A stretch of 64,000 nt of DNA from Roseovarius aestuariivivens. GTDB taxonomy: Bacteria; Pseudomonadota; Alphaproteobacteria; Rhodobacterales; Rhodobacteraceae. Of this stretch, positions 1 to 64,000 are shown in pieces. The translations under genes and the position numbers were made by a program. The notes below the pieces were generated by a model. That model worked only from the letters and a program-made list of their open reading frames with translations, was not told the DNA's origin and made no database searches. The stretch spans positions 62,001 through 126,000 of the forward strand of contig NZ_SJEY01000005.1 of assembly GCF_004761875.1 (NCBI RefSeq), in the 5' to 3' direction. Each line of letters starts with the position of its first letter. The first letter of the stretch is position 1.

Positions 1-15
1 GCCCTAATCTACGGC

Positions 16-906
16 ATGAGCCATGTACTGCTTTCAGAAGATCACCTGATCCCGCCACCTGCACCGGCCGCGCTTCAACAGCATTCAAACTACGGCGCGG
101 CGTTGCGCGCACTTGGGGTTACGGTCAACCAGTTGCAAGCCGACGGCGCGACCGCGCTTCTGGTGCGGCGGCGGATCGGGCCGGTCGGCCTGTCTTGGTT
201 GCCACGCGGGCCGGTCATTGCGCAGGACGGCAACGCCGCAAGACTTCTTGATCACCTGCCGCGTGGAGTATCTGTGGCGATCTCCGAGACCGATCAAGCG
301 CTGAACACCTATCGCGCGGCGGGATTCCGCCCGATCCTTCAACCACGTCAGGTCGCCGAACTGAATCTTACGGCGTCCGTTGCTGCAAGAATGGCCGCTC
401 AGCACGGAAAGTGGCGAAATCGCCTGCGCCGTGCCTTGGATGGCCCGCTTCAGGTGAGCCATCGCCGTTTCGATCCGGTGCGCGATGTGCCGTTTCTTGC
501 CCTCGAAGACGCCCAAAGGCGGGAAAAACGCTACGCTGCCCTGCCCCGGGCTTTCACGCAGGCCTATGCTGCCACTGCGCCAGAAGCCACACGGCTTTTT
601 CTCGCACATCATCACGGAGAGCTTGCAGGTTTCGTCTTGCTTCTTCTGCATGCACCTGTTGCCACATACCACATTGGCTGGACGGGAACCTTAGGAAGAC
701 GCCTCGGCGCACACCCGCTCTTGTTGTGGCAGGCGGCAGGTTGGCTTGCGCAGGACGGATTCACGCGACTTGATCTCGGTTCCCTCGATCGCGACATGGC
801 ACCCGGTCTGGCACGGTTCAAACTCGGGTTCGGGGCGGCCTCCCGTCCACTCGGCCCGACGCTGTTGCGCCTACGGCGCCTCACCCCGGCCCGTGCCGCC
901 GCCTGA
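16..906 (+). CDS. GNAT/FemAB-like acetyltransferase
   Basis: A 296-residue protein resembling the GNAT/FemAB-like (BioF2-type) acyltransferases of alphaproteobacteria. The N-terminal part has the [14 protein letters not shown] pattern usual near the start of this family. The C-terminal half (about 150-270) has the aliphatic strands and the late LDLGSLDRD segment of a GNAT fold. It probably transfers an acyl or aminoacyl group, but nothing in the sequence reveals the acceptor. It sits 72 bases upstream of typA on the same strand. No clear ribosome binding site precedes the ATG and the frame is open to the left edge, so an earlier start outside the window cannot be excluded, although the family-like N-terminus argues for this one. 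Family is likely; substrate is unknown. Confidence 0.7.
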
Positions 907-978
907 GATCCTTTTCCCTCTGGCCATTCTGGCCCCATGGCGATAGGGGCCGTGCGAAACCAACCGAGGACGCATCGC

Positions 979-2799
979 ATGGACCTGCGTAATATCGCCA
1001 TCATTGCCCACGTGGACCACGGCAAGACCACGCTCGTGGACGAATTGCTGAAGCAATCGGGTGCCTTCCGCACCGGGCAAGCCGTTGCCGAACGCGCCAT
1101 GGACAGCAACGATCTTGAGCGAGAGCGCGGCATCACCATCCTCGCAAAGGCGACGTCGGTAGAGTGGAAAGGCACGCGGATTAATATCGTCGATACTCCC
1201 GGTCACGCCGATTTTGGCGGCGAAGTTGAGCGGATCCTGTCGATGGTCGATGGCGTGGTCTTGCTGGTGGATGCAGCCGAAGGTCCGATGCCGCAGACCA
1301 AGTTCGTGACGCAAAAAGCTCTGGCCCTTGGCTTGCGTCCGATCGTGGTGCTTAACAAGGTGGATAAGCCCGACGCTGAACCTGATAGGGCGCTTGACGA
1401 ATGCTTCGATCTTTTTGCTTCGCTTGATGCCAACGAGGACCAGCTGGATTTTCCGCATATGTACGCCAGTGGACGCTCGGGCTGGGCCGATCACGAGCTT
1501 GATGGACCGAGAAAGGATCTTTCGGCGCTGTTCGCCCTCATCGTGAACCACGTCCCGAAGCCCAAGCAGCTTGCGCATGTGGACGAGGATTTCCGCATGT
1601 TGGCCACCACCCTTGGTGCGGACCCCTTTGTCGGTCGCATCCTGACAGGACGGGTCGAGTCGGGCCGCCTAAAGGTCGGCGCGACGGTGCAGGCACTCAG
1701 CCGCGTGGGCCAGAAGATCGAACAGTTCCGCGTGACCAAGATCCAGGCATTTCGCGGCCTGCAACTGCAAGACATCGAAGAGGCAAGCGCCGGCGACATC
1801 GTCACGCTCGCCGGCATGTCCAAGGCGACCGTCGCCGACACCATCTGCGCCTTGGCCGTCGATACGCCCATCGCCGCGCAACCGATCGATCCGCCCACGA
1901 TTTCCGTCACGTTCGGCATCAACGACAGCCCGCTGGCGGGCCGCGATGGCAAGAAGGTTCAGAGCCGTGTCATCCGCGAACGGCTGATGAAAGAGGCCGA
2001 GACGAACGTGGCAATCAAGGTGACCGACACGCCGGGCGGAGAAGCCTTCGACGTCGCAGGACGCGGCGAACTGCAGATGGGCGTGCTTATCGAGAATATG
2101 CGCCGCGAAGGGTTCGAGTTGTCTATCTCTCGTCCCCGGGTGCTGATGCGCGAAGGGGATGACGGCAAAATGCTGGAACCTATCGAGGAGGTCACGATCG
2201 ACGTGGATGATGACCACTCCGGCGCGGTGATCGAAAAGCTGACCGGCCCCCGCAAGGGCGAATTGACCGAGATGAAGCCATCGGGCACCGGCAAGACCCG
2301 CATCGTCGCACTTGTGCCGTCGCGCGGTCTGATCGGCTATCACGGCGAGTTTCTGACAGACACGCGCGGCACTGGCGTGCTGAACCGGGTGTTTCATTCC
2401 TGGGCGCCACACAAGGGTCCGATCCCCGGCCGCCGCGCGGGTGTTCTTATATCGATGGAATCAGGGGATGCCGTGGCTTACGCGCTCTGGAACCTTGAAG
2501 AGCGCGGTCGGATGTTTATCGGCCCACAGGAAAAGGTCTATCAGGGCATGATCATCGGTGAGCACAGCCGCGAGAACGACCTGGAAGTGAATCCGCTCAA
2601 AGGCAAGAAGCTGACCAACGTACGCGCCAGCGGTACGGATGAGGCCGTCCGCCTGACCCCGCATGTGCAGATGTCTCTGGAACAAGCGATTTCCTATATC
2701 GACGATGATGAACTGGTCGAGGTCACACCCAACGTGATCCGACTGCGCAAGCGGCACCTTGACCCGCATGAGCGCAAGCGCGCGTCGAAATCCGCTTAA
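979..2799 (+). CDS. typA: Ribosome-associated GTPase TypA/BipA
   Basis: A translational GTPase of 606 residues, the usual BipA length. It binds the ribosome and supports 50S assembly and growth under cold or stress. The P-loop AHVDHGKTT is at residues 10-18, followed by switch motif RERGITI, the G3 motif [12 protein letters not shown] and the G4 motif NKVD. EF-G-like domains II, III and V follow, then the BipA-specific C-terminal domain. An earlier in-frame ATG at 937 would add 14 residues before MDLRNIAII; the 979 start matches the family N-terminus and is preferred. The gene stands alone in its transcription unit and is followed by a strong hairpin. Identification is very secure. Confidence 0.96.
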
Positions 2800-2809
2800 C
2801 CTCAAGGTC

Positions 2810-2831
2810 CGCGACGACACAGGTCGTCGCG
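2810..2831 (+). terminator. Hairpin after typA
   Basis: A perfect 9-bp inverted repeat (CGCGACGAC and GTCGTCGCG) with a 4-base loop starts 11 bases after the typA stop. It is GC-rich but not followed by a T-run, so it may be a weak terminator or an mRNA 3'-end stabiliser rather than a textbook intrinsic terminator. Confidence 0.55.
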
Positions 2832-2867
2832 CTTGCCCCGCCGGTTTGGTCACCCCATATATGATCC

Positions 2868-3548
2868 ATGCTGAAGTTCACCCCGATCCTTCTGGCGCTC
2901 GCCTATGCTTTCGTAATGTATCATTTCTCGTCGTGGCGCACGCGACGAGAGCTTGACGAGCGATCGACCGAACTTGCCGATCCGCGGCTCAAGGCTCTGA
3001 CGGACAGGCTTGCGTCTGCGCTCGATGTGCCGCGTATCAAAGTGCATATCTACGAGATTGACCCGGTGAACGGTCTCGCGGCACCTGACGGTCGCATTTT
3101 CATAACTCGCGGTTTTTACCGAAAATTCCAGAATGGAGAGGTCACTGGCGAGGAAATGGCGAGTGTCATCGCTCATGAACTGGGGCATGTGGCGCTCGGT
3201 CATTCGCGGCGGCGCATGATCGACTTTTCCGGGCAGAACGCCCTGCGAACGGCGTTGGCGATGATCCTGTCGCGATTTCTGCCCGGCGTGGGCGTCTGGA
3301 TTGCAAACGCGGTGACGTCTTTGCTAGCAGCGCGACTGTCGCGCGGAGATGAATACGAGGCCGACGAATATGCCGCCGCACTGCTGACCAAGGCCGGCAT
3401 CGGCACCGGGCCGCAAAAATCGCTTTTCGAGAAACTCGAGGCGCTAACAGCATCGCGTGCGGGCGCGATGCCCGCTTGGCTGATGTCGCATCCGAAGACA
3501 GAAGAACGCATCGCGGCCATCGAAAAACTGGAAGCCCGCTGGGGTTAA
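2868..3548 (+). CDS. M48-family membrane-associated zinc metalloprotease
   Basis: A 226-residue M48 peptidase (HtpX/Ste24/BepA-like). The zinc site HELGH is at residues 103-107, and the third ligand is E162 in the SRGDEYEAD motif. A hydrophobic N-terminal segment (about 4-19) and a second one around 124-156 suggest membrane attachment. The protein is shorter than HtpX and lacks TPR repeats, so it is better described as a generic M48 protease involved in protein quality control. It lies between typA and a transporter-like gene with no sign of operon coupling. Catalytic residues are intact. Substrate and topology are inferred only. Confidence 0.85.
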   Translation: MLKFTPILLALAYAFVMYHFSSWRTRRELDERSTELADPRLKALTDRLASALDVPRIKVHIYEIDPVNGLAAPDGRIFITRGFYRKFQNGEVTGEEMASVIAHELGHVALGHSRRRMIDFSGQNALRTALAMILSRFLPGVGVWIANAVTSLLAARLSRGDEYEADEYAAALLTKAGIGTGPQKSLFEKLEALTASRAGAMPAWLMSHPKTEERIAAIEKLEARWG

Positions 3549-3621
3549 GCCGGTGCTCGGCCTTAATTTAATGCCGGTCGCGCCCTAATTTTTCCGCCAT
3601 TGCACGTCAGGGTCCGGGCAA

Positions 3622-3636
3622 CGAATTCCCAATTCG
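3622..3636. promoter_or_regulatory. Palindrome overlapping the translation start region of the next gene
   Basis: A perfect inverted repeat, CGAATT-CCC-AATTCG, ends 10 bases before the ATG at 3647 and overlaps the likely GAGG ribosome binding site. It could be an operator or a small hairpin that masks the binding site. No regulator can be assigned. Confidence 0.35.
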
Positions 3637-3646
3637 AGGCCATAAA

Positions 3647-5854
3647 ATGCAGGCGACAGGCACGACCCAGACCGCGGACCGTTCGGCTCTTCTCATCCCG
3701 GCGCTGTTCATTGCGACCATTTTCCTGAGCGCGTCTCTGTTGTTCTTCGTACAGCCGCTTTTTACGAAAATCGTGCTGCCGCAGATCGGCGGTTCGCCGG
3801 CGATCTGGACCACGGCGATGCTGTTTTTCCAGACAACGCTTATTGCGGGATACCTTTATGCGCACCTTCTGACCGGCCGCCTTCCGGTGCGCGCGCAGGT
3901 CTGGGTGCATCTGGCGGTTTGGGCTGTCGCGCTCGTTTCGCTGCCGCTGGCCATTCCGGCGGCGTGGTCCTTCGATCCCGAAGGCAGCGCCGTCTGGCAG
4001 ACGCTGCTTTTGTTTGCCGCCGGCGTCGGTCTTCCCTTCTTCGCGCTTTCGGCGAATGCACCGCTTATCCAGTTCTGGTACGGACGCTCCGGCGGGCCGT
4101 CGGCTCACGATCCCTATTTCCTGTATGGAGCCTCCAATCTTGGGTCGCTCGCGGCGCTTTTGGGCTTTCCGCTGGTGGCGGAGCCGCTGTTCGGTGCAAC
4201 CAGCATCGGACTGGGCTGGGCCGCGGGCTATATCGCGCTCGGCGCGTTTCTGCTTTTGAGCGGGTTTTGCGCACAGGGGCCCGCTGCAATTGCCCCGGTG
4301 GCCGATCGCCCGGCAGCCGAACGACCGGGGATGCGGCGCATCGCCTACTGGGCCTTCTTGGCCTTCATTCCGTCTTCGCTCATGCTTGCGGTAACCTCGA
4401 AAATCAGCCTCGATCTGGGATCGTTCCCACTGATCTGGGTGGTGCCGCTAGCGCTCTATCTGCTCACCTTCGTGCTATCCTTCTCCAACCGTCGACTGAT
4501 GGGCGAAACGCCTTTTCGCATCGTGACCGCGCTGGTCCTTGTGTTCATGGGCCTCAGCTTCTTCGGTCTTCTTGGGCGCACGCTCGACTGGACGTCGGTG
4601 GGTCTACTGATCGTCGGCTTCTTCATCGTCGCGCTTTTCGCGCATCGCAAACTTTACGAGGCGCGGCCAGACGCGGCGTACCTTACCACTTTCTACCTGA
4701 CCATGTCGGTAGGCGGCGCGCTTGGCGGGCTGTTCAATTCGATCATTGCACCCGTCATATTCGACACGCTTCTCGAAGCAGGTGTCACGGTGGTGCTTGC
4801 CGGTCTATTGCTTCTCAAACTGGACGGGCGTGAGATGCCCCTGCCCCGCGCGCTTCTTCGCGGCGCCGCAATCGGGCTGGCGGCGGCAATCCCCGCCAAT
4901 CTCATCGCCCTTCTGGTCGTGGCTGAGAATTGGACCAGTACGGTTCTCTTTCTGCTTCTGGGCGGGGTGATCTGCTTGCATGTCCTGCGGCGCGATGCGG
5001 TGCAGCTTTATGCCGCCACGGTCATGCTGTTCGCTATTGGGGCGCTCCACTTGCCAGAAACCTCTCTGCTGCGCGACCGCAGTTTCTTCGGCACGCATAT
5101 CGTCGCCGAGGAAAAAGGTATGCGGATCTACGGCAATGGAACCACGGTGCATGGTGCCCAAAGGCTGAGCGACGATAACAGCGCCCGCCCCGAACCGCTT
5201 TATTACTACCACGCGAACGGACCAATGGGTCAGGTCATGACATCAGAGCGCGCCGGCGATGCGAGCTCAGTCGGCATCGTCGGGCTCGGTGTCGGGTCGC
5301 TGGCGTGCTACGCACGTGACCATCAATACTGGCAGTTCTACGAAATCGATGCGCTGGTGGACAAGGTGGCCCGTACATCCGAGTATTTCCGCTTCGTGAA
5401 CACCTGCACACCGGACGCGCCCACCCATCTCGGTGACGCCCGTGTTGTGCTCGCCGCACAAGAGGAAGTGAAGTACGACATTCTCGTGATCGACGCCTAC
5501 AGTTCTGACTCGGTTCCGGTTCATCTGACCACGTTAGAGGCGGTGCAACTCTATATGGACAGGCTGGCCCCCGACGGGGTGCTCGTCTTCCATATCTCGA
5601 ACCGGTATTACAGGATCGATCGCCCACTTGGCCGTGCCGCTGCCGAACTGGGCCTCGTGGGCCGGTACCAGAACTACAAGGGCAACGCCTCGGTTGATCC
5701 GGGCGACACGGCCTCTGTCGTCGTGACCCTCAGCCGGTCGAAGGCCGCACTTGGCGATCTGTCGGAAGACCCAAGGTGGGAGCCGCTGCGCAATGATGGC
5801 GGTCGCGTTTGGACCGACGATTTTGCCAACCTCTTGTCAATCATGGAGCGGTAA
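3647..5854 (+). CDS. Fused multi-pass membrane protein / spermidine-synthase-like protein
   Basis: A 735-residue fusion. The first roughly 500 residues form about a dozen hydrophobic membrane segments. The last roughly 210 residues are a soluble Rossmann domain of the spermidine synthase class: the glycine-rich VGLGVGSLACY, an acidic strand end in FYEIDALV, the LGDAR motif and the IDAYSSDSVPVHL active-site-like loop. Such fused MFS/spermidine-synthase proteins are widespread in proteobacteria, but neither a transported substrate nor aminopropyl transfer has been firmly shown for most. The gene looks monocistronic. A palindrome overlaps its ribosome-binding region. Architecture is certain; function is open. 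Confidence 0.85.
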   Translation: MQATGTTQTADRSALLIPALFIATIFLSASLLFFVQPLFTKIVLPQIGGSPAIWTTAMLFFQTTLIAGYLYAHLLTGRLPVRAQVWVHLAVWAVALVSLPLAIPAAWSFDPEGSAVWQTLLLFAAGVGLPFFALSANAPLIQFWYGRSGGPSAHDPYFLYGASNLGSLAALLGFPLVAEPLFGATSIGLGWAAGYIALGAFLLLSGFCAQGPAAIAPVADRPAAERPGMRRIAYWAFLAFIPSSLMLAVTSKISLDLGSFPLIWVVPLALYLLTFVLSFSNRRLMGETPFRIVTALVLVFMGLSFFGLLGRTLDWTSVGLLIVGFFIVALFAHRKLYEARPDAAYLTTFYLTMSVGGALGGLFNSIIAPVIFDTLLEAGVTVVLAGLLLLKLDGREMPLPRALLRGAAIGLAAAIPANLIALLVVAENWTSTVLFLLLGGVICLHVLRRDAVQLYAATVMLFAIGALHLPETSLLRDRSFFGTHIVAEEKGMRIYGNGTTVHGAQRLSDDNSARPEPLYYYHANGPMGQVMTSERAGDASSVGIVGLGVGSLACYARDHQYWQFYEIDALVDKVARTSEYFRFVNTCTPDAPTHLGDARVVLAAQEEVKYDILVIDAYSSDSVPVHLTTLEAVQLYMDRLAPDGVLVFHISNRYYRIDRPLGRAAAELGLVGRYQNYKGNASVDPGDTASVVVTLSRSKAALGDLSEDPRWEPLRNDGGRVWTDDFANLLSIMER

Positions 5855-5882
5855 CCAGCGAGGCGGACGCACGCCCCCCGCG

Positions 5883-6422
5883 TCACGCGACTGCTTTTGC
5901 CAACCTCGGCAGGCGCGCTTTCTTCAATAGGGCCCGCATCTCCCACGGCTCACCGGAAAGACGGCGCGCCTCTTGCAGCACGGCCTGGCACACTTGCGTC
6001 ACCATGTCCGGATGCGCCTCGAATACTTGCCGCAAATAGCCGTCGGGATCAGCCCGACCTATTCCTTCTTCAGCAAGAATATGACGCGGAAAATCCCTCT
6101 TGTTGACTGTGAGGATCATGTCAGCAGACCCGGCGATGGCCGCCGCGAGGACATGGATATCGGAAGGGTCCGGCAACCATAGGCGCGCCTCAAGCGAGGG
6201 CGGCCAAGTGACCTCGGCCAAAGGCCAGTCGCGCTGCAGCAAGGCCGCCTCCGCCTCGGCCTGTATCACGCCTTCCGGCCCCAGCTTTTGCGCCGCTCGC
6301 CGCCATTCCTCTATGATCCGCGCCGACCAGAGTGGTGTGAATACGCCATGTTTCGCGACGCCCAACAGGATCTCCCGCATCACCGTCGGATAGATCACGC
6401 AGGTATCGAGCAGCGCCCTCAT
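5883..6422 (-). CDS. PIN-domain protein (predicted ribonuclease)
   Basis: A 179-residue PIN-domain protein starting MRALLDTCVIYP. Likely metal ligands are D6, E38/E39, D88 and D110, with the usual late strand MILTVNKRDF. The start overlaps the stop of the RlmI-like gene by four bases (ATGA), so the two are translationally coupled. A start further upstream would run far into that gene and lacks family similarity. No antitoxin-sized gene is adjacent, so this is not an obvious VapBC pair; pairing with an rRNA methyltransferase suggests an RNA-related housekeeping role (inference). Confidence 0.8.
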   Translation of the reverse strand: MRALLDTCVIYPTVMREILLGVAKHGVFTPLWSARIIEEWRRAAQKLGPEGVIQAEAEAALLQRDWPLAEVTWPPSLEARLWLPDPSDIHVLAAAIAGSADMILTVNKRDFPRHILAEEGIGRADPDGYLRQVFEAHPDMVTQVCQAVLQEARRLSGEPWEMRALLKKARLPRLAKAVA

Positions 6423-7615
6423 AGGCGAAAGAACAGCGCCTTGAGGTAGCCGGTTTCCGCCAGTTGAGGATGCAGCGGATGGTCCGGCCCCGCAAAGCCG
6501 GTATGGATCAACGGCCCTGTGCGACCCGCCCGCCCAATCCCGCGTACGCAGGCGGTGCGAAACTTGTCCAATGAAGCCGCATGCGAACACGAACAGAGCC
6601 CGAGGATGCCACCATCTGCCACAAGACCTGCGGCCAGGCGGGCAACGCGTTCGTAGGCGCGCAACCCTACATCCAGGCTTGACTTGTTCGGCGCGAAGGC
6701 TGGTGGATCACAAACTACGAGATCAAACTCGCACCCCTCCTCAGCCAATTGAGTCAGGGTGTCGAAGGCATCTCCACGCCGGATGGAGAATTGCGCAGAT
6801 CGATCCATGCGGGCTGCCCCTTCGGCGGCCAAGGTCAAAGCGGGCTCGGACCCGTCTACGGCCAGAACATCGCGCGCACCGGCGGCGAGACAAGCAAGAC
6901 CGAACCCGCCCACATGCGAAAAGACGTCCAGCACCCGCGCACCATGGGACAATCGTGCAGCAAAGGCATGGTTCGGACGTTGGTCGAAGAAGAGTCCGGT
7001 CTTCTGCCCCTCAACAAGATCGGCCATGTAGATGGCGCCGTTCATCGGCACGGGAATTGCGGATTGTGGTGCGAAACCTGCCAGAACGGCGTTTTGATCA
7101 TCGAGGCCTTCCAACAGCCGGGCCCGACCGGAGGCGTTCTTAAGAACGGTGGTCACGCCGGTCACCGCCTGTACCTGCGCGACGAGTTCCGGCAGCATCC
7201 GCTCGGACCAGGCCGCATTGGGCTGAATCACGACAGTGTCGCCGAACCGGTCGATCACCACACCGGGCAGGCCGTCACCCTCTGCATGGACGAGGCGATA
7301 AAAGGGCGCGTCGTAGAGCCGGTTCCGCAAGGCAAATGCCGCCTCAAGCCGCGCGCGCAGCCAAGCATCGTCGATCACAGCACCTATGTCGAGGTCGAGC
7401 ACGCGCGCCATTATCCGTGAGGCCGGCGTGACGGCCACGATCGCCAGCGGTTCCCGCGCGGCATCCTCGAGCAGCGCAATCGTACCTGACTCAAGATTCT
7501 TCGTGCGGCGGTCGGTGACGAGTTCGTTATCGAAAACCCAGGGGAAACCGTGCCGGATGGCGCGCGGTTGGCTCTTGGGTTTGAGGCGGATGACAGGCAA
7601 AGGGGACAGCGTCAT
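6419..7615 (-). CDS. rlmI: RlmI-like class I SAM-dependent 23S rRNA methyltransferase
   Basis: A 398-residue protein with an N-terminal PUA-like domain (about 1-75, including the HGFPWVFDNE motif typical of RlmI/RlmL-type enzymes) and a C-terminal Rossmann methyltransferase domain. The glycine-rich SAM motif follows VLDVFSHVGGFG, motif IV is CDPPAFAPNKSS, and the likely catalytic cysteine lies in LCSCSHAAS. E. coli RlmI makes m5C1962 in 23S rRNA; this orthologue probably does the same or a closely related methylation. It is first in a two-gene minus-strand unit with the PIN gene. The exact modified base is inferred from family only. Confidence 0.85.
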   Translation of the reverse strand: MTLSPLPVIRLKPKSQPRAIRHGFPWVFDNELVTDRRTKNLESGTIALLEDAAREPLAIVAVTPASRIMARVLDLDIGAVIDDAWLRARLEAAFALRNRLYDAPFYRLVHAEGDGLPGVVIDRFGDTVVIQPNAAWSERMLPELVAQVQAVTGVTTVLKNASGRARLLEGLDDQNAVLAGFAPQSAIPVPMNGAIYMADLVEGQKTGLFFDQRPNHAFAARLSHGARVLDVFSHVGGFGLACLAAGARDVLAVDGSEPALTLAAEGAARMDRSAQFSIRRGDAFDTLTQLAEEGCEFDLVVCDPPAFAPNKSSLDVGLRAYERVARLAAGLVADGGILGLCSCSHAASLDKFRTACVRGIGRAGRTGPLIHTGFAGPDHPLHPQLAETGYLKALFFRL

Positions 7616-7652
7616 GCCGTCCCCTTAAAGCCTTTGATCGGGCCCGAAAAGC

Positions 7653-8288
7653 TCAGAGTTGGTTCAGCGCGCCGATCAGCCCCAGATTGGTCGCCTGGTA
7701 TCCGCCCTCGCCCGAAAGCTCGGCCTGAATGACTTGGGCCAGACGCTGAGTGATGCGGTATTTTTGGGTCACGCCACGAGCTTCGGCAGCGATGGCCGCC
7801 TGACCACCCAGCCCTTTAAAATCGGCTTTGACGAAATGCGGCTCGCCGAGGGCAACACCGGTTTCGGGATTGCGCAGGACCATGTTGAACTGGATCGCGT
7901 GCACGCCGCCGATGGTATAGCGGGTCTTCTCGCTGAGCGCGTGAAAACGCGTGACTTCGACATCAAGAATGACCGGAACGAGGCCCGGCTTCATGGTCTC
8001 GACACCTTTGCGCAATGCATTCTCGACGATTGCCTTGACCTGAGCGTGACGGTCGCCGAGAGGATCTTCGCGCCAGACGATGTCGCCACCCGGGTAGTAG
8101 CGGTTCGCCTCGGAGACCTTGAGGCTCTTAGGCACGCTCACGCGGATGTCCTGTACGTTGTATGTCAGCTCGACCGGTGCGATATCGACCGCTGCGAGGG
8201 GCGCGTTTCGCGTCGCTGTCTCGACCGAGGCGCAACCGGAAACAGCGAGCCCCATCAGGGCGATTGCCATCATTTTCTTGACTGTCAT
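7653..8288 (-). CDS. Rhodobacteraceae lipoprotein (DUF6778-like)
   Basis: A 211-residue lipoprotein. The start at 8288 is supported by GGAGG five bases upstream (GGAGGAAAACATG). It has a basic N-terminus, a hydrophobic stretch and a lipobox ending VSGC, with the lipidated cysteine at about residue 19. The mature domain is mixed alpha/beta with no catalytic motif. It resembles a lineage-restricted family of unknown function found in Rhodobacteraceae. It is transcribed toward the rlmI-like gene, leaving a 37-base gap. It is likely anchored in the outer or inner membrane facing the periplasm. Confidence 0.75.
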   Translation of the reverse strand: MTVKKMMAIALMGLAVSGCASVETATRNAPLAAVDIAPVELTYNVQDIRVSVPKSLKVSEANRYYPGGDIVWREDPLGDRHAQVKAIVENALRKGVETMKPGLVPVILDVEVTRFHALSEKTRYTIGGVHAIQFNMVLRNPETGVALGEPHFVKADFKGLGGQAAIAAEARGVTQKYRITQRLAQVIQAELSGEGGYQATNLGLIGALNQL

Positions 8289-8507
8289 GTTTTCCTCCAC
8301 GGTCAAAGCCGCCAGATTTATTTGAGGAAACATGCCCGGAAAATAGGGCCGAATTTAGACAAACTCAGTGCGTCACCGTGTTCCTTCGTGATGAAAACGG
8401 GTCTGACAGACGCGGTTTTGATCGAAAATTTTTGCTCAAATGTGCAATTTCAGGATGTTTACGCAATTACTAAGTGCGTGTTTTACGTGTGCGAAGACAA
8501 TTTTCAG

Positions 8508-8528
8508 GAGCGCTGCAACAGCCCGCTC
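8508..8528 (-). terminator. Hairpin downstream of the LuxR-type regulator gene
   Basis: On the minus strand the regulator stop codon is followed after 11 bases by GAGC-GG-GCTG-TTG-CAGC-GCTC, a bulged 8-bp hairpin, then CTGAAAATT. It fits a weak terminator for the kinase-regulator unit. The flanking bases look superficially like a tRNA D-arm, but no complete tRNA can be folded. Confidence 0.4.
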
Positions 8529-8539
8529 TACCCAATCGG

Positions 8540-9457
8540 CTAAGCTCCATGCAAGGCGCGATCAGCCATAACCGCAGCCGAGGTTCGATTGTCTACGCCC
8601 ATCTTGTGAAAGATCTGCTCGAGATGCTTGTTGACGGTGCGCGCGCTCAGCGACAGGATCTCGGCGATATCCCGGTTCGTCTTACCGTGGGACAGCCATA
8701 ATAGCACTTGCGCCTCTCGCGCGGTCAGGTTGAAGGTTCTTGCCAGCCGCTCGTCCTCGGTGCCTGCCGTATCTTCCTTGATGCGCACCACGATCTCGCC
8801 CTGAACCTGCCCCAGATAGACAAGAGTCAGACGGTCGTTGGCATAAGGCTTTGCCGCCGACATCGGCTGTGAGCCAAGCCGCGAGAGCCACGTCTGCACC
8901 GCGGCGGTGGCGGCCCCGTTTTCGACGAGACCCGCCTCCGTCACGCGTTCGACAGCATTCGGTGTGCCCCAACTGACACGACCGTCCGTCGCGAAGGCGA
9001 CCACGGTTTGCCCAGCATATTGCAGCGCGGCGCGTGCCGACTGAATCGCGCGGGCGTTCAGCACATGGGTCGTGATCCGCGCCAGCAGTTCCTCGATAAC
9101 CACGGGTTTGGTGATGTAGTCCACGCCGCCCGCCTGAAGTCCGCGCAGGATATGCTCCGATTCCGACATCCCCGTCATAAAAATGACCGGCGCCGAGGTG
9201 GCATTTGGCGTGGCCTTGAGACGCCGGCACGTTTCGAAACCGTCGAGCCCCGGCATCACCGCGTCCATCAGGATCACGTCTGGCTGCACACGCTGAGCGA
9301 GCGCGATGCCCTCCTCGCCGGAGCGCGCCACAAGGACGGTCACGCCGTTTTCCTCCAAAGCGCGCGAGACCAGACCGAGGGTTTCGGGCGCATCGTCAAT
9401 CGCAAGCGCAATGAAGCGTCCCATGGCAATGGGATTGTGAGCTACGTCAGGCGGCAT
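8540..9457 (-). CDS. Response regulator: receiver + PAS-like + LuxR helix-turn-helix
   Basis: A 305-residue regulator. The receiver domain occupies about 14-130, with phosphoacceptor D65 in VILMDAVMPG and the acidic pair D21/D22 and the late lysine present. A middle region (about 140-235) looks like a degenerate PAS domain. The LuxR/NarL helix-turn-helix lies near the C-terminus (LTAREAQVLLWLSHGKTNRDI). The start at 9457 has an AAGGAG ten bases upstream and overlaps the kinase gene by 11 bases, so the two are cotranslated. It is the natural partner of the upstream hybrid kinase and the likely activator of the divergent amide operon (inference from context). Confidence 0.9.
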   Translation of the reverse strand: MPPDVAHNPIAMGRFIALAIDDAPETLGLVSRALEENGVTVLVARSGEEGIALAQRVQPDVILMDAVMPGLDGFETCRRLKATPNATSAPVIFMTGMSESEHILRGLQAGGVDYITKPVVIEELLARITTHVLNARAIQSARAALQYAGQTVVAFATDGRVSWGTPNAVERVTEAGLVENGAATAAVQTWLSRLGSQPMSAAKPYANDRLTLVYLGQVQGEIVVRIKEDTAGTEDERLARTFNLTAREAQVLLWLSHGKTNRDIAEILSLSARTVNKHLEQIFHKMGVDNRTSAAVMADRALHGA

Positions 9458-12400
9458 GCTGCATCATCTCCTTCAGCATTCGGGCGACAGCTGGCAGATC
9501 GAATTCGGAAAGACGCAAACGCAATAACGCGACCTGCTCGGATTCGACCTCTTGTCCAGCGGTCAGTGCATCAAGCTCGCGCGTGATCCCGGCGGCGTGG
9601 CCGATCTCGGCAAGTCGGTACATCCGCGCAAGCGCGTCTGCGGGAACCGTGTGAGTGTCTTGGCGAATTTCCTCATCGGTGATCAGGTCGACCTGCAGAA
9701 GACCCGCCATCCGAGCAAGCACGTCACTGAGTGAATATGGCTTCACGATGAAGGCATCGTAGAGCTGCTGGCGATCGATGGATTGACGTGCTTCGAGCGC
9801 GTGACCTGTCACCATCATGATCGGCGTCGAACGATGTTCAGGCCGGTCGCGCAGTGCTTGCGCCAAATCCCATCCCGTCATACCAGGCATGTCGATGTCC
9901 AGCACGAAGAGATCCGGCTTAACGTCGTTGAGCGCGCTTATCGCCGCTTCACCCGTCGGCAAAACCTGTACGAGAAATCCGAGCGGGCGCAGCATGGTTT
10001 CCAAAAGCCGCAGATGGTCGTGGTCGTCATCAACCACCATTACCGTCTTGCGCGGGCCGAGATAGCCGGTTGCGTTGATCCTCTCCCGCAACGTCCAGGC
10101 CGAACTGGGAATCGCACTATCGCGCAAGGACGGCAGCATCAAGCGGACCGAGAACGTCGTACCTTCCCCGCGCAGACTGTCGACCTTTATCTCGCCCCCA
10201 AGAACTTCAACCAGAAGCCGGGTGATGGTCAGACCAAGACCGCTTCCGCTGGATGCCTGTTGCGCGAAACGCTCGAACGGCTTCCAGATGCGCTCAATAT
10301 TTTCCTCTTCGATCCCAATCCCGGTATCGCTGACCTCGATCAGCGCGACCTCGTTGCGATAGTGTAGATGCAACGTGACGGTGCCAGTGGGCGTGTAGTT
10401 GATCGCGTTGGACAGCAGATTGATCAGGATCTGACGCAGGCGCTTTTCGTCAAACTCAATCCATTCCGGCGGGTTGCCGGAGGTCCGAATGCCGAAATCC
10501 AGCCCCTTCTCTCGCGCCTGACGCTGAAACACCGCGGCAATCTGCCGAAGAAGAGCCGGCAGGTTGATCCGGTCGCGATAGATTTCCAGCCGTCCCGCCT
10601 CGATCTTGGAAATGTCGAGCAGATTTTCGATCAGCGCCGCAAGATGTTCCGAGCCGCGCCGGATCGCAAGAACGGCCTCGCGGCGTCCGGCCGGCATGTC
10701 GCGATCCTGCTCCATCAACTGGGCGTACCCGTAGATGGCGTTGAGAGGCGTACGCAATTCGTGGCTGATGCCCGCCATGTAACGCGTCTTGGCAAGGTTC
10801 GCGGCTTCGGCCTTTTCCTTAGCCGCTTGAAGTTGCGCGTCCGTTCGATCGTGGGCACGGATTTCGCGCAAGAGACGCTGAGTCTGGATGCTTGCCTCGT
10901 CGCGAGCCTTGTTATGGCTTTCACGCACAAGAATGAAGGTCCACACAACGATGCCGTTCACCACCAGAAGCGTGCAGAACAGGATCGTCAGCACCGCATC
11001 GAACTGCGGGCTTTCGGCTTTTGCCCGGATCAATAACAGAACGCCGGCGACGATCGCCGAAGGCACGGCCGTGGCAATCATGAAGACGGATAACCGCGAG
11101 GTCAGCAGATCGAAAACTGATGTCGGCAAGACGCGCCGCAGCGTGCCCACCAACATCACACCAATCGTTGCATGCGGCTTGCAACTGTCGCGGCAGGAGG
11201 CATCGAGCGTGCAACACAGCGAACAGATCGGCCCTGCGTAGAACGGGCAGTCGGTCATGTCCTCCGGGTCGAACCGGTACTCGCAAACGCAACAGGTCTG
11301 CGTACCTTTGGGCTGGGCGGCCTGAGGCTCACTGACAGGCCGCGCGATATAATATTTGCCGCCTGTCGCCCAAGCGATCATTGGGGCAACTGCGAACGCT
11401 GTCGCGAGCGCAACCAGCGCCGAGAAGGGCTGCAAGGTTTCACCAAGCCCCCCCACAAGCGTGAGCACCGAGATCAGAACAGCGGCCAGCATTGCGCCAG
11501 TACCCACCGGATTGATGTCATAAAGGTGCGCGCGACGGAACTCGATCCCTTTCGGGCTGAGGCCCAGGGGTTTGTTGACAACCAGATCAGCGGTCAGCGC
11601 GCCTATCCAGGCGAGGGCCACGTGGGAATAGAGGCCGAGGATGGACTCGATGACGTGGAACACACCAAGTTCCATCAGCATCAGCGCGATGGACACGTTG
11701 AACACCAGCCAGATCACGCGCCCCGGATGAGAATGCGTTATCCGCGAAAAGAAATTCGACCAGGCAATCGAGCCGGCATAGGCGTTTGTCACATTGATCT
11801 TGAGCTGCGACAGAATGACGAACGCCCCTGTCAGGGCCAAAGCGACGTAGGGAATGGTGATGACTTGATCGAACGCCGCGAAATACATCTTCGTCGGATC
11901 GGTTGCATCGCGCGGAGGAACGTGAGCGGAAATCGCAAGTGTCAGTAGAAAGGACCCAGCAAGCATCTTCGCTACGCCGAGAACGGTCCAGCCCGGTCCC
12001 GCCGCCAACAACGCAAACCACCAGCGGCGCCGCTCGGACGGGGTTGTAGGTTCTCGAAGAAAGCGCAGGAAATCCACTTGTTCGCCGATTTGGGCGATCA
12101 GCGACAGCACAACGCCCATCGCTGCCCCGATCATCATGACGGTAGGTCCGTCCGCGCCCCGCTCCCCGACGAAGTCGGTCCAAGTGCCAAGGTCTACGCC
12201 AGAATAGGCAAGAAGCACGAAAGGCAGGATATGTAGGACAATCCAGAATGGCTGCGTCCAGGTCTGAAAGGTGGAGATCTTGGAGAATCCGTTAATCACA
12301 AGAGGAATGACCACCATTGCAGAAAGCAGGTATCCGATCCCGAGCGGCACGCCGAAGCAGAACTCCAGCGCGAAGGCCAGAATCGCGGCTTCAAGCGCGA

Positions 12401-12788
12401 AAAATATGAAGGTGAACGTCGCATAGATCAGCGACGTGATCGTCGAGCCGATGTAGCCGAACCCTGCTCCGCGGGTCAGCAGATCAATGTCGACGCCATA
12501 GCGCGCGCCATAATAGCTGATGGGCAGGCAGGTCAGGAACAGGATTAGGCCGGCCAGCATGATCGCGATGATCGCGGCGTCGAACCCGTAGATCAGCGTC
12601 AGTGCGCCGCCGATGGCCTCAAGCGCAAGAAACGAGATCGAGCCAAGTGCGGTGTTGGCCACGCGCGCATAGCTCCAGCGCCTCGCGCGACGCGCGGTAT
12701 AGCGCAGAGCGAAGTCTTCCATCGTTTCATTGGCAACCCAGCGATTGTATTTTCGCCGTCCACCCGTGGCACTGAAAGAAATGGCCAT
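9447..12788 (-). CDS. NCS1-type permease fused to a hybrid sensor histidine kinase
   Basis: A 1113-residue protein. Residues 40-485 are a full purine-cytosine-permease (NCS1)-like membrane domain of about twelve hydrophobic segments. Residues 499-536 hold nine cysteines (499, 500, 502, 514, 522, 525, 526, 532, 536). Two further membrane segments (about 567-587 and 600-621) precede a coiled coil. HisKA has H676 in GISHELRTP; the ATPase domain has N794 and the DTGIGI and GSGLGL boxes; a receiver follows with D964. The last about 95 residues are helical and show no obvious HPt histidine. The start at 12788 gives the YNRWVANET N-terminus; longer forms add unrelated sequence. It is divergent from an amide/urea-type ABC operon, implying that substrate binding or transport by the permease domain controls the kinase. 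The ligand is unknown. Confidence 0.88.
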   Translation of the reverse strand: MAISFSATGGRRKYNRWVANETMEDFALRYTARRARRWSYARVANTALGSISFLALEAIGGALTLIYGFDAAIIAIMLAGLILFLTCLPISYYGARYGVDIDLLTRGAGFGYIGSTITSLIYATFTFIFFALEAAILAFALEFCFGVPLGIGYLLSAMVVIPLVINGFSKISTFQTWTQPFWIVLHILPFVLLAYSGVDLGTWTDFVGERGADGPTVMMIGAAMGVVLSLIAQIGEQVDFLRFLREPTTPSERRRWWFALLAAGPGWTVLGVAKMLAGSFLLTLAISAHVPPRDATDPTKMYFAAFDQVITIPYVALALTGAFVILSQLKINVTNAYAGSIAWSNFFSRITHSHPGRVIWLVFNVSIALMLMELGVFHVIESILGLYSHVALAWIGALTADLVVNKPLGLSPKGIEFRRAHLYDINPVGTGAMLAAVLISVLTLVGGLGETLQPFSALVALATAFAVAPMIAWATGGKYYIARPVSEPQAAQPKGTQTCCVCEYRFDPEDMTDCPFYAGPICSLCCTLDASCRDSCKPHATIGVMLVGTLRRVLPTSVFDLLTSRLSVFMIATAVPSAIVAGVLLLIRAKAESPQFDAVLTILFCTLLVVNGIVVWTFILVRESHNKARDEASIQTQRLLREIRAHDRTDAQLQAAKEKAEAANLAKTRYMAGISHELRTPLNAIYGYAQLMEQDRDMPAGRREAVLAIRRGSEHLAALIENLLDISKIEAGRLEIYRDRINLPALLRQIAAVFQRQAREKGLDFGIRTSGNPPEWIEFDEKRLRQILINLLSNAINYTPTGTVTLHLHYRNEVALIEVSDTGIGIEEENIERIWKPFERFAQQASSGSGLGLTITRLLVEVLGGEIKVDSLRGEGTTFSVRLMLPSLRDSAIPSSAWTLRERINATGYLGPRKTVMVVDDDHDHLRLLETMLRPLGFLVQVLPTGEAAISALNDVKPDLFVLDIDMPGMTGWDLAQALRDRPEHRSTPIMMVTGHALEARQSIDRQQLYDAFIVKPYSLSDVLARMAGLLQVDLITDEEIRQDTHTVPADALARMYRLAEIGHAAGITRELDALTAGQEVESEQVALLRLRLSEFDLPAVARMLKEMMQHAA

Positions 12789-12950
12789 GAAAGGTCCCAG
12801 TTTTTGCTCGGACCATGCCCTCCCCCTGGCACGGCAATTTTGCGCAGACACACGCGCAACACACGCATGGCAGGCCGCTCGAACAGGCCCTCCCGCCCGA
12901 ACGTCCAAGCAACTCGTCATGCACTCTGCAGGGTAAAAACGCCCAATCAA

Positions 12951-12968
12951 ATACGTCATTCGACGTAT
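12951..12968. promoter_or_regulatory. Inverted repeat in the divergent control region of the amide operon
   Basis: ATACGTC-ATTC-GACGTAT is a perfect 7-bp inverted repeat with a 4-base spacer. It lies 87 bases before the binding-protein gene and 163 bases before the kinase gene start. A -10-like TATACT begins inside its right arm (12966-12971). It is the best candidate operator for the LuxR-type regulator encoded next to the kinase. A second short repeat (CTGCA-T-TGCAG) follows directly. Confidence 0.5.
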
Positions 12969-13054
12969 ACTGCATTGCAGCATTTGCTGCCAGCCTTCCG
13001 GTCAGAGGCACATTCGTCCCGTCTCACCGACATCTGCACTGACAAGGAGGCATT

Positions 13055-14326
13055 ATGTCCGACACGAAAAAACCAAATGGTATCAATAACCTGAGCCGCC
13101 GCGCCGTTCTCGCAGGCGGCGCCGCGCTTTCGGCTTCTCTCTTCACGCCCAAGATGCTGCGGGCTTCGGATTTTCCGACCGACGTCGTTAACACGACCGG
13201 CCTCGCGGTTACGGATACAACCGTGACATGTGGTATCCTGCACTCCGTTACTGGGACGATGGCAATTTCCGAGACCGGATCGGTTCAGGCCGAAAAGCTC
13301 GCCATCGAGCAGATCAATGCGCAGGGTGGTATTCTCGGGCGTAAGGTCGAATACATTCAGGAAGACGGCGCATCCGATTGGCCCACCTTCGCCGAGAAAG
13401 CGCGCAAGCTTCTCGTGAACGACAAAGTTGCCTCGGTCATGGGCTGCTGGACCTCGGCAAGCCGCAAAGCCGTTCTGCCGGTCTTCGAACAGCACAACGG
13501 CTTCCTCTACTATCCCACCTTCTACGAGGGGCTGGAGGAAAGCCCGAACGTCATCTACACCGGCCAAGAAGCCACCCAGCAGATCATCGCGGGCCTCGAC
13601 TGGGTCAACCAGACAAAGGGCGCAAAGTCGTTCTATCTACTTGGGTCGGACTACATCTGGCCGCGCACGTCGAACAAGATCGCGCGCAAGCACATCGAGA
13701 ACTTCATGGATGGCTGCAAGGTCGTGGGCGAAGAGTACTATCCGCTCGGCCACACGCAGTTCAACTCGGTCATCAACAAGATCCGCCTGCGCAAGCCCGA
13801 CGTGATCTACGCAATCGTCGTGGGCGGCTCGAACGTGGCCTTCTACAAGCAGCTGAAGGCGGCCGGTATCGACCCATCCGAGGAAAGCCCGATCGTTCTG
13901 ACCATTTCCGTGACCGAGGACGAAATCCGCGGCATCGGCGGCGAGAATGTGGATGGCGCCTATGCCTGCATGAAGTACTTCCAGAGCCTGGAGAACGAGA
14001 ACAACCAGGAATTTGTCAAGGCTTTCAAAGAGATGTGGGGCGAAGACATGGTCATCGGCGACGTGACGCAGGCCGCCTATCTTGGTCCGTGGCTGTGGAA
14101 AGCCGCCGTCGAGAAGGCCGGGTCCTTCGACGTCGACAAGGTGCGCGAGGCCAGCCCCGGCATTGAATTCACCGGCGCGCCTGAAGGCTATGTGCGCATC
14201 CACGAGAACCACCACCTCTGGTCCAAGACCCGGGTGGGTCGCGCCAAGGCGGACGGTCAATACGAAGTGGTCTACGAGACCGCGGACCTCGTCGAGCCCG
14301 ATCCTTTCCCCGAAGGCTACCAGTAA
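13055..14326 (+). CDS. Tat-exported substrate-binding protein of an amide/urea-type ABC transporter
   Basis: A 423-residue periplasmic binding protein of the UrtA/FmdD class (branched-chain amino acid superfamily). A twin-arginine signal, with RR at 15-16 in LSRRAVLAGG, shows export in folded form. The ribosome binding site AAGGAGG lies five bases before the ATG. The mature domain has the type I binding fold, with the family segments GILHSVTGTMAISE and QYIWPRTSNK-like YIWPRTSNK. It delivers urea or short-chain amides to the permeases encoded next. Because formamidase is in the same operon and no urease gene is here, formamide or a small amide is the likelier ligand (inference). It is followed by a strong hairpin that may set its higher expression. 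Confidence 0.88.
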   Translation: MSDTKKPNGINNLSRRAVLAGGAALSASLFTPKMLRASDFPTDVVNTTGLAVTDTTVTCGILHSVTGTMAISETGSVQAEKLAIEQINAQGGILGRKVEYIQEDGASDWPTFAEKARKLLVNDKVASVMGCWTSASRKAVLPVFEQHNGFLYYPTFYEGLEESPNVIYTGQEATQQIIAGLDWVNQTKGAKSFYLLGSDYIWPRTSNKIARKHIENFMDGCKVVGEEYYPLGHTQFNSVINKIRLRKPDVIYAIVVGGSNVAFYKQLKAAGIDPSEESPIVLTISVTEDEIRGIGGENVDGAYACMKYFQSLENENNQEFVKAFKEMWGEDMVIGDVTQAAYLGPWLWKAAVEKAGSFDVDKVREASPGIEFTGAPEGYVRIHENHHLWSKTRVGRAKADGQYEVVYETADLVEPDPFPEGYQ

Positions 14327-14338
14327 GGGCTGTCTCCC

Positions 14339-14368
14339 CTCCGGCCCGTTTGCGTGACCGGGCCGGAG
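14339..14368 (+). terminator. Intercistronic hairpin after the binding-protein gene
   Basis: A perfect 10-bp GC-rich inverted repeat, CTCCGGCCCG and CGGGCCGGAG with a 10-base loop, starts 12 bases after the binding-protein stop. It lacks a T-run. Such hairpins often act as partial terminators or block 3' decay, giving more binding protein than permease. Confidence 0.6.
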
Positions 14369-14461
14369 ACCAGAGCCCAAACCTGCGCCGCGTTCGTCAT
14401 ACGCGCGGCGCAGGCCCGTCCTTCCATCCTCCCGCTGCTTCCAGACACGGAAAGACATCCC

Positions 14462-15388
14462 ATGTTCTCAGACTATTCCATGAGCGAGCTGACCGCGATC
14501 TTTGCCATGCAGGGGTTCGCCGGTCTCATCCTGTTTTCGGTCTTCGTGCTGATGGCACTCGGCCTTGCAATCATTTTCGGCCAGATGGGCGTTATCAACA
14601 TGGCGCATGGCGAGTTCATGATCCTCGGCGCCTACGTGACTTACCTGATGTCGAACCTGTTCGCCGACTACATGCCGGCGCTTTTCGGCATGTATTTTTT
14701 CGTGGCGATGATCTTCGCCTTTTTCGCGTCAGGCGCCCTCGGAATGTTGGTGGAATGGTCGCTGATACGTCACCTTTACAAACGCCCGCTCGACACGCTT
14801 CTGGCCACGTGGGGACTGAGCCTTATCCTGCAGCAGGTTTACCGTTCAGTCTTTGGCGCACGTGAAGTGGGCGTAAGTATTCCGAACTGGATGATGGGTT
14901 CTTACCCGATCACCGATCTTATCGAAATTCCGATCAACGGAATGTTCGTGATGACACTGGCCATCAGCATTTCACTCGCAGTGTACATCATGATGTACCG
15001 CTCCGGCTGGGGTAAACAGGTGCGCGCAATCAACAACAACCGTCAGATGGCTGATGCCGTGGGCATCAACACCGCCTGGACGGACCGCATGACCTTCGGC
15101 ATCGGCTGTGGCGTGGCAGGCGTGGCCGGATCAGCCTTTACGATGATCGGCTCCACCGGACCAACCGCAGGTCAGCTCTACATCGTCGACACCTTCCTTG
15201 TGGTCGTGTTCGGCGGCGCGGGTAGCCTTCTGGGCACCATCGCCAGCGCCTTCTCGATCAGCCAGGCCCAGTCGATCATGGAATTCTTCCTGTCGGGCTC
15301 GATGGCCAAGGTGCTCACCCTGCTGGTCGTGGTCGGCATCCTGATGGTGCGTCCGCAGGGCCTCTTCACCCTTAAGCTGCGCAAGTAA
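14462..15388 (+). CDS. ABC transporter permease, UrtB/LivH type
   Basis: A 308-residue inner-membrane permease with eight or more hydrophobic segments and the family signature GQMGVINMAHGEFMILGAY near the N-terminus. The start at 14462 (MFSDYSMSE) has GGAAAG about nine bases upstream; a longer form would add a hydrophilic, unrelated leader. It forms the membrane channel together with the next permease. The order binding protein - permease - permease - ATPase - ATPase is the one seen in urea (urtABCDE) and formamide (fmdDEF-type) uptake operons. Confidence 0.88.
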   Translation: MFSDYSMSELTAIFAMQGFAGLILFSVFVLMALGLAIIFGQMGVINMAHGEFMILGAYVTYLMSNLFADYMPALFGMYFFVAMIFAFFASGALGMLVEWSLIRHLYKRPLDTLLATWGLSLILQQVYRSVFGAREVGVSIPNWMMGSYPITDLIEIPINGMFVMTLAISISLAVYIMMYRSGWGKQVRAINNNRQMADAVGINTAWTDRMTFGIGCGVAGVAGSAFTMIGSTGPTAGQLYIVDTFLVVVFGGAGSLLGTIASAFSISQAQSIMEFFLSGSMAKVLTLLVVVGILMVRPQGLFTLKLRK

Positions 15389-15401
15389 GCGGGAGGCAAA
15401 G

Positions 15402-16544
15402 ATGCAAAAAGCTCAAATCAAACACCCCTTCCTGACCCGGCGAGACATTATCGGGTACGCCATCCTCGCAGCCGTTATCTTCGTGCTGTTCCCCGCGATC
15501 CTCGACAGCTTTCGCCTGAATCTCTTCGGCAAGTACCTCACCTACGCCTTCGTTGCGGTCGGTCTCACGCTTTGCTGGGGCGTGGGAGGAATCCTGAGCC
15601 TTGGTCAGGGCATCTTCTTCGGCCTAGGCGGCTACTGCATGGCGATGTTCCTCAAGCTTGAGGCCTCGACGCCGGAAAACACCGCCATCCAGTCCACCCC
15701 GGGTATCCCGGATTTCATGGACTGGAACCAGCTCACAGCACTGCCCTGGTGGTGGGAGCCGTTCTACTCCTTGCCCTTCGCCCTTCTGGCGGTGGTCGCG
15801 GTGCCGGTCATCTTCGCCTTCATCATCAGCTTCGCAATGTTCACGAGGCGCGTGAGCGGCGTCTATTTCGCAATCATCACGCAGGCTGTCGTCGCGATCC
15901 TTGCCATCCTGATCATCGGACAACAGGGCTATACCGGCGGCGTCAACGGGATCACCGATTTGCGCACGCTGCTTGGCTGGGACATCCGCACCGAAGAGGC
16001 CAAGACGACGCTCTACTTCGTCAACGCGGTCCTGCTCTTTACCGTGCTCTTCGTTGCGCAGTTCGTACGCAAGTCGAAGATGGGCCGCCTTCTGATCGCC
16101 ATGCGCGACCAGGAAGACCGCGTGCGCTTCTCGGGCTATAACGTCGCCAGCTTCAAGATCTTCATCTTCTGCCTCGGCGCGGCCTTCGCCGGGATCGGCG
16201 GGGCGATGTTTACGCTTCAGGTCGGGTTCATGTCGCCCACCCTGATCGGTATCGTGCCCTCTATCGAGATGGTGATCTTCTGCGCTGTAGGTGGCCGGAT
16301 GTCGATCATCGGTGCGGTCTATGGCGCCCTGCTTGTAAACTGGGCCAAGACAACCTTCTCCGAAAGCTTCCCCGAGCTCTGGCTCTTCGGTCTAGGCGCG
16401 CTTTTCATCGCGGTCGTGATGGCCTTCCCGAACGGTCTGGCCGGTGTCTGGGTCGAAAAGATCGAACCGCTCATCAAGAAATTCTGGCCCGGCGGCGCGA
16501 AGGACACGGTCGCGCCCGCCGCAAAGCCTAACCCTGCGGAATGA
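15402..16544 (+). CDS. ABC transporter permease, UrtC/LivM type
   Basis: A 380-residue permease of the LivM/UrtC family with about ten membrane segments and the signature LSLGQGIFFGLGGYCMAMFL. Later it has the EDRVRFSGYN cytoplasmic loop that contacts the ATPases. The start is preceded by GGGAGGC. The C-terminal tail is hydrophilic and rich in Lys, Ala and Pro. It lies 13 bases after the first permease and 8 bases before the first ATPase gene, so it belongs to the same transcript. Confidence 0.88.
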   Translation: MQKAQIKHPFLTRRDIIGYAILAAVIFVLFPAILDSFRLNLFGKYLTYAFVAVGLTLCWGVGGILSLGQGIFFGLGGYCMAMFLKLEASTPENTAIQSTPGIPDFMDWNQLTALPWWWEPFYSLPFALLAVVAVPVIFAFIISFAMFTRRVSGVYFAIITQAVVAILAILIIGQQGYTGGVNGITDLRTLLGWDIRTEEAKTTLYFVNAVLLFTVLFVAQFVRKSKMGRLLIAMRDQEDRVRFSGYNVASFKIFIFCLGAAFAGIGGAMFTLQVGFMSPTLIGIVPSIEMVIFCAVGGRMSIIGAVYGALLVNWAKTTFSESFPELWLFGLGALFIAVVMAFPNGLAGVWVEKIEPLIKKFWPGGAKDTVAPAAKPNPAE

Positions 16545-16552
16545 GGTGAGCC

Positions 16553-17305
16553 ATGCTGGACATGAACAACAAGAACTTCGTGCTGATGGTCGAGGACCTC
16601 ACGGTTTCCTTCGACGGGTTCAAGGCGGTCAATGACCTCAGCTTTTATGTCGAACCCAACGAGTGCCGAGTGATCATCGGCCCGAACGGCGCAGGCAAGA
16701 CAACTGTCCTTGACCTCATCTGCGGGCGCACGCGGGCCACGTCCGGGTCCATCGCCTTCAAGGGCAAAGACCTTTTGAAGATGCGCGAGGACCAGATCGT
16801 GCATGCCGGAGTTGGTCGGAAGTTCCAGACGCCTTCGGTGTACGAGGACCTCACCGTTTTCGCCAACCTCGAGCTCAGCTATCCGAAGGGCCACAGCGTC
16901 TTTGGCGCTCTCTTCTTCAAGCGGGACGAGGCAGTGCGTCAGCGGATCGAAGAAATCGCCGAGATGATCTTTCTCAGCGATCTGCTCACCCAAAAGGCCG
17001 CGTTTCTCAGCCACGGACAAAAGCAGTGGCTGGAGATAGGAATGCTGCTCATCCAGGACCCGGAACTTCTGATGCTCGATGAACCCGTGGCGGGCATGTC
17101 CGTCGCCGAGCGCAAGAAGACTGCCGAGCTGCTCAACCGCATTATCGCCGACCGCTCGGTCATCGTCATTGAGCACGACATGAGCTTTGTCGCCGATATC
17201 GCGACGCGCGTCACCGTCCTGCACCAGGGACAGGTGCTGTCGGAAGGCTCGATGGAGCATGTCCAGAACGACCCGAAAGTCGTCGAAGTCTACCTCGGTC
17301 ACTGA
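16553..17305 (+). CDS. ABC transporter ATP-binding protein, UrtD type
   Basis: A 250-residue ATPase. Walker A is GPNGAGKTT at about 43-51, the signature is the variant LSHGQKQWLEIG, Walker B is LLMLDEPVAGM and the H-loop is in IVIEHDMSF. The signature reads LSHGQ rather than LSGGQ, which is normal in UrtD proteins and supports the urea/amide-type assignment over a branched-chain amino acid transporter. GAGGTGAG precedes the start. It pairs with the second ATPase to power the two permeases. Confidence 0.88.
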   Translation: MLDMNNKNFVLMVEDLTVSFDGFKAVNDLSFYVEPNECRVIIGPNGAGKTTVLDLICGRTRATSGSIAFKGKDLLKMREDQIVHAGVGRKFQTPSVYEDLTVFANLELSYPKGHSVFGALFFKRDEAVRQRIEEIAEMIFLSDLLTQKAAFLSHGQKQWLEIGMLLIQDPELLMLDEPVAGMSVAERKKTAELLNRIIADRSVIVIEHDMSFVADIATRVTVLHQGQVLSEGSMEHVQNDPKVVEVYLGH

Positions 17306-17316
17306 AAGGAAAGCTG

Positions 17317-18006
17317 ATGTTGAACGTCAAGGAACTCCGCTCGGCCTATGGCGAAAGCGAGGTGCTTCATGGCCTCGACCTTGAGGTCAAGCCGGGAGAG
17401 ATCGTCGCGATTATGGGCCGCAACGGCATGGGCAAGACCACGTTGATGAAGACGCTCATGGGGCTGATGCCCACCAAGTCCGGAGCTGTCAGCGTCGAGG
17501 GCAAGACGGTCACCGATCTCAAGCCGTATCAGCGCGTCGCCAATGGCATCGCCTATGTGCCGCAGGGCCGCATGATCTTCTCTAGCATGACGGTACAGGA
17601 AAATGTCGAGACGGGTCTGACCTCGACAGGCGAAAAGACCGTGCCCCAAGATATCTACGAACTTTTTCCCGTTTTGCTGGAGATGAAGTCGCGCCGGGGC
17701 GGCAATCTGTCGGGCGGTCAGCAGCAACAGCTTGCAATTGCCCGTGCGCTCGCCTCTCGTCCCAAGGTTTTGCTTCTCGATGAGCCGACCGAAGGCATCC
17801 AGCCGTCGATCATCCGCGAGATGGCGCGCACGCTGCGCAAAATCCGGGATGAAAAGGGCCTGTCCATCGTGGTGTCCGAACAGGTCCTGACCTTCGCGCT
17901 CGACGTGGCTGATCGGGTGGTGGTGCTCGAAAACGGCACCTTCGTCCATGACAGCCCGCGCGAAGGCATCGATGAGGCGAAAGTCTCGAAATTCCTATCC
18001 GTCTGA
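17317..18006 (+). CDS. ABC transporter ATP-binding protein, UrtE type
   Basis: A 229-residue ATPase with Walker A GRNGMGKTT at 34-42, signature LSGGQQQQLAIAR and Walker B VLLLDEPTEGIQPS. GRNGMGKTT is typical of UrtE/LivF subunits. It starts 11 bases after the UrtD-type gene and is followed 22 bases later by fmdA, so transporter and amidase appear to be one transcription unit. Confidence 0.88.
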   Translation: MLNVKELRSAYGESEVLHGLDLEVKPGEIVAIMGRNGMGKTTLMKTLMGLMPTKSGAVSVEGKTVTDLKPYQRVANGIAYVPQGRMIFSSMTVQENVETGLTSTGEKTVPQDIYELFPVLLEMKSRRGGNLSGGQQQQLAIARALASRPKVLLLDEPTEGIQPSIIREMARTLRKIRDEKGLSIVVSEQVLTFALDVADRVVVLENGTFVHDSPREGIDEAKVSKFLSV

Positions 18007-18028
18007 CCACAACTGAAGAGAGGACAAC

Positions 18029-19258
18029 ATGGCAGATACGCTTATCTCGGTCGATCTTTCCGAAAGCCCGCATACCAACGAGGCGGTGCACAACCGGTGG
18101 CATCCCGACATCCCGATCGCAGTCTGGGTCGAGCCGGGCGACGATTTCAAGATCGAAACCTATGACTGGACCGGTGGTCAGATCAAAAACGACAATGACG
18201 CCGCCGATGTGCGCGACGTGGAACTGGAACAGGTGCACTACCTGTCTGGCCCCATCGGGGTGAAGGGCGCTGAGCCGGGCGACCTGCTCAAGGTCCACAT
18301 CCTCGATATCGGCGCCAAGGAAGAGATGAACTGGGGCTTCAACGGCTTCTTCTCCAAGCAGAACGGCGGCGGGTTCCTTACCGATCACTTCCCCGAGGCG
18401 CAGAAATCCATCTGGGATTTCCATGGCATGTTCACTTCGTCGCGCCATGTGCCGGGCGTGAAATATGCGGGCCTCATCCACCCTGGCCTGATCGGCTGTC
18501 TGCCTGACCGCAACATGCTGGATATGTGGAACAGCCGCGAGACGGCGCTTTTCAACACTGATCCGGACCGCACCCCTCCGCTGGCCGCGCTGCCCAATAC
18601 CCAATCGGCCCATATGGGCAAGCTCACCGGCGACGAGAAAGAAAAAGCTGCCGCCGAGGCTGCCCGTACCGTTCCGCCGCGCGAACATGGCGGCAACTGC
18701 GACATCAAGGACCTCAGCCGCGGCTCGACCTGCTATTTCCCGGTCTATGTCGATGGCGCGGGCCTTTCGATGGGCGATCTGCACTTCAGCCAAGGCGACG
18801 GCGAGATCACCTTCTGCGGCGCCATCGAAATGGCCGGCTGGCTGCATATCCAGGTCGAGCTGATCAAGGGCGGGATGGAGAAATACGGGATTAAGAACCC
18901 GATCTTCAAACCCTCGCCGATCACGCCGAAGTATGACGACTACCTGATCTTCGAAGGTATCTCCGTCGATGAAAGCGGCGAGCAGCACTATCTCGACGTG
19001 CATGTCGCCTATCGCCAGGCCTGTCTCAACGCCATCGAGTATCTCAAGAAGTTCGGCTATTCCGGCGCACAGGCCTACGCGATTCTCGGCACGGCACCGG
19101 TGCAGGGGCATATCTCGGGCGTGGTGGACATCCCCAACGCCTGCGCCACGCTATGGCTGCCGAACGAGATCTTCGATTTCGATATCATGCCCGGCTCGGA
19201 CGGCCCGACCAAGCATCTCGACGGTTCAGTCGATATCCCGCTCGCGCCCGATCTGTAA
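18029..19258 (+). CDS. fmdA: Formamidase (FmdA/AmdA family)
   Basis: A 409-residue enzyme of the FmdA_AmdA family, the normal length. It hydrolyses formamide (and often acetamide and other short amides) to the acid and ammonia in the cytoplasm. Characteristic segments include HNRWHPDIP near the N-terminus, GFNGFFSKQNGGGFL, GLIHPGLIGCLPD, the central REHGGNCDIKDLSRGS and HFSQGDGEI. AGAGAGGAC precedes the start. Its place behind a five-gene amide/urea-type transporter and before fmdB matches formamide-utilisation clusters of methylotrophs. It would supply nitrogen, with formate as a C1 by-product (inference). Confidence 0.93.
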   Translation: MADTLISVDLSESPHTNEAVHNRWHPDIPIAVWVEPGDDFKIETYDWTGGQIKNDNDAADVRDVELEQVHYLSGPIGVKGAEPGDLLKVHILDIGAKEEMNWGFNGFFSKQNGGGFLTDHFPEAQKSIWDFHGMFTSSRHVPGVKYAGLIHPGLIGCLPDRNMLDMWNSRETALFNTDPDRTPPLAALPNTQSAHMGKLTGDEKEKAAAEAARTVPPREHGGNCDIKDLSRGSTCYFPVYVDGAGLSMGDLHFSQGDGEITFCGAIEMAGWLHIQVELIKGGMEKYGIKNPIFKPSPITPKYDDYLIFEGISVDESGEQHYLDVHVAYRQACLNAIEYLKKFGYSGAQAYAILGTAPVQGHISGVVDIPNACATLWLPNEIFDFDIMPGSDGPTKHLDGSVDIPLAPDL

Positions 19259-19266
19259 GCTCTTTA

Positions 19267-19292
19267 CGGGCGGGCCGATCGCGTCCCGCCCG
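19267..19292 (+). terminator. Hairpin between fmdA and fmdB
   Basis: A perfect 8-bp repeat, CGGGCGGG and CCCGCCCG with a 10-base loop, lies 8 bases after the fmdA stop. It has no T-run and the fmdB start follows 24 bases later, so it probably attenuates or stabilises rather than fully terminates. Confidence 0.5.
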
Positions 19293-19316
19293 ACCCCAAG
19301 ACACGCGGAGACACCT

Positions 19317-19652
19317 ATGCCCTATTACGACTATAGCTGCCCCGACTGCGGACCCTTCACAGGCTTCGCCGCAATGGCCGATTTCGACAAGCCCTGCCAC
19401 TGTCCCAGTTGCGCCGCACAATCACCGCGCGTCCTATTGCGAGCCCCGGCCTTTGCCAACATGGACGGCACGACGCGCACCGCGATCGCAACCAACGAAC
19501 GCGCGCAACATGCGCCCAAATCGACCAGGTCACATGGCCCGGGCTGCTCTTGCTGTTCCTCTTCCTCCAAGAAATTGCCCAGCCGCACTCTGCACAGGCC
19601 GGACGGTTCGAAAAGCTTTCCCTCCGCTCGCCCCTGGATGATCTCTCATTAG
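19317..19652 (+). CDS. fmdB: FmdB-family zinc-ribbon protein
   Basis: A 111-residue protein that begins with the FmdB signature MPYYDYSCPDCG and a second cysteine pair CPSC at about 37-40, forming a zinc ribbon. A later cluster GCSCCSSSSK ends the conserved part. FmdB proteins are encoded beside fmdA and were proposed as regulators of formamidase or transport; the molecular role remains weakly established. ACGCGGAG precedes the ATG. It closes the amide operon. Confidence 0.88.
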   Translation: MPYYDYSCPDCGPFTGFAAMADFDKPCHCPSCAAQSPRVLLRAPAFANMDGTTRTAIATNERAQHAPKSTRSHGPGCSCCSSSSKKLPSRTLHRPDGSKSFPSARPWMISH

Positions 19653-19778
19653 GGCGGCACAATGGACACAGGAGACGCACACGAAAGTGAGCAGAGTATT
19701 CCGTGGCCTTGAAACGGCCTAGTTGCGCGTCAAACGACTTTCGCCCGGAAATCGGCCGAGATCCGGGCCAATATCGCC

Positions 19779-19793
19779 TTAAACAGATGTTAA
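19779..19793 (+). promoter_or_regulatory. Perfect CtrA-type site (TTAA-N7-TTAA)
   Basis: TTAA-ACAGATG-TTAA exactly matches the full CtrA recognition site of alphaproteobacteria and lies 42 bases before the ATG of the 61-residue gene at 19835. That is a plausible position for activation. In Rhodobacterales CtrA mainly controls motility and gene-transfer-agent genes. Confidence 0.6.
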
Positions 19794-19834
19794 TCTTCGT
19801 CTCTCACGGTAAATTAAACACCGGGGGAACGGTA

Positions 19835-20020
19835 ATGGACACGATCACTTCGCGCGATCTAGCGCGCCACGCCAAGCTCTTCGAGCTGTTGCGTCAGCAG
19901 AACATGGCCAAAGCGACGCGAAAAAACCTTAAGGAAACGCGGACCACTGCAGTTTTGGAGGGTCAACGTTTTCAAGAGATGGCCGCACAGTCGCTTGCAG
20001 AACAACAAAAGAGCCTATGA
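19835..20020 (+). CDS. Small helical protein of unknown function (61 aa)
   Basis: A 61-residue, strongly helical, charged protein starting MDTITSRDLARHAKLFELL, without cysteines or a signal peptide. The start is chosen because GGGGGAA lies six bases upstream; the frame opens earlier but without a comparable site. A perfect TTAA-N7-TTAA site lies just upstream. It ends immediately against the stop of rlmE, which converges from the other side. I do not recognise a family. The regulatory site and good ribosome binding site make it a likely real gene, perhaps in the CtrA regulon (inference). Confidence 0.6.
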   Translation: MDTITSRDLARHAKLFELLRQQNMAKATRKNLKETRTTAVLEGQRFQEMAAQSLAEQQKSL

Positions 20021-20743
20021 TCAAGCTTCGCGGCGAAACCCTGTCGCGACCACGAATTTTTCCGAGCTGTCAGAGCGGGACGCGGGCGGCTTGACATTGG
20101 CGACCTTGGCAAAACGCTGTTTGAGCAGTTTTTGAAGCTCACCTTCAGCCCCGCCGGCCAATACCTTGGACACGAAAGTCCCACCTTCGCTGAGGACGTC
20201 GAAGGCGAAATAGGCTGCCGCCTCGCACAGCGCGATAATACGCAGATGATCGGTCTGTTTATGGCCGGAAGACGCGGCCGCCATGTCGGACATCACCACA
20301 TCCGCCTCGCCACCTAGCCACGCCTTCACAGCGTCGTCGGCACCGTCCTCCATGAAATCAAGCTGATGTATCTCGGCCCCGGCGATCGGCTCGACCTCCT
20401 GCAAATCGATGCCGAGCACATAGCCCCGTGCCTTGCCGGATTTCTCGCCAAGGGCGTTGACGCGAGGCACCACGACCTGGCACCAGCCACCCGGCGCACA
20501 GCCCAGATCGACCACGCGCGCGCCGGGGACCAGAAAGCGAAATTTGTCGTCGAGTTCCATGATCTTGTAGGCCGCACGCCCACGATAGCCCTCGGCTTGG
20601 GCGCGTTTCACATATGGGTCATTCAATTGCCGCTGCAGCCAACGGGTAGAGCTGGTGCGGCGGCCCTTCGCTGTTTTGACTTTGACGGTCAGGTCGCGCT
20701 GACCTCGGCCAGAGGTGTTCTTGCCGGTCGGTTTCTTGGCCAT
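20021..20743 (-). CDS. rlmE: 23S rRNA 2'-O-methyltransferase RlmE (FtsJ/RrmJ)
   Basis: A 240-residue RlmE that methylates the 2'-OH of U2552 in the 50S A-loop. The SAM site is [11 protein letters not shown], and the K-D-K-E catalytic set is visible: the lysine in [12 protein letters not shown], the aspartate in VVMSDMAA, and the lysine in FVSKVLAGG. The N-terminal 40 residues are basic and lineage-specific. Its ATG lies one base after the TGA of the upstream broken tail-tube gene (TGAGATG), so it was translationally coupled to that gene, and through it to ppx. Confidence 0.95.
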
Positions 20744-20744
20744 C

Positions 20745-21208
20745 TCACGTCCCGTTCGTTACTGTGATGCCCTCGTAGGCAAGGTCGATGCTCTCTACGG
20801 CCACCACGCTGTCCTCGACCTTTTGATCCGTGCCCAAAATTTTGACTGAAAAGGCATTATGCAAAGTCCAAGTCATGGCCGGGCTGCCGGTTGCGTCCAA
20901 AAGGGAAATCGAGGCAGGTTTGCACGCATGATCTTGTTCGTCTTGATGGCGTTCAACCACGCCCAGACATCATCGGCTTTGGGAAGGATGCCCTTCTTCA
21001 GCGTAACATTCGAATGCTTTTCGATGCCCGGCATTTTGAATGCAGAGAAGATCGGCCGATTGCCGGTGCGATGTTCGAATGTCTGAGTTTCTACATCCAA
21101 TCCCGCGACCCTTTGGAATTGGGGGTCGATATCGTCAAATGACACGCGGAAATAAAACCTTGGTAAGGGCCAGACAGACCGACTTGAGAGAGAGGTGTCA
21201 CCAGTCAT
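20745..21208 (-). pseudogene. Frameshifted T4 gp19-like phage tail-tube protein gene
   Basis: Two reading frames together give one tail-tube protein. The first (21208 downward) encodes FYFRVSFDDI and then the family core PGIEKHSNVTLKKGI and WAWLNAIKTNKIMRANL. The second resumes with ISLLDATGSPAMTWTLHNAF and ends VAVESIDLAYEGITV, the C-terminal pattern of T4 gp19/contractile-injection tail tubes. The switch lies around 20905-20925. The span is 464 bases; adding one base gives 465, or 154 residues, a normal length, so a single missing base explains the break. The start overlaps the ppx stop (ATGA) and the stop is one base from the rlmE ATG. No other tail genes are near. It is either a recent pseudogene or a sequencing error in an intact domesticated gene. 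Confidence 0.8.
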
Positions 21209-22335
21209 ATCTCCTCGCCTTGCGTGAGTACGCCATCGGCGGCCATTTGGGCATAAAGCATTCCTTCGCGCAGCCCCCGGTCCGCAACCGAGAGACGGTC
21301 GGTGGGCCAGCAGCGCAGCAGCGCCTGCAAAATAGCCGCGCCCGACATGATCAACGCCTGCCGATCAAGTCCGATACGCGGATCGCGCCGCCGTCCCGCA
21401 GGGCCCATCGCCAGGTAATCCCGGATCACCTTGTCAATCTCCTCACTGGTCATGCGCAGCCCGTCCACCTTGTTGCGATCATAGCGTTTGAGGCCAAGAT
21501 GCGAGGCCGCCACAGTTGTGACCGTTCCGCTGGTGCCTACGATCTGGAACCCTTCTCGCGGCGGTTCATCCTTGTAGGGTGCGAACTCGGCGAGGTTTTC
21601 CTCGAAAAACCAGCTCATGAGCGCGAAGCGAGCCATGTCGTCCTCGACATCTCGGAACTGGTCGCGAAGCGTGGCTACGCCAAGCGGCACGCTGATCCAG
21701 TCAACCACCCGCGCCGTGCCGCCACTTTCGGTCGGCACAGGAAAGCCGCCGTGCATCCGCATGATTGCCCGGGCACGCTCGCGCGGTTCCACATTCTTAA
21801 GATCAATCCAGACAAGTTCGGTCGAGCCGCCTCCGATATCGACCACGAGGAGCTGCTCTGTCTTGCGACTGACGAGCGGCGCGCAGGACACAACGGCAAG
21901 CTGCGCCTCTTCCTGCGGTTCGATAATATCGAGCTTCAATCCTGTTTCGCGCTGAACCCGCGCCATGAAGTCCGCGCCGTTACTCGCACGGCGGCAGGCC
22001 TCGGTCGCGACAAGCCGCATCCGCGTAACCTTGTGGCGTTTGATCTTTTGCTGGCAAACGCGCAGCGCCTGAATGGTGCGGTAAATCGAGGAGCGCGACA
22101 AACGCCCGGATTCCTCGAGCCCTGTCCCGAGTTGAACGGATTTCGAAAAGCTGTCCACAACTTTGAACTGCGCGCCATCAGGGCGGGCAATCAGCATACG
22201 ACAGCTATTCGTGCCCAAATCCAGCGCCGCATAAAGCGGACCGGATCCAGGCGTGATCAGTGCGGGGCTCTCTACCAGAGCGCGGTCTTTCGACCTAGGG
22301 GAAGCGCCCGCACCAGCAGGACGCCTGGGCGCCAT
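21205..22335 (-). CDS. ppx: Ppx/GppA-family exopolyphosphatase
   Basis: A 376-residue member of the actin-like ASKHA superfamily that removes phosphate from polyphosphate and/or pppGpp. Motifs are ALDLGTNSCRMLI (phosphate 1), EACRRASNG, the conserved glutamate in IEPQEEA and VVDIGGGSTELV (phosphate 2). The start at 22335 (MAPRRPAGA) has GGAGGG seven bases upstream. The protein is the short form without the long C-terminal HD-like extension of E. coli Ppx. It leads the ppx - tail-tube - rlmE unit. Whether polyphosphate or pppGpp is the main substrate cannot be read here. Confidence 0.88.
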   Translation of the reverse strand: MAPRRPAGAGASPRSKDRALVESPALITPGSGPLYAALDLGTNSCRMLIARPDGAQFKVVDSFSKSVQLGTGLEESGRLSRSSIYRTIQALRVCQQKIKRHKVTRMRLVATEACRRASNGADFMARVQRETGLKLDIIEPQEEAQLAVVSCAPLVSRKTEQLLVVDIGGGSTELVWIDLKNVEPRERARAIMRMHGGFPVPTESGGTARVVDWISVPLGVATLRDQFRDVEDDMARFALMSWFFEENLAEFAPYKDEPPREGFQIVGTSGTVTTVAASHLGLKRYDRNKVDGLRMTSEEIDKVIRDYLAMGPAGRRRDPRIGLDRQALIMSGAAILQALLRCWPTDRLSVADRGLREGMLYAQMAADGVLTQGEEI

Positions 22336-22399
22336 GTCACGCCCTCCAATTCGAGTTGAGTTAAAGGTAGTGGCAGAAAGGTGTTCGCGCAAGCTTTGC

Positions 22400-22405
22400 T
22401 ATAAT
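22400..22405 (+). promoter_or_regulatory. Possible -10 hexamer TATAAT
   Basis: A consensus TATAAT lies between divergent ppx and the C1 genes, 177 bases before the start of the 98-residue gene. No good -35 hexamer is 16-18 bases upstream, so assignment is tentative. The rest of the 22336-22581 gap shows no riboswitch I can recognise. Confidence 0.3.
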
Positions 22406-22581
22406 GACAACACCATCTTGAATCATTTTCGTATTCGCGACGGTGGTACGCCGTAACGTCAGCCGATATGATGGCACTGTCGCTGGTGCACGCCGTTAAG
22501 TCGAAAAACGACGCCGTGTGTGCCCTGCCCTGCTTTAGAGAAAAGCCACCGAGACGCGAGATTCGGGACGAAAGGTCGAAA

Positions 22582-22878
22582 ATGGTTGATGTCACAATCG
22601 TCTACTGGCGCGACATTCCTGCGCAGGTCATCGTCGGCAAAGGCCGCCGGGGAGCGAAGAAGCAGCTTCCCGAGCGCTTCGAGCAGGCCATCGACCGTGC
22701 AGCGATGAAGACCGGTGCGGCCGGAACCAACGAATATCTCGCCGAATGGCGCAAGGCTGCGCCTTACACGGTTGAAGGCGACGCCGACGACGTGGCCGCG
22801 TCTGAGGCCGCGCGTCTCGATGCGGAATATGATCAGGACCGCATCAAGTCCCTGATCGCAAACGATGGCTGGGCATGA
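22582..22878 (+). CDS. Small 'virulence factor' family protein (PF13769-like)
   Basis: A 98-residue soluble protein, MVDVTIVYWRDIPAQVIVGKG, of a small family called virulence factor in Roseobacter annotations, though no virulence role is evident. In these bacteria it sits directly before a MetF-like reductase and a pterin-dependent methyltransferase, as here, pointing to B12/folate C1 metabolism. It is basic near the N-terminus and acidic toward the C-terminus. Its stop lies 26 bases before the preferred reductase start and overlaps an alternative ATG at 22875. Confidence 0.75.
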   Translation: MVDVTIVYWRDIPAQVIVGKGRRGAKKQLPERFEQAIDRAAMKTGAAGTNEYLAEWRKAAPYTVEGDADDVAASEAARLDAEYDQDRIKSLIANDGWA

Positions 22879-22904
22879 GCCCGAATTCTCTCTGGGAGGC
22901 CGCG

Positions 22905-23831
22905 ATGGCTCTTTTGAACTTCAAGAAGCGTGAGAAAACCGCACCCGCTGGCAATGCCGAGCTTGAGGCCTTTCTCAAGGGCTATTCGATCGAGGTGATG
23001 CCGCGCACCGCCGAGAAGGTCGAGAATTTCCGCGACCTTCTGCCCGCGGGCACGCGCGTTTACATCGCCCATATCGAGGGCACGCCCATCGAGGATATGG
23101 TCGCCACCGCCAAGCGTCTCTCGTCCGAGGGATACAACGTGATGCCGCATTTCCCGGCGCGTATCATCAAGAACAAAGCGACGCTGGAGGACTGGATTGC
23201 CCGCTACCAAGGCGAGGCTGGCGTCGAACAGGCGCTGCTGCTGGCCGGTGGCGTGACCACGCCCCATGGCGATTTCGACAGCTCCATGCAGCTTATGGAA
23301 ACTGGTGCCTTTGACCGCGCGGGCTTTAAGCGACTGCACGTGGCCGGCCACCCCGAGGGCAACCGCGACATCGACCCCGATGGCGGCATGAAGAATGTCG
23401 AAGATGCGCTCCGCTGGAAGCAGGCGTTCTCCGAGCGCACGGACGCGGAGATGGCGCTTGCCACGCAGTTCGCCTTTGATGCAGGTCCGATCATCAAGTG
23501 GGCCGACAGCCTGCGCGAGGCCGGGATCACCCTGCCCGTCCATATCGGCATCGCCGGTCCCGCGAAGCTCCAGACGTTGATCAAGTTCGCTATCGCCTGC
23601 GGCGTGGGCCCGTCGCTCAAGGTCCTGCAGAAGCGCGCGATGGACGTTTCAAAGCTGCTGCTTCCCTATGAGCCGACCGAAGTTCTGACCCAACTCGCGG
23701 CGCACAAAGCCAAGAACCCTGACTTCAACATCGAAAACGTGCACTTCTTCCCGTTGGGCGGCATCAAATCGAACGCTGAATGGGCCATCAACAACGGTGG
23801 CGAGGCCACCAAACCAGCCAACGCATCCTGA
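22905..23831 (+). CDS. Methylenetetrahydrofolate reductase-like protein
   Basis: A 308-residue TIM-barrel protein of the MetF superfamily. It would reduce 5,10-methylene-THF to 5-methyl-THF, the methyl donor for methionine synthesis. Family segments include SIEVMPRTAEKV near the N-terminus, YIAHIEGTP, GYNVMPHFPAR, LLLAGGVTTPHGDF and HVAGHPEGN. The start at 22905 (MALLNF) follows GGGAGG by five bases; an ATG at 22875 overlaps the previous stop but has no ribosome binding site. The next gene encodes the pterin-binding methyltransferase, whose substrate this enzyme would make. The sequence differs from canonical MetF, so the name describes family rather than proven activity. Confidence 0.85.
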   Translation: MALLNFKKREKTAPAGNAELEAFLKGYSIEVMPRTAEKVENFRDLLPAGTRVYIAHIEGTPIEDMVATAKRLSSEGYNVMPHFPARIIKNKATLEDWIARYQGEAGVEQALLLAGGVTTPHGDFDSSMQLMETGAFDRAGFKRLHVAGHPEGNRDIDPDGGMKNVEDALRWKQAFSERTDAEMALATQFAFDAGPIIKWADSLREAGITLPVHIGIAGPAKLQTLIKFAIACGVGPSLKVLQKRAMDVSKLLLPYEPTEVLTQLAAHKAKNPDFNIENVHFFPLGGIKSNAEWAINNGGEATKPANAS

Positions 23832-23841
23832 AAGGCGCTTC

Positions 23842-24912
<1,071 letters not shown>

Positions 24913-24935
24913 TCCAGAATTCAAGCGAATAAGAG

Positions 24936-24964
24936 AGCACCGCGTCCGTCGTGGGGCTTTTCGT
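24936..24964 (+). terminator. Intrinsic terminator after the C1 operon
   Basis: Arms 24936-24944 and 24950-24958 pair with one mismatch and one G-T pair, the loop is five bases, and a TTTT-C-G-TTT tract follows. It lies 23 bases after the methyltransferase stop and should end the three-gene C1 transcript. Confidence 0.7.
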
Positions 24965-25020
24965 TTGACGCAGCCTGTCTCGTCGTGGCCTCCTGCGCGC
25001 AAGGCAACGGGAGGTGCGCC

Positions 25021-25605
25021 ATGACCATGTTTCACAACAAGAATCGCGAATTACAGGATCGCTATGGCGGCCGTTCAGTGGCCGACCGGATCGTCGACAT
25101 GGTCGAAAGCGACGAGATCACGAGCGACTTCAAAGAGTTCATCGAAGCACAACCGTTCTTTTTTCTCGCCACGGCTTCGGCCACCGCGACGGACTGCTCC
25201 TTCAAAGGCGGCGCACCGGGCTTCGTGCGGGTCACAGGGCCGAAAACGCTGCTTTTTCCCGATTATGACGGCAATCGAATGTACAAGTCTTTGGGCAACA
25301 TCCTCGAAAATCCGCAAGTCGGCCTGCTCTTCATCCGCTTCGGGGCGGAAGAGGGCCAAGGCGCGCTTTTTCTGCGGGTGCGGATCAATGGCCGGGCGAC
25401 TTTGCATGATGATCATCCCGCCCTAGAAACCTATCCGGGTGCATCCCGGCTTATTGAGGTTGCGGTCGATCATATCTATCCGAACTGTCCGCGCTACGTG
25501 CCCCAGATGGACACAGTCGCGGCCTCGCGCCACATTCCGCAAGCGAACAGGGATCAGCCGGTGCCGGCATGGAAAGAAATTCCGGAAATCAAGGAGCTGC
25601 TTTAG
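25021..25605 (+). CDS. Pyridoxamine-phosphate-oxidase-family flavin-binding protein
   Basis: A 194-residue split-barrel (PPOX) protein. The start at 25021 follows GGGAGG by six bases. It has the FFFLATASATATDCSFKGGAPGF strand pair and FPDYDGNRMYKSLGNI, the pattern of general FMN- or F420-type PPOX proteins rather than true PdxH, which is encoded separately at 46.9 kb. It likely binds a flavin and acts on a small substrate; which one cannot be told. It is monocistronic and converges with the response regulator gene. Confidence 0.8.
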   Translation: MTMFHNKNRELQDRYGGRSVADRIVDMVESDEITSDFKEFIEAQPFFFLATASATATDCSFKGGAPGFVRVTGPKTLLFPDYDGNRMYKSLGNILENPQVGLLFIRFGAEEGQGALFLRVRINGRATLHDDHPALETYPGASRLIEVAVDHIYPNCPRYVPQMDTVAASRHIPQANRDQPVPAWKEIPEIKELL

Positions 25606-25637
25606 GCCGCCGATCGATCTTCCAAAGAGCGGAAACG

Positions 25638-26243
25638 TCAGACGAGACCAAGGTCGCGAGCCAGCATGGCCGCATGGGTACGGTTTTTCGCACCAAGTTT
25701 GCGCGATAGCGTTTTCACGTGAAGCTTGACCGTGACTTCCTGAATGTCGAGATCCCGGGCAATTTCCTTGTTGAGCTTGCCTTCCGTGACCCCCAACAGC
25801 ACGTCGCGTTCCCGGGGTGTAAGCTGAACGGTCGCGTTCTCGGTGTCGCTGTCGGCGAGGAATTCCAGCGGCAGATACACCTGCCCTGTCATCATCTGGC
25901 GTACCGCCGAGAGCATCGCCTGCGGCGTCAAGGTCTTCGGCACGAAACCCGCCGCGCCCGCGCGCAACGCGCGGCGCGCCACATCCGGCGGCGCGGTGCC
26001 CGACAGGATCGCGACCGGACATCCCGCCTCGGCCTGCATCCGGGCCACGCCATCCAGGGCCTCCATGCCAGGCATCTTGAAATCTAGCAGGATCAATCGG
26101 AACGGCCCTTGCGCCGCATTGATCGCAAGAGCGGTTTCGAAACTGTTCGCCTGCGCCACGTCGAAACCACCCTCTCGCCGCAGGTATTCCGACAGCGCTT
26201 CGCGCACCAGATCGTGGTCATCCGCCAGTAAAAGCTTGTCCAT
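25638..26243 (-). CDS. NarL/FixJ-type response regulator
   Basis: A 201-residue regulator starting MDKLLLADDHDLVREALSEYL. The receiver has D8/D9 and phosphoacceptor D54 in LILLDFKMPGM. The C-terminal LuxR helix-turn-helix contains LTPRERDVLLGVTEGKLNKEIA. A longer N-terminus is possible but unrelated to receiver domains. It is divergent from a periplasmic protein and a hybrid kinase, and the shared control region carries a NarL-like 7-2-7 palindrome, which suggests autoregulation and control of the neighbouring operon. Confidence 0.88.
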   Translation of the reverse strand: MDKLLLADDHDLVREALSEYLRREGGFDVAQANSFETALAINAAQGPFRLILLDFKMPGMEALDGVARMQAEAGCPVAILSGTAPPDVARRALRAGAAGFVPKTLTPQAMLSAVRQMMTGQVYLPLEFLADSDTENATVQLTPRERDVLLGVTEGKLNKEIARDLDIQEVTVKLHVKTLSRKLGAKNRTHAAMLARDLGLV

Positions 26244-26301
26244 TCGCCCTTTGTCTCGTGGCACCTTCGTGAGTGTTCTCTTGCCGGTATATATTGGCTG
26301 A

Positions 26302-26315
26302 TCTGGACTTCCAGA
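26302..26315. promoter_or_regulatory. NarL-like 7-2-7 palindrome in a divergent control region
   Basis: TCTGGA-CT-TCCAGA is a perfect 6-2-6 repeat, 6 of 7 if read as ATCTGGA-CT-TCCAGAC, the spacing NarL-family dimers bind. It lies 58 bases upstream of the regulator start and 20 bases upstream of the divergent gene at 26336. Confidence 0.5.
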
Positions 26316-26335
26316 CCAAACGATGATTTCGATAT

Positions 26336-26857
26336 ATGATCGAGGATCGGAGTACTTTGTTGATCGTGATACGTTTTTGCCTGATAAGTCTGCTCTTTGG
26401 CGCAGCAACGGCTTCTTTAGCGGCGGCCGATTGCAAAGATCAATTCGCCCTGCCTCTCAAGATGGAGTTCTCCGACCACGACGCGGAGAGTGTCGTTCTC
26501 TGTCCAGGGGATCTCGATGCGCTGCCTCAAGCAAGCTTCGAGACGACAACTCTCTGGACAAACGGCACGCAACGGTTCGAAGGCGTCTGGCTCGCTACGC
26601 TGCTTGAAGCGATTGGCGTGATCGATGGCGAAATCACGCTGCGCGCGATCAATGACTATGCGGTCACCGCCCGCGCGGAGACATTCGAAGAAGGAGGGGC
26701 TCTTCTGGCCTATCGTCGCAATGGCCAACCGATGAGCACACGCGACAAAGGGCCATACTGGCTCGTCTGGAATTACGACGCCAATCCCGACTTCAGAACA
26801 CAACAGATTTATTCGCTAAGCATCTGGCAACTGGACCGGATCACGGTTTCGCGGTAG
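26336..26857 (+). CDS. Small periplasmic protein with a sulfite-oxidase-like (molybdopterin-type) fold, likely sensory
   Basis: A 173-residue exported protein: the hydrophobic leader LISLLFGAATASLAAADC suggests signal peptide cleavage. The mature part, with TNGTQRFEGVWLATLLEAIGV, ALLAYRRNGQPM and GPYWLVWNYD, resembles the core of the oxidoreductase molybdopterin-binding domain but is much shorter than an enzyme. The ATG at 26336 lacks a ribosome binding site; a TTG at 26360 has GGAG seven bases upstream and may be the true start. It is cotranscribed with the hybrid kinase 35 bases downstream, so a periplasmic ligand-binding partner role is likely (inference). Confidence 0.7.
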   Translation: MIEDRSTLLIVIRFCLISLLFGAATASLAAADCKDQFALPLKMEFSDHDAESVVLCPGDLDALPQASFETTTLWTNGTQRFEGVWLATLLEAIGVIDGEITLRAINDYAVTARAETFEEGGALLAYRRNGQPMSTRDKGPYWLVWNYDANPDFRTQQIYSLSIWQLDRITVSR

Positions 26858-26892
26858 CAACAAAGAAGCCGCCGCCGCAGACGGGCTTTGTC

Positions 26893-29430
26893 ATGCTGTC
26901 CCGCTTTCGTTTCAAACGCTTCTCGCGACGCCCTTTCGTTCTGTCGATTTTGACAGGCCTTGCGGCCGTGTTTCTACTGGGCTGCGCGTTTCTGACCTTA
27001 CAGGTCTACTTCCGGCTGGACGATCTTACCGCGGCGCGTAGCGACAATATGCAGTTCACGATCTCCCGGCTGGAAGTTGAACATGTCAAACTTCAGAGTG
27101 CGGCGGAGAACCTGAATAACGCCGATCCGACCGCAACGGACACCTTCCGCCGCCGCTTCGATGCCTTCTACAATCGGGTCAACACGCTTTTGGCGAGCCC
27201 GCTTTACACAGGGGCCCTGTCCAATTCTGGGATGGCCCAAGATCTCCGGTCAATCCGGACGTCACTGGATGAAATGACCGCGCTGGTCGATCAGCCTGAT
27301 GACGTGCTGAGACCGGCGAGGGACGCTCTGCTTGCGGGAATTGCCCCATTGTCCGAGACGATCCAGAGCATTTCATGGGCTTCGCTCGGCATCGCGGCCG
27401 AACGGTCGGAAGCGGAACGCGCGGCGCTGGCCCGAACCCTTCTTCAGCTTGCGGTGATCAGCCTGCTGCTGATCGCGGCGCTTGTCGCGCTTTCCTTCCA
27501 GCTCTGGACACTCTTCAGGCGCTATCGGCAACGGGCGCTGGAAAATCGCACCACGCTCAATCGGCTTAGCACGATCCTCAATACATCGCTCGACCATATC
27601 GTCGTCATTGATCCCGATAGCCGTATCATCGAAGCCAACGCGGCCGCGGATGTGGCCTTTGCCCTTTCCGGACCAGATGGCCAGCGCAAGCCGATTACGG
27701 ACGTGCTTTTGCGCCGCAATGACGCAGGCACGACCGAACCGGTCAGCGGCGCGCGGCTGATCGAGGCCTGTCGCAACGGGCCGAACCGCTGCGCGAAGGT
27801 ATTGGCCCGTCGGGCCGATGGCCTGCTCTTTCCGGTCGAGATGTCCGCGGCGCTTGCGTATCAGTCGGGGCGCGAAGTCTGCGTCTGCTATCTGCGCGAC
27901 ATCTCGCAAAGGCTTGCAGCACAAAAGGAAATCGAGGCAGCGCGCGACCGGGCTTTGGCCGGAGAGCAGGCGCAAGCGCGGTTTCTCGGCATGATCAGCC
28001 ACGAAATGCGGACCCCGCTCAACGGCATTCTGGGCGTGGTGGATCTTCTGGACGAGACCGTTCTCAACGTCGAACAGCGTCGCTACCTACGGATCCTGCA
28101 AAGCGCCGGTCAGCAACTGCTCACGCAAATCAATGACGCGCTCGACCTGACCCAGGCAGGCAACGGGCGGGTGACGCTCGATCGAGGCGTTTTCGATCTG
28201 GATGCGCTCTTGGAAGAAGCCATTTCAGGGTTGATTGCGCAAGCCGGGGCGCGCGACACGCAGATCGAACTGCGTATCCCCGACGGCCCGCTCGGTCTTG
28301 TGGAGGGCGACCGGGCGCGCGTGCTTCAGGTTCTCGTCAACCTTCTTTCGAACGCGGTCAAGTTCACCGATGGCGGTCAGGTCACGGTCGAAGCGACCCG
28401 GCCCGAGCCTGCGCAGCCTTGGGTCGAGGTACAGGTCGCCGATACCGGGCGCGGAATTCCGGATGAAGATTTACCGCACATTTTCAACGACTTCGTACGC
28501 GCGGGCAATATCGCGGGCGGGGACGTTCCCGGCAGCGGCTTGGGGCTTGGTATCGTGCGGACGCTGGTTCAAGCCATGGGCGGCCGCGTAGGCGTGGAAA
28601 GCATCGAGGGCGAAGGCAGTCTCTTTTGGGTGCGCCTTCCCCTCGATGTGGCGTCCGAAAACTCAGTGCGCGCGCCGGCGCCAAGCCCGACCGGCGGCGA
28701 TGTTCCCCCTTTGCGGGTTCTCGTCGTGGAGGATAACGACGCAAACCGCTTTGTGGCCACGCAAATGCTGCTCAAGGACGGACACCGGGTTAGCGAGGCG
28801 AGGAGCGGCGAGGAGGCACTGCGGCTGACGCAGGACGCCCGGTTCGACCTTATCCTCATGGATATCCGTATGCCTGGACTTGACGGTCTGGAGACCGCCC
28901 GCCGCATCCGGACCCGACCCGGACCAGCCCAGGCGGCGCGACTGATCTTCCTGACCGCGCATATTCAGACCGAAAATTATCAGGAAATCAATGATTTGAA
29001 TATCGAAGCTATACTGGCAAAGCCGCTTCGCCGGACCGTGCTGCGCAATGTTCTGGCCGGGCGAATTGGCGGGGTCCCACCAGCCAACTCGCACACGGTC
29101 GATGCCCGGGTGATGGAGCAGCTGCGCGACACGCTGCCAGCCACGACGCTGGAGGCGCTTCTGGCGCGGTTTACGGAAGAGGGTGACCGGTTTGTCGACG
29201 GGTTGCAGAAGGAGATGGGTAAACCTTCTGAGGTGGACATTTCGCGGGTCCACAAGTTCGCAGGTTCCGCTGCCACCTTCGGAGCAAGCCGGTTGCAAGA
29301 ACGGCTTGGACAGCTAGAAGATGCGTTATATCAAGGGGATACGCGACGGGTACGGCAGGAGTTGGCGGGTTTGCCGAAGCTGTGGCGGGATACCCGCGCG
29401 CGATTGACGGGCGCACGCGACGCCGCCTAA
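26893..29430 (+). CDS. Hybrid sensor histidine kinase (PAS-HisKA-HATPase-REC-HPt)
   Basis: An 845-residue membrane kinase. TM1 is at about 14-37 and TM2 at 183-205, enclosing a roughly 145-residue helical periplasmic sensor region. A PAS domain lies at about 225-340. HisKA has H370 in GMISHEMRTPLNG, and the ATPase domain has VLVNLLSNAVKFT, DTGRGIPD and GSGLGLGI. The receiver has D657 in LILMDIRMPG, and the HPt domain has H787 in VHKFAGSAATFG. All phosphorelay residues are present. The phosphate probably passes to the divergent NarL-type regulator. The upstream periplasmic protein may feed it the signal. The stimulus is unknown. Confidence 0.9.
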   Translation: MLSRFRFKRFSRRPFVLSILTGLAAVFLLGCAFLTLQVYFRLDDLTAARSDNMQFTISRLEVEHVKLQSAAENLNNADPTATDTFRRRFDAFYNRVNTLLASPLYTGALSNSGMAQDLRSIRTSLDEMTALVDQPDDVLRPARDALLAGIAPLSETIQSISWASLGIAAERSEAERAALARTLLQLAVISLLLIAALVALSFQLWTLFRRYRQRALENRTTLNRLSTILNTSLDHIVVIDPDSRIIEANAAADVAFALSGPDGQRKPITDVLLRRNDAGTTEPVSGARLIEACRNGPNRCAKVLARRADGLLFPVEMSAALAYQSGREVCVCYLRDISQRLAAQKEIEAARDRALAGEQAQARFLGMISHEMRTPLNGILGVVDLLDETVLNVEQRRYLRILQSAGQQLLTQINDALDLTQAGNGRVTLDRGVFDLDALLEEAISGLIAQAGARDTQIELRIPDGPLGLVEGDRARVLQVLVNLLSNAVKFTDGGQVTVEATRPEPAQPWVEVQVADTGRGIPDEDLPHIFNDFVRAGNIAGGDVPGSGLGLGIVRTLVQAMGGRVGVESIEGEGSLFWVRLPLDVASENSVRAPAPSPTGGDVPPLRVLVVEDNDANRFVATQMLLKDGHRVSEARSGEEALRLTQDARFDLILMDIRMPGLDGLETARRIRTRPGPAQAARLIFLTAHIQTENYQEINDLNIEAILAKPLRRTVLRNVLAGRIGGVPPANSHTVDARVMEQLRDTLPATTLEALLARFTEEGDRFVDGLQKEMGKPSEVDISRVHKFAGSAATFGASRLQERLGQLEDALYQGDTRRVRQELAGLPKLWRDTRARLTGARDAA

Positions 29431-29438
29431 CCCAAGGT

Positions 29439-29801
29439 TCAGCCTGGAAGCGCGGTTTCAGGACCCTCGGCATAGACGGCGATCAAACAACCGGTCTCGG
29501 TATAGGAACTGTGCTCGGTCCCGGCGGCGAGCCAAACCATGTCGCCTTGCCGGTATACCGTGCCATCATTGTCGATTAACTCCCCGTCCAGTATAAGAAA
29601 TTCCTCGGCGCCGCCGTGGCGATGCGGGGTAGAGCGCGCCCCGGGCGCCATGCGGTAGACATAGAATCCGACATCTTTCGGCTGGTCTGGATTGAGCTTG
29701 AGAAAGCTCGTGCCGGGTTCGGATTCGGCGTCGAAGGGCTTGAAGAGATCAAGGTCGCCGATGTTGGCCACGCGCCGCTCCGAGGTATGGATCGTCTTCA
29801 T
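29439..29801 (-). CDS. Cupin-domain protein
   Basis: A 120-residue single-domain cupin. Metal ligands are visible as H60, H62 and E66 in PHRHGGAEEFLILDGE, with the second-motif histidine H97 in GTEHSSY. It has no signal peptide. Such small cupins may be enzymes or sugar/aromatic-binding proteins; the substrate is unknown. It is divergent from an aldo/keto reductase and shares with it a control region with two TTGTACAA-type palindromes, so the two may be co-regulated. It converges on the hybrid kinase with an 8-base gap. Confidence 0.85.
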   Translation of the reverse strand: MKTIHTSERRVANIGDLDLFKPFDAESEPGTSFLKLNPDQPKDVGFYVYRMAPGARSTPHRHGGAEEFLILDGELIDNDGTVYRQGDMVWLAAGTEHSSYTETGCLIAVYAEGPETALPG

Positions 29802-29835
29802 CTCTGCGACACCCCCGCACAGGTTGTTTTGCTAC

Positions 29836-29880
29836 ATTTTGTACAGACTATATTTACGCAAAGTCCAATTTGTACAAAAT
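29836..29880. promoter_or_regulatory. Paired TTGTACA palindromes between cupin and aldo/keto reductase
   Basis: ATTTTGTACA (29836-29845) and its exact reverse complement TGTACAAAAT (29871-29880) form a perfect 10-bp inverted repeat 25 bases apart. The right copy is itself a TTGTACAA palindrome and the left copy nearly so, so two dimers could bind. The region fills most of the 91-base divergent gap and is notably AT-rich. The regulator is not encoded nearby. Confidence 0.55.
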
Positions 29881-29892
29881 TCGTGAGCGCCC

Positions 29893-30801
29893 ATGACCCT
29901 CACCCGACGCCATCTTATCACCTCCGGGCTTGCCTTTGCCGCCCTTCCCGCGACGACGCTCAACGCGGCCACCGATCCTACCTTGCGCACGATCCCGTCG
30001 ACCGGCGTGAAAGTGCCCGCAGTCGGGCTTGGCAGCTGGATTACCTTCAACGTGGGCAACGACCCGGAGTTGCTGCGCGCCTCGACCGAGGTGATTGCCG
30101 CTTTCCTCGACGAAGGGGGCGGGATGATCGACAGCTCTCCGATGTATGGCTCGTCTCAGGACACAATCGGGCACGCGCTGGAACAGCTTGGGCGGCGCGA
30201 CGCGGTTTTTGCGACCGACAAGGTCTGGACCGGGTCCATGGCAGACGGGCCGGAGCAGATTGGCGCGACCCGAGACAAATGGGGCGTGACCCGGTTCGAG
30301 CTATTGCAGGTGCATAATCTTGTGGAATGGCGCGGACATTTGGACACGCTTTTCGAAATGAAGGCCGCTGGGCAGCTGGGGCATGTGGGCATCACCACCT
30401 CGCATGGTCGCCGCCACCGGGAGATGGAGCGGATCATGAAGGACTACCCGCTTGATTTCGTGCAGCTGACCTACAATCTGGCCAATCGCGACGCCGAAGC
30501 ACGGCTTTTGCCGCTGGCGCGGGAAAAGGGCATCTCGGTGATCGCCAACAGACCCTTTGAGCGCGGGGCGCTGCCGCGGCGGCTGGAGGGCGCGCCGCTG
30601 CCCGGCGTAGCGGCAGAGCTTGGCGCGGACAACTGGGCGCAGCTCTTGCTGAAATTCGTGCTGTCGCATCCGGGCGTCACGATTGCGATCCCCGCGACGA
30701 CGCGGGTGGAGCATGTGCGCGAAAACAAGGTTGCAGGGCGTGGCCCCCTGCCCGACGCCGCGCAGCGCCGGGAGATCGTGGCGCATTTCCAATCGCTGTA
30801 A
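29893..30801 (+). CDS. Aldo/keto reductase with twin-arginine leader
   Basis: A 302-residue AKR barrel. The catalytic tetrad is intact: D80, Y85, K110 and H141 (in DSSPMYG, TDKVW and LLQVHNL). The N-terminus TRRHLITSGLAFAALPA has RR at 5-6 and looks like a Tat signal, so the enzyme may be exported with its NADP(H)-type cofactor, which is unusual for AKRs. Substrate is unknown. Its stop overlaps the start of the next gene (TAATG). A paired palindrome upstream suggests a dedicated repressor. Confidence 0.88.
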   Translation: MTLTRRHLITSGLAFAALPATTLNAATDPTLRTIPSTGVKVPAVGLGSWITFNVGNDPELLRASTEVIAAFLDEGGGMIDSSPMYGSSQDTIGHALEQLGRRDAVFATDKVWTGSMADGPEQIGATRDKWGVTRFELLQVHNLVEWRGHLDTLFEMKAAGQLGHVGITTSHGRRHREMERIMKDYPLDFVQLTYNLANRDAEARLLPLAREKGISVIANRPFERGALPRRLEGAPLPGVAAELGADNWAQLLLKFVLSHPGVTIAIPATTRVEHVRENKVAGRGPLPDAAQRREIVAHFQSL

Positions 30802-31457
30802 TGGCCGACTGGCTGTCCTACAGAGCGTCGGATTTCCTGCTTTTTTCGGAGCGCGTGTATTGGCGGCTGTTCGAACGGCTGAACGAGGCGATATGGCTGT
30901 GGCCCCTCGCCGCGACGACCGCGGTGCTGGCAGGACTGGTTCTGCTCTATCGTAGACCGAGGCATGCACAGCGCGCGATGCTGGTTTTGTTGTCCGTCTC
31001 ATGGGCCGCAAGCGGGCTGCTTTTTGTCTGGCAAATTTATGCGCCGGTGCATTTGGGCATGCCGTATCTCGCGCCGTTCTTTGCGGTTGAGGCTGTGCTC
31101 TTGCTGTGCGCGGCCGCGGCAAGGACTGAAACTTGGTTCAGTCGTACGGGCCTACTCCTCATTTCCGGGGCGTGCCTGTGGCCAGTGCTGGCACCGGTTT
31201 TCGGAAGACCATTCGTACAAGCTGAAGTGTTCGGGACCGCGCCAGATCCGGTCGCCGTGGCGACGCTTGGTCTGGCTTTGTGCCTGCGGTCTGCACGGTG
31301 GCGGTTTGGGCTGATGCTGATCCCCGCGCTCTGGCTTTTGCAAAGTGCCGTGACGCTTTGGGTTCTTTCCGGCTGGGCCGCGTTGCCGCCTGCCGCAGCG
31401 GTTGCTGTCGCACTGGTCGGGGCGCTCTGGCGGACAAAAGCCCGGCAACCTGCCTAG
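30801..31457 (+). CDS. Integral membrane protein (DUF6064-like)
   Basis: A 218-residue protein with about six to seven hydrophobic segments and an N-terminal [19 protein letters not shown] motif typical of DUF6064 proteins. It has no catalytic or transport motifs I recognise. Its start overlaps the stop of the aldo/keto reductase gene, so the two are cotranslated and might work on the same process, but the function is unknown. Confidence 0.75.
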
Positions 31458-31560
31458 CGAAGCGGCAGATAACGCTTCGGGTGCTGTGCGGGCCGGTGCA
31501 GGGCATTGGTTCTCTGGGGTCTTGCCTGTAAGACTGGGATGGAAGAGGAGCATTGCGATC

Positions 31561-33375
31561 ATGCCGCTGAACCCCACCGTTGCGCGCGTTACCGAGAATA
31601 TCATCGAGCGAAGCAAGCCCGCCCGTCAGGCCTATCTGGAGCGTATGAAGGCGGCGCGAGACAAGGGGCCGGCGCGCGGGCATCTGTCGTGCAGCGGGCA
31701 GGCGCATGCCTATGCCGCGATGGGCGAGGACAAGGAGGCGCTTGCCAAGGGCAGCGCGGGCAATCTCGGCATCGTCACGGCCTATAATGACATGCTGTCG
31801 GCGCATCAGCCCTTCGAGCGGTTTCCCGATCTCATCCGCCGCGCCGCGCGCGAGGCGGGTGGCACGGCGCAGGTCGCAGGCGGGGTACCGGCGATGTGCG
31901 ACGGGGTGACCCAAGGCGAGCCGGGCATGGAATTGTCGCTTTTCTCGCGAGACGTGATCGCACTCGCGACCTCGGTCGCGATGAGCCACAACACCTTTGA
32001 CGCCGCCGTGTTTCTTGGGGTCTGCGACAAGATCGTGCCGGGGCTGGTGATCGCCGCGCAGGCCTTTGGGCATCTGCCCATCGTCTTTCTGCCCGCAGGC
32101 CCGATGGAAAGCGGGCTTGGCAACGAGGAGAAGGCCAAGGTCCGCCAGCAATTCGCCGCCGGGGAAGTGGGGCGCGAGGCCTTGATGGAAGCCGAGATGG
32201 CCGCCTATCACGGACCGGGCACCTGCACGTTTTACGGCACCGCGAACACCAACCAGATGCTGATGGAGTTCATGGGGCTGCACCTGCCCGGGGCAAGTTT
32301 CGTCAACCCGAACACACCCCTGCGCGACGCGCTGACGGTGGAAGGCGCCAAGCGCGCGCTGAGCCTGAGTGATCTGGGAAATGACTATCGCCCGGTCTGC
32401 GACATCCTTGACGAGAAGGCCTTTGTGAACGGGATCGTGGGGCTGAATGCGACCGGGGGGTCGACGAACCTGCTTATCCACCTTGTGGCGATGGCGCGGG
32501 CGGGCGGGATCATCCTCGATTGGAAGGATTTCTCGGAGCTTTCTTCGGTGACGCCGCTGCTGGCGCGGGTCTATCCCAACGGGCTGGCGGATGTGAACCA
32601 TTTCCATGCGGCGGGCGGCCTCGGCTATATGATCGGCGAGCTTCTGTCGGCGGGCCTTTTGCATGACGATACGATGACGGTCGGTGGTCAGGGTCTCGGG
32701 CTTTACACCAAGGAACCGGTGCTGGAGGGCGATGGCGTGGTGTGGCGCGAGGGGACACGCGAGAGCCTTAACGACAAGATCCTTCGGCCTGTCGCGGACC
32801 CGTTCCAGCCCACCGGCGGGCTGTCGCGGATGGCGGGGTCGCTGGGTACGGCGGTGATGAAGGTCTCGGCCGTGGCGCCCGAGCGCCGGCTGGTCGAGGC
32901 GCCCGCGCGGGTGTTCTCGGATCAGGACGCGGTCAAGGCGGCCTTCAAGGCCGGGGAGCTGGAGGGCGATCTGGTGGTCGTGGTGCGCTATCAGGGGCCG
33001 AAGGCCAACGGGATGCCGGAGTTGCACAGCCTCACGCCGATCCTGTCGATCCTGCAGGGGCGTGGTCAGAAAGTGGCGCTGGTGACGGATGGGCGGATGT
33101 CGGGGGCGTCGGGCAAGGTGCCCGCGGCGATCCATGTCTGCCCCGAGGCCAAGGACGGCGGGCCGATTGCGCGGCTGCGCGACGGCGACGTGATCCGGGT
33201 GGACGCGCAGGCCGGTGTCCTGCAGATCCTGACCGAGGGCTGGGAGGACCGCCCCCTGCCCGAGCCGGACCTGAGCGGCAATGAATTCGGGCTTGGCCGG
33301 GAGTTGTTTGCGACGTTCCGCCAGGCCGTGGGCGCGGCGGATTCAGGTGCGTCGATTTTCGGGGGCGGCGCATGA
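31561..33375 (+). CDS. edd: Phosphogluconate dehydratase (Entner-Doudoroff)
   Basis: A 604-residue IlvD/Edd enzyme with a 4Fe-4S cluster, converting 6-phosphogluconate to 2-keto-3-deoxy-6-phosphogluconate. Recognisable segments are [48 protein letters not shown] with a cluster cysteine, [16 protein letters not shown] and [16 protein letters not shown]. The start at 31561 is preceded by AGAGGAG. Its stop overlaps the eda start by four bases. Marine Rhodobacteraceae use this pathway as the main route of glucose catabolism (family knowledge). Confidence 0.97.
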
Positions 33376-34022
33376 CCCCGCAGGAGGCAAGCCACCGCAC
33401 CGCCGAGATCTGCAGGCTGGCGCCGATCGTGCCGGTGCTGGTGATCCATGACCTGGCCCATGCGCGCCCGCTGGCCGAGGCGCTGGTGGCCGGGGGCCTG
33501 CCGGCGCTGGAGGTCACGCTGCGCACGCCGGTGGCGCTTGACGCGATCAGCACGATGGCCGGCGTGCCCGGCGCGGAGGTGGGCGCGGGCACGCTTATCA
33601 CGCCGCAGGACGTGGCCGCCGCGAAAAGCGCGGGCGCCACTTTTGGGGTGTCACCCGGCGCGACCGACCGGCTTTTAGACGCGTGCGAAGCGGCGGATCT
33701 GCCGCTTTTGCCGGGGGCGGCGACGGCGACCGAGGCGATGCGGCTTTTGGAGCGAGGCTATGCGGTGCAGAAATTCTTTCCCGCCGAGGCCTCGGGCGGC
33801 GCGCCGGCGCTGAAGGCGCTTGGTGCGCCTTTGCCGCAGGTGGCACTCTGCCCCACGGGCGGGGTCAGCGCAGCCAACGCGGCGAGCTACCTTGCGTTAC
33901 CCAATGTGCTTTGCGCAGGCGGAAGCTGGGTGGCGCCTGTCGAGCTTATGGCGGCGGGCCGCTGGGACGAGATCGAAGCGCTGGCGCGCGAGGCCGCAAG
34001 GCTGGGCACGGCGTCAGCCTGA
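33372..34022 (+). CDS. eda: KDPG/KHG aldolase (Entner-Doudoroff)
   Basis: A 216-residue class I aldolase splitting KDPG into pyruvate and glyceraldehyde-3-phosphate. The Schiff-base lysine is K134 in AVQKFFPAE and the catalytic glutamate is E47 in LEVTLRTP. The phosphate-site segment [11 protein letters not shown] is present. ATGA overlap with edd gives fixed stoichiometry. The 3' end overlaps by nine bases with the photolyase-like gene on the other strand. Confidence 0.96.
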
Positions 34023-35282
34023 GAGACCCAGATCGCGCAGGATCGACGGGATCTTCTTCTTGAGGGCGAAAAAGCCGCGGGTGGCGTGCGGCCAGACGAG
34101 ATCGTCATAGCGCCGGCGGACGCGGCACAGATCGAGACCCGCCTGCCCGAGCGTCCCCTCAGCTTCGGCAAGCGCCTCGGCGACCGGCCCGACGGGCGGA
34201 TAGGCGGTGACGATGCTTTGCACGCCGGCCTTGCGCGCCGCCGAGATCAGCGCCTCGGTCCAGTCGCCCGATGCGACCGGCACGGAAACACCATAGTGCT
34301 TTGCCACGCGCGCGGCGGCATCCCCAAGGGCGGCGTCGGCGAAGGCGCGGGCCTTTTGCCCGATCTCGCGCGGAGACCGCCGCGCCGTTGCACCGAGCGC
34401 GAGACCGGCGATGGGCGCGGTCGACAGCCAGGTTTCGGGGCTGCAATCCTCTTCGGTCACAAGCAGCAGAAACGGACGGTCTGGCAGCCGGTCGGCAGTC
34501 GGCAAGGACTGTTTGGGATGCTCGGCCTCATCCTCGAGCGGTTCGATCTTCGAGGCGAGCGCGTGGCCGGGATGAAACCGTCCATCGGTATACTTGGCGA
34601 TATTGGACGCGCGCGCCTGATAGGCTTTGCCCTTGGTGTGCAACCCGCCGACCCAGCGCCAGCTGAGCGTGTTGGAGGCCGGATCGCCGTCCATCAAGTG
34701 ACGCAGGAAGAAATCCGCCCCTAGCTGCCAGGGCAGGCCAAGCGTGAAGATCCAGATCGAGGCGAACCACATGCGGGCGTGGTTGTGCAGATAACCTGTC
34801 TCGACCAGTTCCTGCGCCCAGTGATCGAAGGCGTCGATTCCGGTGCGGCCCTCGATTGCGGCGCGGTAGTCCTCGGCAAGGCCCGCGTCGTCGTCGAGCG
34901 CCGCGAAGAGATCGTCGAGATCGCTGCGGTAATCCTGCCAGACGCTGGGACGGTGTTCGAGCCAGCCCTTAAAGTATCCGCGCCAGAACACCTCCTGCAC
35001 GAATTTCTCGGCTGTGGAGGGCGCGTGGCGCGCCAGCGTGGCGCGCAGGACCTCGTCTTCGGCGATCAGGCGGTGGCGGATCCAGGGCGAGAGCGTGGAG
35101 ACATATTCGTGCCGGCCCGGGCCGAAATCGTAGTTGCGCGCGCTGGCGTAACTTTTGCCCGCGCGCGGCGCGAACCCGTCGAGCCGGGCCAACCCACCCT
35201 CACGAGTCGGCGCGGTTTCGCGGGGTGCGGTCGTGTCATCAATGCCCGGCAGAAGCGGAGCGGTCGTCGAACTTTGTGCCAT
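34014..35282 (-). CDS. Photolyase/cryptochrome-like FAD protein with reversed domain order
   Basis: A 422-residue protein. In ordinary photolyases the Rossmann antenna domain comes first and the FAD domain last. Here the FAD-binding domain comes first (about 40-245): GRHEYVSTLSPWIRHRL, FVQEVFWRGYFKGWLE, GYLHNHARMWFAS and NTLSWRWVGGLHTKGKAY. The alpha/beta domain follows (about 260-420), starting PFLLLVTEEDCSPETW and ending ATRGFFALKKKIPSIL, which mirrors the interdomain end of a normal antenna domain. This looks like a circular permutation. Light-driven DNA repair or photosensing is possible; neither is proven. It is divergent from the ABC exporter operon. Confidence 0.8.
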   Translation of the reverse strand: MAQSSTTAPLLPGIDDTTAPRETAPTREGGLARLDGFAPRAGKSYASARNYDFGPGRHEYVSTLSPWIRHRLIAEDEVLRATLARHAPSTAEKFVQEVFWRGYFKGWLEHRPSVWQDYRSDLDDLFAALDDDAGLAEDYRAAIEGRTGIDAFDHWAQELVETGYLHNHARMWFASIWIFTLGLPWQLGADFFLRHLMDGDPASNTLSWRWVGGLHTKGKAYQARASNIAKYTDGRFHPGHALASKIEPLEDEAEHPKQSLPTADRLPDRPFLLLVTEEDCSPETWLSTAPIAGLALGATARRSPREIGQKARAFADAALGDAAARVAKHYGVSVPVASGDWTEALISAARKAGVQSIVTAYPPVGPVAEALAEAEGTLGQAGLDLCRVRRRYDDLVWPHATRGFFALKKKIPSILRDLGLSG

Positions 35283-35459
35283 GTCACCCTCATTGGCTTC
35301 GTTGTCCAGCGAGTTAGGCCGGTTCGCGACGATGTCCGCGCCGAAGGCGCCAGCCGCGACACAGAGACGCTCCTGCCGGTGCAGCTGCGGCGTTTTTCCC
35401 TGATTTCCCGCTTTCCATCGCGGCGCGACGCCATAGGTTGAGGCGTGGAAAAGACAGAC

Positions 35460-36116
35460 ATGTTACTCGAACTCAGATCCCTCAAAAAATCCTTCGATAC
35501 GGCAGACGGCCCGGTGCCGGTGCTGCGCGGCGTGGATATGGAGCTTGCCGCCGGCAAGACGCTGGCGCTGACGGGCGAGTCGGGGTCCGGCAAGAGCACG
35601 CTTCTGCATCTCGTGGCGGGGCTCGACACCGCGGATGGCGGGACGATCCGGCTTAACGGTCAGGAGGTGACCGAACTGGACGACGCGGGGCGGGCGAATT
35701 TGCGCCGCGGCACCGTCGGCGTGGTGTTTCAGCAATTCAACCTGATCCCGTCGCTGAGTGTGGCGGCCAATATCGCCTTTCAGGCGCGCATGGCGGGCCG
35801 GCACGACCCCGAGCGTGACCGGGCGCTGGCCGAGGCACTTGGGCTGACCGAGCAGCTTGGCAAATACCCCGAGCAACTGTCGGGCGGACAGCAGCAGCGG
35901 GTGGCCATCGCGCGCACGCTGGCGGTGCGCCCGCGTCTTGTCCTGGCCGACGAGCCCACGGGCAATCTGGACGAGGCCACCGCCGGGGCGGTTCTGGACG
36001 AACTTCTGCGCCTTGTTGCCAACACCGGGGCTGCTCTGATGATGGTGACGCATTCCACGACCCTGGCGGCGCGGATGGACCGGCGTCTGCATCTCAGCCA
36101 GGGACGGATTTCATGA
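35460..36116 (+). CDS. ABC exporter ATPase (LolD/MacB/AttE type)
   Basis: A 218-residue ATPase. Walker A is GESGSGKST, the signature LSGGQQQRVAIAR and Walker B LVLADEPTGNLDEATAG, the pattern of the LolD/MacB group that powers FtsX-like permeases. The ATG at 35460 (MLLELRS) is chosen; a GTG at 35445 could add five residues. It overlaps the permease start by four bases. With the next two genes it makes an AttEFGH-like set. Confidence 0.88.
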   Translation: MLLELRSLKKSFDTADGPVPVLRGVDMELAAGKTLALTGESGSGKSTLLHLVAGLDTADGGTIRLNGQEVTELDDAGRANLRRGTVGVVFQQFNLIPSLSVAANIAFQARMAGRHDPERDRALAEALGLTEQLGKYPEQLSGGQQQRVAIARTLAVRPRLVLADEPTGNLDEATAGAVLDELLRLVANTGAALMMVTHSTTLAARMDRRLHLSQGRIS

Positions 36117-38518
36117 CACGCGCCGGGCTGGCCGCGCTCTGGTCGCATTGGCGGCGCAATCCGCTGCAGCTTTTCACGCTGATCATCGGTCTTGCGCTGG
36201 CGACGGGGCTGTGGTCGGGCGTGCAGGCGATCAATGCCGAGGCGCGGGCAAGCTATGACGCCGCCGCGGCGAGTCTTGGCGAAGGGCGCTACGATCAGCT
36301 TTTGCCGCGCGCGGGCGCACGGTTCGACCAGGAGATCTACATCGCGTTGCGGCGCGCGGGCTGGCAGGTGGCCCCGGTGCTGGAAGGACAACTCTCCGTG
36401 CCAGAGGGCCGCGTGCGGCTTATCGGGCTTGATCCGCTGACCGCGCCTGCAGGGCTTGTGCCGCAGGACGACACGGGCACCGGGAGCGCGGGGCTTGCGG
36501 CGTTCATGCGCGCCGACACAGTCTTTGCCCATCCCGGCATCGCGGACGCTTTGCGCGCGTCAGTGCCGAACGCGGTCGTTGCGGCGCGCAGGCTGGCCCC
36601 TGGGACGGCGCTGGCCGATATCGGCGCGGCGCAGCGGCTGCTGGACCGGCCCGGCCAGCTGTCGCGGCTGATCGTCCTGCCGAAGCAGGCGGTGGGGCTG
36701 CCGCCGATTGACAGCGTCGCGCCAGATCTGCGTCGACAGCCAGCCGGACAGGGATCGGATGTGGGGCGGCTCACCGACAGTTTTCACCTCAACCTGACCG
36801 CCTTCGGCCTTTTGAGCTTTGCGGTCGGGATTTTCATCGTGCATGGGGCGATTGGCCTTGCCTTTGAACAGCGGCGTGGGCTTGTGCGCAGCCTGCGCGC
36901 GCTTGGTATGCCGTTGCGCCGCCTGATCGCGCTTCTGGCGCTGGAACTGGTGGTGATCGCGCTGGTCGCGGGCAGTCTGGGGGTGGTGCTGGGCTATGTC
37001 GTGGCGGCGACGCTTTTGCCGGATGTGGCGGCGACGTTGCGCGGGCTTTACGGCGCGTCGATCTCGGGCGATCTGCAGTTGCGCCCGTCCTGGTGGCTGT
37101 CGGGCCTCGCGATCGCGCTTTTGGGCACCGCGTTGGCGGCGTCGGGGGCGCTCTGGCGAATTGCGCGGATGCCCCTGCTGGCAAGCGCGGGCGCCCGGGC
37201 CTGGGCGATGACGGCGGGGCGCGCGCGGCGCTGGCAGGCCGCGGGAGCGGCGGTGTTCCTGCTGGCGGCGTTGGCCTTGGTGTGGCTGGCCGAGGGTCTG
37301 ATCCTGAGCTTTCTTTGCCTCGGTCTGTTGTTGATCGGGGCGGCGCTGGCGCTGCCGGCGATCCTCGACCGGGTGCTGGCGCTGGGGACGCGGGGGGCGC
37401 GCAGCATGCGGTGGGAATGGTTCTGGGCCGACACGCGACAGCAATTGCCGGGGCTGAGCCTGGCGCTGATGGCGCTTCTTCTGGCGATCGCGGCCAATGT
37501 GGGCGTGTCGACCATGGTGTCGAGTTTCCGGCTGACCTTTACGGCCTTTCTCGATCAAAGGCTGGCGGCCGAGCTTTACGTGAGCCCCGCCACGCCAGAG
37601 GAGAGCGCCGAGATGCAGGCCTTTCTTGCGCCGCAGGTCGAGGCGGTGTTGCCGATCCTTTCGGTCGACACGACGCTGGCGGGGCTGCCGGCCTCGCTTT
37701 ACGGCGCGCGGATCGGCCCGACCTACACCGAGAACTGGCGGTTCCTTCAGGCAGGGCCCGAGCCCTGGCCGCGCGTGGCGCGGGGCGAGGCGGTGATCGT
37801 CAACGAACAGCTGGCACGGCGCGCGGATCTGTGGCCCGGCGATACGCTGCGGGTGGCCGAGGGCTTGGCGCTCCCCATCGCGGGGGTCTTCGGCGATTAC
37901 GGAAATCCCGTCGGGCAGGCGATCGTTGGCGAAACGCTCTTTCGCGATCTTTACCCCGAGGTCCGATCGGTGCGCTTCGGGTTGCGCACCGGGGATCCGG
38001 ACGCGATTCGCGCGGCACTTACCGAGCGGTTCGGTCTTAGCGAGGGGCAGATCATCGACCAGGCGGGGATCAAGCGGCTGTCGCTGCAGGTCTTCGAGCG
38101 GACCTTTACCGTCACTGGCGCGCTGAACGTGCTGACGCTGGCGGTGGCGGGGTTCGCCATGCTGATGAGCCTTTTGACGCTCGCCAATCTGCGGTTGCCG
38201 CAGCTGGCACCGGCCTGGGCATTGGGGCTGACACGGGCCGAACTGGGCCGGCTGGAGCTTTTGCGGGCGATCTTGCTGGCGGCGCTGACGCTTGTGCTGG
38301 CTCTGCCCCTCGGGCTGGCGCTGGCTTGGGTGCTTCTGGCGCTGGTGAATGTCGAGGCCTTCGGCTGGCGCTTGCCGATGTATCTCTTTCCGCTCGATTA
38401 CCTGCGGCTGTCGGGGCTGGCACTTCTGGCCGCGCTTCTGGCTGCCGCGTGGCCCGCGCGGCGGTTGGCGCGGACGCCGCCGGCGGACCTGCTGAAAGTC
38501 TTTGCCCATGAACGCTAG
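36113..38518 (+). CDS. FtsX-like ABC permease, two-module (AttF/AttG type)
   Basis: An 801-residue membrane protein with one N-terminal segment, a large periplasmic domain (about 40-220), and then FtsX-type membrane bundles around 230-340, 370-460 and 690-795. This two-module layout fits a fused pair of MacB-like permeases that transmit ATP hydrolysis mechanically to periplasmic or membrane substrates rather than move solutes through a channel. It overlaps the ATPase by four bases and the following secreted protein by 11 bases, so the operon is tightly coupled. The substrate is unknown; the neighbouring lipocalin-like protein is the obvious client (inference). Confidence 0.85.
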   Translation: MTRAGLAALWSHWRRNPLQLFTLIIGLALATGLWSGVQAINAEARASYDAAAASLGEGRYDQLLPRAGARFDQEIYIALRRAGWQVAPVLEGQLSVPEGRVRLIGLDPLTAPAGLVPQDDTGTGSAGLAAFMRADTVFAHPGIADALRASVPNAVVAARRLAPGTALADIGAAQRLLDRPGQLSRLIVLPKQAVGLPPIDSVAPDLRRQPAGQGSDVGRLTDSFHLNLTAFGLLSFAVGIFIVHGAIGLAFEQRRGLVRSLRALGMPLRRLIALLALELVVIALVAGSLGVVLGYVVAATLLPDVAATLRGLYGASISGDLQLRPSWWLSGLAIALLGTALAASGALWRIARMPLLASAGARAWAMTAGRARRWQAAGAAVFLLAALALVWLAEGLILSFLCLGLLLIGAALALPAILDRVLALGTRGARSMRWEWFWADTRQQLPGLSLALMALLLAIAANVGVSTMVSSFRLTFTAFLDQRLAAELYVSPATPEESAEMQAFLAPQVEAVLPILSVDTTLAGLPASLYGARIGPTYTENWRFLQAGPEPWPRVARGEAVIVNEQLARRADLWPGDTLRVAEGLALPIAGVFGDYGNPVGQAIVGETLFRDLYPEVRSVRFGLRTGDPDAIRAALTERFGLSEGQIIDQAGIKRLSLQVFERTFTVTGALNVLTLAVAGFAMLMSLLTLANLRLPQLAPAWALGLTRAELGRLELLRAILLAALTLVLALPLGLALAWVLLALVNVEAFGWRLPMYLFPLDYLRLSGLALLAALLAAAWPARRLARTPPADLLKVFAHER

Positions 38519-39551
38519 GATTTTTGCGATCCTGTTGGCCCTGATGCCGCTGCCCGCGGTCGCGCAGGGCTTTGCCGGGATGGGCACCGAGGCCGAGGGC
38601 TTTGCCACGCCCGCCCCCGATCCGGTGTTCGACTTTCCCGCCGATCACGGCCCGCACCCCGCTTACCGGATCGAGTGGTGGTACCTGACGGCCAATATGA
38701 CGGGTCCCGACGGCACGCCGTACGGGTTGCAATGGACGCTGTTCCGATCGGCGCTGGAGCCGGAGGAGCGTGAAGGCTGGGAGAGCCCGCAGATCTGGCT
38801 GGGTCACGCCGCTGTCACCACGCCGGAAACACACCTGAGCGCCGAGCGGTTTGCCCGGGGCGGGATCGGTCAGGCGGGCGTCACTGTCGCACCTTTTGAA
38901 GCGTGGATAGACGACTGGCGGATGGCGGGCGAGACGTTCGACGAGGTGACGCTGACGGCGCGGGGGGCCGAGTTCGCCTATGATGTGGAGCTGTCGGCGG
39001 AGGGGCCGCTGGTGTTTCACGGCGAAGATGGGTTTTCGGTGAAATCGGAGGCGGGACAGGCGAGTTACTATTACTCGCAGCCGTTCTATGCGCTCGAAGG
39101 CACGCTGACCCTGCCCGGGGGCGAGGTCGCAGTGACGGGCAATGCGTGGCTTGACCGGGAATGGTCGTCGCAGCCGCTGGCCGCCGATCAGGACGGGTGG
39201 GACTGGTTCTCGCTCAGCTTTGAGGATGGCACGAAGCTGATGGCCTTCGAGCTGCGCCAGAGCGACGGGACGAGCTATGCCTCGGGCACGTGGATCGAGC
39301 CGGATGGGCAAACGACCGCCCTACCCGATGGCGCGTTGCAGGCAACGCCGCTGGCGGGCAGCGAGGTGGCCGGGCGTGAGGTGCCGACCGAGTGGCGGGT
39401 CGAGGTTCCGGGACGTGGAGTGGATGTGACTGTGCGGGCGATCAACGCGCAGGCCTGGATGGAGGTGACGCCGCCCTATTGGGAAGGGCCGGTGACAGTG
39501 ACCGGGAGCCATACCGGGCGTGGATACTTGGAGATGACGGGGTACGAGTGA
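38508..39551 (+). CDS. Secreted AttH/CrtC-like lipocalin-fold protein
   Basis: A 347-residue exported protein with the signal peptide RIFAILLALMPLPAVAQG. The mature domain shows the AttH/hydroxyneurosporene-synthase motifs PHPAYRIEWWYLTANM, GLQWTLFR, YYYSQPF and AWLDREWSS. Such proteins form two lipocalin-like barrels and are encoded with MacB-like ABC genes in many bacteria. CrtC relatives hydrate carotenoids, but no carotenoid genes are nearby. The family has been called predicted secreted hydrolase. The ATG at 38508 lies inside the permease gene; a TTG two codons earlier is possible. Confidence 0.85.
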   Translation: MNARIFAILLALMPLPAVAQGFAGMGTEAEGFATPAPDPVFDFPADHGPHPAYRIEWWYLTANMTGPDGTPYGLQWTLFRSALEPEEREGWESPQIWLGHAAVTTPETHLSAERFARGGIGQAGVTVAPFEAWIDDWRMAGETFDEVTLTARGAEFAYDVELSAEGPLVFHGEDGFSVKSEAGQASYYYSQPFYALEGTLTLPGGEVAVTGNAWLDREWSSQPLAADQDGWDWFSLSFEDGTKLMAFELRQSDGTSYASGTWIEPDGQTTALPDGALQATPLAGSEVAGREVPTEWRVEVPGRGVDVTVRAINAQAWMEVTPPYWEGPVTVTGSHTGRGYLEMTGYE

Positions 39552-39654
39552 GCCGCGCCATCGCGAGACCGCGGGATGGCAACCCATCCTTGGTGCAATG
39601 CACTTTATGTCCAAAAGACCGCAAAACCTGAGAAATAAGCCCCTACGTCAAACA

Positions 39655-39683
39655 ATCGCCAGTCCGGGGGGCGGTCTGGCGAT
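39655..39683. terminator. Hairpin between converging genes
   Basis: ATCGCCAG (39655-39662) pairs with CTGGCGAT (39676-39683) across a 13-base GC-rich loop, in the 176-base gap between the attH-like gene and the glycosyltransferase gene that converge here. It may end transcription from either side. T-runs are absent. Confidence 0.4.
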
Positions 39684-39727
39684 GGCGCGGCGGCCTGCGG
39701 CCTTGATGCCGCGCCGCTCCTGTCGCC

Positions 39728-40486
39728 TCACCGGGCCTTCAGCCGCTGCCGGTGGTATTCCCACCAATCGGCCCACGACTCTCCGGCCCGCGTCTTGCCT
39801 CGTATGTAAGCCAGTTCGCGGCGGCGCAGATCGGGGCGCACGCCCGCGCTGACCTGACCGGGATGCAGCCGGTTGAGCACCAGCGTTTCCGGCAGGATCG
39901 CGGGCGGTCCGAGCTCTGTGTTGAGCCGGTGATACATCTCGACATCCATGAGCCAGATGAGGTTTTCGTCGAAAAGACGCAAGTCGTCGGCGCGCATGGC
40001 CAGAACCGAGGGGCTGCTGACGGTGTTGCGGCCAAAGCGCATGGCCGGAGTGAGACGCGGCACCATCGGGTTGTCGGCGCGCTGCCCATCCGGCGTCGTG
40101 GCCGAGCCGCAGAGGCACCAGCGGGTGCCGGGGTCGTCAAAGGCCGCTTCGGTGAGCGCGAGCGCGTCGTCGCGCGCCAAAAGATCGTCCTGGAACAGGA
40201 TCTTGAGCACCCTTCCCTGCGCATGCCGCAGGGCGTTGTTGGTATTGGCCGAGGCCTGTCGCGGGCCGTTTCGGTAATCAACCCGGCGCAGCGTCAGCCG
40301 GTCCTGAAAGCTATCGCAAACCTGTGCCACGGCGTCGGTGTCGGACTGATCGGAGACGACGACCTCGATCCCCTGCAGGGTTTGCGACGCAATCCGGTTC
40401 AACGAGGCGGCGAGGAAATCACCGCCCTGCCCGCCCATGTCGTAGGCGGGGATACAGACGGAAAGCGTGGGGGTGTCGCCGGTCAT
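39728..40486 (-). CDS. Family 2 glycosyltransferase
   Basis: A 252-residue GT-A fold enzyme: LSVCIPAYDMG at the N-terminus, EVVVSDQSDTD, the nucleotide-sugar/metal region ILFQDDLLARDDAL and the acceptor-side segment LIWLMDVEMYHRL. It has no membrane segments. It likely adds a sugar to a surface polysaccharide or lipid, but no partner genes are adjacent, so the acceptor is unknown. The start at 40486 is MTGDTPTLS; an in-frame ATG six codons upstream is possible. Confidence 0.88.
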   Translation of the reverse strand: MTGDTPTLSVCIPAYDMGGQGGDFLAASLNRIASQTLQGIEVVVSDQSDTDAVAQVCDSFQDRLTLRRVDYRNGPRQASANTNNALRHAQGRVLKILFQDDLLARDDALALTEAAFDDPGTRWCLCGSATTPDGQRADNPMVPRLTPAMRFGRNTVSSPSVLAMRADDLRLFDENLIWLMDVEMYHRLNTELGPPAILPETLVLNRLHPGQVSAGVRPDLRRRELAYIRGKTRAGESWADWWEYHRQRLKAR

Positions 40487-40524
40487 GGGCCGGTCTTGCC
40501 GCAAGCCACGGGGTCCGGCAACAG

Positions 40525-40551
40525 AAAAACGGGGGGCACGATGGCCCCCCG
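40525..40551 (-). terminator. Intrinsic terminator (minus strand), nrdJ side
   Basis: On the minus strand CGGGGGGC and GCCCCCCG form a perfect 8-bp stem with a 6-base loop, followed by TTTTT (40525-40529). It lies about 225 bases beyond the nrdJ stop and upstream of the glycosyltransferase start, so it should separate the two transcripts. Confidence 0.75.
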
Positions 40552-40693
40552 GTCAGAGTTTCGCCGCTCAAGCTCACTATTTATACCGCCCGGTTTCTGC
40601 CTGCGGCCTGAGCGTCGTCAGGGGCGAGCGCACCCGCCCCGTGTCAGGATGGGTCAGAGCGATAGTCTGCCCCCACCCTAGTCTTTAGACCTT

Positions 40694-40709
40694 GCGTAAA
40701 AGTTTACGC
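40694..40709. repeat. Short perfect palindrome GCGTAAA-AG-TTTACGC
   Basis: A perfect 7-2-7 inverted repeat in the 291-base space between nrdJ and the glycosyltransferase gene. It may be an operator for the latter or a hairpin; no regulator can be named. Confidence 0.35.
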
Positions 40710-40726
40710 TGTTGGTCTGTCTCGTC

Positions 40727-40770
40727 GGGGCGGCCCGGGATGGGCCGTCCCCTGACGCCCCGGCGGGGCG
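40727..40770 (-). terminator. Tandem hairpins directly after nrdJ
   Basis: Two GC-rich stems follow the nrdJ stop: CGCCCC-GGC-GGGGCG (40756-40770), 8 bases past the stop, and GGGGCGGCCC with GGGCCGTCCC (40727-40751, 10 bp with one G-T pair). Neither is followed by a T-run on the minus strand. They probably protect the 3' end or terminate partially before the stronger terminator at 40525-40551. Confidence 0.5.
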
Positions 40771-40777
40771 CTTTTCC

Positions 40778-43700
40778 TTAGCTGCAGCCCGAGGTGCCGC
40801 CGCAGGTGTTGCACTTCATGCAGGTGCCGTTGCGCACCAGCGTGTAGTTGCCGCACTCGCCGCAGGCTTCGCCCTCGTAGCCCTGCATCTTGGCCTTGGT
40901 GGCCGCGTCCATGCTGGTGGAGACGGTGGCCGAGGCCATGGTGATCGTGGCCGAGGTGGTTTCCGGCACCAGTGTCTGCAGCGCGACCTCGGGGTCGGTG
41001 CCGGTGGCCAGCGCCTGACCGCCCTGCAGCACCACCAGTTCCTGAGGCAGGCGCTTGCGCAGGTAGCCGGTGGAGCTGATCTGCTTGAGCACTTCCAGCG
41101 ACCGCGAGGCGGATTCGCCCGAGATCTCCTTGATGTTGCTCACGCCTTCCTCTTCGCCGCGACCGAGATCATCGAAGCTGTGGCCCTCGGGCTTCACATG
41201 CGCCAGATCGGTGCGGTCGAGGTAGCTGACCGCCAGTTCGCGGAAGATGTAGTCGAGGATCGACGTCGCGTTCTTGATCGAATCGTTGCCCTGCACCATC
41301 CCTGCCGGTTCGAACTTGGTGAAGGTGAAGGCGTCGACGAATTCCTCGAGCGGCACGCCGTACTGAAGCCCGACCGAGACGGCGATGGCGAAGTTGTTCA
41401 TCATCGCGCGGAAGCCCGCGCCTTCCTTGTGCATGTCGATGAAGATCTCGCCCAGCGAGCCGTCCTGATATTCGCCGGTGCGCAGGTAGACCTTGTGCCC
41501 GCCGACGATGGCCTTTTGCGTGTACCCTTTGCGGCGCTCGGGCATCTTTTCGCGGTGGCTTGCCTTGATGACCTCCTTGACCACCACCTTTTCCACGATC
41601 TTCTCGGCGAGCACGGCGGCTTTTTCCTGTGCCGAGCCGCTTTCGAGGATCTCGGCGGCCTCGTCATCATCCTCGACAAGGGCCGAGGCGAGCGGCTGGC
41701 TCAGCTTGGAGCCGTCGCGGTAGAGCGCGTTGGCCTTCACCCCGAGAGACCAGCTGAGTTCGTAAGCCTTCTGGCAGTCCTCGATCGTGGCGTCGTTGGG
41801 CATGTTGATCGTCTTGGAGATCGCGCCCGAGATGAAGCTTTGCGCCGCGGCCATCATGGTGATGTGGCTGTTGACCGACAGGAAGCGCTTGCCCTTCTTG
41901 CCGCAGGGGTTGGCGCAGTCGAAGACGTGGTAATGCGCCGGGTCAAGATGCGGCGCCCCTTCGAGCGTCATGGTCCCGCAGACATGGTCGTTCGCGGCGT
42001 CGATATCGGCCTTGGAATAGCCCAGCGAGGCCAGCAGATCGAAGGTTGGATCGTTCAGCTTTTCGGTCGGGATGCCCAGCACGTTGCGGCAGAACTCCTC
42101 GCCCAGGGTCCACTGGTTGAAGACGAAGCGGATGTCGAAGGCGCTGCCCACGGCGGCGTCGATCTTCTGCAGTTCGTTGGGGCCGAAGCCGTGACCGGCC
42201 AGCGAGGTGTGGTTCACGCCCGGCGCGTTGCCGATGGTGCCGTGACCCACGGCGTAAGCGACGATCTCTTCGATCTGCGCGCTGCCATAGCCCAGCTTTT
42301 CAAGGGCGGCGGGCACCGACTGGTTGATGATCTTGAAGTAGCCGCCGCCGGCAAGCTTTTTGAACTTCACAAGCGCGAAGTCGGGCTCGATCCCGGTGGT
42401 GTCGCAGTCCATCACAAGACCGATGGTGCCGGTGGGGGCAATGACGGTGGACTGCGCGTTGCGGTAGCCGTGCTTTTCACCCAGCTTCAGCGCCTCGTCC
42501 CAGCTGGCCATTGCCAGTTCACCCAGCCGTGTGTCGGGCACGTTGGCCAGATCGAGCGGTACCGGCTTCACCGCCAGCTTGTCGTAGCCTTCGGTCGCGC
42601 CGTATGCGGCGTTGCGGTGGTTGCGCATGACGCGCAGCATGTGGTTCTTGTTGCGCTCGTAGCCTTTGAACGCGCCGAGTTCCTTGGCCATCTCGGCCGA
42701 GGTGGCGTAGGCGACGCCGGTCATGACCGCGGTGAGCGCACCGCACATCGCGCGGCCCTCGTCGCTGTCATAGCCGAGCCCCATGTTCATCAGGAGGCCG
42801 CCGATATTGGCGTAGCCGAGGCCCAGGGTGCGAAACTCGTAGCTGAGCTGCGCGATTTCCTTGGACGGGAACTGAGCCATCAGCACGGAGATTTCCAGCG
42901 TCACGGTCCAGAGGCGCGTGGCGTGAATATAGGCATCCGCGTCGAACCGCTCGCCGTCGTAGAAGCGCAGCAGGTTCATCGACGCGAGATTGCAGGCCGT
43001 GTCATCAAGGAACATGTATTCCGAGCACGGGTTCGAGCCGCGGATCTCGCCATCTTCCGGGCAGGTGTGCCAGGCGTTGACGGTGTCGTGGTACTGAATG
43101 CCGGGATCGGCGCAGGCCCAGGCGGCGTGACCCACGTCTTCCCACAGATCGCGCGCCTTGATCGTCTTGGCGACCGAGCCGTTGGTGCGATTGAGGAGCG
43201 CCCAGTCGTCATCGTTGCGCACAGCCTCGAGGAAGGCATCGGTGACGCGGATCGAGTTGTTCGAATTCTGGCCCGAGACGCTGGCATAGGCGTCGGAATC
43301 CCAGTCGGTGTCGTAGGTCGGGAATTCGATGCTGTCATAGCCCTGACGCGCGTAGTCCAGCACGCGTTTGACGTAAGTTTCGGGGATCGCGGCCTTTTTC
43401 GCGCCCCGGATGGCATCGCGAAGCTGCTCGTTCTTCTTGGGGTCGACGGCGTCTTCGCTGCTGCCGTCCCAGACGCGGATGGCGGCAAAGATCTCGTTCA
43501 GCTTTTGCTCGTGCATCTTGGAACCGGCGACGATCGACGCCACTTTCTGTTCCTCGATGACCTTCCAGTTGATGAACTGTTCGATATCGGGGTGGTCGAC
43601 ATCACAGATCACCATCTTGGCCGCGCGGCGCGTGGTGCCGCCCGATTTGATCGCGCCGGCAGCGCGGTCGCCGATCTTGAGGAAGCCCATCAGGCCGCTC

Positions 43701-44431
43701 GACTTGCCGCCGCCCGACAGGGCTTCCCCTTCGGCACGCAGGGAGGAGAAGTTCGTGCCGGTTCCCGATCCGTATTTGAAAAGACGGGCCTCTCGCACCC
43801 ACAGATCCATGATGCCACCGTCGCCGACAAGGTCATCCTTGACCGACTGGATGAAACACGCATGGGGCTGCGGGTGCTCATAGGCGCTGCTCGACTTGGT
43901 TAGTTCGCCCGTTTCAAAATCCACGTAGTAGTGACCCTGGCTGGGGCCATCGATGCCATACGCCCAGTGCAGGCCGGTGTTGAACCACTGGGGGCTGTTC
44001 GGCGCTGCCATCTGGCGGGCCAGCATGTAGCGCATCTCGTCATAATAGGCGCGGGCGTCGTTCTCGGTAGAGAAATAGCCCCCCTTCCAGCCCCAGTAAG
44101 CCCAGGCGCCGGCGAGACGGTCGAAGACCTGCTTGGCCGAGGTTTCGCCGGTCTTCTCTGTTTTGTCCGAGGCCGGAACCGAGCGCCAGAGGAACTCGGG
44201 CACGCCGCTTTCCTTGACCTTCTTCAGTTCGACCGGCACGCCGGCCTTGCGGAAATATTTCTGCGCGATGACGTCGCTGGCGACCTGGCTCCAGCCTGCG
44301 GGCACCTCGACCGAATCGAGCTTGAATACGGTGGTACCGTCGGGGTTGCGAATCTCTGAGCTGGTGGTGACGAACTCCAGCTCGGCATAGGCATCCTGAC
44401 CCGACTTGGTGAATTTTCTTTCAATCTTCAT
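40778..44431 (-). CDS. nrdJ: Adenosylcobalamin-dependent (class II) ribonucleotide reductase
   Basis: A 1217-residue class II reductase converting ribonucleotides to deoxyribonucleotides with coenzyme B12, working with or without oxygen. It has the alpha/beta-barrel features [36 protein letters not shown] (a radical/active-site cysteine region) and [21 protein letters not shown]. The long C-terminal part ends in a cysteine-rich ribbon ([18 protein letters not shown]). No small subunit or nrdAB gene is nearby. An NrdR-type box lies about 175 bases upstream. With the B12-dependent split methionine synthase this shows a cobalamin-dependent lifestyle. Confidence 0.97.
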
Positions 44432-44974
44432 TATCGCTGCCCCATATTCAGCTTTTCCAGTCTCCGAACGCCCCAGAGCGCCCTGCAGGGTGGCGAACCG
44501 GAGAGAAAAGAAACCCCTGCCCTGCCCGCACCATGTGCCGCAACGCGTTGTCCCGTGAACTTCGGGAAAATCTTGGTGGTGTCTGTCCCTGTCCGGCTTT
44601 CTGCCACTATATCTTGTGGCTTACTGACCCGCCCACACAACCTGACGTATTCGGGTCCAGACGGTCAACGGAAATTTTACGATGTTTCCGGAAAAATTCG
44701 ATTGACCGGACTTGTCCACAGGACCGGGCCCGGACCGCAGGTGATTCATCGCACCGGTCCAGATCGTCGCGCGCGCCCGGTCGATCCGAAAAAGTGCTTA
44801 TTGCACGGTATTTTAGGATGCGCAGCACGCAATTTCGCGCCCTTGGGGCGCGGATCGAGGCGACTGTGCACACCACATCTGGTGTGCAAACGCAGCATTC
44901 CCACCAGATGCAGAAACGCCACGGTCAACCGCCGCCTCGGGCCACGACAGGCAGAGAATCACGCTATGAGGAGA
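44432..44974. other. Long intergenic control region upstream of nrdJ
   Basis: This 543-base gap between nrdJ and tRNA-Pro holds the NrdR box at 44604-44619 and otherwise no convincing gene. Short open frames on both strands lack ribosome binding sites and family similarity. No cobalamin riboswitch could be recognised. Confidence 0.6.
44604..44619 (-). promoter_or_regulatory. NrdR box upstream of nrdJ
   Basis: CCACTATATCTTGTGG matches 12 of 16 positions of the NrdR consensus acaCwAtATaTwGtgt (read as ACACTATATATAGTGT). On the minus strand its core contains a -10-like TATAGT. A weaker half-like copy (ATCTTGG at 44570-44576) lies 41 bases away, about four helical turns, as expected for paired NrdR sites. 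NrdR represses ribonucleotide reductase genes when dATP is high. Confidence 0.7.
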
Positions 44975-45051
44975 TGGTCGGGGCGGCGAGATTCGAACTC
45001 ACGACCCCCTGTACCCAAAACAGGTGCGCTACCAGACTGCGCCACGCCCCG
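44975..45051 (-). tRNA. tRNA-Pro (anticodon UGG)
   Basis: A 77-base tRNA on the minus strand including an encoded CCA. The acceptor arms CGGGGCG and CGCCCCG pair with discriminator A; the anticodon stem-loop is CCTGT-TTTGGGT-ACAGG with anticodon TGG; the T-arm has GTTCGAATC. It fits tRNA-Pro(UGG). Confidence 0.95.
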
Positions 45052-45154
45052 GACCATGGCCGCCCGTGTAGACCGCTTTGCGTGATTTGAAAAGCCTTGG
45101 CGTGGGATCGGCGGAACGTGGACGTCGCCCTGCGTGAAACCGGTGAGACTCGGA

Positions 45155-45655
45155 TCACTCGTCCGGCGTCGTGCAGGACCAGGCGACCTCGTCCCCGGCG
45201 ATGGCCGGGTGGCGCATTTCGCTGCCACGCGCGATGCCGAGCTGCCGGGCCAGCCCGCCATTCACCTCGAGCACATACTGGATGTTGTTGCCGCCATAAA
45301 TGAGGTCCTCGCTTAGAGGTTCGGCCTCGTGGTGGACATAGCGCACGATGCCCTTGCGGTCGGCGAAGATCATGTCGAGCGGGATGAGCGTGTTGCGCAT
45401 CCAGAAGCGGACGACGCGGGGACGGTCATAGACGAAGAGCATGCCCGCGCTTTGCGCCATCTCCTCGACATTCATGAGACCCTGCGCGCGCTCGGCGTTG
45501 TCGTCGGCGACGTCGACCGTGAAGCGCGCCTGCCCCCAATCGCCGCGAAGGTGGATCTGATCGTCGCGGCAGGCCGTCTGAGAGACCGCGACCGCCGGCA
45601 TGCACAGAAAAAGCGCCGTCAGGACTCGCTTGATTGCTTTACCGCCATTTCCCAT
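45155..45655 (-). CDS. Exported DUF192-family protein
   Basis: A 166-residue protein with a signal peptide (KRVLTALFLCMPAVAVSQ, then TAC) and a DUF192 domain: ERAQGLMNVEEM, GMLFVYDRPRVVRFWMRNTLIPLDMIF and YVLEVNGGLARQLGI. DUF192 proteins form a small beta barrel of unknown function. The start at 45655 has GGAGG seven bases upstream. Its beginning lies inside the end of the cold-shock-domain gene (37-base overlap), so the two are cotranscribed. Confidence 0.88.
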   Translation of the reverse strand: MGNGGKAIKRVLTALFLCMPAVAVSQTACRDDQIHLRGDWGQARFTVDVADDNAERAQGLMNVEEMAQSAGMLFVYDRPRVVRFWMRNTLIPLDMIFADRKGIVRYVHHEAEPLSEDLIYGGNNIQYVLEVNGGLARQLGIARGSEMRHPAIAGDEVAWSCTTPDE

Positions 45656-46158
45656 CCACACACCTCCGTCGCCATACGACCACGTTTACCTTCTATGACG
45701 CGGATGGCCAATGCCTCGCCCGGCTGGAGGTCGGCCAGGCCCGAGCGGCGCAGTACTTCGATGTGGAGAAACACGTCGGCCTCGCTGCCGAACGTGTTGG
45801 CGAACCCGAAACCTTTGCCCTTGTCGAACCATTTGACACGTGCCGGTTGAAGGGGGGCGGCGCGCAACTCTTCGGGGTCGATATCCTGCAAATCGGCAAG
45901 GCCGCCGGACTCGGTATCCTGGGGCGGATCGATTCGAAGAACCTCGACCGCCTGCACGCCGCGTTCGGTCCGCGTGACCTTCAGCTCGACGCCCGCGCGG
46001 TCCGCCACGGAGCTTTGGCCGAAATTGCGCAAGACGTTGGCATGCAAAAGAATATCCGGCCCGCCCTCGTCGGCAACCACAAAGCCGAACCCCTTGACCG
46101 GATCAAACCATTTCACATGGCCATGCACCTGCCGCGTTATGTCAGTGTCGTCTTCCAA
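45619..46158 (-). CDS. Double cold-shock-domain protein
   Basis: A 179-residue protein with two cold shock domains (about 11-75 and 105-170). Each has the RNA-binding surface: GHVKWFDPVKGFGFVVAD with ILLHANVL, and ARVKWFDKGKGFGFAN with VFLHIEVL. It should bind single-stranded RNA or DNA as a chaperone. The start is TTG, the only plausible initiator ahead of the first domain. The duplicated arrangement is common in Rhodobacterales and Rhizobiales. The 3' end overlaps the DUF192 gene. Confidence 0.9.
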   Translation of the reverse strand: MEDDTDITRQVHGHVKWFDPVKGFGFVVADEGGPDILLHANVLRNFGQSSVADRAGVELKVTRTERGVQAVEVLRIDPPQDTESGGLADLQDIDPEELRAAPLQPARVKWFDKGKGFGFANTFGSEADVFLHIEVLRRSGLADLQPGEALAIRVIEGKRGRMATEVCGWEMAVKQSSES

Positions 46159-46279
46159 GCCGTGTGTCCACCAAAGTTCCGCTATCTCCCGATCCTCTTA
46201 ATTTGCGCCATAATGCATATGAGATTCAAGGAAAAACCCCTTTCAAAACAATCGACTTGCACTTTACGTGACGCGAAAT

Positions 46280-46885
46280 TCATGGATTCAACCTATGGAT
46301 AGTCCAATCCGTCTCCGGCGTCTCGCGCCGCCAGACGAAGCGATCGTGCAAGCGGTAGGCCCCGTCGGCCCAGAATTCGATCTCCACCGGCGTGACTCGG
46401 AACCCGCCCCAAAATGGCGGGCGCGGCGGATTGGGCCCCTTTGCCGCCGTGATCTTCGCCACTTCGGCCATCAGTGTCGCGCGGCTGTCGAGCGGCTGCG
46501 ATTGCTTCGACGCCCACGCGCCCAGACGGCTTTTGAGCGATCGCGACTTGTAATATGCATCGGCCTCGGGGCCGTCCTCGCGGGTTACTGTACCACGAAT
46601 CCGCAGTTGGCGGCGTAAGGATTTCCAATGAAGCACCATCGCGGCCTTGCCGGAGGCGGCGAGTTCCTGGCCCTTGGCGCTGTTATAGTTGGTGTAGAAC
46701 CAGAAGCTATCGTCGGTGATCTCCTTGAGCAGCACCATGCGCACATTGGGAAGGCCGGTTTCGTCGACAGTGGCGAGGGCCACCGCGTTGGGGTCGTTGA
46801 TCTCGCTCTCTTCGGCCTCGGCCATCCAGCGCTTTGCAATCTCGAACGGGTTGTCGCCCGCGAATTTTCCGTCTCTTTCCGCCAT
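46280..46885 (-). CDS. pdxH: Pyridoxamine 5'-phosphate oxidase
   Basis: A 201-residue FMN enzyme for the last step of pyridoxal phosphate synthesis and salvage. It has [40 protein letters not shown]-like [27 protein letters not shown] and the C-terminal WTIHRLNP, which is nearly invariant (RLxP) in PdxH. The length is normal. It is divergent from fabI. Confidence 0.95.
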
Positions 46886-47050
46886 TTTGCACTTTCAGTC
46901 ATTTATAAGGGATCGGTAGAGGGGTGTCGGACGCCATTCAAGACCGAATTTGTGTCAAGTCGGTGCCGGGACCCATCCTGCGTGACCCTTGAAGCAGGGG
47001 AACCGATCGCCTAAAGGAGGTCAGACTGCAACGTGGGCCGGGGGCATTCC

Positions 47051-47857
47051 ATGTCAAACCAACTGATGGCGGGCAAGCGCGGACTGATCATGGGCCTGGC
47101 CAATGACAAGTCGATCGCGTGGGGCATCGCCAAGGCCTGCGCGGACGCAGGCGCGGAGCTGGCCTTTTCCTACCAGGGTGAGGCGTTGCTCAAGCGGGTC
47201 GGGCCGCTGGCCGAGCAGCTGGGCTCGGACGTGGTGCTGCCGTGTGATGTCGGCGACATGGCGTCGGTCGACACGCTGTTCAGCGGGTTGGAAAGCCGTT
47301 GGGGCAAGCTCGACTTTCTTGTCCATGCGATCGGGTTTTCCGACAAGAACGAGCTGCGCGGCCGGTATGTGGACACCAGCCGCGACAACTTCCTGCGCAC
47401 GATGGACATCTCCGTCTATTCATTTACCGCCGTGGCGAACCGGGCCGAAAAGCTGATGCGCGACGGCGGTGCGATGCTGACGCTGACCTATTACGGCGCC
47501 GAACAGGTGATGCCGCATTACAATGTGATGGGCGTGGCCAAAGCGGCGCTGGAGGCGAGCGTGAAGTACCTGGCCGAGGATCTGGGCAAGGACGGGATCC
47601 GCGTCAACGCGATCAGCGCCGGGCCGATCCGGACGCTGGCGGCCAGCGGCATCGGCGATTTCCGCTATATCCTGAAATGGAACGAGCTGAACTCGCCGCT
47701 GCGGCGCAACGTGACGATCGAGGATGTGGGCGGTTCGGCGCTTTATCTTCTTTCCGATCTGGGATCGGGCGTCACGGGCGAGAACCTGCATGTCGACGCG
47801 GGCTATCATGTGGTCGGCATGAAGGCGGTCGACGCGCCGGATATCGACAAGACCTAA
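47051..47857 (+). CDS. fabI: Enoyl-[acyl-carrier-protein] reductase (NADH)
   Basis: A 268-residue SDR-type enoyl-ACP reductase, last step of each fatty acid elongation round. It has the NAD site GLANDKSIAWGIA, Y147 and Y157 with K164 (YNVMGVAK) and the LAEDLGKDGIRVNAISAGPIRTLA segment. The start at 47051 follows GGGGG. It begins a plus-strand group with a LysE exporter and gpt. Confidence 0.95.
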   Translation: MSNQLMAGKRGLIMGLANDKSIAWGIAKACADAGAELAFSYQGEALLKRVGPLAEQLGSDVVLPCDVGDMASVDTLFSGLESRWGKLDFLVHAIGFSDKNELRGRYVDTSRDNFLRTMDISVYSFTAVANRAEKLMRDGGAMLTLTYYGAEQVMPHYNVMGVAKAALEASVKYLAEDLGKDGIRVNAISAGPIRTLAASGIGDFRYILKWNELNSPLRRNVTIEDVGGSALYLLSDLGSGVTGENLHVDAGYHVVGMKAVDAPDIDKT

Positions 47858-47861
47858 GCCG

Positions 47862-48467
47862 ATGGAGGCGGGTCACCTCATCGCATTCAACCTGACGCTT
47901 CTGGCGGCGATGGCCGCGCCGGGTCCGGCGCTTTTGTTCGCGATCCGGCAATCGGTTGTGGGCGGCTTTCGCGCCGGGTTCGCGACCGGCGCGGGTCTGG
48001 GCCTTGTCGCGGCGGGATGGACCGGGGCCGCGCTTTTGGGGCTGGGGGCGGTCTTTGCTTTGGTGCCGGTGGCCTATACGGTGCTGAAACTGCTGGGCGC
48101 ACTCTATCTCATCTGGTTGGCGTGGGGCATGTGGCGCGATGCGCGCAGCCCGATCGCGCAGGAAGCCGCGCCGGGCAAAAGGGCCTTTCTGGGCGGCGTG
48201 CTGGTTAACTTGAGCAATCCCAAGTCGGTGCTTTTCGCGGCTTCGGTGCTTCTGGTGATCTTTCCCGCAGGGTTAAGTGTGACAGACAAGGCTCTGATCG
48301 TGCTAAATCATTTCCTGGTCGAGCTCGTGGTCTATGCCTGTGTGGCCGCGATTCTGGCCTCGCCGCCGGCGCGGGCGGGTTATCTGCGGCTGAAACCGGT
48401 GCTCGACCGCGCTGCCGCGCTTGTCCTGGGCGCGTTGGGGCTGCGCCTGCTTTTCGACCGGACCTGA
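47862..48467 (+). CDS. LysE/RhtB-family amino acid exporter
   Basis: A 201-residue membrane protein with about six hydrophobic segments, N-terminal [12 protein letters not shown] after APGP, and the conserved [11 protein letters not shown]. Such proteins export amino acids or homoserine lactone-like compounds; substrate unknown. It starts only 4 bases after fabI, so cotranscription is likely. Confidence 0.87.
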
Positions 48468-48481
48468 GAGGACGCATCAAA

Positions 48482-48979
48482 ATGACCGACCGCCTGCCGC
48501 ATGAAAAAGGCTTTCACGTGAGCTGGGACCAGTTGCACCGGGATGCGCGCGCGCTGGCCTGGCGGCTGCAGGACGAGGCGCCCGAGGAGGGCTGGCGCGC
48601 GGTCGTGGCGATCACGCGCGGCGGCATGGCGCCGGCGATGATCGTGGCGCGCGAGCTTGATATCCGCGCGGTCGATACGATCAGCGTGAAATCCTACGAC
48701 CATCAGACCCAGAGTGAACCGCGGGTGATCAAGCGTCCCGATCCCGATCTCGTGGGCGACGGCACCGGCGTGCTGATCGTCGATGACCTTGTGGATACGG
48801 GCAAGACGCTGGAAGTTGTGCGTGCCGCCCTGCCCCGCGCGCATGTCGCCACGGTTTATGCCAAGCCGATGGGCCGCGAGCTTGTCCACACCTTCGTCAC
48901 GGAAGTGAGTCAGGACACGTGGATCTTCTTTCCATGGGACATGGCGCTGCAATACGTGGAGCCCTATCGCGGTCGGTAG
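48482..48979 (+). CDS. gpt: Xanthine phosphoribosyltransferase
   Basis: A 165-residue phosphoribosyltransferase that salvages xanthine and guanine. The PRPP-binding loop is [13 protein letters not shown], the pyrophosphate-side segment ITRGGMAP and the base-side segment WIFFPWDM. Length and motifs fit E. coli Gpt. AGAGGAC precedes the start. Confidence 0.93.
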
Positions 48980-49019
48980 GGCCTGCGTTTCGTACGACAT
49001 CAGACCCGGAGGATCCGCG

Positions 49020-50222
49020 ATGAGCCCGTCCCGAACCGCGACCACGTTTTCGCCGCCCGTGATGGAGGCGCGCCGCTGGCTTGAAGGGGTGGCGTTTTCG
49101 CCCGAGCGGCCGCTGATCAACGTAAGCCAGGCCGCGCCGGTAGAGCCGCCGCCGGAAGCGTTGCGCCGCGTGGTGGCCGAGGCGGCACTGAACGATGCGC
49201 AGGCGCATCTTTACGGACCGGTGCTGGGCCGGGGCGATCTGCGCGAGGAGGTGGCGGCGCAATGGACGGAGGCCTATGGCGGCGCGGTCGCGCCCGGACA
49301 GGTGGCGGTCACCTCGGGATGCAATCAGGCCTTTTGCGCGACGATTGCGGCGCTTTGCGGCGAGGGCAGCGAGGTGATCCTGCCCGTGCCGTGGTATTTC
49401 AACCACAAGATGGCGCTCGACATGGCCGGCGTACGGGCGGTGCCGCTGGAGACAGGCCCGGGCCTTTTGCCGGACCCAGAGGCGGCGCGCGCCCTGATCG
49501 GGCCCGCGACCCGGGCCATCGTGCTGGTGACGCCGAACAACCCGGGCGGCGTGGAATATCCTGCCTCGCTTGTGCGCGCGATGTACGATCTGGCGCGGGA
49601 TGCCGGTATTCATCTGTTGATCGACGAGACCTATCGCGATTTCGACGCCCGCCCGGGCGCGCCGCACGATCTTTTCACGGACGCGGACTGGGACCGGACG
49701 CTGGTGCAGCTTTATTCGTTCTCCAAGGCGTACCGCCTGACCGGGCACCGGGTCGGCGCGATTGTTGCCGCCAATAGCCTTCTGGTGGAGGTGGAAAAGT
49801 ACCTCGACACGGTCACGATCTGCCCCAATCAGCTGGGCCAGATCGCGGCGCTTTGGGGGATGCGCAACCTGCGCCAGTGGCTGGCCGGGGAACGGGCCGA
49901 GATCCTGGACCGGCGTGCCGCGATCGCGGCGGAGATGCCCAAGCTTGAGGCATGTGGCTGGGAGCTTTTGGGGTGCGGTGCCTATTTCGCCTATCTGCGG
50001 CACCCGTTCGCGCGGACCTCTGACGATCTGGCGCGCGAGCTGGTGCGAGAGGCGGGCATTCTGCTGCTGCCTGGCACGATGTTCCGCCCCGCGGGCGACG
50101 CGCAGGGCGCGCGGGAAGTTCGGGTCGCCTTTGCCAATGTGAACCGGGCCGAGATCGGCACGCTTTTCGACCGGCTGGCCGGGCTGAGCTGGCCCCTTGC
50201 CCCCGCTGGGGCAAGCGCTTAG
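49020..50222 (+). CDS. Class I/II PLP-dependent aminotransferase
   Basis: A 400-residue fold-type I aminotransferase with Schiff-base lysine K236 in YSFSKAYRLTGHRVG, the PNNPGG loop and the LYGPVLGRGDLREEVA segment. GGAGG precedes the ATG. Substrate is unknown; similarity is to aspartate/aromatic-type enzymes. It is followed 44 bases later by the PpiD-like gene with no obvious functional link. Confidence 0.9.
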   Translation: MSPSRTATTFSPPVMEARRWLEGVAFSPERPLINVSQAAPVEPPPEALRRVVAEAALNDAQAHLYGPVLGRGDLREEVAAQWTEAYGGAVAPGQVAVTSGCNQAFCATIAALCGEGSEVILPVPWYFNHKMALDMAGVRAVPLETGPGLLPDPEAARALIGPATRAIVLVTPNNPGGVEYPASLVRAMYDLARDAGIHLLIDETYRDFDARPGAPHDLFTDADWDRTLVQLYSFSKAYRLTGHRVGAIVAANSLLVEVEKYLDTVTICPNQLGQIAALWGMRNLRQWLAGERAEILDRRAAIAAEMPKLEACGWELLGCGAYFAYLRHPFARTSDDLARELVREAGILLLPGTMFRPAGDAQGAREVRVAFANVNRAEIGTLFDRLAGLSWPLAPAGASA

Positions 50223-50266
50223 ACAGGCGCAACGAGACAAAACACCGCCGTCCGACGGGGAGCGAC

Positions 50267-52108
50267 ATGGCAGCCAAGAGCATTACGAAACCGCTGGTCT
50301 GGATCCTGATGGGCCTGCTGATCCTGGGGCTTGGCGGCTTTGGGGTGACCAACCTGTCGGGCACGCAGCGGGCCATCGGGTCGGTCGGTGAGGCGGAGAT
50401 CACCGTCAACGATTACTTCCGCGGATTGCAGCGCGAGCTGCGCGCCATCGAGGCGGGCACAGAAGAGCCGATGAGCTTTGCGCGGGCGCGCCAGCTTGGT
50501 GTGACCGATCAGGTCCTGGCGCAGCTGGTGACGCAGGCCGCGTTGGATCACGAAACGATGCAACTGGGCCTGTCGGTGGGCGACGAGGCGCTGGCGCGGC
50601 AGATCCTGGAATTGCGGCAATTCACAGGTCCGGACGGGCAGTTCAACCGGGAGGCCTATCGTTTCACGCTGGAGCAGGTCGGGCTGAACGAGGCGCAGTT
50701 CGAGGAGGAAATCCGCGATGAGACCGCGCGATCGTTCCTGCAGGCGGCCGTGCTGGCGGGCGTGCAGGTGCCCGAAGTCTATACCGAGGTGATGACCGCC
50801 TATCTGGGCGAGCGGCGCAGCGTCGTCTCGGCGCTGTTGACCCGTGCGGATCTGGAGCTGGGCGTGCCGGAACCGACCGACACCGACCTAGAGGCCTATC
50901 ACGCGGCCAATGCCGAGGCCTATACCCGGCCCGAGACCAAGCGGATCACTTATGCCTGGCTGAGCCCGGACATGATCATCGACACGGTCGAAATCGACGA
51001 AAGCGCGCTGCGCGAGGCCTATGCCGCGCGCGAGGCGGAGTTCAATCAGCCCGAGCGGCGGCTGGTGGAGCGTCTGGTCTTTCCCGACACAGGCGCGGCC
51101 GAAGCGGCAGCGGCGCGGCTGGAGGCAGGCGAGGCCACGTTCGAGGATCTGGTGGCGGAGCGCGGGCTGGAATTGGGCGACGTCGATATGGGCGTGCAGG
51201 CCGAGGCCGATCTCGGCGCGGCGGGCGCGGCGGTTTTCGCGGTGCAGACCGGCGAAATCGCGGGTCCGGTCGAGACCGGGCTTGGCCCAGCGCTCTTTCG
51301 AGTGAACGCGGTGCTGGACGCGCAGGTGACCACCTTCGAGGAGGCCGAGCCGATCCTGCGCGACGCAATGGCGGCAGACCGGGCGCGCCGGGTGATCGAG
51401 GCGCAGATGGAAAGCATCGACGATCTGCTCGCCGGTGGGGCCACGCTGGAGGATCTGGCGCAGGAAACGGAGATGGAACTGGGCGAAATCGCGTGGCACG
51501 CGGGCATGGATGCCGGAATCGCCGCCTACGAAGGCTTTCGCGAGGCCGCCCAGGCGGTTGGCGCCGACGACTATCCCGAGGTCGAGACGCTGGACGATGG
51601 CGGGCTTTTCGCCCTGCGTCTCGAGGAGGTTGTGCCGCCGGCCCTGCGCCCGCTGGACGAGGTGCGCGCAGCGGTCGAGGCGGCCTGGACAGATGCGCAG
51701 GTGGCGACGCTTCTCAGGGCGCAGGCCGAGCCGTTGGCGGCGCGTCTCGAGGCTGGCGAAAGCTTTGCCGATGTGGGCCTTAGCGTCGATCTGGAACAGC
51801 AGGTCACCCGGCAGGGCTTTGTTGCGGACGCGCCGGACCAGTTCATCGACACGGTCTTCGGCATGGAGGAGGGCGAGGTGCGCGTGATCGAGGGGCCGGG
51901 CCGGATCTTCGTGCTGCAACTGCAGTCGATCGCCGAGCCGGATCCCGAAGATCCCGATCTGGCGCAAAGCCGGGATTTCCTTCGCGACAACGCGGTCAAC
52001 GGGCTGTCGCAGGACCTGTTCAACGTGCTGGCCACCGATATACGCGCACGGGCGGGCATCGAACTTGATCAGGCGGCGATCAATGCCGTGCACGCGAATT
52101 TCCAGTAA
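50267..52108 (+). CDS. PpiD/SurA-like peptidylprolyl isomerase
   Basis: A 613-residue membrane-anchored periplasmic foldase. A short cytoplasmic N-terminus is followed by one membrane helix (about 9-28), a SurA-N-like chaperone region (to about 180), a parvulin-type domain (about 260-350) and a long C-terminal helical part with a second, weak parvulin-like segment. The expected QA-D-E rich sequence is strongly acidic. It helps outer-membrane and secreted proteins fold. It precedes trpE by 12 bases, an arrangement seen in related bacteria. Confidence 0.87.
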   Translation: MAAKSITKPLVWILMGLLILGLGGFGVTNLSGTQRAIGSVGEAEITVNDYFRGLQRELRAIEAGTEEPMSFARARQLGVTDQVLAQLVTQAALDHETMQLGLSVGDEALARQILELRQFTGPDGQFNREAYRFTLEQVGLNEAQFEEEIRDETARSFLQAAVLAGVQVPEVYTEVMTAYLGERRSVVSALLTRADLELGVPEPTDTDLEAYHAANAEAYTRPETKRITYAWLSPDMIIDTVEIDESALREAYAAREAEFNQPERRLVERLVFPDTGAAEAAAARLEAGEATFEDLVAERGLELGDVDMGVQAEADLGAAGAAVFAVQTGEIAGPVETGLGPALFRVNAVLDAQVTTFEEAEPILRDAMAADRARRVIEAQMESIDDLLAGGATLEDLAQETEMELGEIAWHAGMDAGIAAYEGFREAAQAVGADDYPEVETLDDGGLFALRLEEVVPPALRPLDEVRAAVEAAWTDAQVATLLRAQAEPLAARLEAGESFADVGLSVDLEQQVTRQGFVADAPDQFIDTVFGMEEGEVRVIEGPGRIFVLQLQSIAEPDPEDPDLAQSRDFLRDNAVNGLSQDLFNVLATDIRARAGIELDQAAINAVHANFQ

Positions 52109-52120
52109 GGGACGCAGGAG

Positions 52121-53632
52121 TTGGAGCTGACCCCGTCCTTCGAGGACTTCGCGCAGGGCCACGCGGCGGGCCGCAACCAGGTGGTTTATGCCCGGCTCGC
52201 GGCCGATCTCGACACGCCTGTGTCGCTGATGCTCAAGCTGACGGGCGCGGCGCAGGATGCCTTCATCCTTGAATCCGTGACCGGCGGCGAGGTGCGCGGG
52301 CGTTACTCCATCGTGGGCATGAAGCCCGACGTGATCTGGCAGTGTCACGGCAGAGAAAGCCGGGTCAATCGCGCGGCGCGGTTCGATCCGACGGCCTTCG
52401 AGGACCTCGAGGGCGAGCCGCTTGATACGCTGCGCGCGCTCATTGCGGAAAGCCGGATCGAGCTGCCGCCGGATCTGCCGGCGTCGAGCGCCGGTCTTTT
52501 CGGATATCTCGGCTATGACATGATCCGGCTGGTAGAGCATCTGCCGAACGTGAACCCCGATCCTCTGGGCCTGCCCGATGCGGTTCTGATGCGGCCGTCG
52601 GTCGTGGCGGTGCTGGACGGGGTGAAGGGCGACGTGATTATCGTGGCACCCGCCTGGGCCGGAGACGGCCAGAGCGCGCGCGCGGCCTATGCGCAGGCCG
52701 CCGAGCGGGTAATGGACGCGGTCCGCGATCTGGACCGGGCCCTGCCGCGCGAGGCCCGCGATCTGCGAGAGGCCGAGCCCGATGCCGAGCCCGTGTCGAA
52801 TTTCACGCGAGAGGGCTACAAGGCCGCCGTGGAAAAGGCCAAGGACTATATCCGCGCGGGCGATATTTTCCAGGTCGTGCCGAGCCAGCGCTGGACGCAG
52901 GAATTCCGCCGGCCCCCCTTCGCGCTTTACCGGTCGCTCAGGCGTACGAATCCATCGCCCTTCATGTTCTATTTCAATTTCGGCGGCTTTCAGGTTGTAG
53001 GTGCCAGCCCGGAAATCCTGGTGCGGGTGATGGAAGGCGAAGTCACGATCCGGCCCATCGCAGGGACCCGGCCACGGGGTGCCACGCCCGAAGAGGACCG
53101 CGCCAACGAGGCCGATCTGATGGCCGATGCCAAGGAACTGGCCGAGCACCTGATGCTTTTAGACCTGGGGCGCAACGACGTGGGTCGGGTGGCGAAAATC
53201 GGCACGGTGCACCCCACCGAAGAGTTCATCATCGAACGCTACAGCCACGTGATGCATATCGTGTCGAACGTGGTGGGAGAGCTGAGCGAGGAGCATGACG
53301 CGCTCTCGGCCCTGTTGGCGGGCCTGCCCGCCGGGACCGTCTCGGGCGCGCCAAAGGTGCGCGCGATGGAGATCATCGACGAGTTGGAACCGGAAAAGCG
53401 CGGCGTCTATGGCGGCGGCGTTGGCTATTTCAGCGCGGGCGGCGACATGGATGTGTGCATCGCGCTGCGTACGGCGGTGGTGAAGGACGACAAGCTTTTT
53501 ATCCAGGCCGGAGGCGGCGTGGTCTATGACAGCGACCCCGAAGCCGAGTATATGGAGACGGTGCACAAGTCGAACGCCATCCGACGCGCGGCGAAGGATG
53601 CCTCGCGCTTTTCCGGCGACGGCAACGGCTGA
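52121..53632 (+). CDS. trpE: Anthranilate synthase component I
   Basis: A 503-residue chorismate-binding enzyme, first step of tryptophan synthesis with TrpG. It has the N-terminal ILESVTGGEVRGRYSIVG region (tryptophan feedback site), and the catalytic part includes GDIFQVVPSQRW, NPSPFMFYFNFG, IRPIAGTRPRG and LLDLGRNDVGRV. The start is TTG; the protein N-terminus (MELTPSFEDFAQG) matches relatives and AAGGG lies nine bases upstream. It is separated from trpGDC by four genes. No leader-peptide attenuator is visible. Confidence 0.95.
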   Translation: MELTPSFEDFAQGHAAGRNQVVYARLAADLDTPVSLMLKLTGAAQDAFILESVTGGEVRGRYSIVGMKPDVIWQCHGRESRVNRAARFDPTAFEDLEGEPLDTLRALIAESRIELPPDLPASSAGLFGYLGYDMIRLVEHLPNVNPDPLGLPDAVLMRPSVVAVLDGVKGDVIIVAPAWAGDGQSARAAYAQAAERVMDAVRDLDRALPREARDLREAEPDAEPVSNFTREGYKAAVEKAKDYIRAGDIFQVVPSQRWTQEFRRPPFALYRSLRRTNPSPFMFYFNFGGFQVVGASPEILVRVMEGEVTIRPIAGTRPRGATPEEDRANEADLMADAKELAEHLMLLDLGRNDVGRVAKIGTVHPTEEFIIERYSHVMHIVSNVVGELSEEHDALSALLAGLPAGTVSGAPKVRAMEIIDELEPEKRGVYGGGVGYFSAGGDMDVCIALRTAVVKDDKLFIQAGGGVVYDSDPEAEYMETVHKSNAIRRAAKDASRFSGDGNG

Positions 53633-53710
53633 GCGGGCGCAAAACCTTCTCAAAACTCCCGGCAAGGATTCTCGGACATTTTTTTGGCCCTTGGATCAAC
53701 GGGAGCGTTG

Positions 53711-53724
53711 TTGATCCATATCAA
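53711..53724 (+). promoter_or_regulatory. Perfect FNR/FnrL site
   Basis: TTGAT-CCAT-ATCAA exactly matches the FNR consensus TTGAT-N4-ATCAA. Its centre (53717.5) would be at -41.5 if transcription starts near 53759, with CATATT at 53747-53752 as -10. That is a class II activation position for the rhodanese gene. An overlapping 9-bp repeat, TGGATCAAC and GTTGATCCA (53692-53718), shares its left half. Confidence 0.7.
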
Positions 53725-53746
53725 ATCTGTCGAAGGGAATGCATGA

Positions 53747-53768
53747 CATATTCTATATTACGAATATG
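53747..53768. promoter_or_regulatory. Persulfide-repressor-like (SqrR/BigR) operator
   Basis: CATATTC-N8-GAATATG is a perfect 7-bp inverted repeat that contains ATTC-N8-GAAT, the motif reported for the sulfide-responsive repressor SqrR of Rhodobacter capsulatus. It overlaps the expected -10 and start of transcription and ends 18 bases before the rhodanese ATG, a repressing position. Confidence 0.65.
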
Positions 53769-53786
53769 TTTGGAAAGGACTGCCCC

Positions 53787-54389
53787 ATGCGCACCCTGCC
53801 CCGTCTTCTCGCCGCCCCGGTGATCGCCCTTGCTCTTGCGCTACCGTTGCCCGGACTGGCCGGCAGTGGCCCGCTTGACACTGCCGTCAGCGCCGACGCT
53901 GTCGGCGAAAAGAAGCAGACAAAGTCCGGGCTCTATATTACCGCCGCGGAAGCCGGGGGCATTCTCGCAGCACGTGAAGACGTATTGCTGATCGATCTGC
54001 GCACGCCGGAAGAAACGATGCTCGTCGGGCATCCCGTGGCGGCGGATGCGAACATTCCCTTCAAGCTGATCGACTCTGCCTACAGGCTGAATCCCGAGAA
54101 GGGCAGCTATGAGATGGTGGCTAATCCCGGCTTCGTCGGCACTGTCAAAGAGTTTCTGGAGAGCACGGACCCGGCGGCGGTCGTGGTCATGTGCCGCTCG
54201 GGCGGGCGCAGCGCGGCGGCGGTGGACGCCCTCGTCGCGGCCGGCGTCACTGTGCCGCTTTATTCCATGGTTGACGGGTTCGAGGGCGACAAGACGGATG
54301 CCGGGCGCCGGGATCTCAATGGCTGGAAGAATGCCGGGCTGAATTGGACCGACAAGATTCCTGAGGGCTTTCTGAAAGGCGTCGAGTAA
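53787..54389 (+). CDS. Exported rhodanese-like sulfurtransferase
   Basis: A 200-residue protein with a signal peptide (about 1-25, LPGLAGS) and one rhodanese domain. The active-site loop CRSGGRS begins at C136, so it can carry a persulfide. It should act in the periplasm. The ATG at 53787 has GGAAAGG upstream; an earlier in-frame ATG at 53739 would place the operator inside the gene and lacks a site. Control by an FNR box and an SqrR-like palindrome suggests a role in sulfide or persulfide handling at low oxygen. Confidence 0.88.
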   Translation: MRTLPRLLAAPVIALALALPLPGLAGSGPLDTAVSADAVGEKKQTKSGLYITAAEAGGILAAREDVLLIDLRTPEETMLVGHPVAADANIPFKLIDSAYRLNPEKGSYEMVANPGFVGTVKEFLESTDPAAVVVMCRSGGRSAAAVDALVAAGVTVPLYSMVDGFEGDKTDAGRRDLNGWKNAGLNWTDKIPEGFLKGVE

Positions 54390-54428
54390 GGCTTGCGCCG
54401 CGCCGGACGCCGGGGCATCACTGGCGGC

Positions 54429-54989
54429 ATGGCGCGGCTGATCCTGTTCAATAAGCCCTTTGGTGTGCTGTCGCAGTTCACCGATAAAGGCACCGAGGGC
54501 TCTGTCCGTCCGACCCTGTCGCGGTTCATCGATGTGCCGGGCGTCTATCCCGCCGGACGGCTGGACCGCGACAGCGAGGGCTTGTTGCTGCTGACCGATG
54601 ACGGGCGGCTGCAGGCGCGGATCGCGTCCCCGAAATTCAAGACCGAGAAGACCTATCTCTGCCAGGTCGAAGGGGAACCGGACGAAAGCGCGCTGGAGGC
54701 GTTGCGCGTGGGCGTGACGCTCAAGGACGGGCCAACGCGGCCCGCGCGGGTGCGCAGGATCGACCCGCCCGATCTCTGGCCGCGCGACCCTCCGGTAAGG
54801 TATCGCAAGAGCGTGCCGGATTGCTGGCTGGAGATCGTGATCTCGGAGGGGCGCAACCGCCAGGTGAGGCGGATGACGGCGCATGTGGGGCATCCCACGC
54901 TGCGGCTGGTGCGCTGGCGGGCGGGAGAATGGTCTCTGGAGGGGATCGCGCCGGGAGAATGGCGCGAGATCCGTCCGGCAGGAAGGTGA
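54429..54989 (+). CDS. rluE: 23S rRNA pseudouridine synthase, RluE type
   Basis: A 186-residue RsuA-family pseudouridine synthase with catalytic D46 in GRLDRDSEG, the N-terminal [15 protein letters not shown] and the C-terminal [21 protein letters not shown]. No S4 domain is present, and the short length matches RluE, which makes pseudouridine 2457 in 23S rRNA. The start at 54429 is MARLIL; upstream codons are unrelated. It lies 39 bases after the rhodanese gene and may be read through from it. Confidence 0.88.
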
Positions 54990-55093
54990 AGACACGCAGC
55001 GTTCGATCCTGAGGTGCCGCGGTTTTTCGCAAAGAGACCGCCAGTTTGTTTATCGTCCTGTTGAAGATGTTTGCGCCTGCCAGACACGCGCAG

Positions 55094-55120
55094 GTCACGG
55101 GGATGTCACGGGCTTGTCAC
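55094..55120 (+). promoter_or_regulatory. Three helically phased GTCAC direct repeats
   Basis: GTCAC occurs at 55094-55098, 55105-55109 and 55116-55120, exactly 11 bases apart; the first two are followed by GGG. A TTGACC (-35-like) begins right after the third copy. One-turn spacing is typical of activators that bind direct repeats in tandem. The DUF1194 gene starts 52 bases further on. Confidence 0.45.
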
Positions 55121-55172
55121 TTGACCCGTTGCGGACTAGCGCCCCAGCATTTGAGGAACCGGGAGAGTTCTC

Positions 55173-55961
55173 ATGGGCGCACCTCTTTTTCGTTTCAGTC
55201 GATTTGTAAGAGCTCGCCATCGACGTTCTGTCGCAGTATTGGCCGCCGGTCTGGTGGTTGGAAGCTTGATGTTATCCCCCGCTTCGGCGCAGCAGCAGAT
55301 GGAACTGCACCTCGTCCTGGCCTTTGACGCCTCTGCCAGCGTGAATGATGTCGAATTCGAAATTCAGCGCACCGGGACCGCGCGGGCCTTGCGGCATCCT
55401 TCGGTTCTGGCCGCCGTCGAGCAGGCCGATGGCGGTGTGGCCGTGTCGATCATACAATGGTCCAGCGTCAGCCTGCAGGCGGTGGGGCTGGACTGGGTGA
55501 CGCTGCGCACGTCGAAGGAGGTCAGGCGCTTTGCCGATCAGGTCCAGGCTATGCCGCGCAAGCTGTCCGGTGGTGGGACGATGGTGCATACCGGGCTGGA
55601 ATTCGCCGCACGACAACTGGACGCGGCCCCGGCCGCGGCGCGACGCCGCGTCATCGACCTGTCCGGCAACGGCAGGTCGGACAATCTTGATAAAATGCTC
55701 GAAACACGGGATCAGCTGGTGCGCGATGGTGTGGTGATCAATGCCTTGGCCATCGAAGAGCTCAACAACGACCTGACCAGTTATTTCTACAGATACCTGA
55801 TTGGCGGCGCCGGAGCCTTTGTTATCACCGCAGATGAATTCGAGGATTTTTCCGACGCGATGCGCATCAAGCTTTATCGAGAGATCAGGGGGGATCTTTC
55901 CGCAAAGATCCAGGATGATTGTCCGGGCCAGTTCCGGCAGGTCCGTCAGGCGTCACGGTAA
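55173..55961 (+). CDS. Exported DUF1194 (von Willebrand A-like) protein
   Basis: A 262-residue exported protein: a basic start, then the hydrophobic stretch SVAVLAAGLVVGSLMLSPASA. The mature domain has a VWA-like fold with the metal-site start LVLAFDASASV (D-x-S-x-S), GGGTMVHTG and VIDLSGNGRSDN. DUF1194 proteins are of unknown function. GGGAGAG precedes the ATG. The gene stands alone, with phased repeats upstream, and converges on the deacetylase-like gene. Confidence 0.87.
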   Translation: MGAPLFRFSRFVRARHRRSVAVLAAGLVVGSLMLSPASAQQQMELHLVLAFDASASVNDVEFEIQRTGTARALRHPSVLAAVEQADGGVAVSIIQWSSVSLQAVGLDWVTLRTSKEVRRFADQVQAMPRKLSGGGTMVHTGLEFAARQLDAAPAAARRRVIDLSGNGRSDNLDKMLETRDQLVRDGVVINALAIEELNNDLTSYFYRYLIGGAGAFVITADEFEDFSDAMRIKLYREIRGDLSAKIQDDCPGQFRQVRQASR

Positions 55962-56050
55962 GGCGCGCAATGTCACGATTGTCTGTAGCAGCTCACCACG
56001 TGTGGGGATCCGCAATTGAAATCAGCTTGTGTCCCTGACACCTGTCGTCC

Positions 56051-57523
56051 TCACTCTGCGCTCAAAACTGCCGAGACCGGCGCCAGCGCCACGCTGGCCG
56101 CGCGGTCCTGCAGACCCCAAAGCAAGAGCGCGCTGATCGTGTCGGGGCGCAGGCGGCCCAGCATGATCACGCCGCCCGTCTCCTGCCCCGCGCGGAACGC
56201 CGCCTGATCGAGGAAGCGGCGGATGACGGTGGCGTTCTGGCCCGCGCCATCGAAATCGCGGAAGACCGGCGCGGCAGGCACGCCTTCGCGCGCGATGAGT
56301 TTCTGGACGGTATTGAGACCGTTGGGAAAGAGGACCAGACCGTGCCCGCTGTCGAGCAGGATCGGGGCCAGTTGCTCCGCCGCCTCACGGCTGGCCTGTA
56401 GTCCCGAGCCGGTGCCTTCCATGACCGCGACGGCCTCGGGGACCGCGTCGAGATAGGTGGCCATCGTGACCTCGGCGTCACGCGCGGTTGCGGTCTCGGG
56501 CAGGTTGGCCATGGCCAGAACTTCGAGACCTGCCTCGCGGTACTGACCGGCGATGCGCGCGGCATCCGGGCGCGTGGCGTCGATGGCAAAGCTGATCGGA
56601 TAGGGGAAGTCGGCGAGCGCCGCCGGGCCGATGGGGCTGGTGCCGTCATCGATAAGCACGATGGACATGAGCGGCTTGCCCTCGGGGTTCTCGAAGGGCA
56701 CGGCGAAGCGGTCGATGGCGCGCTGAGGCTCGTCTTCTGCAACGGCCTCGTCCTCGGGCTCTGGCGTGGCGGTCTCGGGTTCGGGCGCGGGATCGCCAAC
56801 CGAAGGAAGGCGGTTGGTGGTCACGCCCTGTGCGAGATCACCGATCGTACCGGCCGCTGGGGCGCTGTCCTGTGGCGTTTCTTCGGCTGGCGTGGCCGGC
56901 GCAGGATCGGGCAAGGCCGTCGCCTGCGCCTCGGGGACGGGTTCGGATGCGGGCGCGGGGGCCGGCGCCTCGGCGGGCTGTTCGGTGGCGGTGGGCGCGG
57001 TCGGCGCGGTGTCCGCCTGCGACGGGGCGGGATCCGGGAAGGCGCTGTCTTCGGCCTCGGGCAGCACGGGCTGGGCCGGGTCGGTGGAGATCGACAGATC
57101 CTCCTCGCCGCCAGGCGCCTCGGGCGCGAGGGCCTGCGGATTGGGCAGAACCGGGTCTTCGGTTCCGACAGCGACATCGGCGCCGCCCGTAGGCGCGGCG
57201 GGCGCGTCGAGCGCCGCCTCGGCCTGGCCCGTCTCGGGCGTGCGCGCGGGCGTCGTGTCGGCGTCCTTCAGAGAGCTCAGGTCATCCGGCGCGGGGGCGG
57301 TGACCTGCGGCACGCTGTCGGGCAGCTGGGTGTCCTGCAGGGGCGAGAGCGTGGCCTCTTCATCCTCGCGTTGCTGATTGAATTCGGAGCCTGCCGGCAC
57401 GTCAAGCGCTGTGGCCTCGGGCGGGGCTGCGCCCGGAACCTCGGACATGAGAGAAATCGCCCCCAGAACCACGCCCGAAAGGGCCGTTCCGGAAAGAAGA
57501 CCGGCGAGTAATCCGCGTAACAC
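56051..57523 (-). CDS. Divergent polysaccharide deacetylase family protein with long low-complexity linker
   Basis: A 490-residue protein starting at GTG (GGGGG seven bases upstream) with the N-terminal membrane anchor LRGLLAGLLSGTALSGVVLGA. Then comes a roughly 220-residue linker rich in Pro, Ala, Glu and Thr, and a C-terminal domain (about 265-490) of the divergent polysaccharide deacetylase class: PLMSIVLIDDGTSPIG, FPYPISFAIDATRPDA, VLAMANLP and GGVIMLGRLRPDTI. Typical metal-binding Asp-His-His residues of NodB enzymes are not clearly present, so activity is doubtful. It would stand in the cell envelope. Confidence 0.83.
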   Translation of the reverse strand: MLRGLLAGLLSGTALSGVVLGAISLMSEVPGAAPPEATALDVPAGSEFNQQREDEEATLSPLQDTQLPDSVPQVTAPAPDDLSSLKDADTTPARTPETGQAEAALDAPAAPTGGADVAVGTEDPVLPNPQALAPEAPGGEEDLSISTDPAQPVLPEAEDSAFPDPAPSQADTAPTAPTATEQPAEAPAPAPASEPVPEAQATALPDPAPATPAEETPQDSAPAAGTIGDLAQGVTTNRLPSVGDPAPEPETATPEPEDEAVAEDEPQRAIDRFAVPFENPEGKPLMSIVLIDDGTSPIGPAALADFPYPISFAIDATRPDAARIAGQYREAGLEVLAMANLPETATARDAEVTMATYLDAVPEAVAVMEGTGSGLQASREAAEQLAPILLDSGHGLVLFPNGLNTVQKLIAREGVPAAPVFRDFDGAGQNATVIRRFLDQAAFRAGQETGGVIMLGRLRPDTISALLLWGLQDRAASVALAPVSAVLSAE

Positions 57524-57648
57524 TGCTATGCCCCCGTCTTTTGCTTTTTGACACTCTTGCGCCCCTTGACGGTGCCGCGCAACCCTGAACATGTATACCG
57601 CGACCGCGACCCGGGCCGAAAGCCCCAACACTGAAGGGATCGGGCGAA

Positions 57649-58230
57649 ATGCTGCTGCTGATCGATAACTACGACAGTTTCACCTACAACCTCGTGCATT
57701 ACGTGGGCGAGCTTGGGGCCGAAGTGGTCGTGCGCCGCAACGATGCGATCGACGTGCAGGAAGCCATGGCGATGAAGCCCGCAGGCATTCTGCTGTCGCC
57801 CGGACCCGGCACGCCGGACCAGTCCGGCATCTGCCTGGCGCTGACGGAGGCCGCCGCCGAGACCAAAATTCCGCTTCTGGGGGTGTGCCTTGGGCATCAG
57901 ACCATCGGGCAGATCTTTGGCGGAAAGGTGGTGCGGCATACCGACATCGTGCACGGCAAGATGGGCCTGATGCATCACACGGGCAAAGGCGTGTTCGCCG
58001 GCCTGCCCTCGCCCTTCGAGGCGACGCGCTATCACTCACTGGTGGTGGAGCGCGCGAGCTGTCCCGAGAGCCTGGAGATCACCGCCGAGCTTGAGGATGG
58101 TACGATCATGGGGCTGCAGCACAAGGAACTGCCCATCCATGGCGTGCAGTTTCACCCGGAATCCATCGCCTCGGAGCATGGTCATGCCCTGCTGAAGAAT
58201 TTCCTCCACGTGATGAAGGTGCCCGCATGA
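57649..58230 (+). CDS. trpG: Anthranilate synthase component II (glutamine amidotransferase)
   Basis: A 193-residue class I amidotransferase that supplies ammonia to TrpE. The catalytic cysteine is C80 in GVCLGHQ, with His/Glu in [20 protein letters not shown] starts the protein. It opens the trpG-trpD-trpC-moaC-moeA operon, where each gene overlaps the next by one to four bases. Confidence 0.96.
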
Positions 58231-59249
58231 GCGATGACCTCAAGCCGCTGATCGGGATGGCGGCCGAGCGCCCGCTGACGCGCGACGAGGCCGAGCGCGC
58301 CTTTGGCGTGCTGTTCGAGGGCGAGGCGACGCCGGCGCAGATGGGCGGGTTCCTGATGGCGCTGCGCACGCGGGGCGAAACGGTGGACGAATACGCCGCC
58401 GCCGCCGCCGTCATGCGCGCCAAGTGCAACAGGGTGCGCGCGCCGGCGGACGCGATGGATATCGTCGGCACCGGCGGCGACGGCAAGGGCACGCTCAACA
58501 TCTCGACCGCGACGGCCTTTGTGGTCGCAGGCGCGGGCGTGCCGGTGGCCAAGCACGGCAACCGCAATCTCAGCTCCAAGTCCGGCGCGGCGGATGCGCT
58601 GACGCAGATGGGCGTAAACGTGATGGTGGGCGCCGAGGTTGTGGAAAAGGCGCTGCAAGAGGCCGGGATCGCCTTCATGATGGCGCCGATGCATCACCCG
58701 GCGATGGCCCATGTCGGCCCGGTGCGCGCCGAGCTGGGCACGCGCACGATCTTCAATATTCTTGGCCCGTTGACCAATCCGGCAGGGGTCAAGCGGCAAC
58801 TGACCGGCGCGTTTTCCCGCACGCTGATCCGGCCCATGGCGGAAACGCTGGGTCAACTTGGATCCGAGCGTGCGTGGCTTGTGCATGGCGGCGATGGCAC
58901 CGATGAGCTGAGCATCGCGGGCGTCAGTTACGTGGCCGCGCTGGAGGAGGATGGCAGCATCCGCGAGGTCGAGCTGCACCCGGAGGATTTCGGCCTGCCC
59001 GAGCATCCGTTCGAGGCGATCCTGGGCGGCACGCCCGAGGACAATGGCGCGGCGTTCCGGGCGCTCTTGCAGGGCGAGACCGGCGCCTATCGCGACGCGG
59101 TGCTGCTCAACGCGTCGGCGGCGCTTGTTGTCGCCGGAAAGACCGAGGATCTGCGGGATGGCGTGGCGATGGCCGCCGAGAGCATCGACAGCGGCGCGGC
59201 GCTGGCGCGGATCGAAACCCTGGCACGAGTCACATCGGAGGCCGCATGA
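58227..59249 (+). CDS. trpD: Anthranilate phosphoribosyltransferase
   Basis: A 340-residue enzyme joining anthranilate and PRPP. It has the PRPP-binding [31 protein letters not shown] and the anthranilate-side [10 protein letters not shown]. The length is normal. It overlaps trpG by four bases (ATGA) and trpC by four. Confidence 0.96.
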
Positions 59250-60064
59250 CCACCCCGTCCATTCTTGAGAAGATCAAGGCCTACAAGCTTGAGGAGATCG
59301 CCGCCGCAAAGGCCGAGAAGCCCATGGAGCAGCTTGAAGACGAGGCACGGGCCGCTCCGGCAGTGCGCCCTTTCGCCGAGGCGCTTTTGCAGGCCAGCAA
59401 GTCGGGCTTCGGCCTGATTGCCGAGATCAAGAAGGCAAGCCCGTCCAAGGGTTTGATCCGCGCCGATTTTGACCCCGAGGCGCTGGCGCAGGCCTATGCG
59501 CGAGGTGGAGCAACCTGCCTGTCGGTGCTGACCGATACACCCAGTTTTCAGGGCGCGCCCGAATACTTGCAACAGGCGCGCGCCGCCTGCGATCTGCCCG
59601 TGCTGCGCAAGGATTTCATGTACGATCCCTATCAGGTGGCCGAGGCGCGGGCCTGGGGCGCGGATGCGATCCTGATCATCATGGCCTCGGTCGGCGACGC
59701 GCAGGCGCGCGAGCTGGAAGAGGCCGCCGGCGCGTGGGGTATGGACGCGCTCATAGAGGTGCATAACCGCGAGGAACTGGACCGCGCAAGCCTTCTGACC
59801 TCGAAGATGATTGGGATAAATAATCGTGATCTCAATACCTTCGAGACCACGCTTGATGTTACCAAGAGCCTTGCGAAATTCGTACCCGCCGACCGGATCA
59901 TCATCTCGGAAAGCGGTCTTTCCGGGCGCGACGACCTGTCCGAACTGGCACGGTACGGCGCCAAATGCTTTCTCATCGGCGAGACGCTCATGCGGCAGGA
60001 GAACGTGGAACAGGCCACGCTGGAGATCCTGTCCGCGCCGGCCTCGCCGCACGGGATGTTCTGA
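59246..60064 (+). CDS. trpC: Indole-3-glycerol phosphate synthase
   Basis: A 272-residue TIM-barrel enzyme closing the indole ring. It has the family motifs [58 protein letters not shown] and [12 protein letters not shown]. It is the unfused form (no TrpF). Its stop overlaps the moaC start by one base (TGATG). Confidence 0.96.
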
Positions 60065-60540
60065 TGGCCGGTCTAACGCATTTCGACGGCAAGGGTGACG
60101 CGCATATGGTCGACGTGTCGGACAAACCCGTCACCGACCGGGTTGCCGTTGCCGAAGGCTACGTGAAGATGGCCCGAGAAACCTTTGATATCATTGCTGA
60201 AGGCCGCGCGAAAAAAGGGGATGTCCTTTCTGTTGCGCGGCTGGCGGGGATCATGGGGGCCAAGAAGACGCCCGAGCTTATCCCGCTCTGTCACCCGTTG
60301 CCGGTGACCAAGGTAGCAGTGGACCTGACGCTGGACGCCGACCTTCCGGGCGTGCGGATCGAGGGCACGGTCAAGACATCCGGCCAGACCGGGGTGGAGA
60401 TGGAGGCGCTGACGGCGGTCGGCACTGCCGCGCTGACCGTTTATGACATGGCCAAGGCCGTGGACAAGGCGATGGAGATCGGCGGCATCCGCGTGATCTT
60501 GAAAGATGGCGGGAAATCCGGGCGGTACGAGGCGTCATGA
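60064..60540 (+). CDS. moaC: Cyclic pyranopterin monophosphate synthase
   Basis: A 158-residue MoaC, making cyclic pyranopterin monophosphate for molybdenum cofactor. It has [18 protein letters not shown], the conserved [18 protein letters not shown] and [17 protein letters not shown]. Full length. It is coupled to trpC and to moeA, an order seen across Rhodobacteraceae. Confidence 0.96.
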
Positions 60541-61709
60541 TCACCGTCGAAGAGGCGCTGGATCATCTGTTCTCACTCGTTTCGCCCCTGGAAGTGGAAC
60601 GCGTGCCGCTGGCCCAGGCCGGGGGGCGCGTTCTGGCCGAGGGCGCCGAGGCCCGGCGCGACCAGCCGCCCTTTCCCGCCTCGGCGATGGACGGCTACGC
60701 CGTGGCCGACGATGCGGTGCGGGTCGGCGCCACCTTCGAGGTGATCGGCGAGGCGGCGGCAGGACACGGATTTACGGGAACGGTCGGCGCAGGCCAAGCG
60801 GTGCGCATTTTTACCGGCGCCCCCGTACCCCCGGGGGCGGACCGTGTCGTTATCCAGGAGGATGTGACACGGGACGGGGACTGTGTCACCGTGACCGGCC
60901 CGCCCGACGAAAGCCCGCATGTGCGCCCGCAGGGCAGCGATTTCAAGATCGGCGACCGGATCGAAGCGCCGCGACGGTTGAGCCCGCCGGACATCGCCCT
61001 TCTGGCGGCAATGAACGTGGCCGACGTCAAGGTGCGGCGCAAGCCACGCGTGGCGCTGATCTCGACCGGCGACGAGCTTGTGATGCCCGGGGACGATCCC
61101 GGTCCGGATCAGATCATCGCGTCGAACACCTTCGGCCTGAAGGCAATGCTGGAAGAGATGGGCGCGCGGGCGCGGATCCTGCCGATTGCCCGGGACACAA
61201 CCACCTCGCTGGAAACTGCATTCGAGTTGGCGGCCGGAGCAGATCTGGTGGTGACGATCGGCGGCGCGTCAGTGGGCGATCATGACCTCGTGGGCAAGGT
61301 CGCGGGCGACCTCGGCCTGCAGCGCGCCTTTTACAAGGTGGCGATGCGGCCAGGCAAACCGCTGATGGCGGGGCGCATGGGCGAGGCCGCGATGCTGGGC
61401 CTGCCGGGCAATCCGGTGTCTGCCATGGTCTGTGGCCACGTTTTTCTGGCGCCGATGATCCGCGTGATGCTGGGTCTGGGTGCCGCCCCTGCCCCGCGCC
61501 TGCGCGCGACGCTTAGCCGGGACATGGACGCCGGAGGCCCGCGAGAGCATTACATGCGCGCGGAGGTGTCAAACGGGCAAATCACTCCAGAACCGCGCCA
61601 GGACAGCGCGCTTCTGTCGGTGCTGGCGCGGGCCAACGCCCTGATGATCCGACCCGCAGGGGATAAGCCGCGTAATGCGGGAGATGTGATGGAATATATC
61701 TCCCTCTGA
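60537..61709 (+). CDS. moeA: Molybdopterin molybdenumtransferase
   Basis: A 390-residue MoeA that inserts molybdate into adenylated molybdopterin. It has [37 protein letters not shown], the central [13 protein letters not shown] and [16 protein letters not shown]. All four domains are present. It overlaps moaC by four bases. lexA follows after its own promoter. Confidence 0.96.
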
Positions 61710-61739
61710 TTGTACTGCTTTGGGTTATCCACAGACTTG

Positions 61740-61768
61740 TTGACACAAAACAAGAACATGCGTAGAAC
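61740..61768 (+). promoter_or_regulatory. lexA promoter with SOS box
   Basis: TTGACA (61740-61745), a 17-base spacer and TAGAAC (61763-61768) make a good sigma-70 promoter. The alphaproteobacterial LexA box GAAC-ATGCGTA-GAAC (61754-61768) covers spacer and -10, so LexA represses its own gene. The lexA ATG is 35 bases downstream. Confidence 0.85.
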
Positions 61769-61803
61769 AAAACGAAACGCATCCCGGGCGGAGGACATCC
61801 TAC

Positions 61804-62505
61804 ATGCTGACCAAGAAGCAGCTGGACCTGTTGGAATTCATTCACAAGCGTGTACAGCGCGACGGGGTGCCCCCCAGTTTCGACGAGATGAAAGACGCGC
61901 TCGACCTGCGGTCGAAGTCCGGCATTCACCGGCTGATCACGGCGCTTGAGGAACGCGGGTTTATCCGGCGTCTGGCGCATCGCGCCCGGGCGCTGGAGAT
62001 CGTCAAACTGCCCGATAGCCTGATGAGCGACATGGTCGGCGCGTTCAGCCCCCGCGTGATCGAGGGCGACCGGCCAGACACGCCGCCGCCCGCGCGGGCA
62101 AAGCCGGTGAGCACACTGGACGTGGCGGAACTGCCGCTGATGGGCAAGATCGCCGCCGGTGTGCCGATCGAGGCCATCGCCCATGCCAGCCGCAACGTTG
62201 CGGTGCCGGGCGGTATGGTTTCCGGACCGGGTCAGCACTACGCTCTGGAGGTCAAAGGCGACTCGATGGTCGATGCGGGCATCAATGACGGCGACGTGGT
62301 GATCATCCGCGAGACGGAAGTGGCCGACAACGGCGATATCGTCGTGGCTTTGGTCGAAGATCACGAAGCGACACTCAAGAAATTCTTCCGTCGCGGCAAC
62401 GCCATCGCGCTGGAGGCCGCCAACCCGGCCTACGAGACGCGCGTTCTTCCGGAGGACAAGGTCAAGGTGCAGGGCAAGCTGGTGGGCTTGATCCGCAGCT
62501 ACTAG
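61804..62505 (+). CDS. lexA: SOS repressor LexA
   Basis: A 233-residue repressor-protease. The N-terminal winged helix is at about 1-65 ([43 protein letters not shown]). The autocleavage site is A118-G119 in KIAAGV, and the catalytic pair is S154 (GDSMVDAG) and K192 (TLKKFFR). A hinge of about 30 residues, longer than in E. coli, is normal in alphaproteobacteria. DNA damage sensing via RecA would trigger cleavage. Autoregulation is shown by the box upstream. Confidence 0.97.
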
Positions 62506-62589
62506 AGAACTTGCTGCCGGGTAACGGACGTTCCTCAATGGTATGATGCCCCGCGCTTAAGGGCGATCAGCGGTCTTGCGTGCGAAGGA

Positions 62590-64000
62590 TCACTGTCGGT
62601 TCCAGAGCCGGTCGCCGCTGAGGTCGCGTGCGGTGACCTCACGTATCCCGGTTTCTGTCCGGTAGAGCGCAAGCGCGCCTGTGTCGCGCAGGCCCTTGGG
62701 TGTCAGGATGCGGCAGGGCAAATCGGGCGCGGGATCGACTGTCAGCACCACCAGCGTCTCAGGCGCGCAATCGCGAAGCTCGGCGGCCGCGCGTTTACCG
62801 CGCAGGGCCAGCACCGGCCAGCCGGTGGCGGCGACCTTGTCCCATCGCGCGTGGGCGGCCTCCTGCTCGGCGGCGTCGCCATCGTTTTCCAACCAGTTCG
62901 TTGCCACGAACCCCGCGCCCCGCGCGGTCGAAAGGGCGCGGCCCGCATCGGTCATCACGCCGACCAGCCCGCCGGTTTCCGAAATCAGCACGTCGGGGCG
63001 CGTGGCCTGTCCCCAGATCACGACCGCGACACAGACCGGCATCAGGCCGATCAGCCGCGACCGGCCCTGCCAAAGGATGACGAAGAGGATCCCCAGCGAC
63101 AGAAGCGGCAGAACCATGGGATCCGGCCTTGGTACGGTACCCCGCGCGCCGTCGAGGGCCGAGACCCGTGCCGCGACGCCCAGGATCCAGTCGAGGCCAA
63201 GCCCCATCGGCGCGAAGGCAAGCCAGTCGAGCCCGATCGGCATCAGCAGCACGGCCACCACCGCCATCGGCATGACAAGCACGCTCATCAGCGGTACGGA
63301 CAACAGGTTGGCCACAAGACCGTAATGCGCGATCTGATTGAAATGGGCGGCCGCGATGGGGGCGGTGGCCAGCCCCGCCACCCCGGAGGAGATGACCACG
63401 GTCAGCACCGGGCGTAGCCAGCGCGGACCCATGCTCAGCCCGTTGTCCCGGATGGCGTTGAAGACGGCGACCAGGGCCGTGGTGGCCGCGAAGGACATCT
63501 GGAAGCCCGGCCCGAGCAGGGCTTCGGGCCGCAGGATGAGCATGATCGTGGCGGCCAGCGCCACGGCGCGCAGCGAAAGCGCGCGCCGGTCTGCCAGCAC
63601 CGCGCACAGCATCACGGCCACCATGACAAATGCGCGCTCGGTCGCGACGTTGCCGCCCGAGAGCGCAAGATAAAAGCTGGCCACGACAAGCGAACCTATG
63701 GCGGAAAGCTTCTTGGCCGGCAGGCGCAGCGCCAGAAACGGGATCGCGGCGAAGCCGAGGCGCAGACCGCCGAAGACGACGCCTGCAAGCAAGCCCATGT
63801 GAAGACCAGAGATCGCCAGAAGATGCGCCAGGTTCGAGACGCGCAGCGACGTCAGCGTCTCCTGCCCGATGCCCGAGCGGTCGCCGGTCATGATGGCAGC
63901 GGCGAATCCACCGGTTTCGCCCGGCAGCGCCGCCTTGATCCGCGCCGAAAGTGCCATGCGCGCCTTGAAGAGCCATTGACCCGAGGCGGGCGGCGCGAAG
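62590..64000 (-). CDS. comEC: ComEC/Rec2-family DNA uptake channel protein (5' part outside window)
   Basis: The C-terminal 470 residues or so of a ComEC/Rec2 membrane protein; the frame stays open to the right edge, so the start is missing. The competence domain signature AHLLAISGLHMGLLAGV is followed by about eight membrane segments, and the C-terminal soluble part (from about 330 residues before the end) carries a beta-lactamase-like remnant (SETGGLVGVMTDAGRALS) lacking the HxHxDH metal motif, as in many short alphaproteobacterial versions. It would pass single-stranded DNA across the inner membrane. It converges on lexA with an 84-base gap. Confidence 0.9.
   Translation of the reverse strand, partial: FAPPASGQWLFKARMALSARIKAALPGETGGFAAAIMTGDRSGIGQETLTSLRVSNLAHLLAISGLHMGLLAGVVFGGLRLGFAAIPFLALRLPAKKLSAIGSLVVASFYLALSGGNVATERAFVMVAVMLCAVLADRRALSLRAVALAATIMLILRPEALLGPGFQMSFAATTALVAVFNAIRDNGLSMGPRWLRPVLTVVISSGVAGLATAPIAAAHFNQIAHYGLVANLLSVPLMSVLVMPMAVVAVLLMPIGLDWLAFAPMGLGLDWILGVAARVSALDGARGTVPRPDPMVLPLLSLGILFVILWQGRSRLIGLMPVCVAVVIWGQATRPDVLISETGGLVGVMTDAGRALSTARGAGFVATNWLENDGDAAEQEAAHARWDKVAATGWPVLALRGKRAAAELRDCAPETLVVLTVDPAPDLPCRILTPKGLRDTGALALYRTETGIREVTARDLSGDRLWNRQ

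Follow-up and report, generated by a model that had tools for sequence, protein, structure and literature searches.

The window analysed here is a 64,000-nucleotide stretch of the Roseovarius aestuariivivens genome. On its minus strand, at 9447..12788, lies a gene for a 1113-residue protein in which an NCS1-like permease domain, an eight-cysteine module and a hybrid histidine kinase follow one another (assigned from the open reading frame, Pfam, AlphaFold2 and Foldseek). The reading frame itself spans 9447-12983 (minus strand); 12788 is favoured as the probable start because a start at 12983 would put a conserved promoter dyad within the gene, and nearer homologues align from 12788, farther ones from residue 11. 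Pfam matches, all above cut-off, cover HisKA (residues 667-732; 10593..10790, minus strand), HATPase_c (780-885; 10134..10451, minus strand) and Response_reg (916-1026; 9711..10043, minus strand). With a partial second copy in locus L057 left out of the residue counts, the phospho-acceptor columns hold histidine at H676 in 88 of 89 aligned kinase rows and aspartate at D964 in 83 of the 89, the remainder being mostly gaps. Pfam and alignment therefore agree with the first-pass annotation, which had placed HisKA, HATPase and receiver in one frame with the membrane domain. Between the cysteine module and HisKA of the window protein, Pfam gave neither a PAS domain nor any other sensor domain of the cytoplasm, and searching the PDB by sequence returned nothing useful.

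The kinase gene overlaps by 11 bp a response regulator gene (8540..9457, minus strand; Pfam and alignment) that encodes a receiver (D65) and a LuxR/GerE DNA-binding domain. HisKA, HATPase and receiver, with their predicted phospho-acceptors and this partner, make up a hybrid histidine kinase two-component set by domain content; at E 1e-3, Pfam found no HPt domain in the kinase or the regulator. Divergent from the pair, on the plus strand, runs urtABCDE-fmdAB: urtA, for the binding protein of a urea/short-chain-amide ABC transporter (13055..14326; TIGR03407, 549 bits, cut-off 492.75), the permease genes urtB (14354..15388; TIGR03409) and urtC (15402..16544; TIGR03408), the ATPase genes urtD (16553..17305; TIGR03411) and urtE (17317..18006; TIGR03410), the formamidase gene fmdA (18029..19258; NF045496, 764.7 bits, cut-off 500) and an fmdB-like reading frame for a small protein (19317..19652), named from its position and Cys-containing start. 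All five Urt subunits and FmdA exceed their NCBIfam cut-offs, which identifies, at the level of sequence, a Urt-type ABC transporter with a formamidase. The overlap and the divergent arrangement had been described before, and the reading frames, Pfam and NCBIfam bear them out. The host genome holds a separate canonical urease-urt cluster elsewhere, without this kinase, so that the urt genes of the window represent a second, divergent system adjoining formamidase. The canonical cluster, the eight-cysteine module and the promoter dyad had all been missed by the first-pass annotation.

Permease domain and cysteine module

The membrane domain covers residues about 19-483 (11340..12734, minus strand; Foldseek and hhalign). 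Residues 1-660 were modelled with AlphaFold2 (pLDDT 85.5, pTM 0.85). When Foldseek compared the model with the PDB, the top five matches were CodB and Mhp1, both NCS1 proteins, at E 6e-9 to 4e-8, the best being CodB 7qoa (E 6e-9, TMt 0.76). The next families followed only at about 1e-5, and sialic acid, iodide and glucose symporters, which we take to be SLC5-type, ranked behind NCS1. The model thus has the NCS1 version of the LeuT fold. Against four standalone NCS1 proteins the membrane-domain profile aligned by hhalign with a probability of 99.9 over 437 columns, all four having been found with that same profile; three of them exceed the PF02133 cut-off and the fourth matches TIGR00800 below cut-off.

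The curated NCS1 models PF02133 and TIGR00800 do not recognise the membrane domain. By sequence, the window domain matched no Pfam or NCBIfam family, with no NCBIfam match up to E 10. PF02133 was absent from the 3 families matched by any of 19 members up to E 10 and from the matches listed for 47 members (25 of 29 families), and had no match in the host genome. Fold and profile nonetheless support an NCS1-like domain; this part of the first-pass annotation stands, although the family models fail and the length slightly exceeds the 445 residues it had given.

Twelve residues mapped by alignment to the cavity or gates are identical in 89 of 89 rows. The aligned pair R242-Y337 keeps Arg216-Tyr285 of CodB, and K330/I331 stand in place of its Na2 residues Thr278/Thr279. 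The stacking aromatic pair of CodB, W108/F204, was not found in the 89 aligned rows: position 129 is F or L, and position 231 is only I, V, M, L, A or S. By alignment, an aliphatic or small residue takes the place of the TM6 aromatic against which ring substrates stack in NCS1 proteins.

The permease is joined to the kinase by a nearly invariant module at residues 499-536 (11181..11294, minus strand; alignment A1 and pattern search), with the pattern C499-x2-C502-x11-C514-x7-C522-x2-C525-C526-x5-C532-x3-C536. All 47 rows of alignment A1 keep it unchanged, and with slightly loosened spacing it was found in 142 loci and missing at one of 143 places; among 359 genomes searched it occurred only in these proteins, and one locus (L066) has a standalone permease bearing the same Cys tail. 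An hmmsearch of the PDB with the module gave weak zinc-finger and rubredoxin matches only. Among the 50 Foldseek matches listed for its model (pLDDT 75.5), most were zinc folds such as PHD, RING, LIM and FYVE, with E values no better than 0.24, which we treat as a hint, and not as evidence, of a two-zinc cross-brace; the module is probably a structural two-zinc finger. AlphaFold2 secondary structure places a helical hairpin at residues about 565-625 (10914..11096, minus strand), running into a long helix before HisKA.

Gene neighbourhood, co-occurrence and promoter dyad

In a sample of 398 genomes drawn evenly from the phylum, the kinase is present in 39 of the 40 genomes that have FmdA and in 13 of the 358 that lack it. 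Conversely, FmdA occurs in 39 of 52 kinase genomes and one of 346 others, and urease in 49 of the 52 and 94 of the 346; the 52 exclude a fragment (G595) and two weak standalone matches (G413 and G554). Of 55 fetched kinase places (excluding L174, on a 4.8 kb contig), 54 have urt, fmd or urease genes beside them, at distances of up to 20 kb; at the one remaining place a contig end truncates the locus. The first-pass annotation had linked the kinase to amide and urea use and had named the lack of a conserved neighbourhood in relatives as grounds for dropping the idea. These 54 places argue against dropping it, and the link is strongly upheld by them, by the FmdA co-occurrence and by a dyad shared among urt-fmd-type promoters.

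Across loci (neighbour and motif counts exclude L001 and L089-L118, which duplicate the window or places already fetched) urt is the most frequent partner. A Klebsiella plasmid and Paenirhodobacter carry a formamidase of the nitrilase family (PRK13287, about 601 bits, cut-off 406), so two unrelated formamidases share the same kinase setting, FmdA in most places and the nitrilase-family enzyme in others. By the thresholds used, urt, fmd and urease genes are all absent from 15 of the 143 places; several of these sit on short contigs, and those with long flanks are Tistrella, Zoogloea, Polyangium, Thiobacillus-type and one Methylomonas locus. The distribution is patchy, no other genome labelled as the same family matching the kinase in either genome sample. 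A 9.5 kb block of kinase, urtABCDE and formamidase has at least 80% query cover in 341 plasmid records, mostly Klebsiella; the system thus also travels.

An inverted repeat, ATACGTC-ATTC-GACGTAT (12951..12968; motif search), is where the response regulator is predicted to bind. Its core, TACGTC-N4-GACGTA, lies about 87 bp upstream of urtA, and the exact dyad has one copy in the 3.94 Mb host genome. Among 143 related loci (2.9 Mb; dyad counts exclude L179-L185), 86 of 89 dyads with 0-1 mismatch are followed within 350 bp by urtA, fmdA, ureD, ureA or a gene for an amidase or formamidase. When every third locus was searched, 38 of 39 real dyads lay upstream of such targets, whereas 60 permuted inverted repeats averaged 0.05 such sites and never gave more than 1. 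At L042, where the formamidase gene has moved away, a perfect dyad still precedes it. In the 700 bp preceding the kinase, dyads with no more than one mismatch were found at 63 of 83 fmd+urt places, 3/3 fmd+urt+urease, 4/11 urt-only and 1/17 urt+urease places, and at none of the urease-only (0/7), fmd-only (0/4), fmd+urease (0/3) or neighbour-less (0/15) places. Upstream of urtA itself, leaving aside genes with less than 150 bp of upstream sequence, the dyad was present for 70 of 91 fmd-type versus 4 of 19 urease-type genes. It is mostly missing from urease-linked and receiver-less relatives, and is mainly a mark of urt-fmd loci.

Proposed role and rival readings

Given that the kinase accompanies nearly all sampled FmdA genomes and that a matching dyad lies upstream, it is very probably the regulator of their formamide-use genes and, in some lineages, of urea genes. 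We put at about 65% the reading that a two-component system of the transceptor type here turns on uptake and hydrolysis of formamide and short amides (in some lineages urea), with the permease as presumed sensor of the presumed ligand. A small amide would bind the transporter cavity, most likely formamide in this organism and urea in urease-linked lineages, or possibly both. The resulting conformational change would pass through the cysteine module and hairpin to the kinase, and phosphate would move from H676 to D964 and on to D65 of the regulator, directly or via an unlinked phosphotransfer protein; the regulator would then bind ATACGTC-N4-GACGTAT and activate urtABCDE-fmdAB. An excerpt of PMC13209695 describes a Pseudomonas with urtABCDE-fmdAB-amiE whose growth formamide and acetamide support as nitrogen sources; the authors found no amiC/amiR in it. 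Counting against the reading are the patchy distribution, the 15 places that lack such neighbours and the scarcity of the dyad at urease-type loci.

Gene context does not single out a ligand. In a FastTree tree of the permease domain (69 sequences plus outgroup, 24 open forks) the fmd or urease neighbour type changes about six times; since the twelve cavity and gate residues stay fixed meanwhile, context cannot give a single ligand, and no clade split into fmd-type and urease-type kinases emerged, the contexts being interleaved. A choice between formamide and urea from urease absence was rejected: every one of the 51 kinase genomes tested has an enzyme for breaking down urea (urease in 49, allophanate hydrolase in two), which keeps urea among the possible ligands. 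In the 52nd kinase genome, G583, no urease was found. A purine-breakdown product, also suggested by the first-pass annotation, found no support in seven annotated neighbourhoods, where the sole exception is Shinella, with genes of the hydantoinase/oxoprolinase family lying 2 kb past the pair; the lack of the TM6 ring-stacking aromatic likewise lends it none.

It is conceivable, though unlikely, that urea is sensed throughout, the fmd-linked urt genes encoding a urea transporter and formamidase being a side function. The prevalence of urt, the urea-degrading enzymes of the 51 genomes, the urease genes that directly adjoin the kinase in several lineages without FmdA and the NCBIfam description of the transporter as urea-specific all fit this, but co-occurrence with FmdA is far more specific than that with urease, the two formamidases in the kinase setting are unrelated, the host already has a canonical urt beside its urease without this kinase, and four loci (L077, L080, L156 and L158) have fmdAB without urt. 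An equally unlikely reading makes the permease an ordinary amide importer on a kinase that takes its signal elsewhere, from cytoplasmic ammonium or nitrogen state or from metal or redox at the cysteine module. The transporter domain of CbrA (its SLC5 part) is reported, in excerpts of PMC9100948, as not essential for signal perception, so a fused permease need not be the sensor; the eight near-invariant cysteines and the standalone permease with the same tail also agree with this, whereas the missing cytoplasmic sensor domain and cavity residues conserved as well as the cysteines do not, and the single exact dyad gives no sign of a broad nitrogen regulon.

That single exact target site, and the linkage to formamidases of two unrelated families, weigh against a general nitrogen-starvation sensor beside urt by happenstance, which we regard as improbable. 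In its favour, urt operons are often under nitrogen control. Ammonia also represses a related operon, according to the excerpted review PMC10781810. An unrelated kinase in a chance neighbourhood is contradicted by conserved linkage, FmdA co-occurrence and dyad placement, with nothing found for it, and can practically be set aside.

From the amide-transceptor reading we extend, tentatively and at somewhat less than even odds, to a distinct class of nutrient receptor across Pseudomonadota, in which an NCS1-type core with a lysine at the sodium site would sense primary amides, formamide and urea alike, and an undescribed metal-binding eight-cysteine module would couple it to a kinase with its own dyad regulon.

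Comparison with known systems

The SLC5-STAC kinases CbrA/CbrB, CrbS/CrbR (MxtR/ErdR) and RpuS/RpuR likewise fuse a LeuT-fold transporter to a histidine kinase; CrbS and RpuS, as excerpted in PMC9100948, are hybrid kinases with LuxR-type partners, and Pfam finds that kinase, receiver and LuxR-type partner here. Those proteins carry an SLC5 transporter and are linked to histidine, acetate or pyruvate, whereas the present domain is NCS1-like by its best fold matches and its kinase is linked to amide and urea genes. No STAC domain was matched by Pfam in the window kinase, and the model shows the cysteine module and hairpin in that region. CrbR acts through an inverted repeat (PMC5715377, in part), from which the present dyad differs in sequence. 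CbrA has a lysine, K196, in its Na2 site (PMC13022988, in part); here, by alignment, K330 replaces an Na2 threonine. CodB and Mhp1 share the fold and the Arg216-Tyr285 pair, but the PF02133/TIGR00800 match, the Na2 threonine pair and the TM6 aromatic are absent here, and a kinase is fused.

Among amide systems, the fmdABCDEF operon of Methylophilus methylotrophus, induced by formamide and urea, also combines formamidase with binding-protein-dependent amide/urea uptake; the present locus has five urt-type genes and a dedicated permease-kinase and regulator, of which the available portion of the review (PMC10781810) makes no mention for that operon. AmiC/AmiR also senses short amides and controls an amidase operon (PMC13209695, in excerpt) but is by description a binding protein with an antiterminator, not a membrane kinase. 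Among the matches listed, titles and abstract openings named neither an NCS1-kinase fusion nor a kinase for urt or fmd, and PMC8399564 mentions NCS1 just once, in the title of a thesis among its references. The transporter-kinase kind is already known from CbrA and CrbS; new here are the eight-cysteine module, the FmdA-kinase co-occurrence and linkage, and the dyad upstream of urtA. Formamide and urea are small nitrogen sources, and the literature found, as excerpted, names no regulator for the urt-fmd operon, for which this locus supplies a candidate together with a predicted binding site. It also offers, beside CbrA, a second transporter-to-kinase design with another transporter family and another coupling module, and comparing the two makes signalling from a transporter fold to a kinase testable.

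Architecture of the kinase and its operon

The kinase gene lies at 9447-12788 (-) of the window and encodes 1113 residues. The first-pass annotation had placed HisKA (H676), HATPase and receiver (D964) domains in one frame, and this holds: Pfam recovered HisKA, HATPase_c and a receiver, and both residues are present in the alignment. The neighbouring genes it had described were likewise recovered, with a REC-LuxR regulator gene (8540-9457) overlapping the kinase gene by 11 bp and, across a 266-bp gap, a divergent operon in which urtABCDE (urea/short-chain-amide ABC transporter) and fmdA (formamidase) each score above their NCBIfam cut-offs, followed 3′ of fmdA by an fmdB-like gene (19317-19652). 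Elsewhere in the window, the translation list contains a second hybrid-kinase-like gene and REC-LuxR-like regulator, at 25638-26408 (-) and 26893-29430 (+); adjoining frames at 22875-24912 have, by eye, the appearance of folate one-carbon enzymes.

The claim that the membrane portion is an NCS1 permease stood on fold and kinship, but not on curated family models. PF02133 gave no match up to E 10 for the membrane domains of 19 relatives and was absent from the best 25 of 29 weak families found with 47 longer relatives; NCBIfam gave no match for the membrane domain of the window, and PDB sequence searches returned nothing useful. For an AlphaFold2 model of residues 1-660 (47-sequence alignment, pLDDT 85.5, pTM 0.85), the first Foldseek match was CodB (7qoa; E 6.1e-9, TM 0.76 by target), with Mhp1 structures (4d1a, 2jln, 2x79) also among the first; all of these belong to NCS1, and symporters for sialic acid and iodide ranked behind them at ~1e-5. 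In the phylum sample, the domain profile also finds four standalone proteins (L175 at 167.8 bits, L176-L178 more weakly), three of which pass PF02133 while the fourth matches the NCS1 model TIGR00800 below cut-off. Aligning the membrane-domain set to these four with hhalign gave 437 columns at a probability of 99.9, a partly circular result as the four were found with this profile. By predicted fold and profile kinship the membrane domain is therefore NCS1, but of a divergent branch that curated models miss. The closest non-kinase relative found, the standalone permease at L175:4453-5946 (genome G553), lies next to genes for a nitrilase/amidase-like protein and for a binding protein resembling UrtA, and is a possible NCS1 amide transporter.

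Residues 499-536 form a module with the spacing C-x2-C-x11-C-x7-C-x2-CC-x5-C-x3-C, all eight cysteines being kept in 47/47 aligned rows. With slightly loose spacing, the pattern is found in 142 loci and is absent at 1/143 places (L048), where the kinase (L048:10001) has a truncated module missing several cysteines, either a real loss or a sequence error. A module profile run over 359 genomes matched 47 places in 43 genomes, every match lying in a frame of at least 894 residues at a kinase place. Matches to known folds were weak, with a hint of a two-zinc cross-brace. Beyond this sample, the module also ends a kinase-less permease immediately after the kinase-regulator pair of an Acidiphilium locus (L066:14382-15986); this protein may be either a true paralogue that transports or a receptor in an accessory role.

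Distribution and genomic neighbourhood

One scan of a species-genome collection gave 102 relatives, of which 80 were kept. Within the same class, 26/385 genomes match, 25 in frames of at least 1124 residues and one as a fragment, and a strong match was found in 52/398 genomes of a phylum sample (57 places). The R. aestuariivivens genome has one such kinase; no other genome labelled as its family matched in the class (385) or phylum (398) sample, so the system is patchy. At E 1e-60 the kinase has matches in 520 plasmid records (501/520 over at least 80% of its length), and 340/520 are from Klebsiella. At least 80% of a 9.5 kb Klebsiella block carrying the kinase, urtABCDE and a nitrilase-family formamidase (L082) is present in each of 341 plasmid records, most of them from Klebsiella; among 374 records with any match to the block, the best place is at least 99% identical in 371. 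In each of the five plasmid records listed, the kinase is named only "ATP-binding protein".

The proximity to fmdA/urt-like genes extends to relatives, as 54/55 phylum-sample places adjoin urt, fmd or urease genes within up to 20 kb (window and a 4.8 kb contig left out). These comprise fmd and urt (35), urt and urease (11), urease only (4), fmd only (2) and urt only (2); at the sole neighbourless place the contig stops 393 bp beyond the kinase. Pooling every source gives 143 places, an uneven sample that includes one standalone permease; they divide into fmd and urt (83), urt and urease (17), urt only (11), urease only (7), fmd only (4), all three (3), fmd and urease (3) and none (15). Several of the last are on short contigs; one has an aliphatic amidase (L065), another a urtA-like start at its end (L060), and no urt, fmd or urease neighbour was found at the Tistrella, Zoogloea, Polyangium, Thiobacillus-type and Methylomonas loci. 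Seven annotated neighbourhoods held urt with formamidase (2), urt with urease (2), urt alone (2) or none (1).

Co-occurrence was counted in the same 398 genomes, with relatedness among genomes left in the counts. FmdA (NF045496) is found in 40/398 phylum genomes, and the kinase in 39/40 of these versus 13/358 others; urease is found in 49/52 kinase genomes versus 94/346 others. Two of the three urease-less kinase genomes (G583 being the third) encode allophanate hydrolase. The single FmdA genome without the kinase is G482, in which no urt gene lies within 20 kb round fmdA (L180). The formamidases beside the kinase in the Klebsiella plasmid and Paenirhodobacter are unrelated to FmdA and belong to the nitrilase family (PRK13287, 601.8 and 600.6 bits; cut-off 406).

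Four loci that form one clade on the tree (98), L077, L080, L156 and L158, have shorter kinases (~894-912 aa) with adjoining fmdAB and without urt, and the dyad described below was not found before them. The L080 kinase shows no receiver when scanned, and at both L077 and L080 the kinase gene is directly followed by one for a separate protein with REC, HisKA and HATPase domains, in which a receiver was matched twice.

A promoter dyad that follows the target genes

Alignment of the kinase-urtA gap from the window and 17 Rhodobacteraceae loci revealed a single conserved block, ATACGTC-N4-GACGTAT, with few changes. This predicted regulator site lies at 12951-12968, with 87 bp from the core repeat to urtA. 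The 3.94 Mb genome contains a single TACGTC-N4-GACGTA with zero mismatches; allowing one mismatch gives 6 sites, equal to the control count (6). Across 143 loci (2.9 Mb), 89 sites have at most one mismatch, and 86/89 are within 350 bp upstream of the start of urtA, fmdA, ureD, ureA or a gene for an amidase/formamidase. Scanning one locus in three gave 39 sites for the real repeat, 38 of which were at targets, as against a mean of 1.83 sites and 0.05 at targets for 60 permuted repeats (maximum 8 and 1). The remaining three of the 89 sites comprise two inside genes and a perfect dyad (L046:14083) directly before a frame that by eye resembles an outer-membrane porin, a setting that recalls the amide porin encoded in the Methylophilus operon.

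The position of the dyad follows the target gene, not the kinase. It precedes fmdA genes with their own promoter (L119, L121, L125, L133, L146, L152, L154), a moved formamidase (L042), amidases (L055, L056) and ureD (L085). For the most part it marks loci of the urt-fmd type, being found before urtA (at most one mismatch) in 70/91 fmd-type versus 4/19 urease-type cases (shuffled control 0 and 0), and before the kinase at 63/83 fmd and urt, 1/17 urt and urease, 0/7 urease-only and 0/4 fmd-only places. Some urtA genes without it keep a looser TACG-N8-CGTA form. On these counts the dyad is not assigned as the regulon site of the urease-linked or receiver-less kinases.

Candidate ligand, signal path and comparison with CbrA

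Elsewhere in the R. aestuariivivens genome, urease genes form a cluster with another set of urt genes; the UrtA encoded there shares 71% identity with the urease-linked type and ~40% with the UrtA of the window. The urt genes of the window are thus a second, divergent set beside formamidase, which favours formamide or short amides as the compound in this organism; urea is also possible. Genes of the hydantoinase/oxoprolinase family stand 2 kb past the kinase-regulator pair on a Shinella plasmid (L088:18461-22314), perhaps not by chance, since the NCS1 protein Mhp1 takes hydantoin as its ligand.

Published site residues of CodB (PMC9379551) were carried over by alignment, a tentative mapping since Foldseek puts identity with CodB and Mhp1 at 16-19%. 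The Na2 threonines T278/T279 correspond to K330/I331, the TM6 aromatic F204 to position 231, which is aliphatic or small, and W108 to F in 79/89 rows and L in 10/89, while R216 and Y285 are kept as R242 and Y337. All 89 rows are identical at T126, E133, Q233, E236, Q237, D239, R242, K330, I331, N332, N335 and Y337. Standalone relatives L175-L177 also align a basic residue with K330, so this position is not special to kinases. These residues point to a site independent of sodium, suited to a small polar ligand that does not stack.

The architecture of the kinase, its genomic linkage, co-occurrence and target site are established by computation. On the proposed path, the ligand would bind in the transporter cavity, the signal would be relayed through the 8-Cys module and a helical hairpin, phosphate would pass from H676 through D964 to the regulator, and the regulator would activate the target genes. 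The permease domain need not be the sensor, however: CbrA, an SLC5-type transporter-kinase in which signal perception is reported not to need the transporter domain (PMC9100948), stands as a precedent against that role.

Among the matches listed in open-access literature (titles and abstract starts, subscription papers mostly outside), none concerned an NCS1-kinase fusion or a urt/fmd kinase. Transporter-kinase fusion as a kind is known already; new, as far as found, are the transporter family, coupling module, regulon and site of this one. The Na2 site in the transporter domain of CbrA is reported in a preprint (PMC13022988) to be filled by lysine K196, which comes from another helix.
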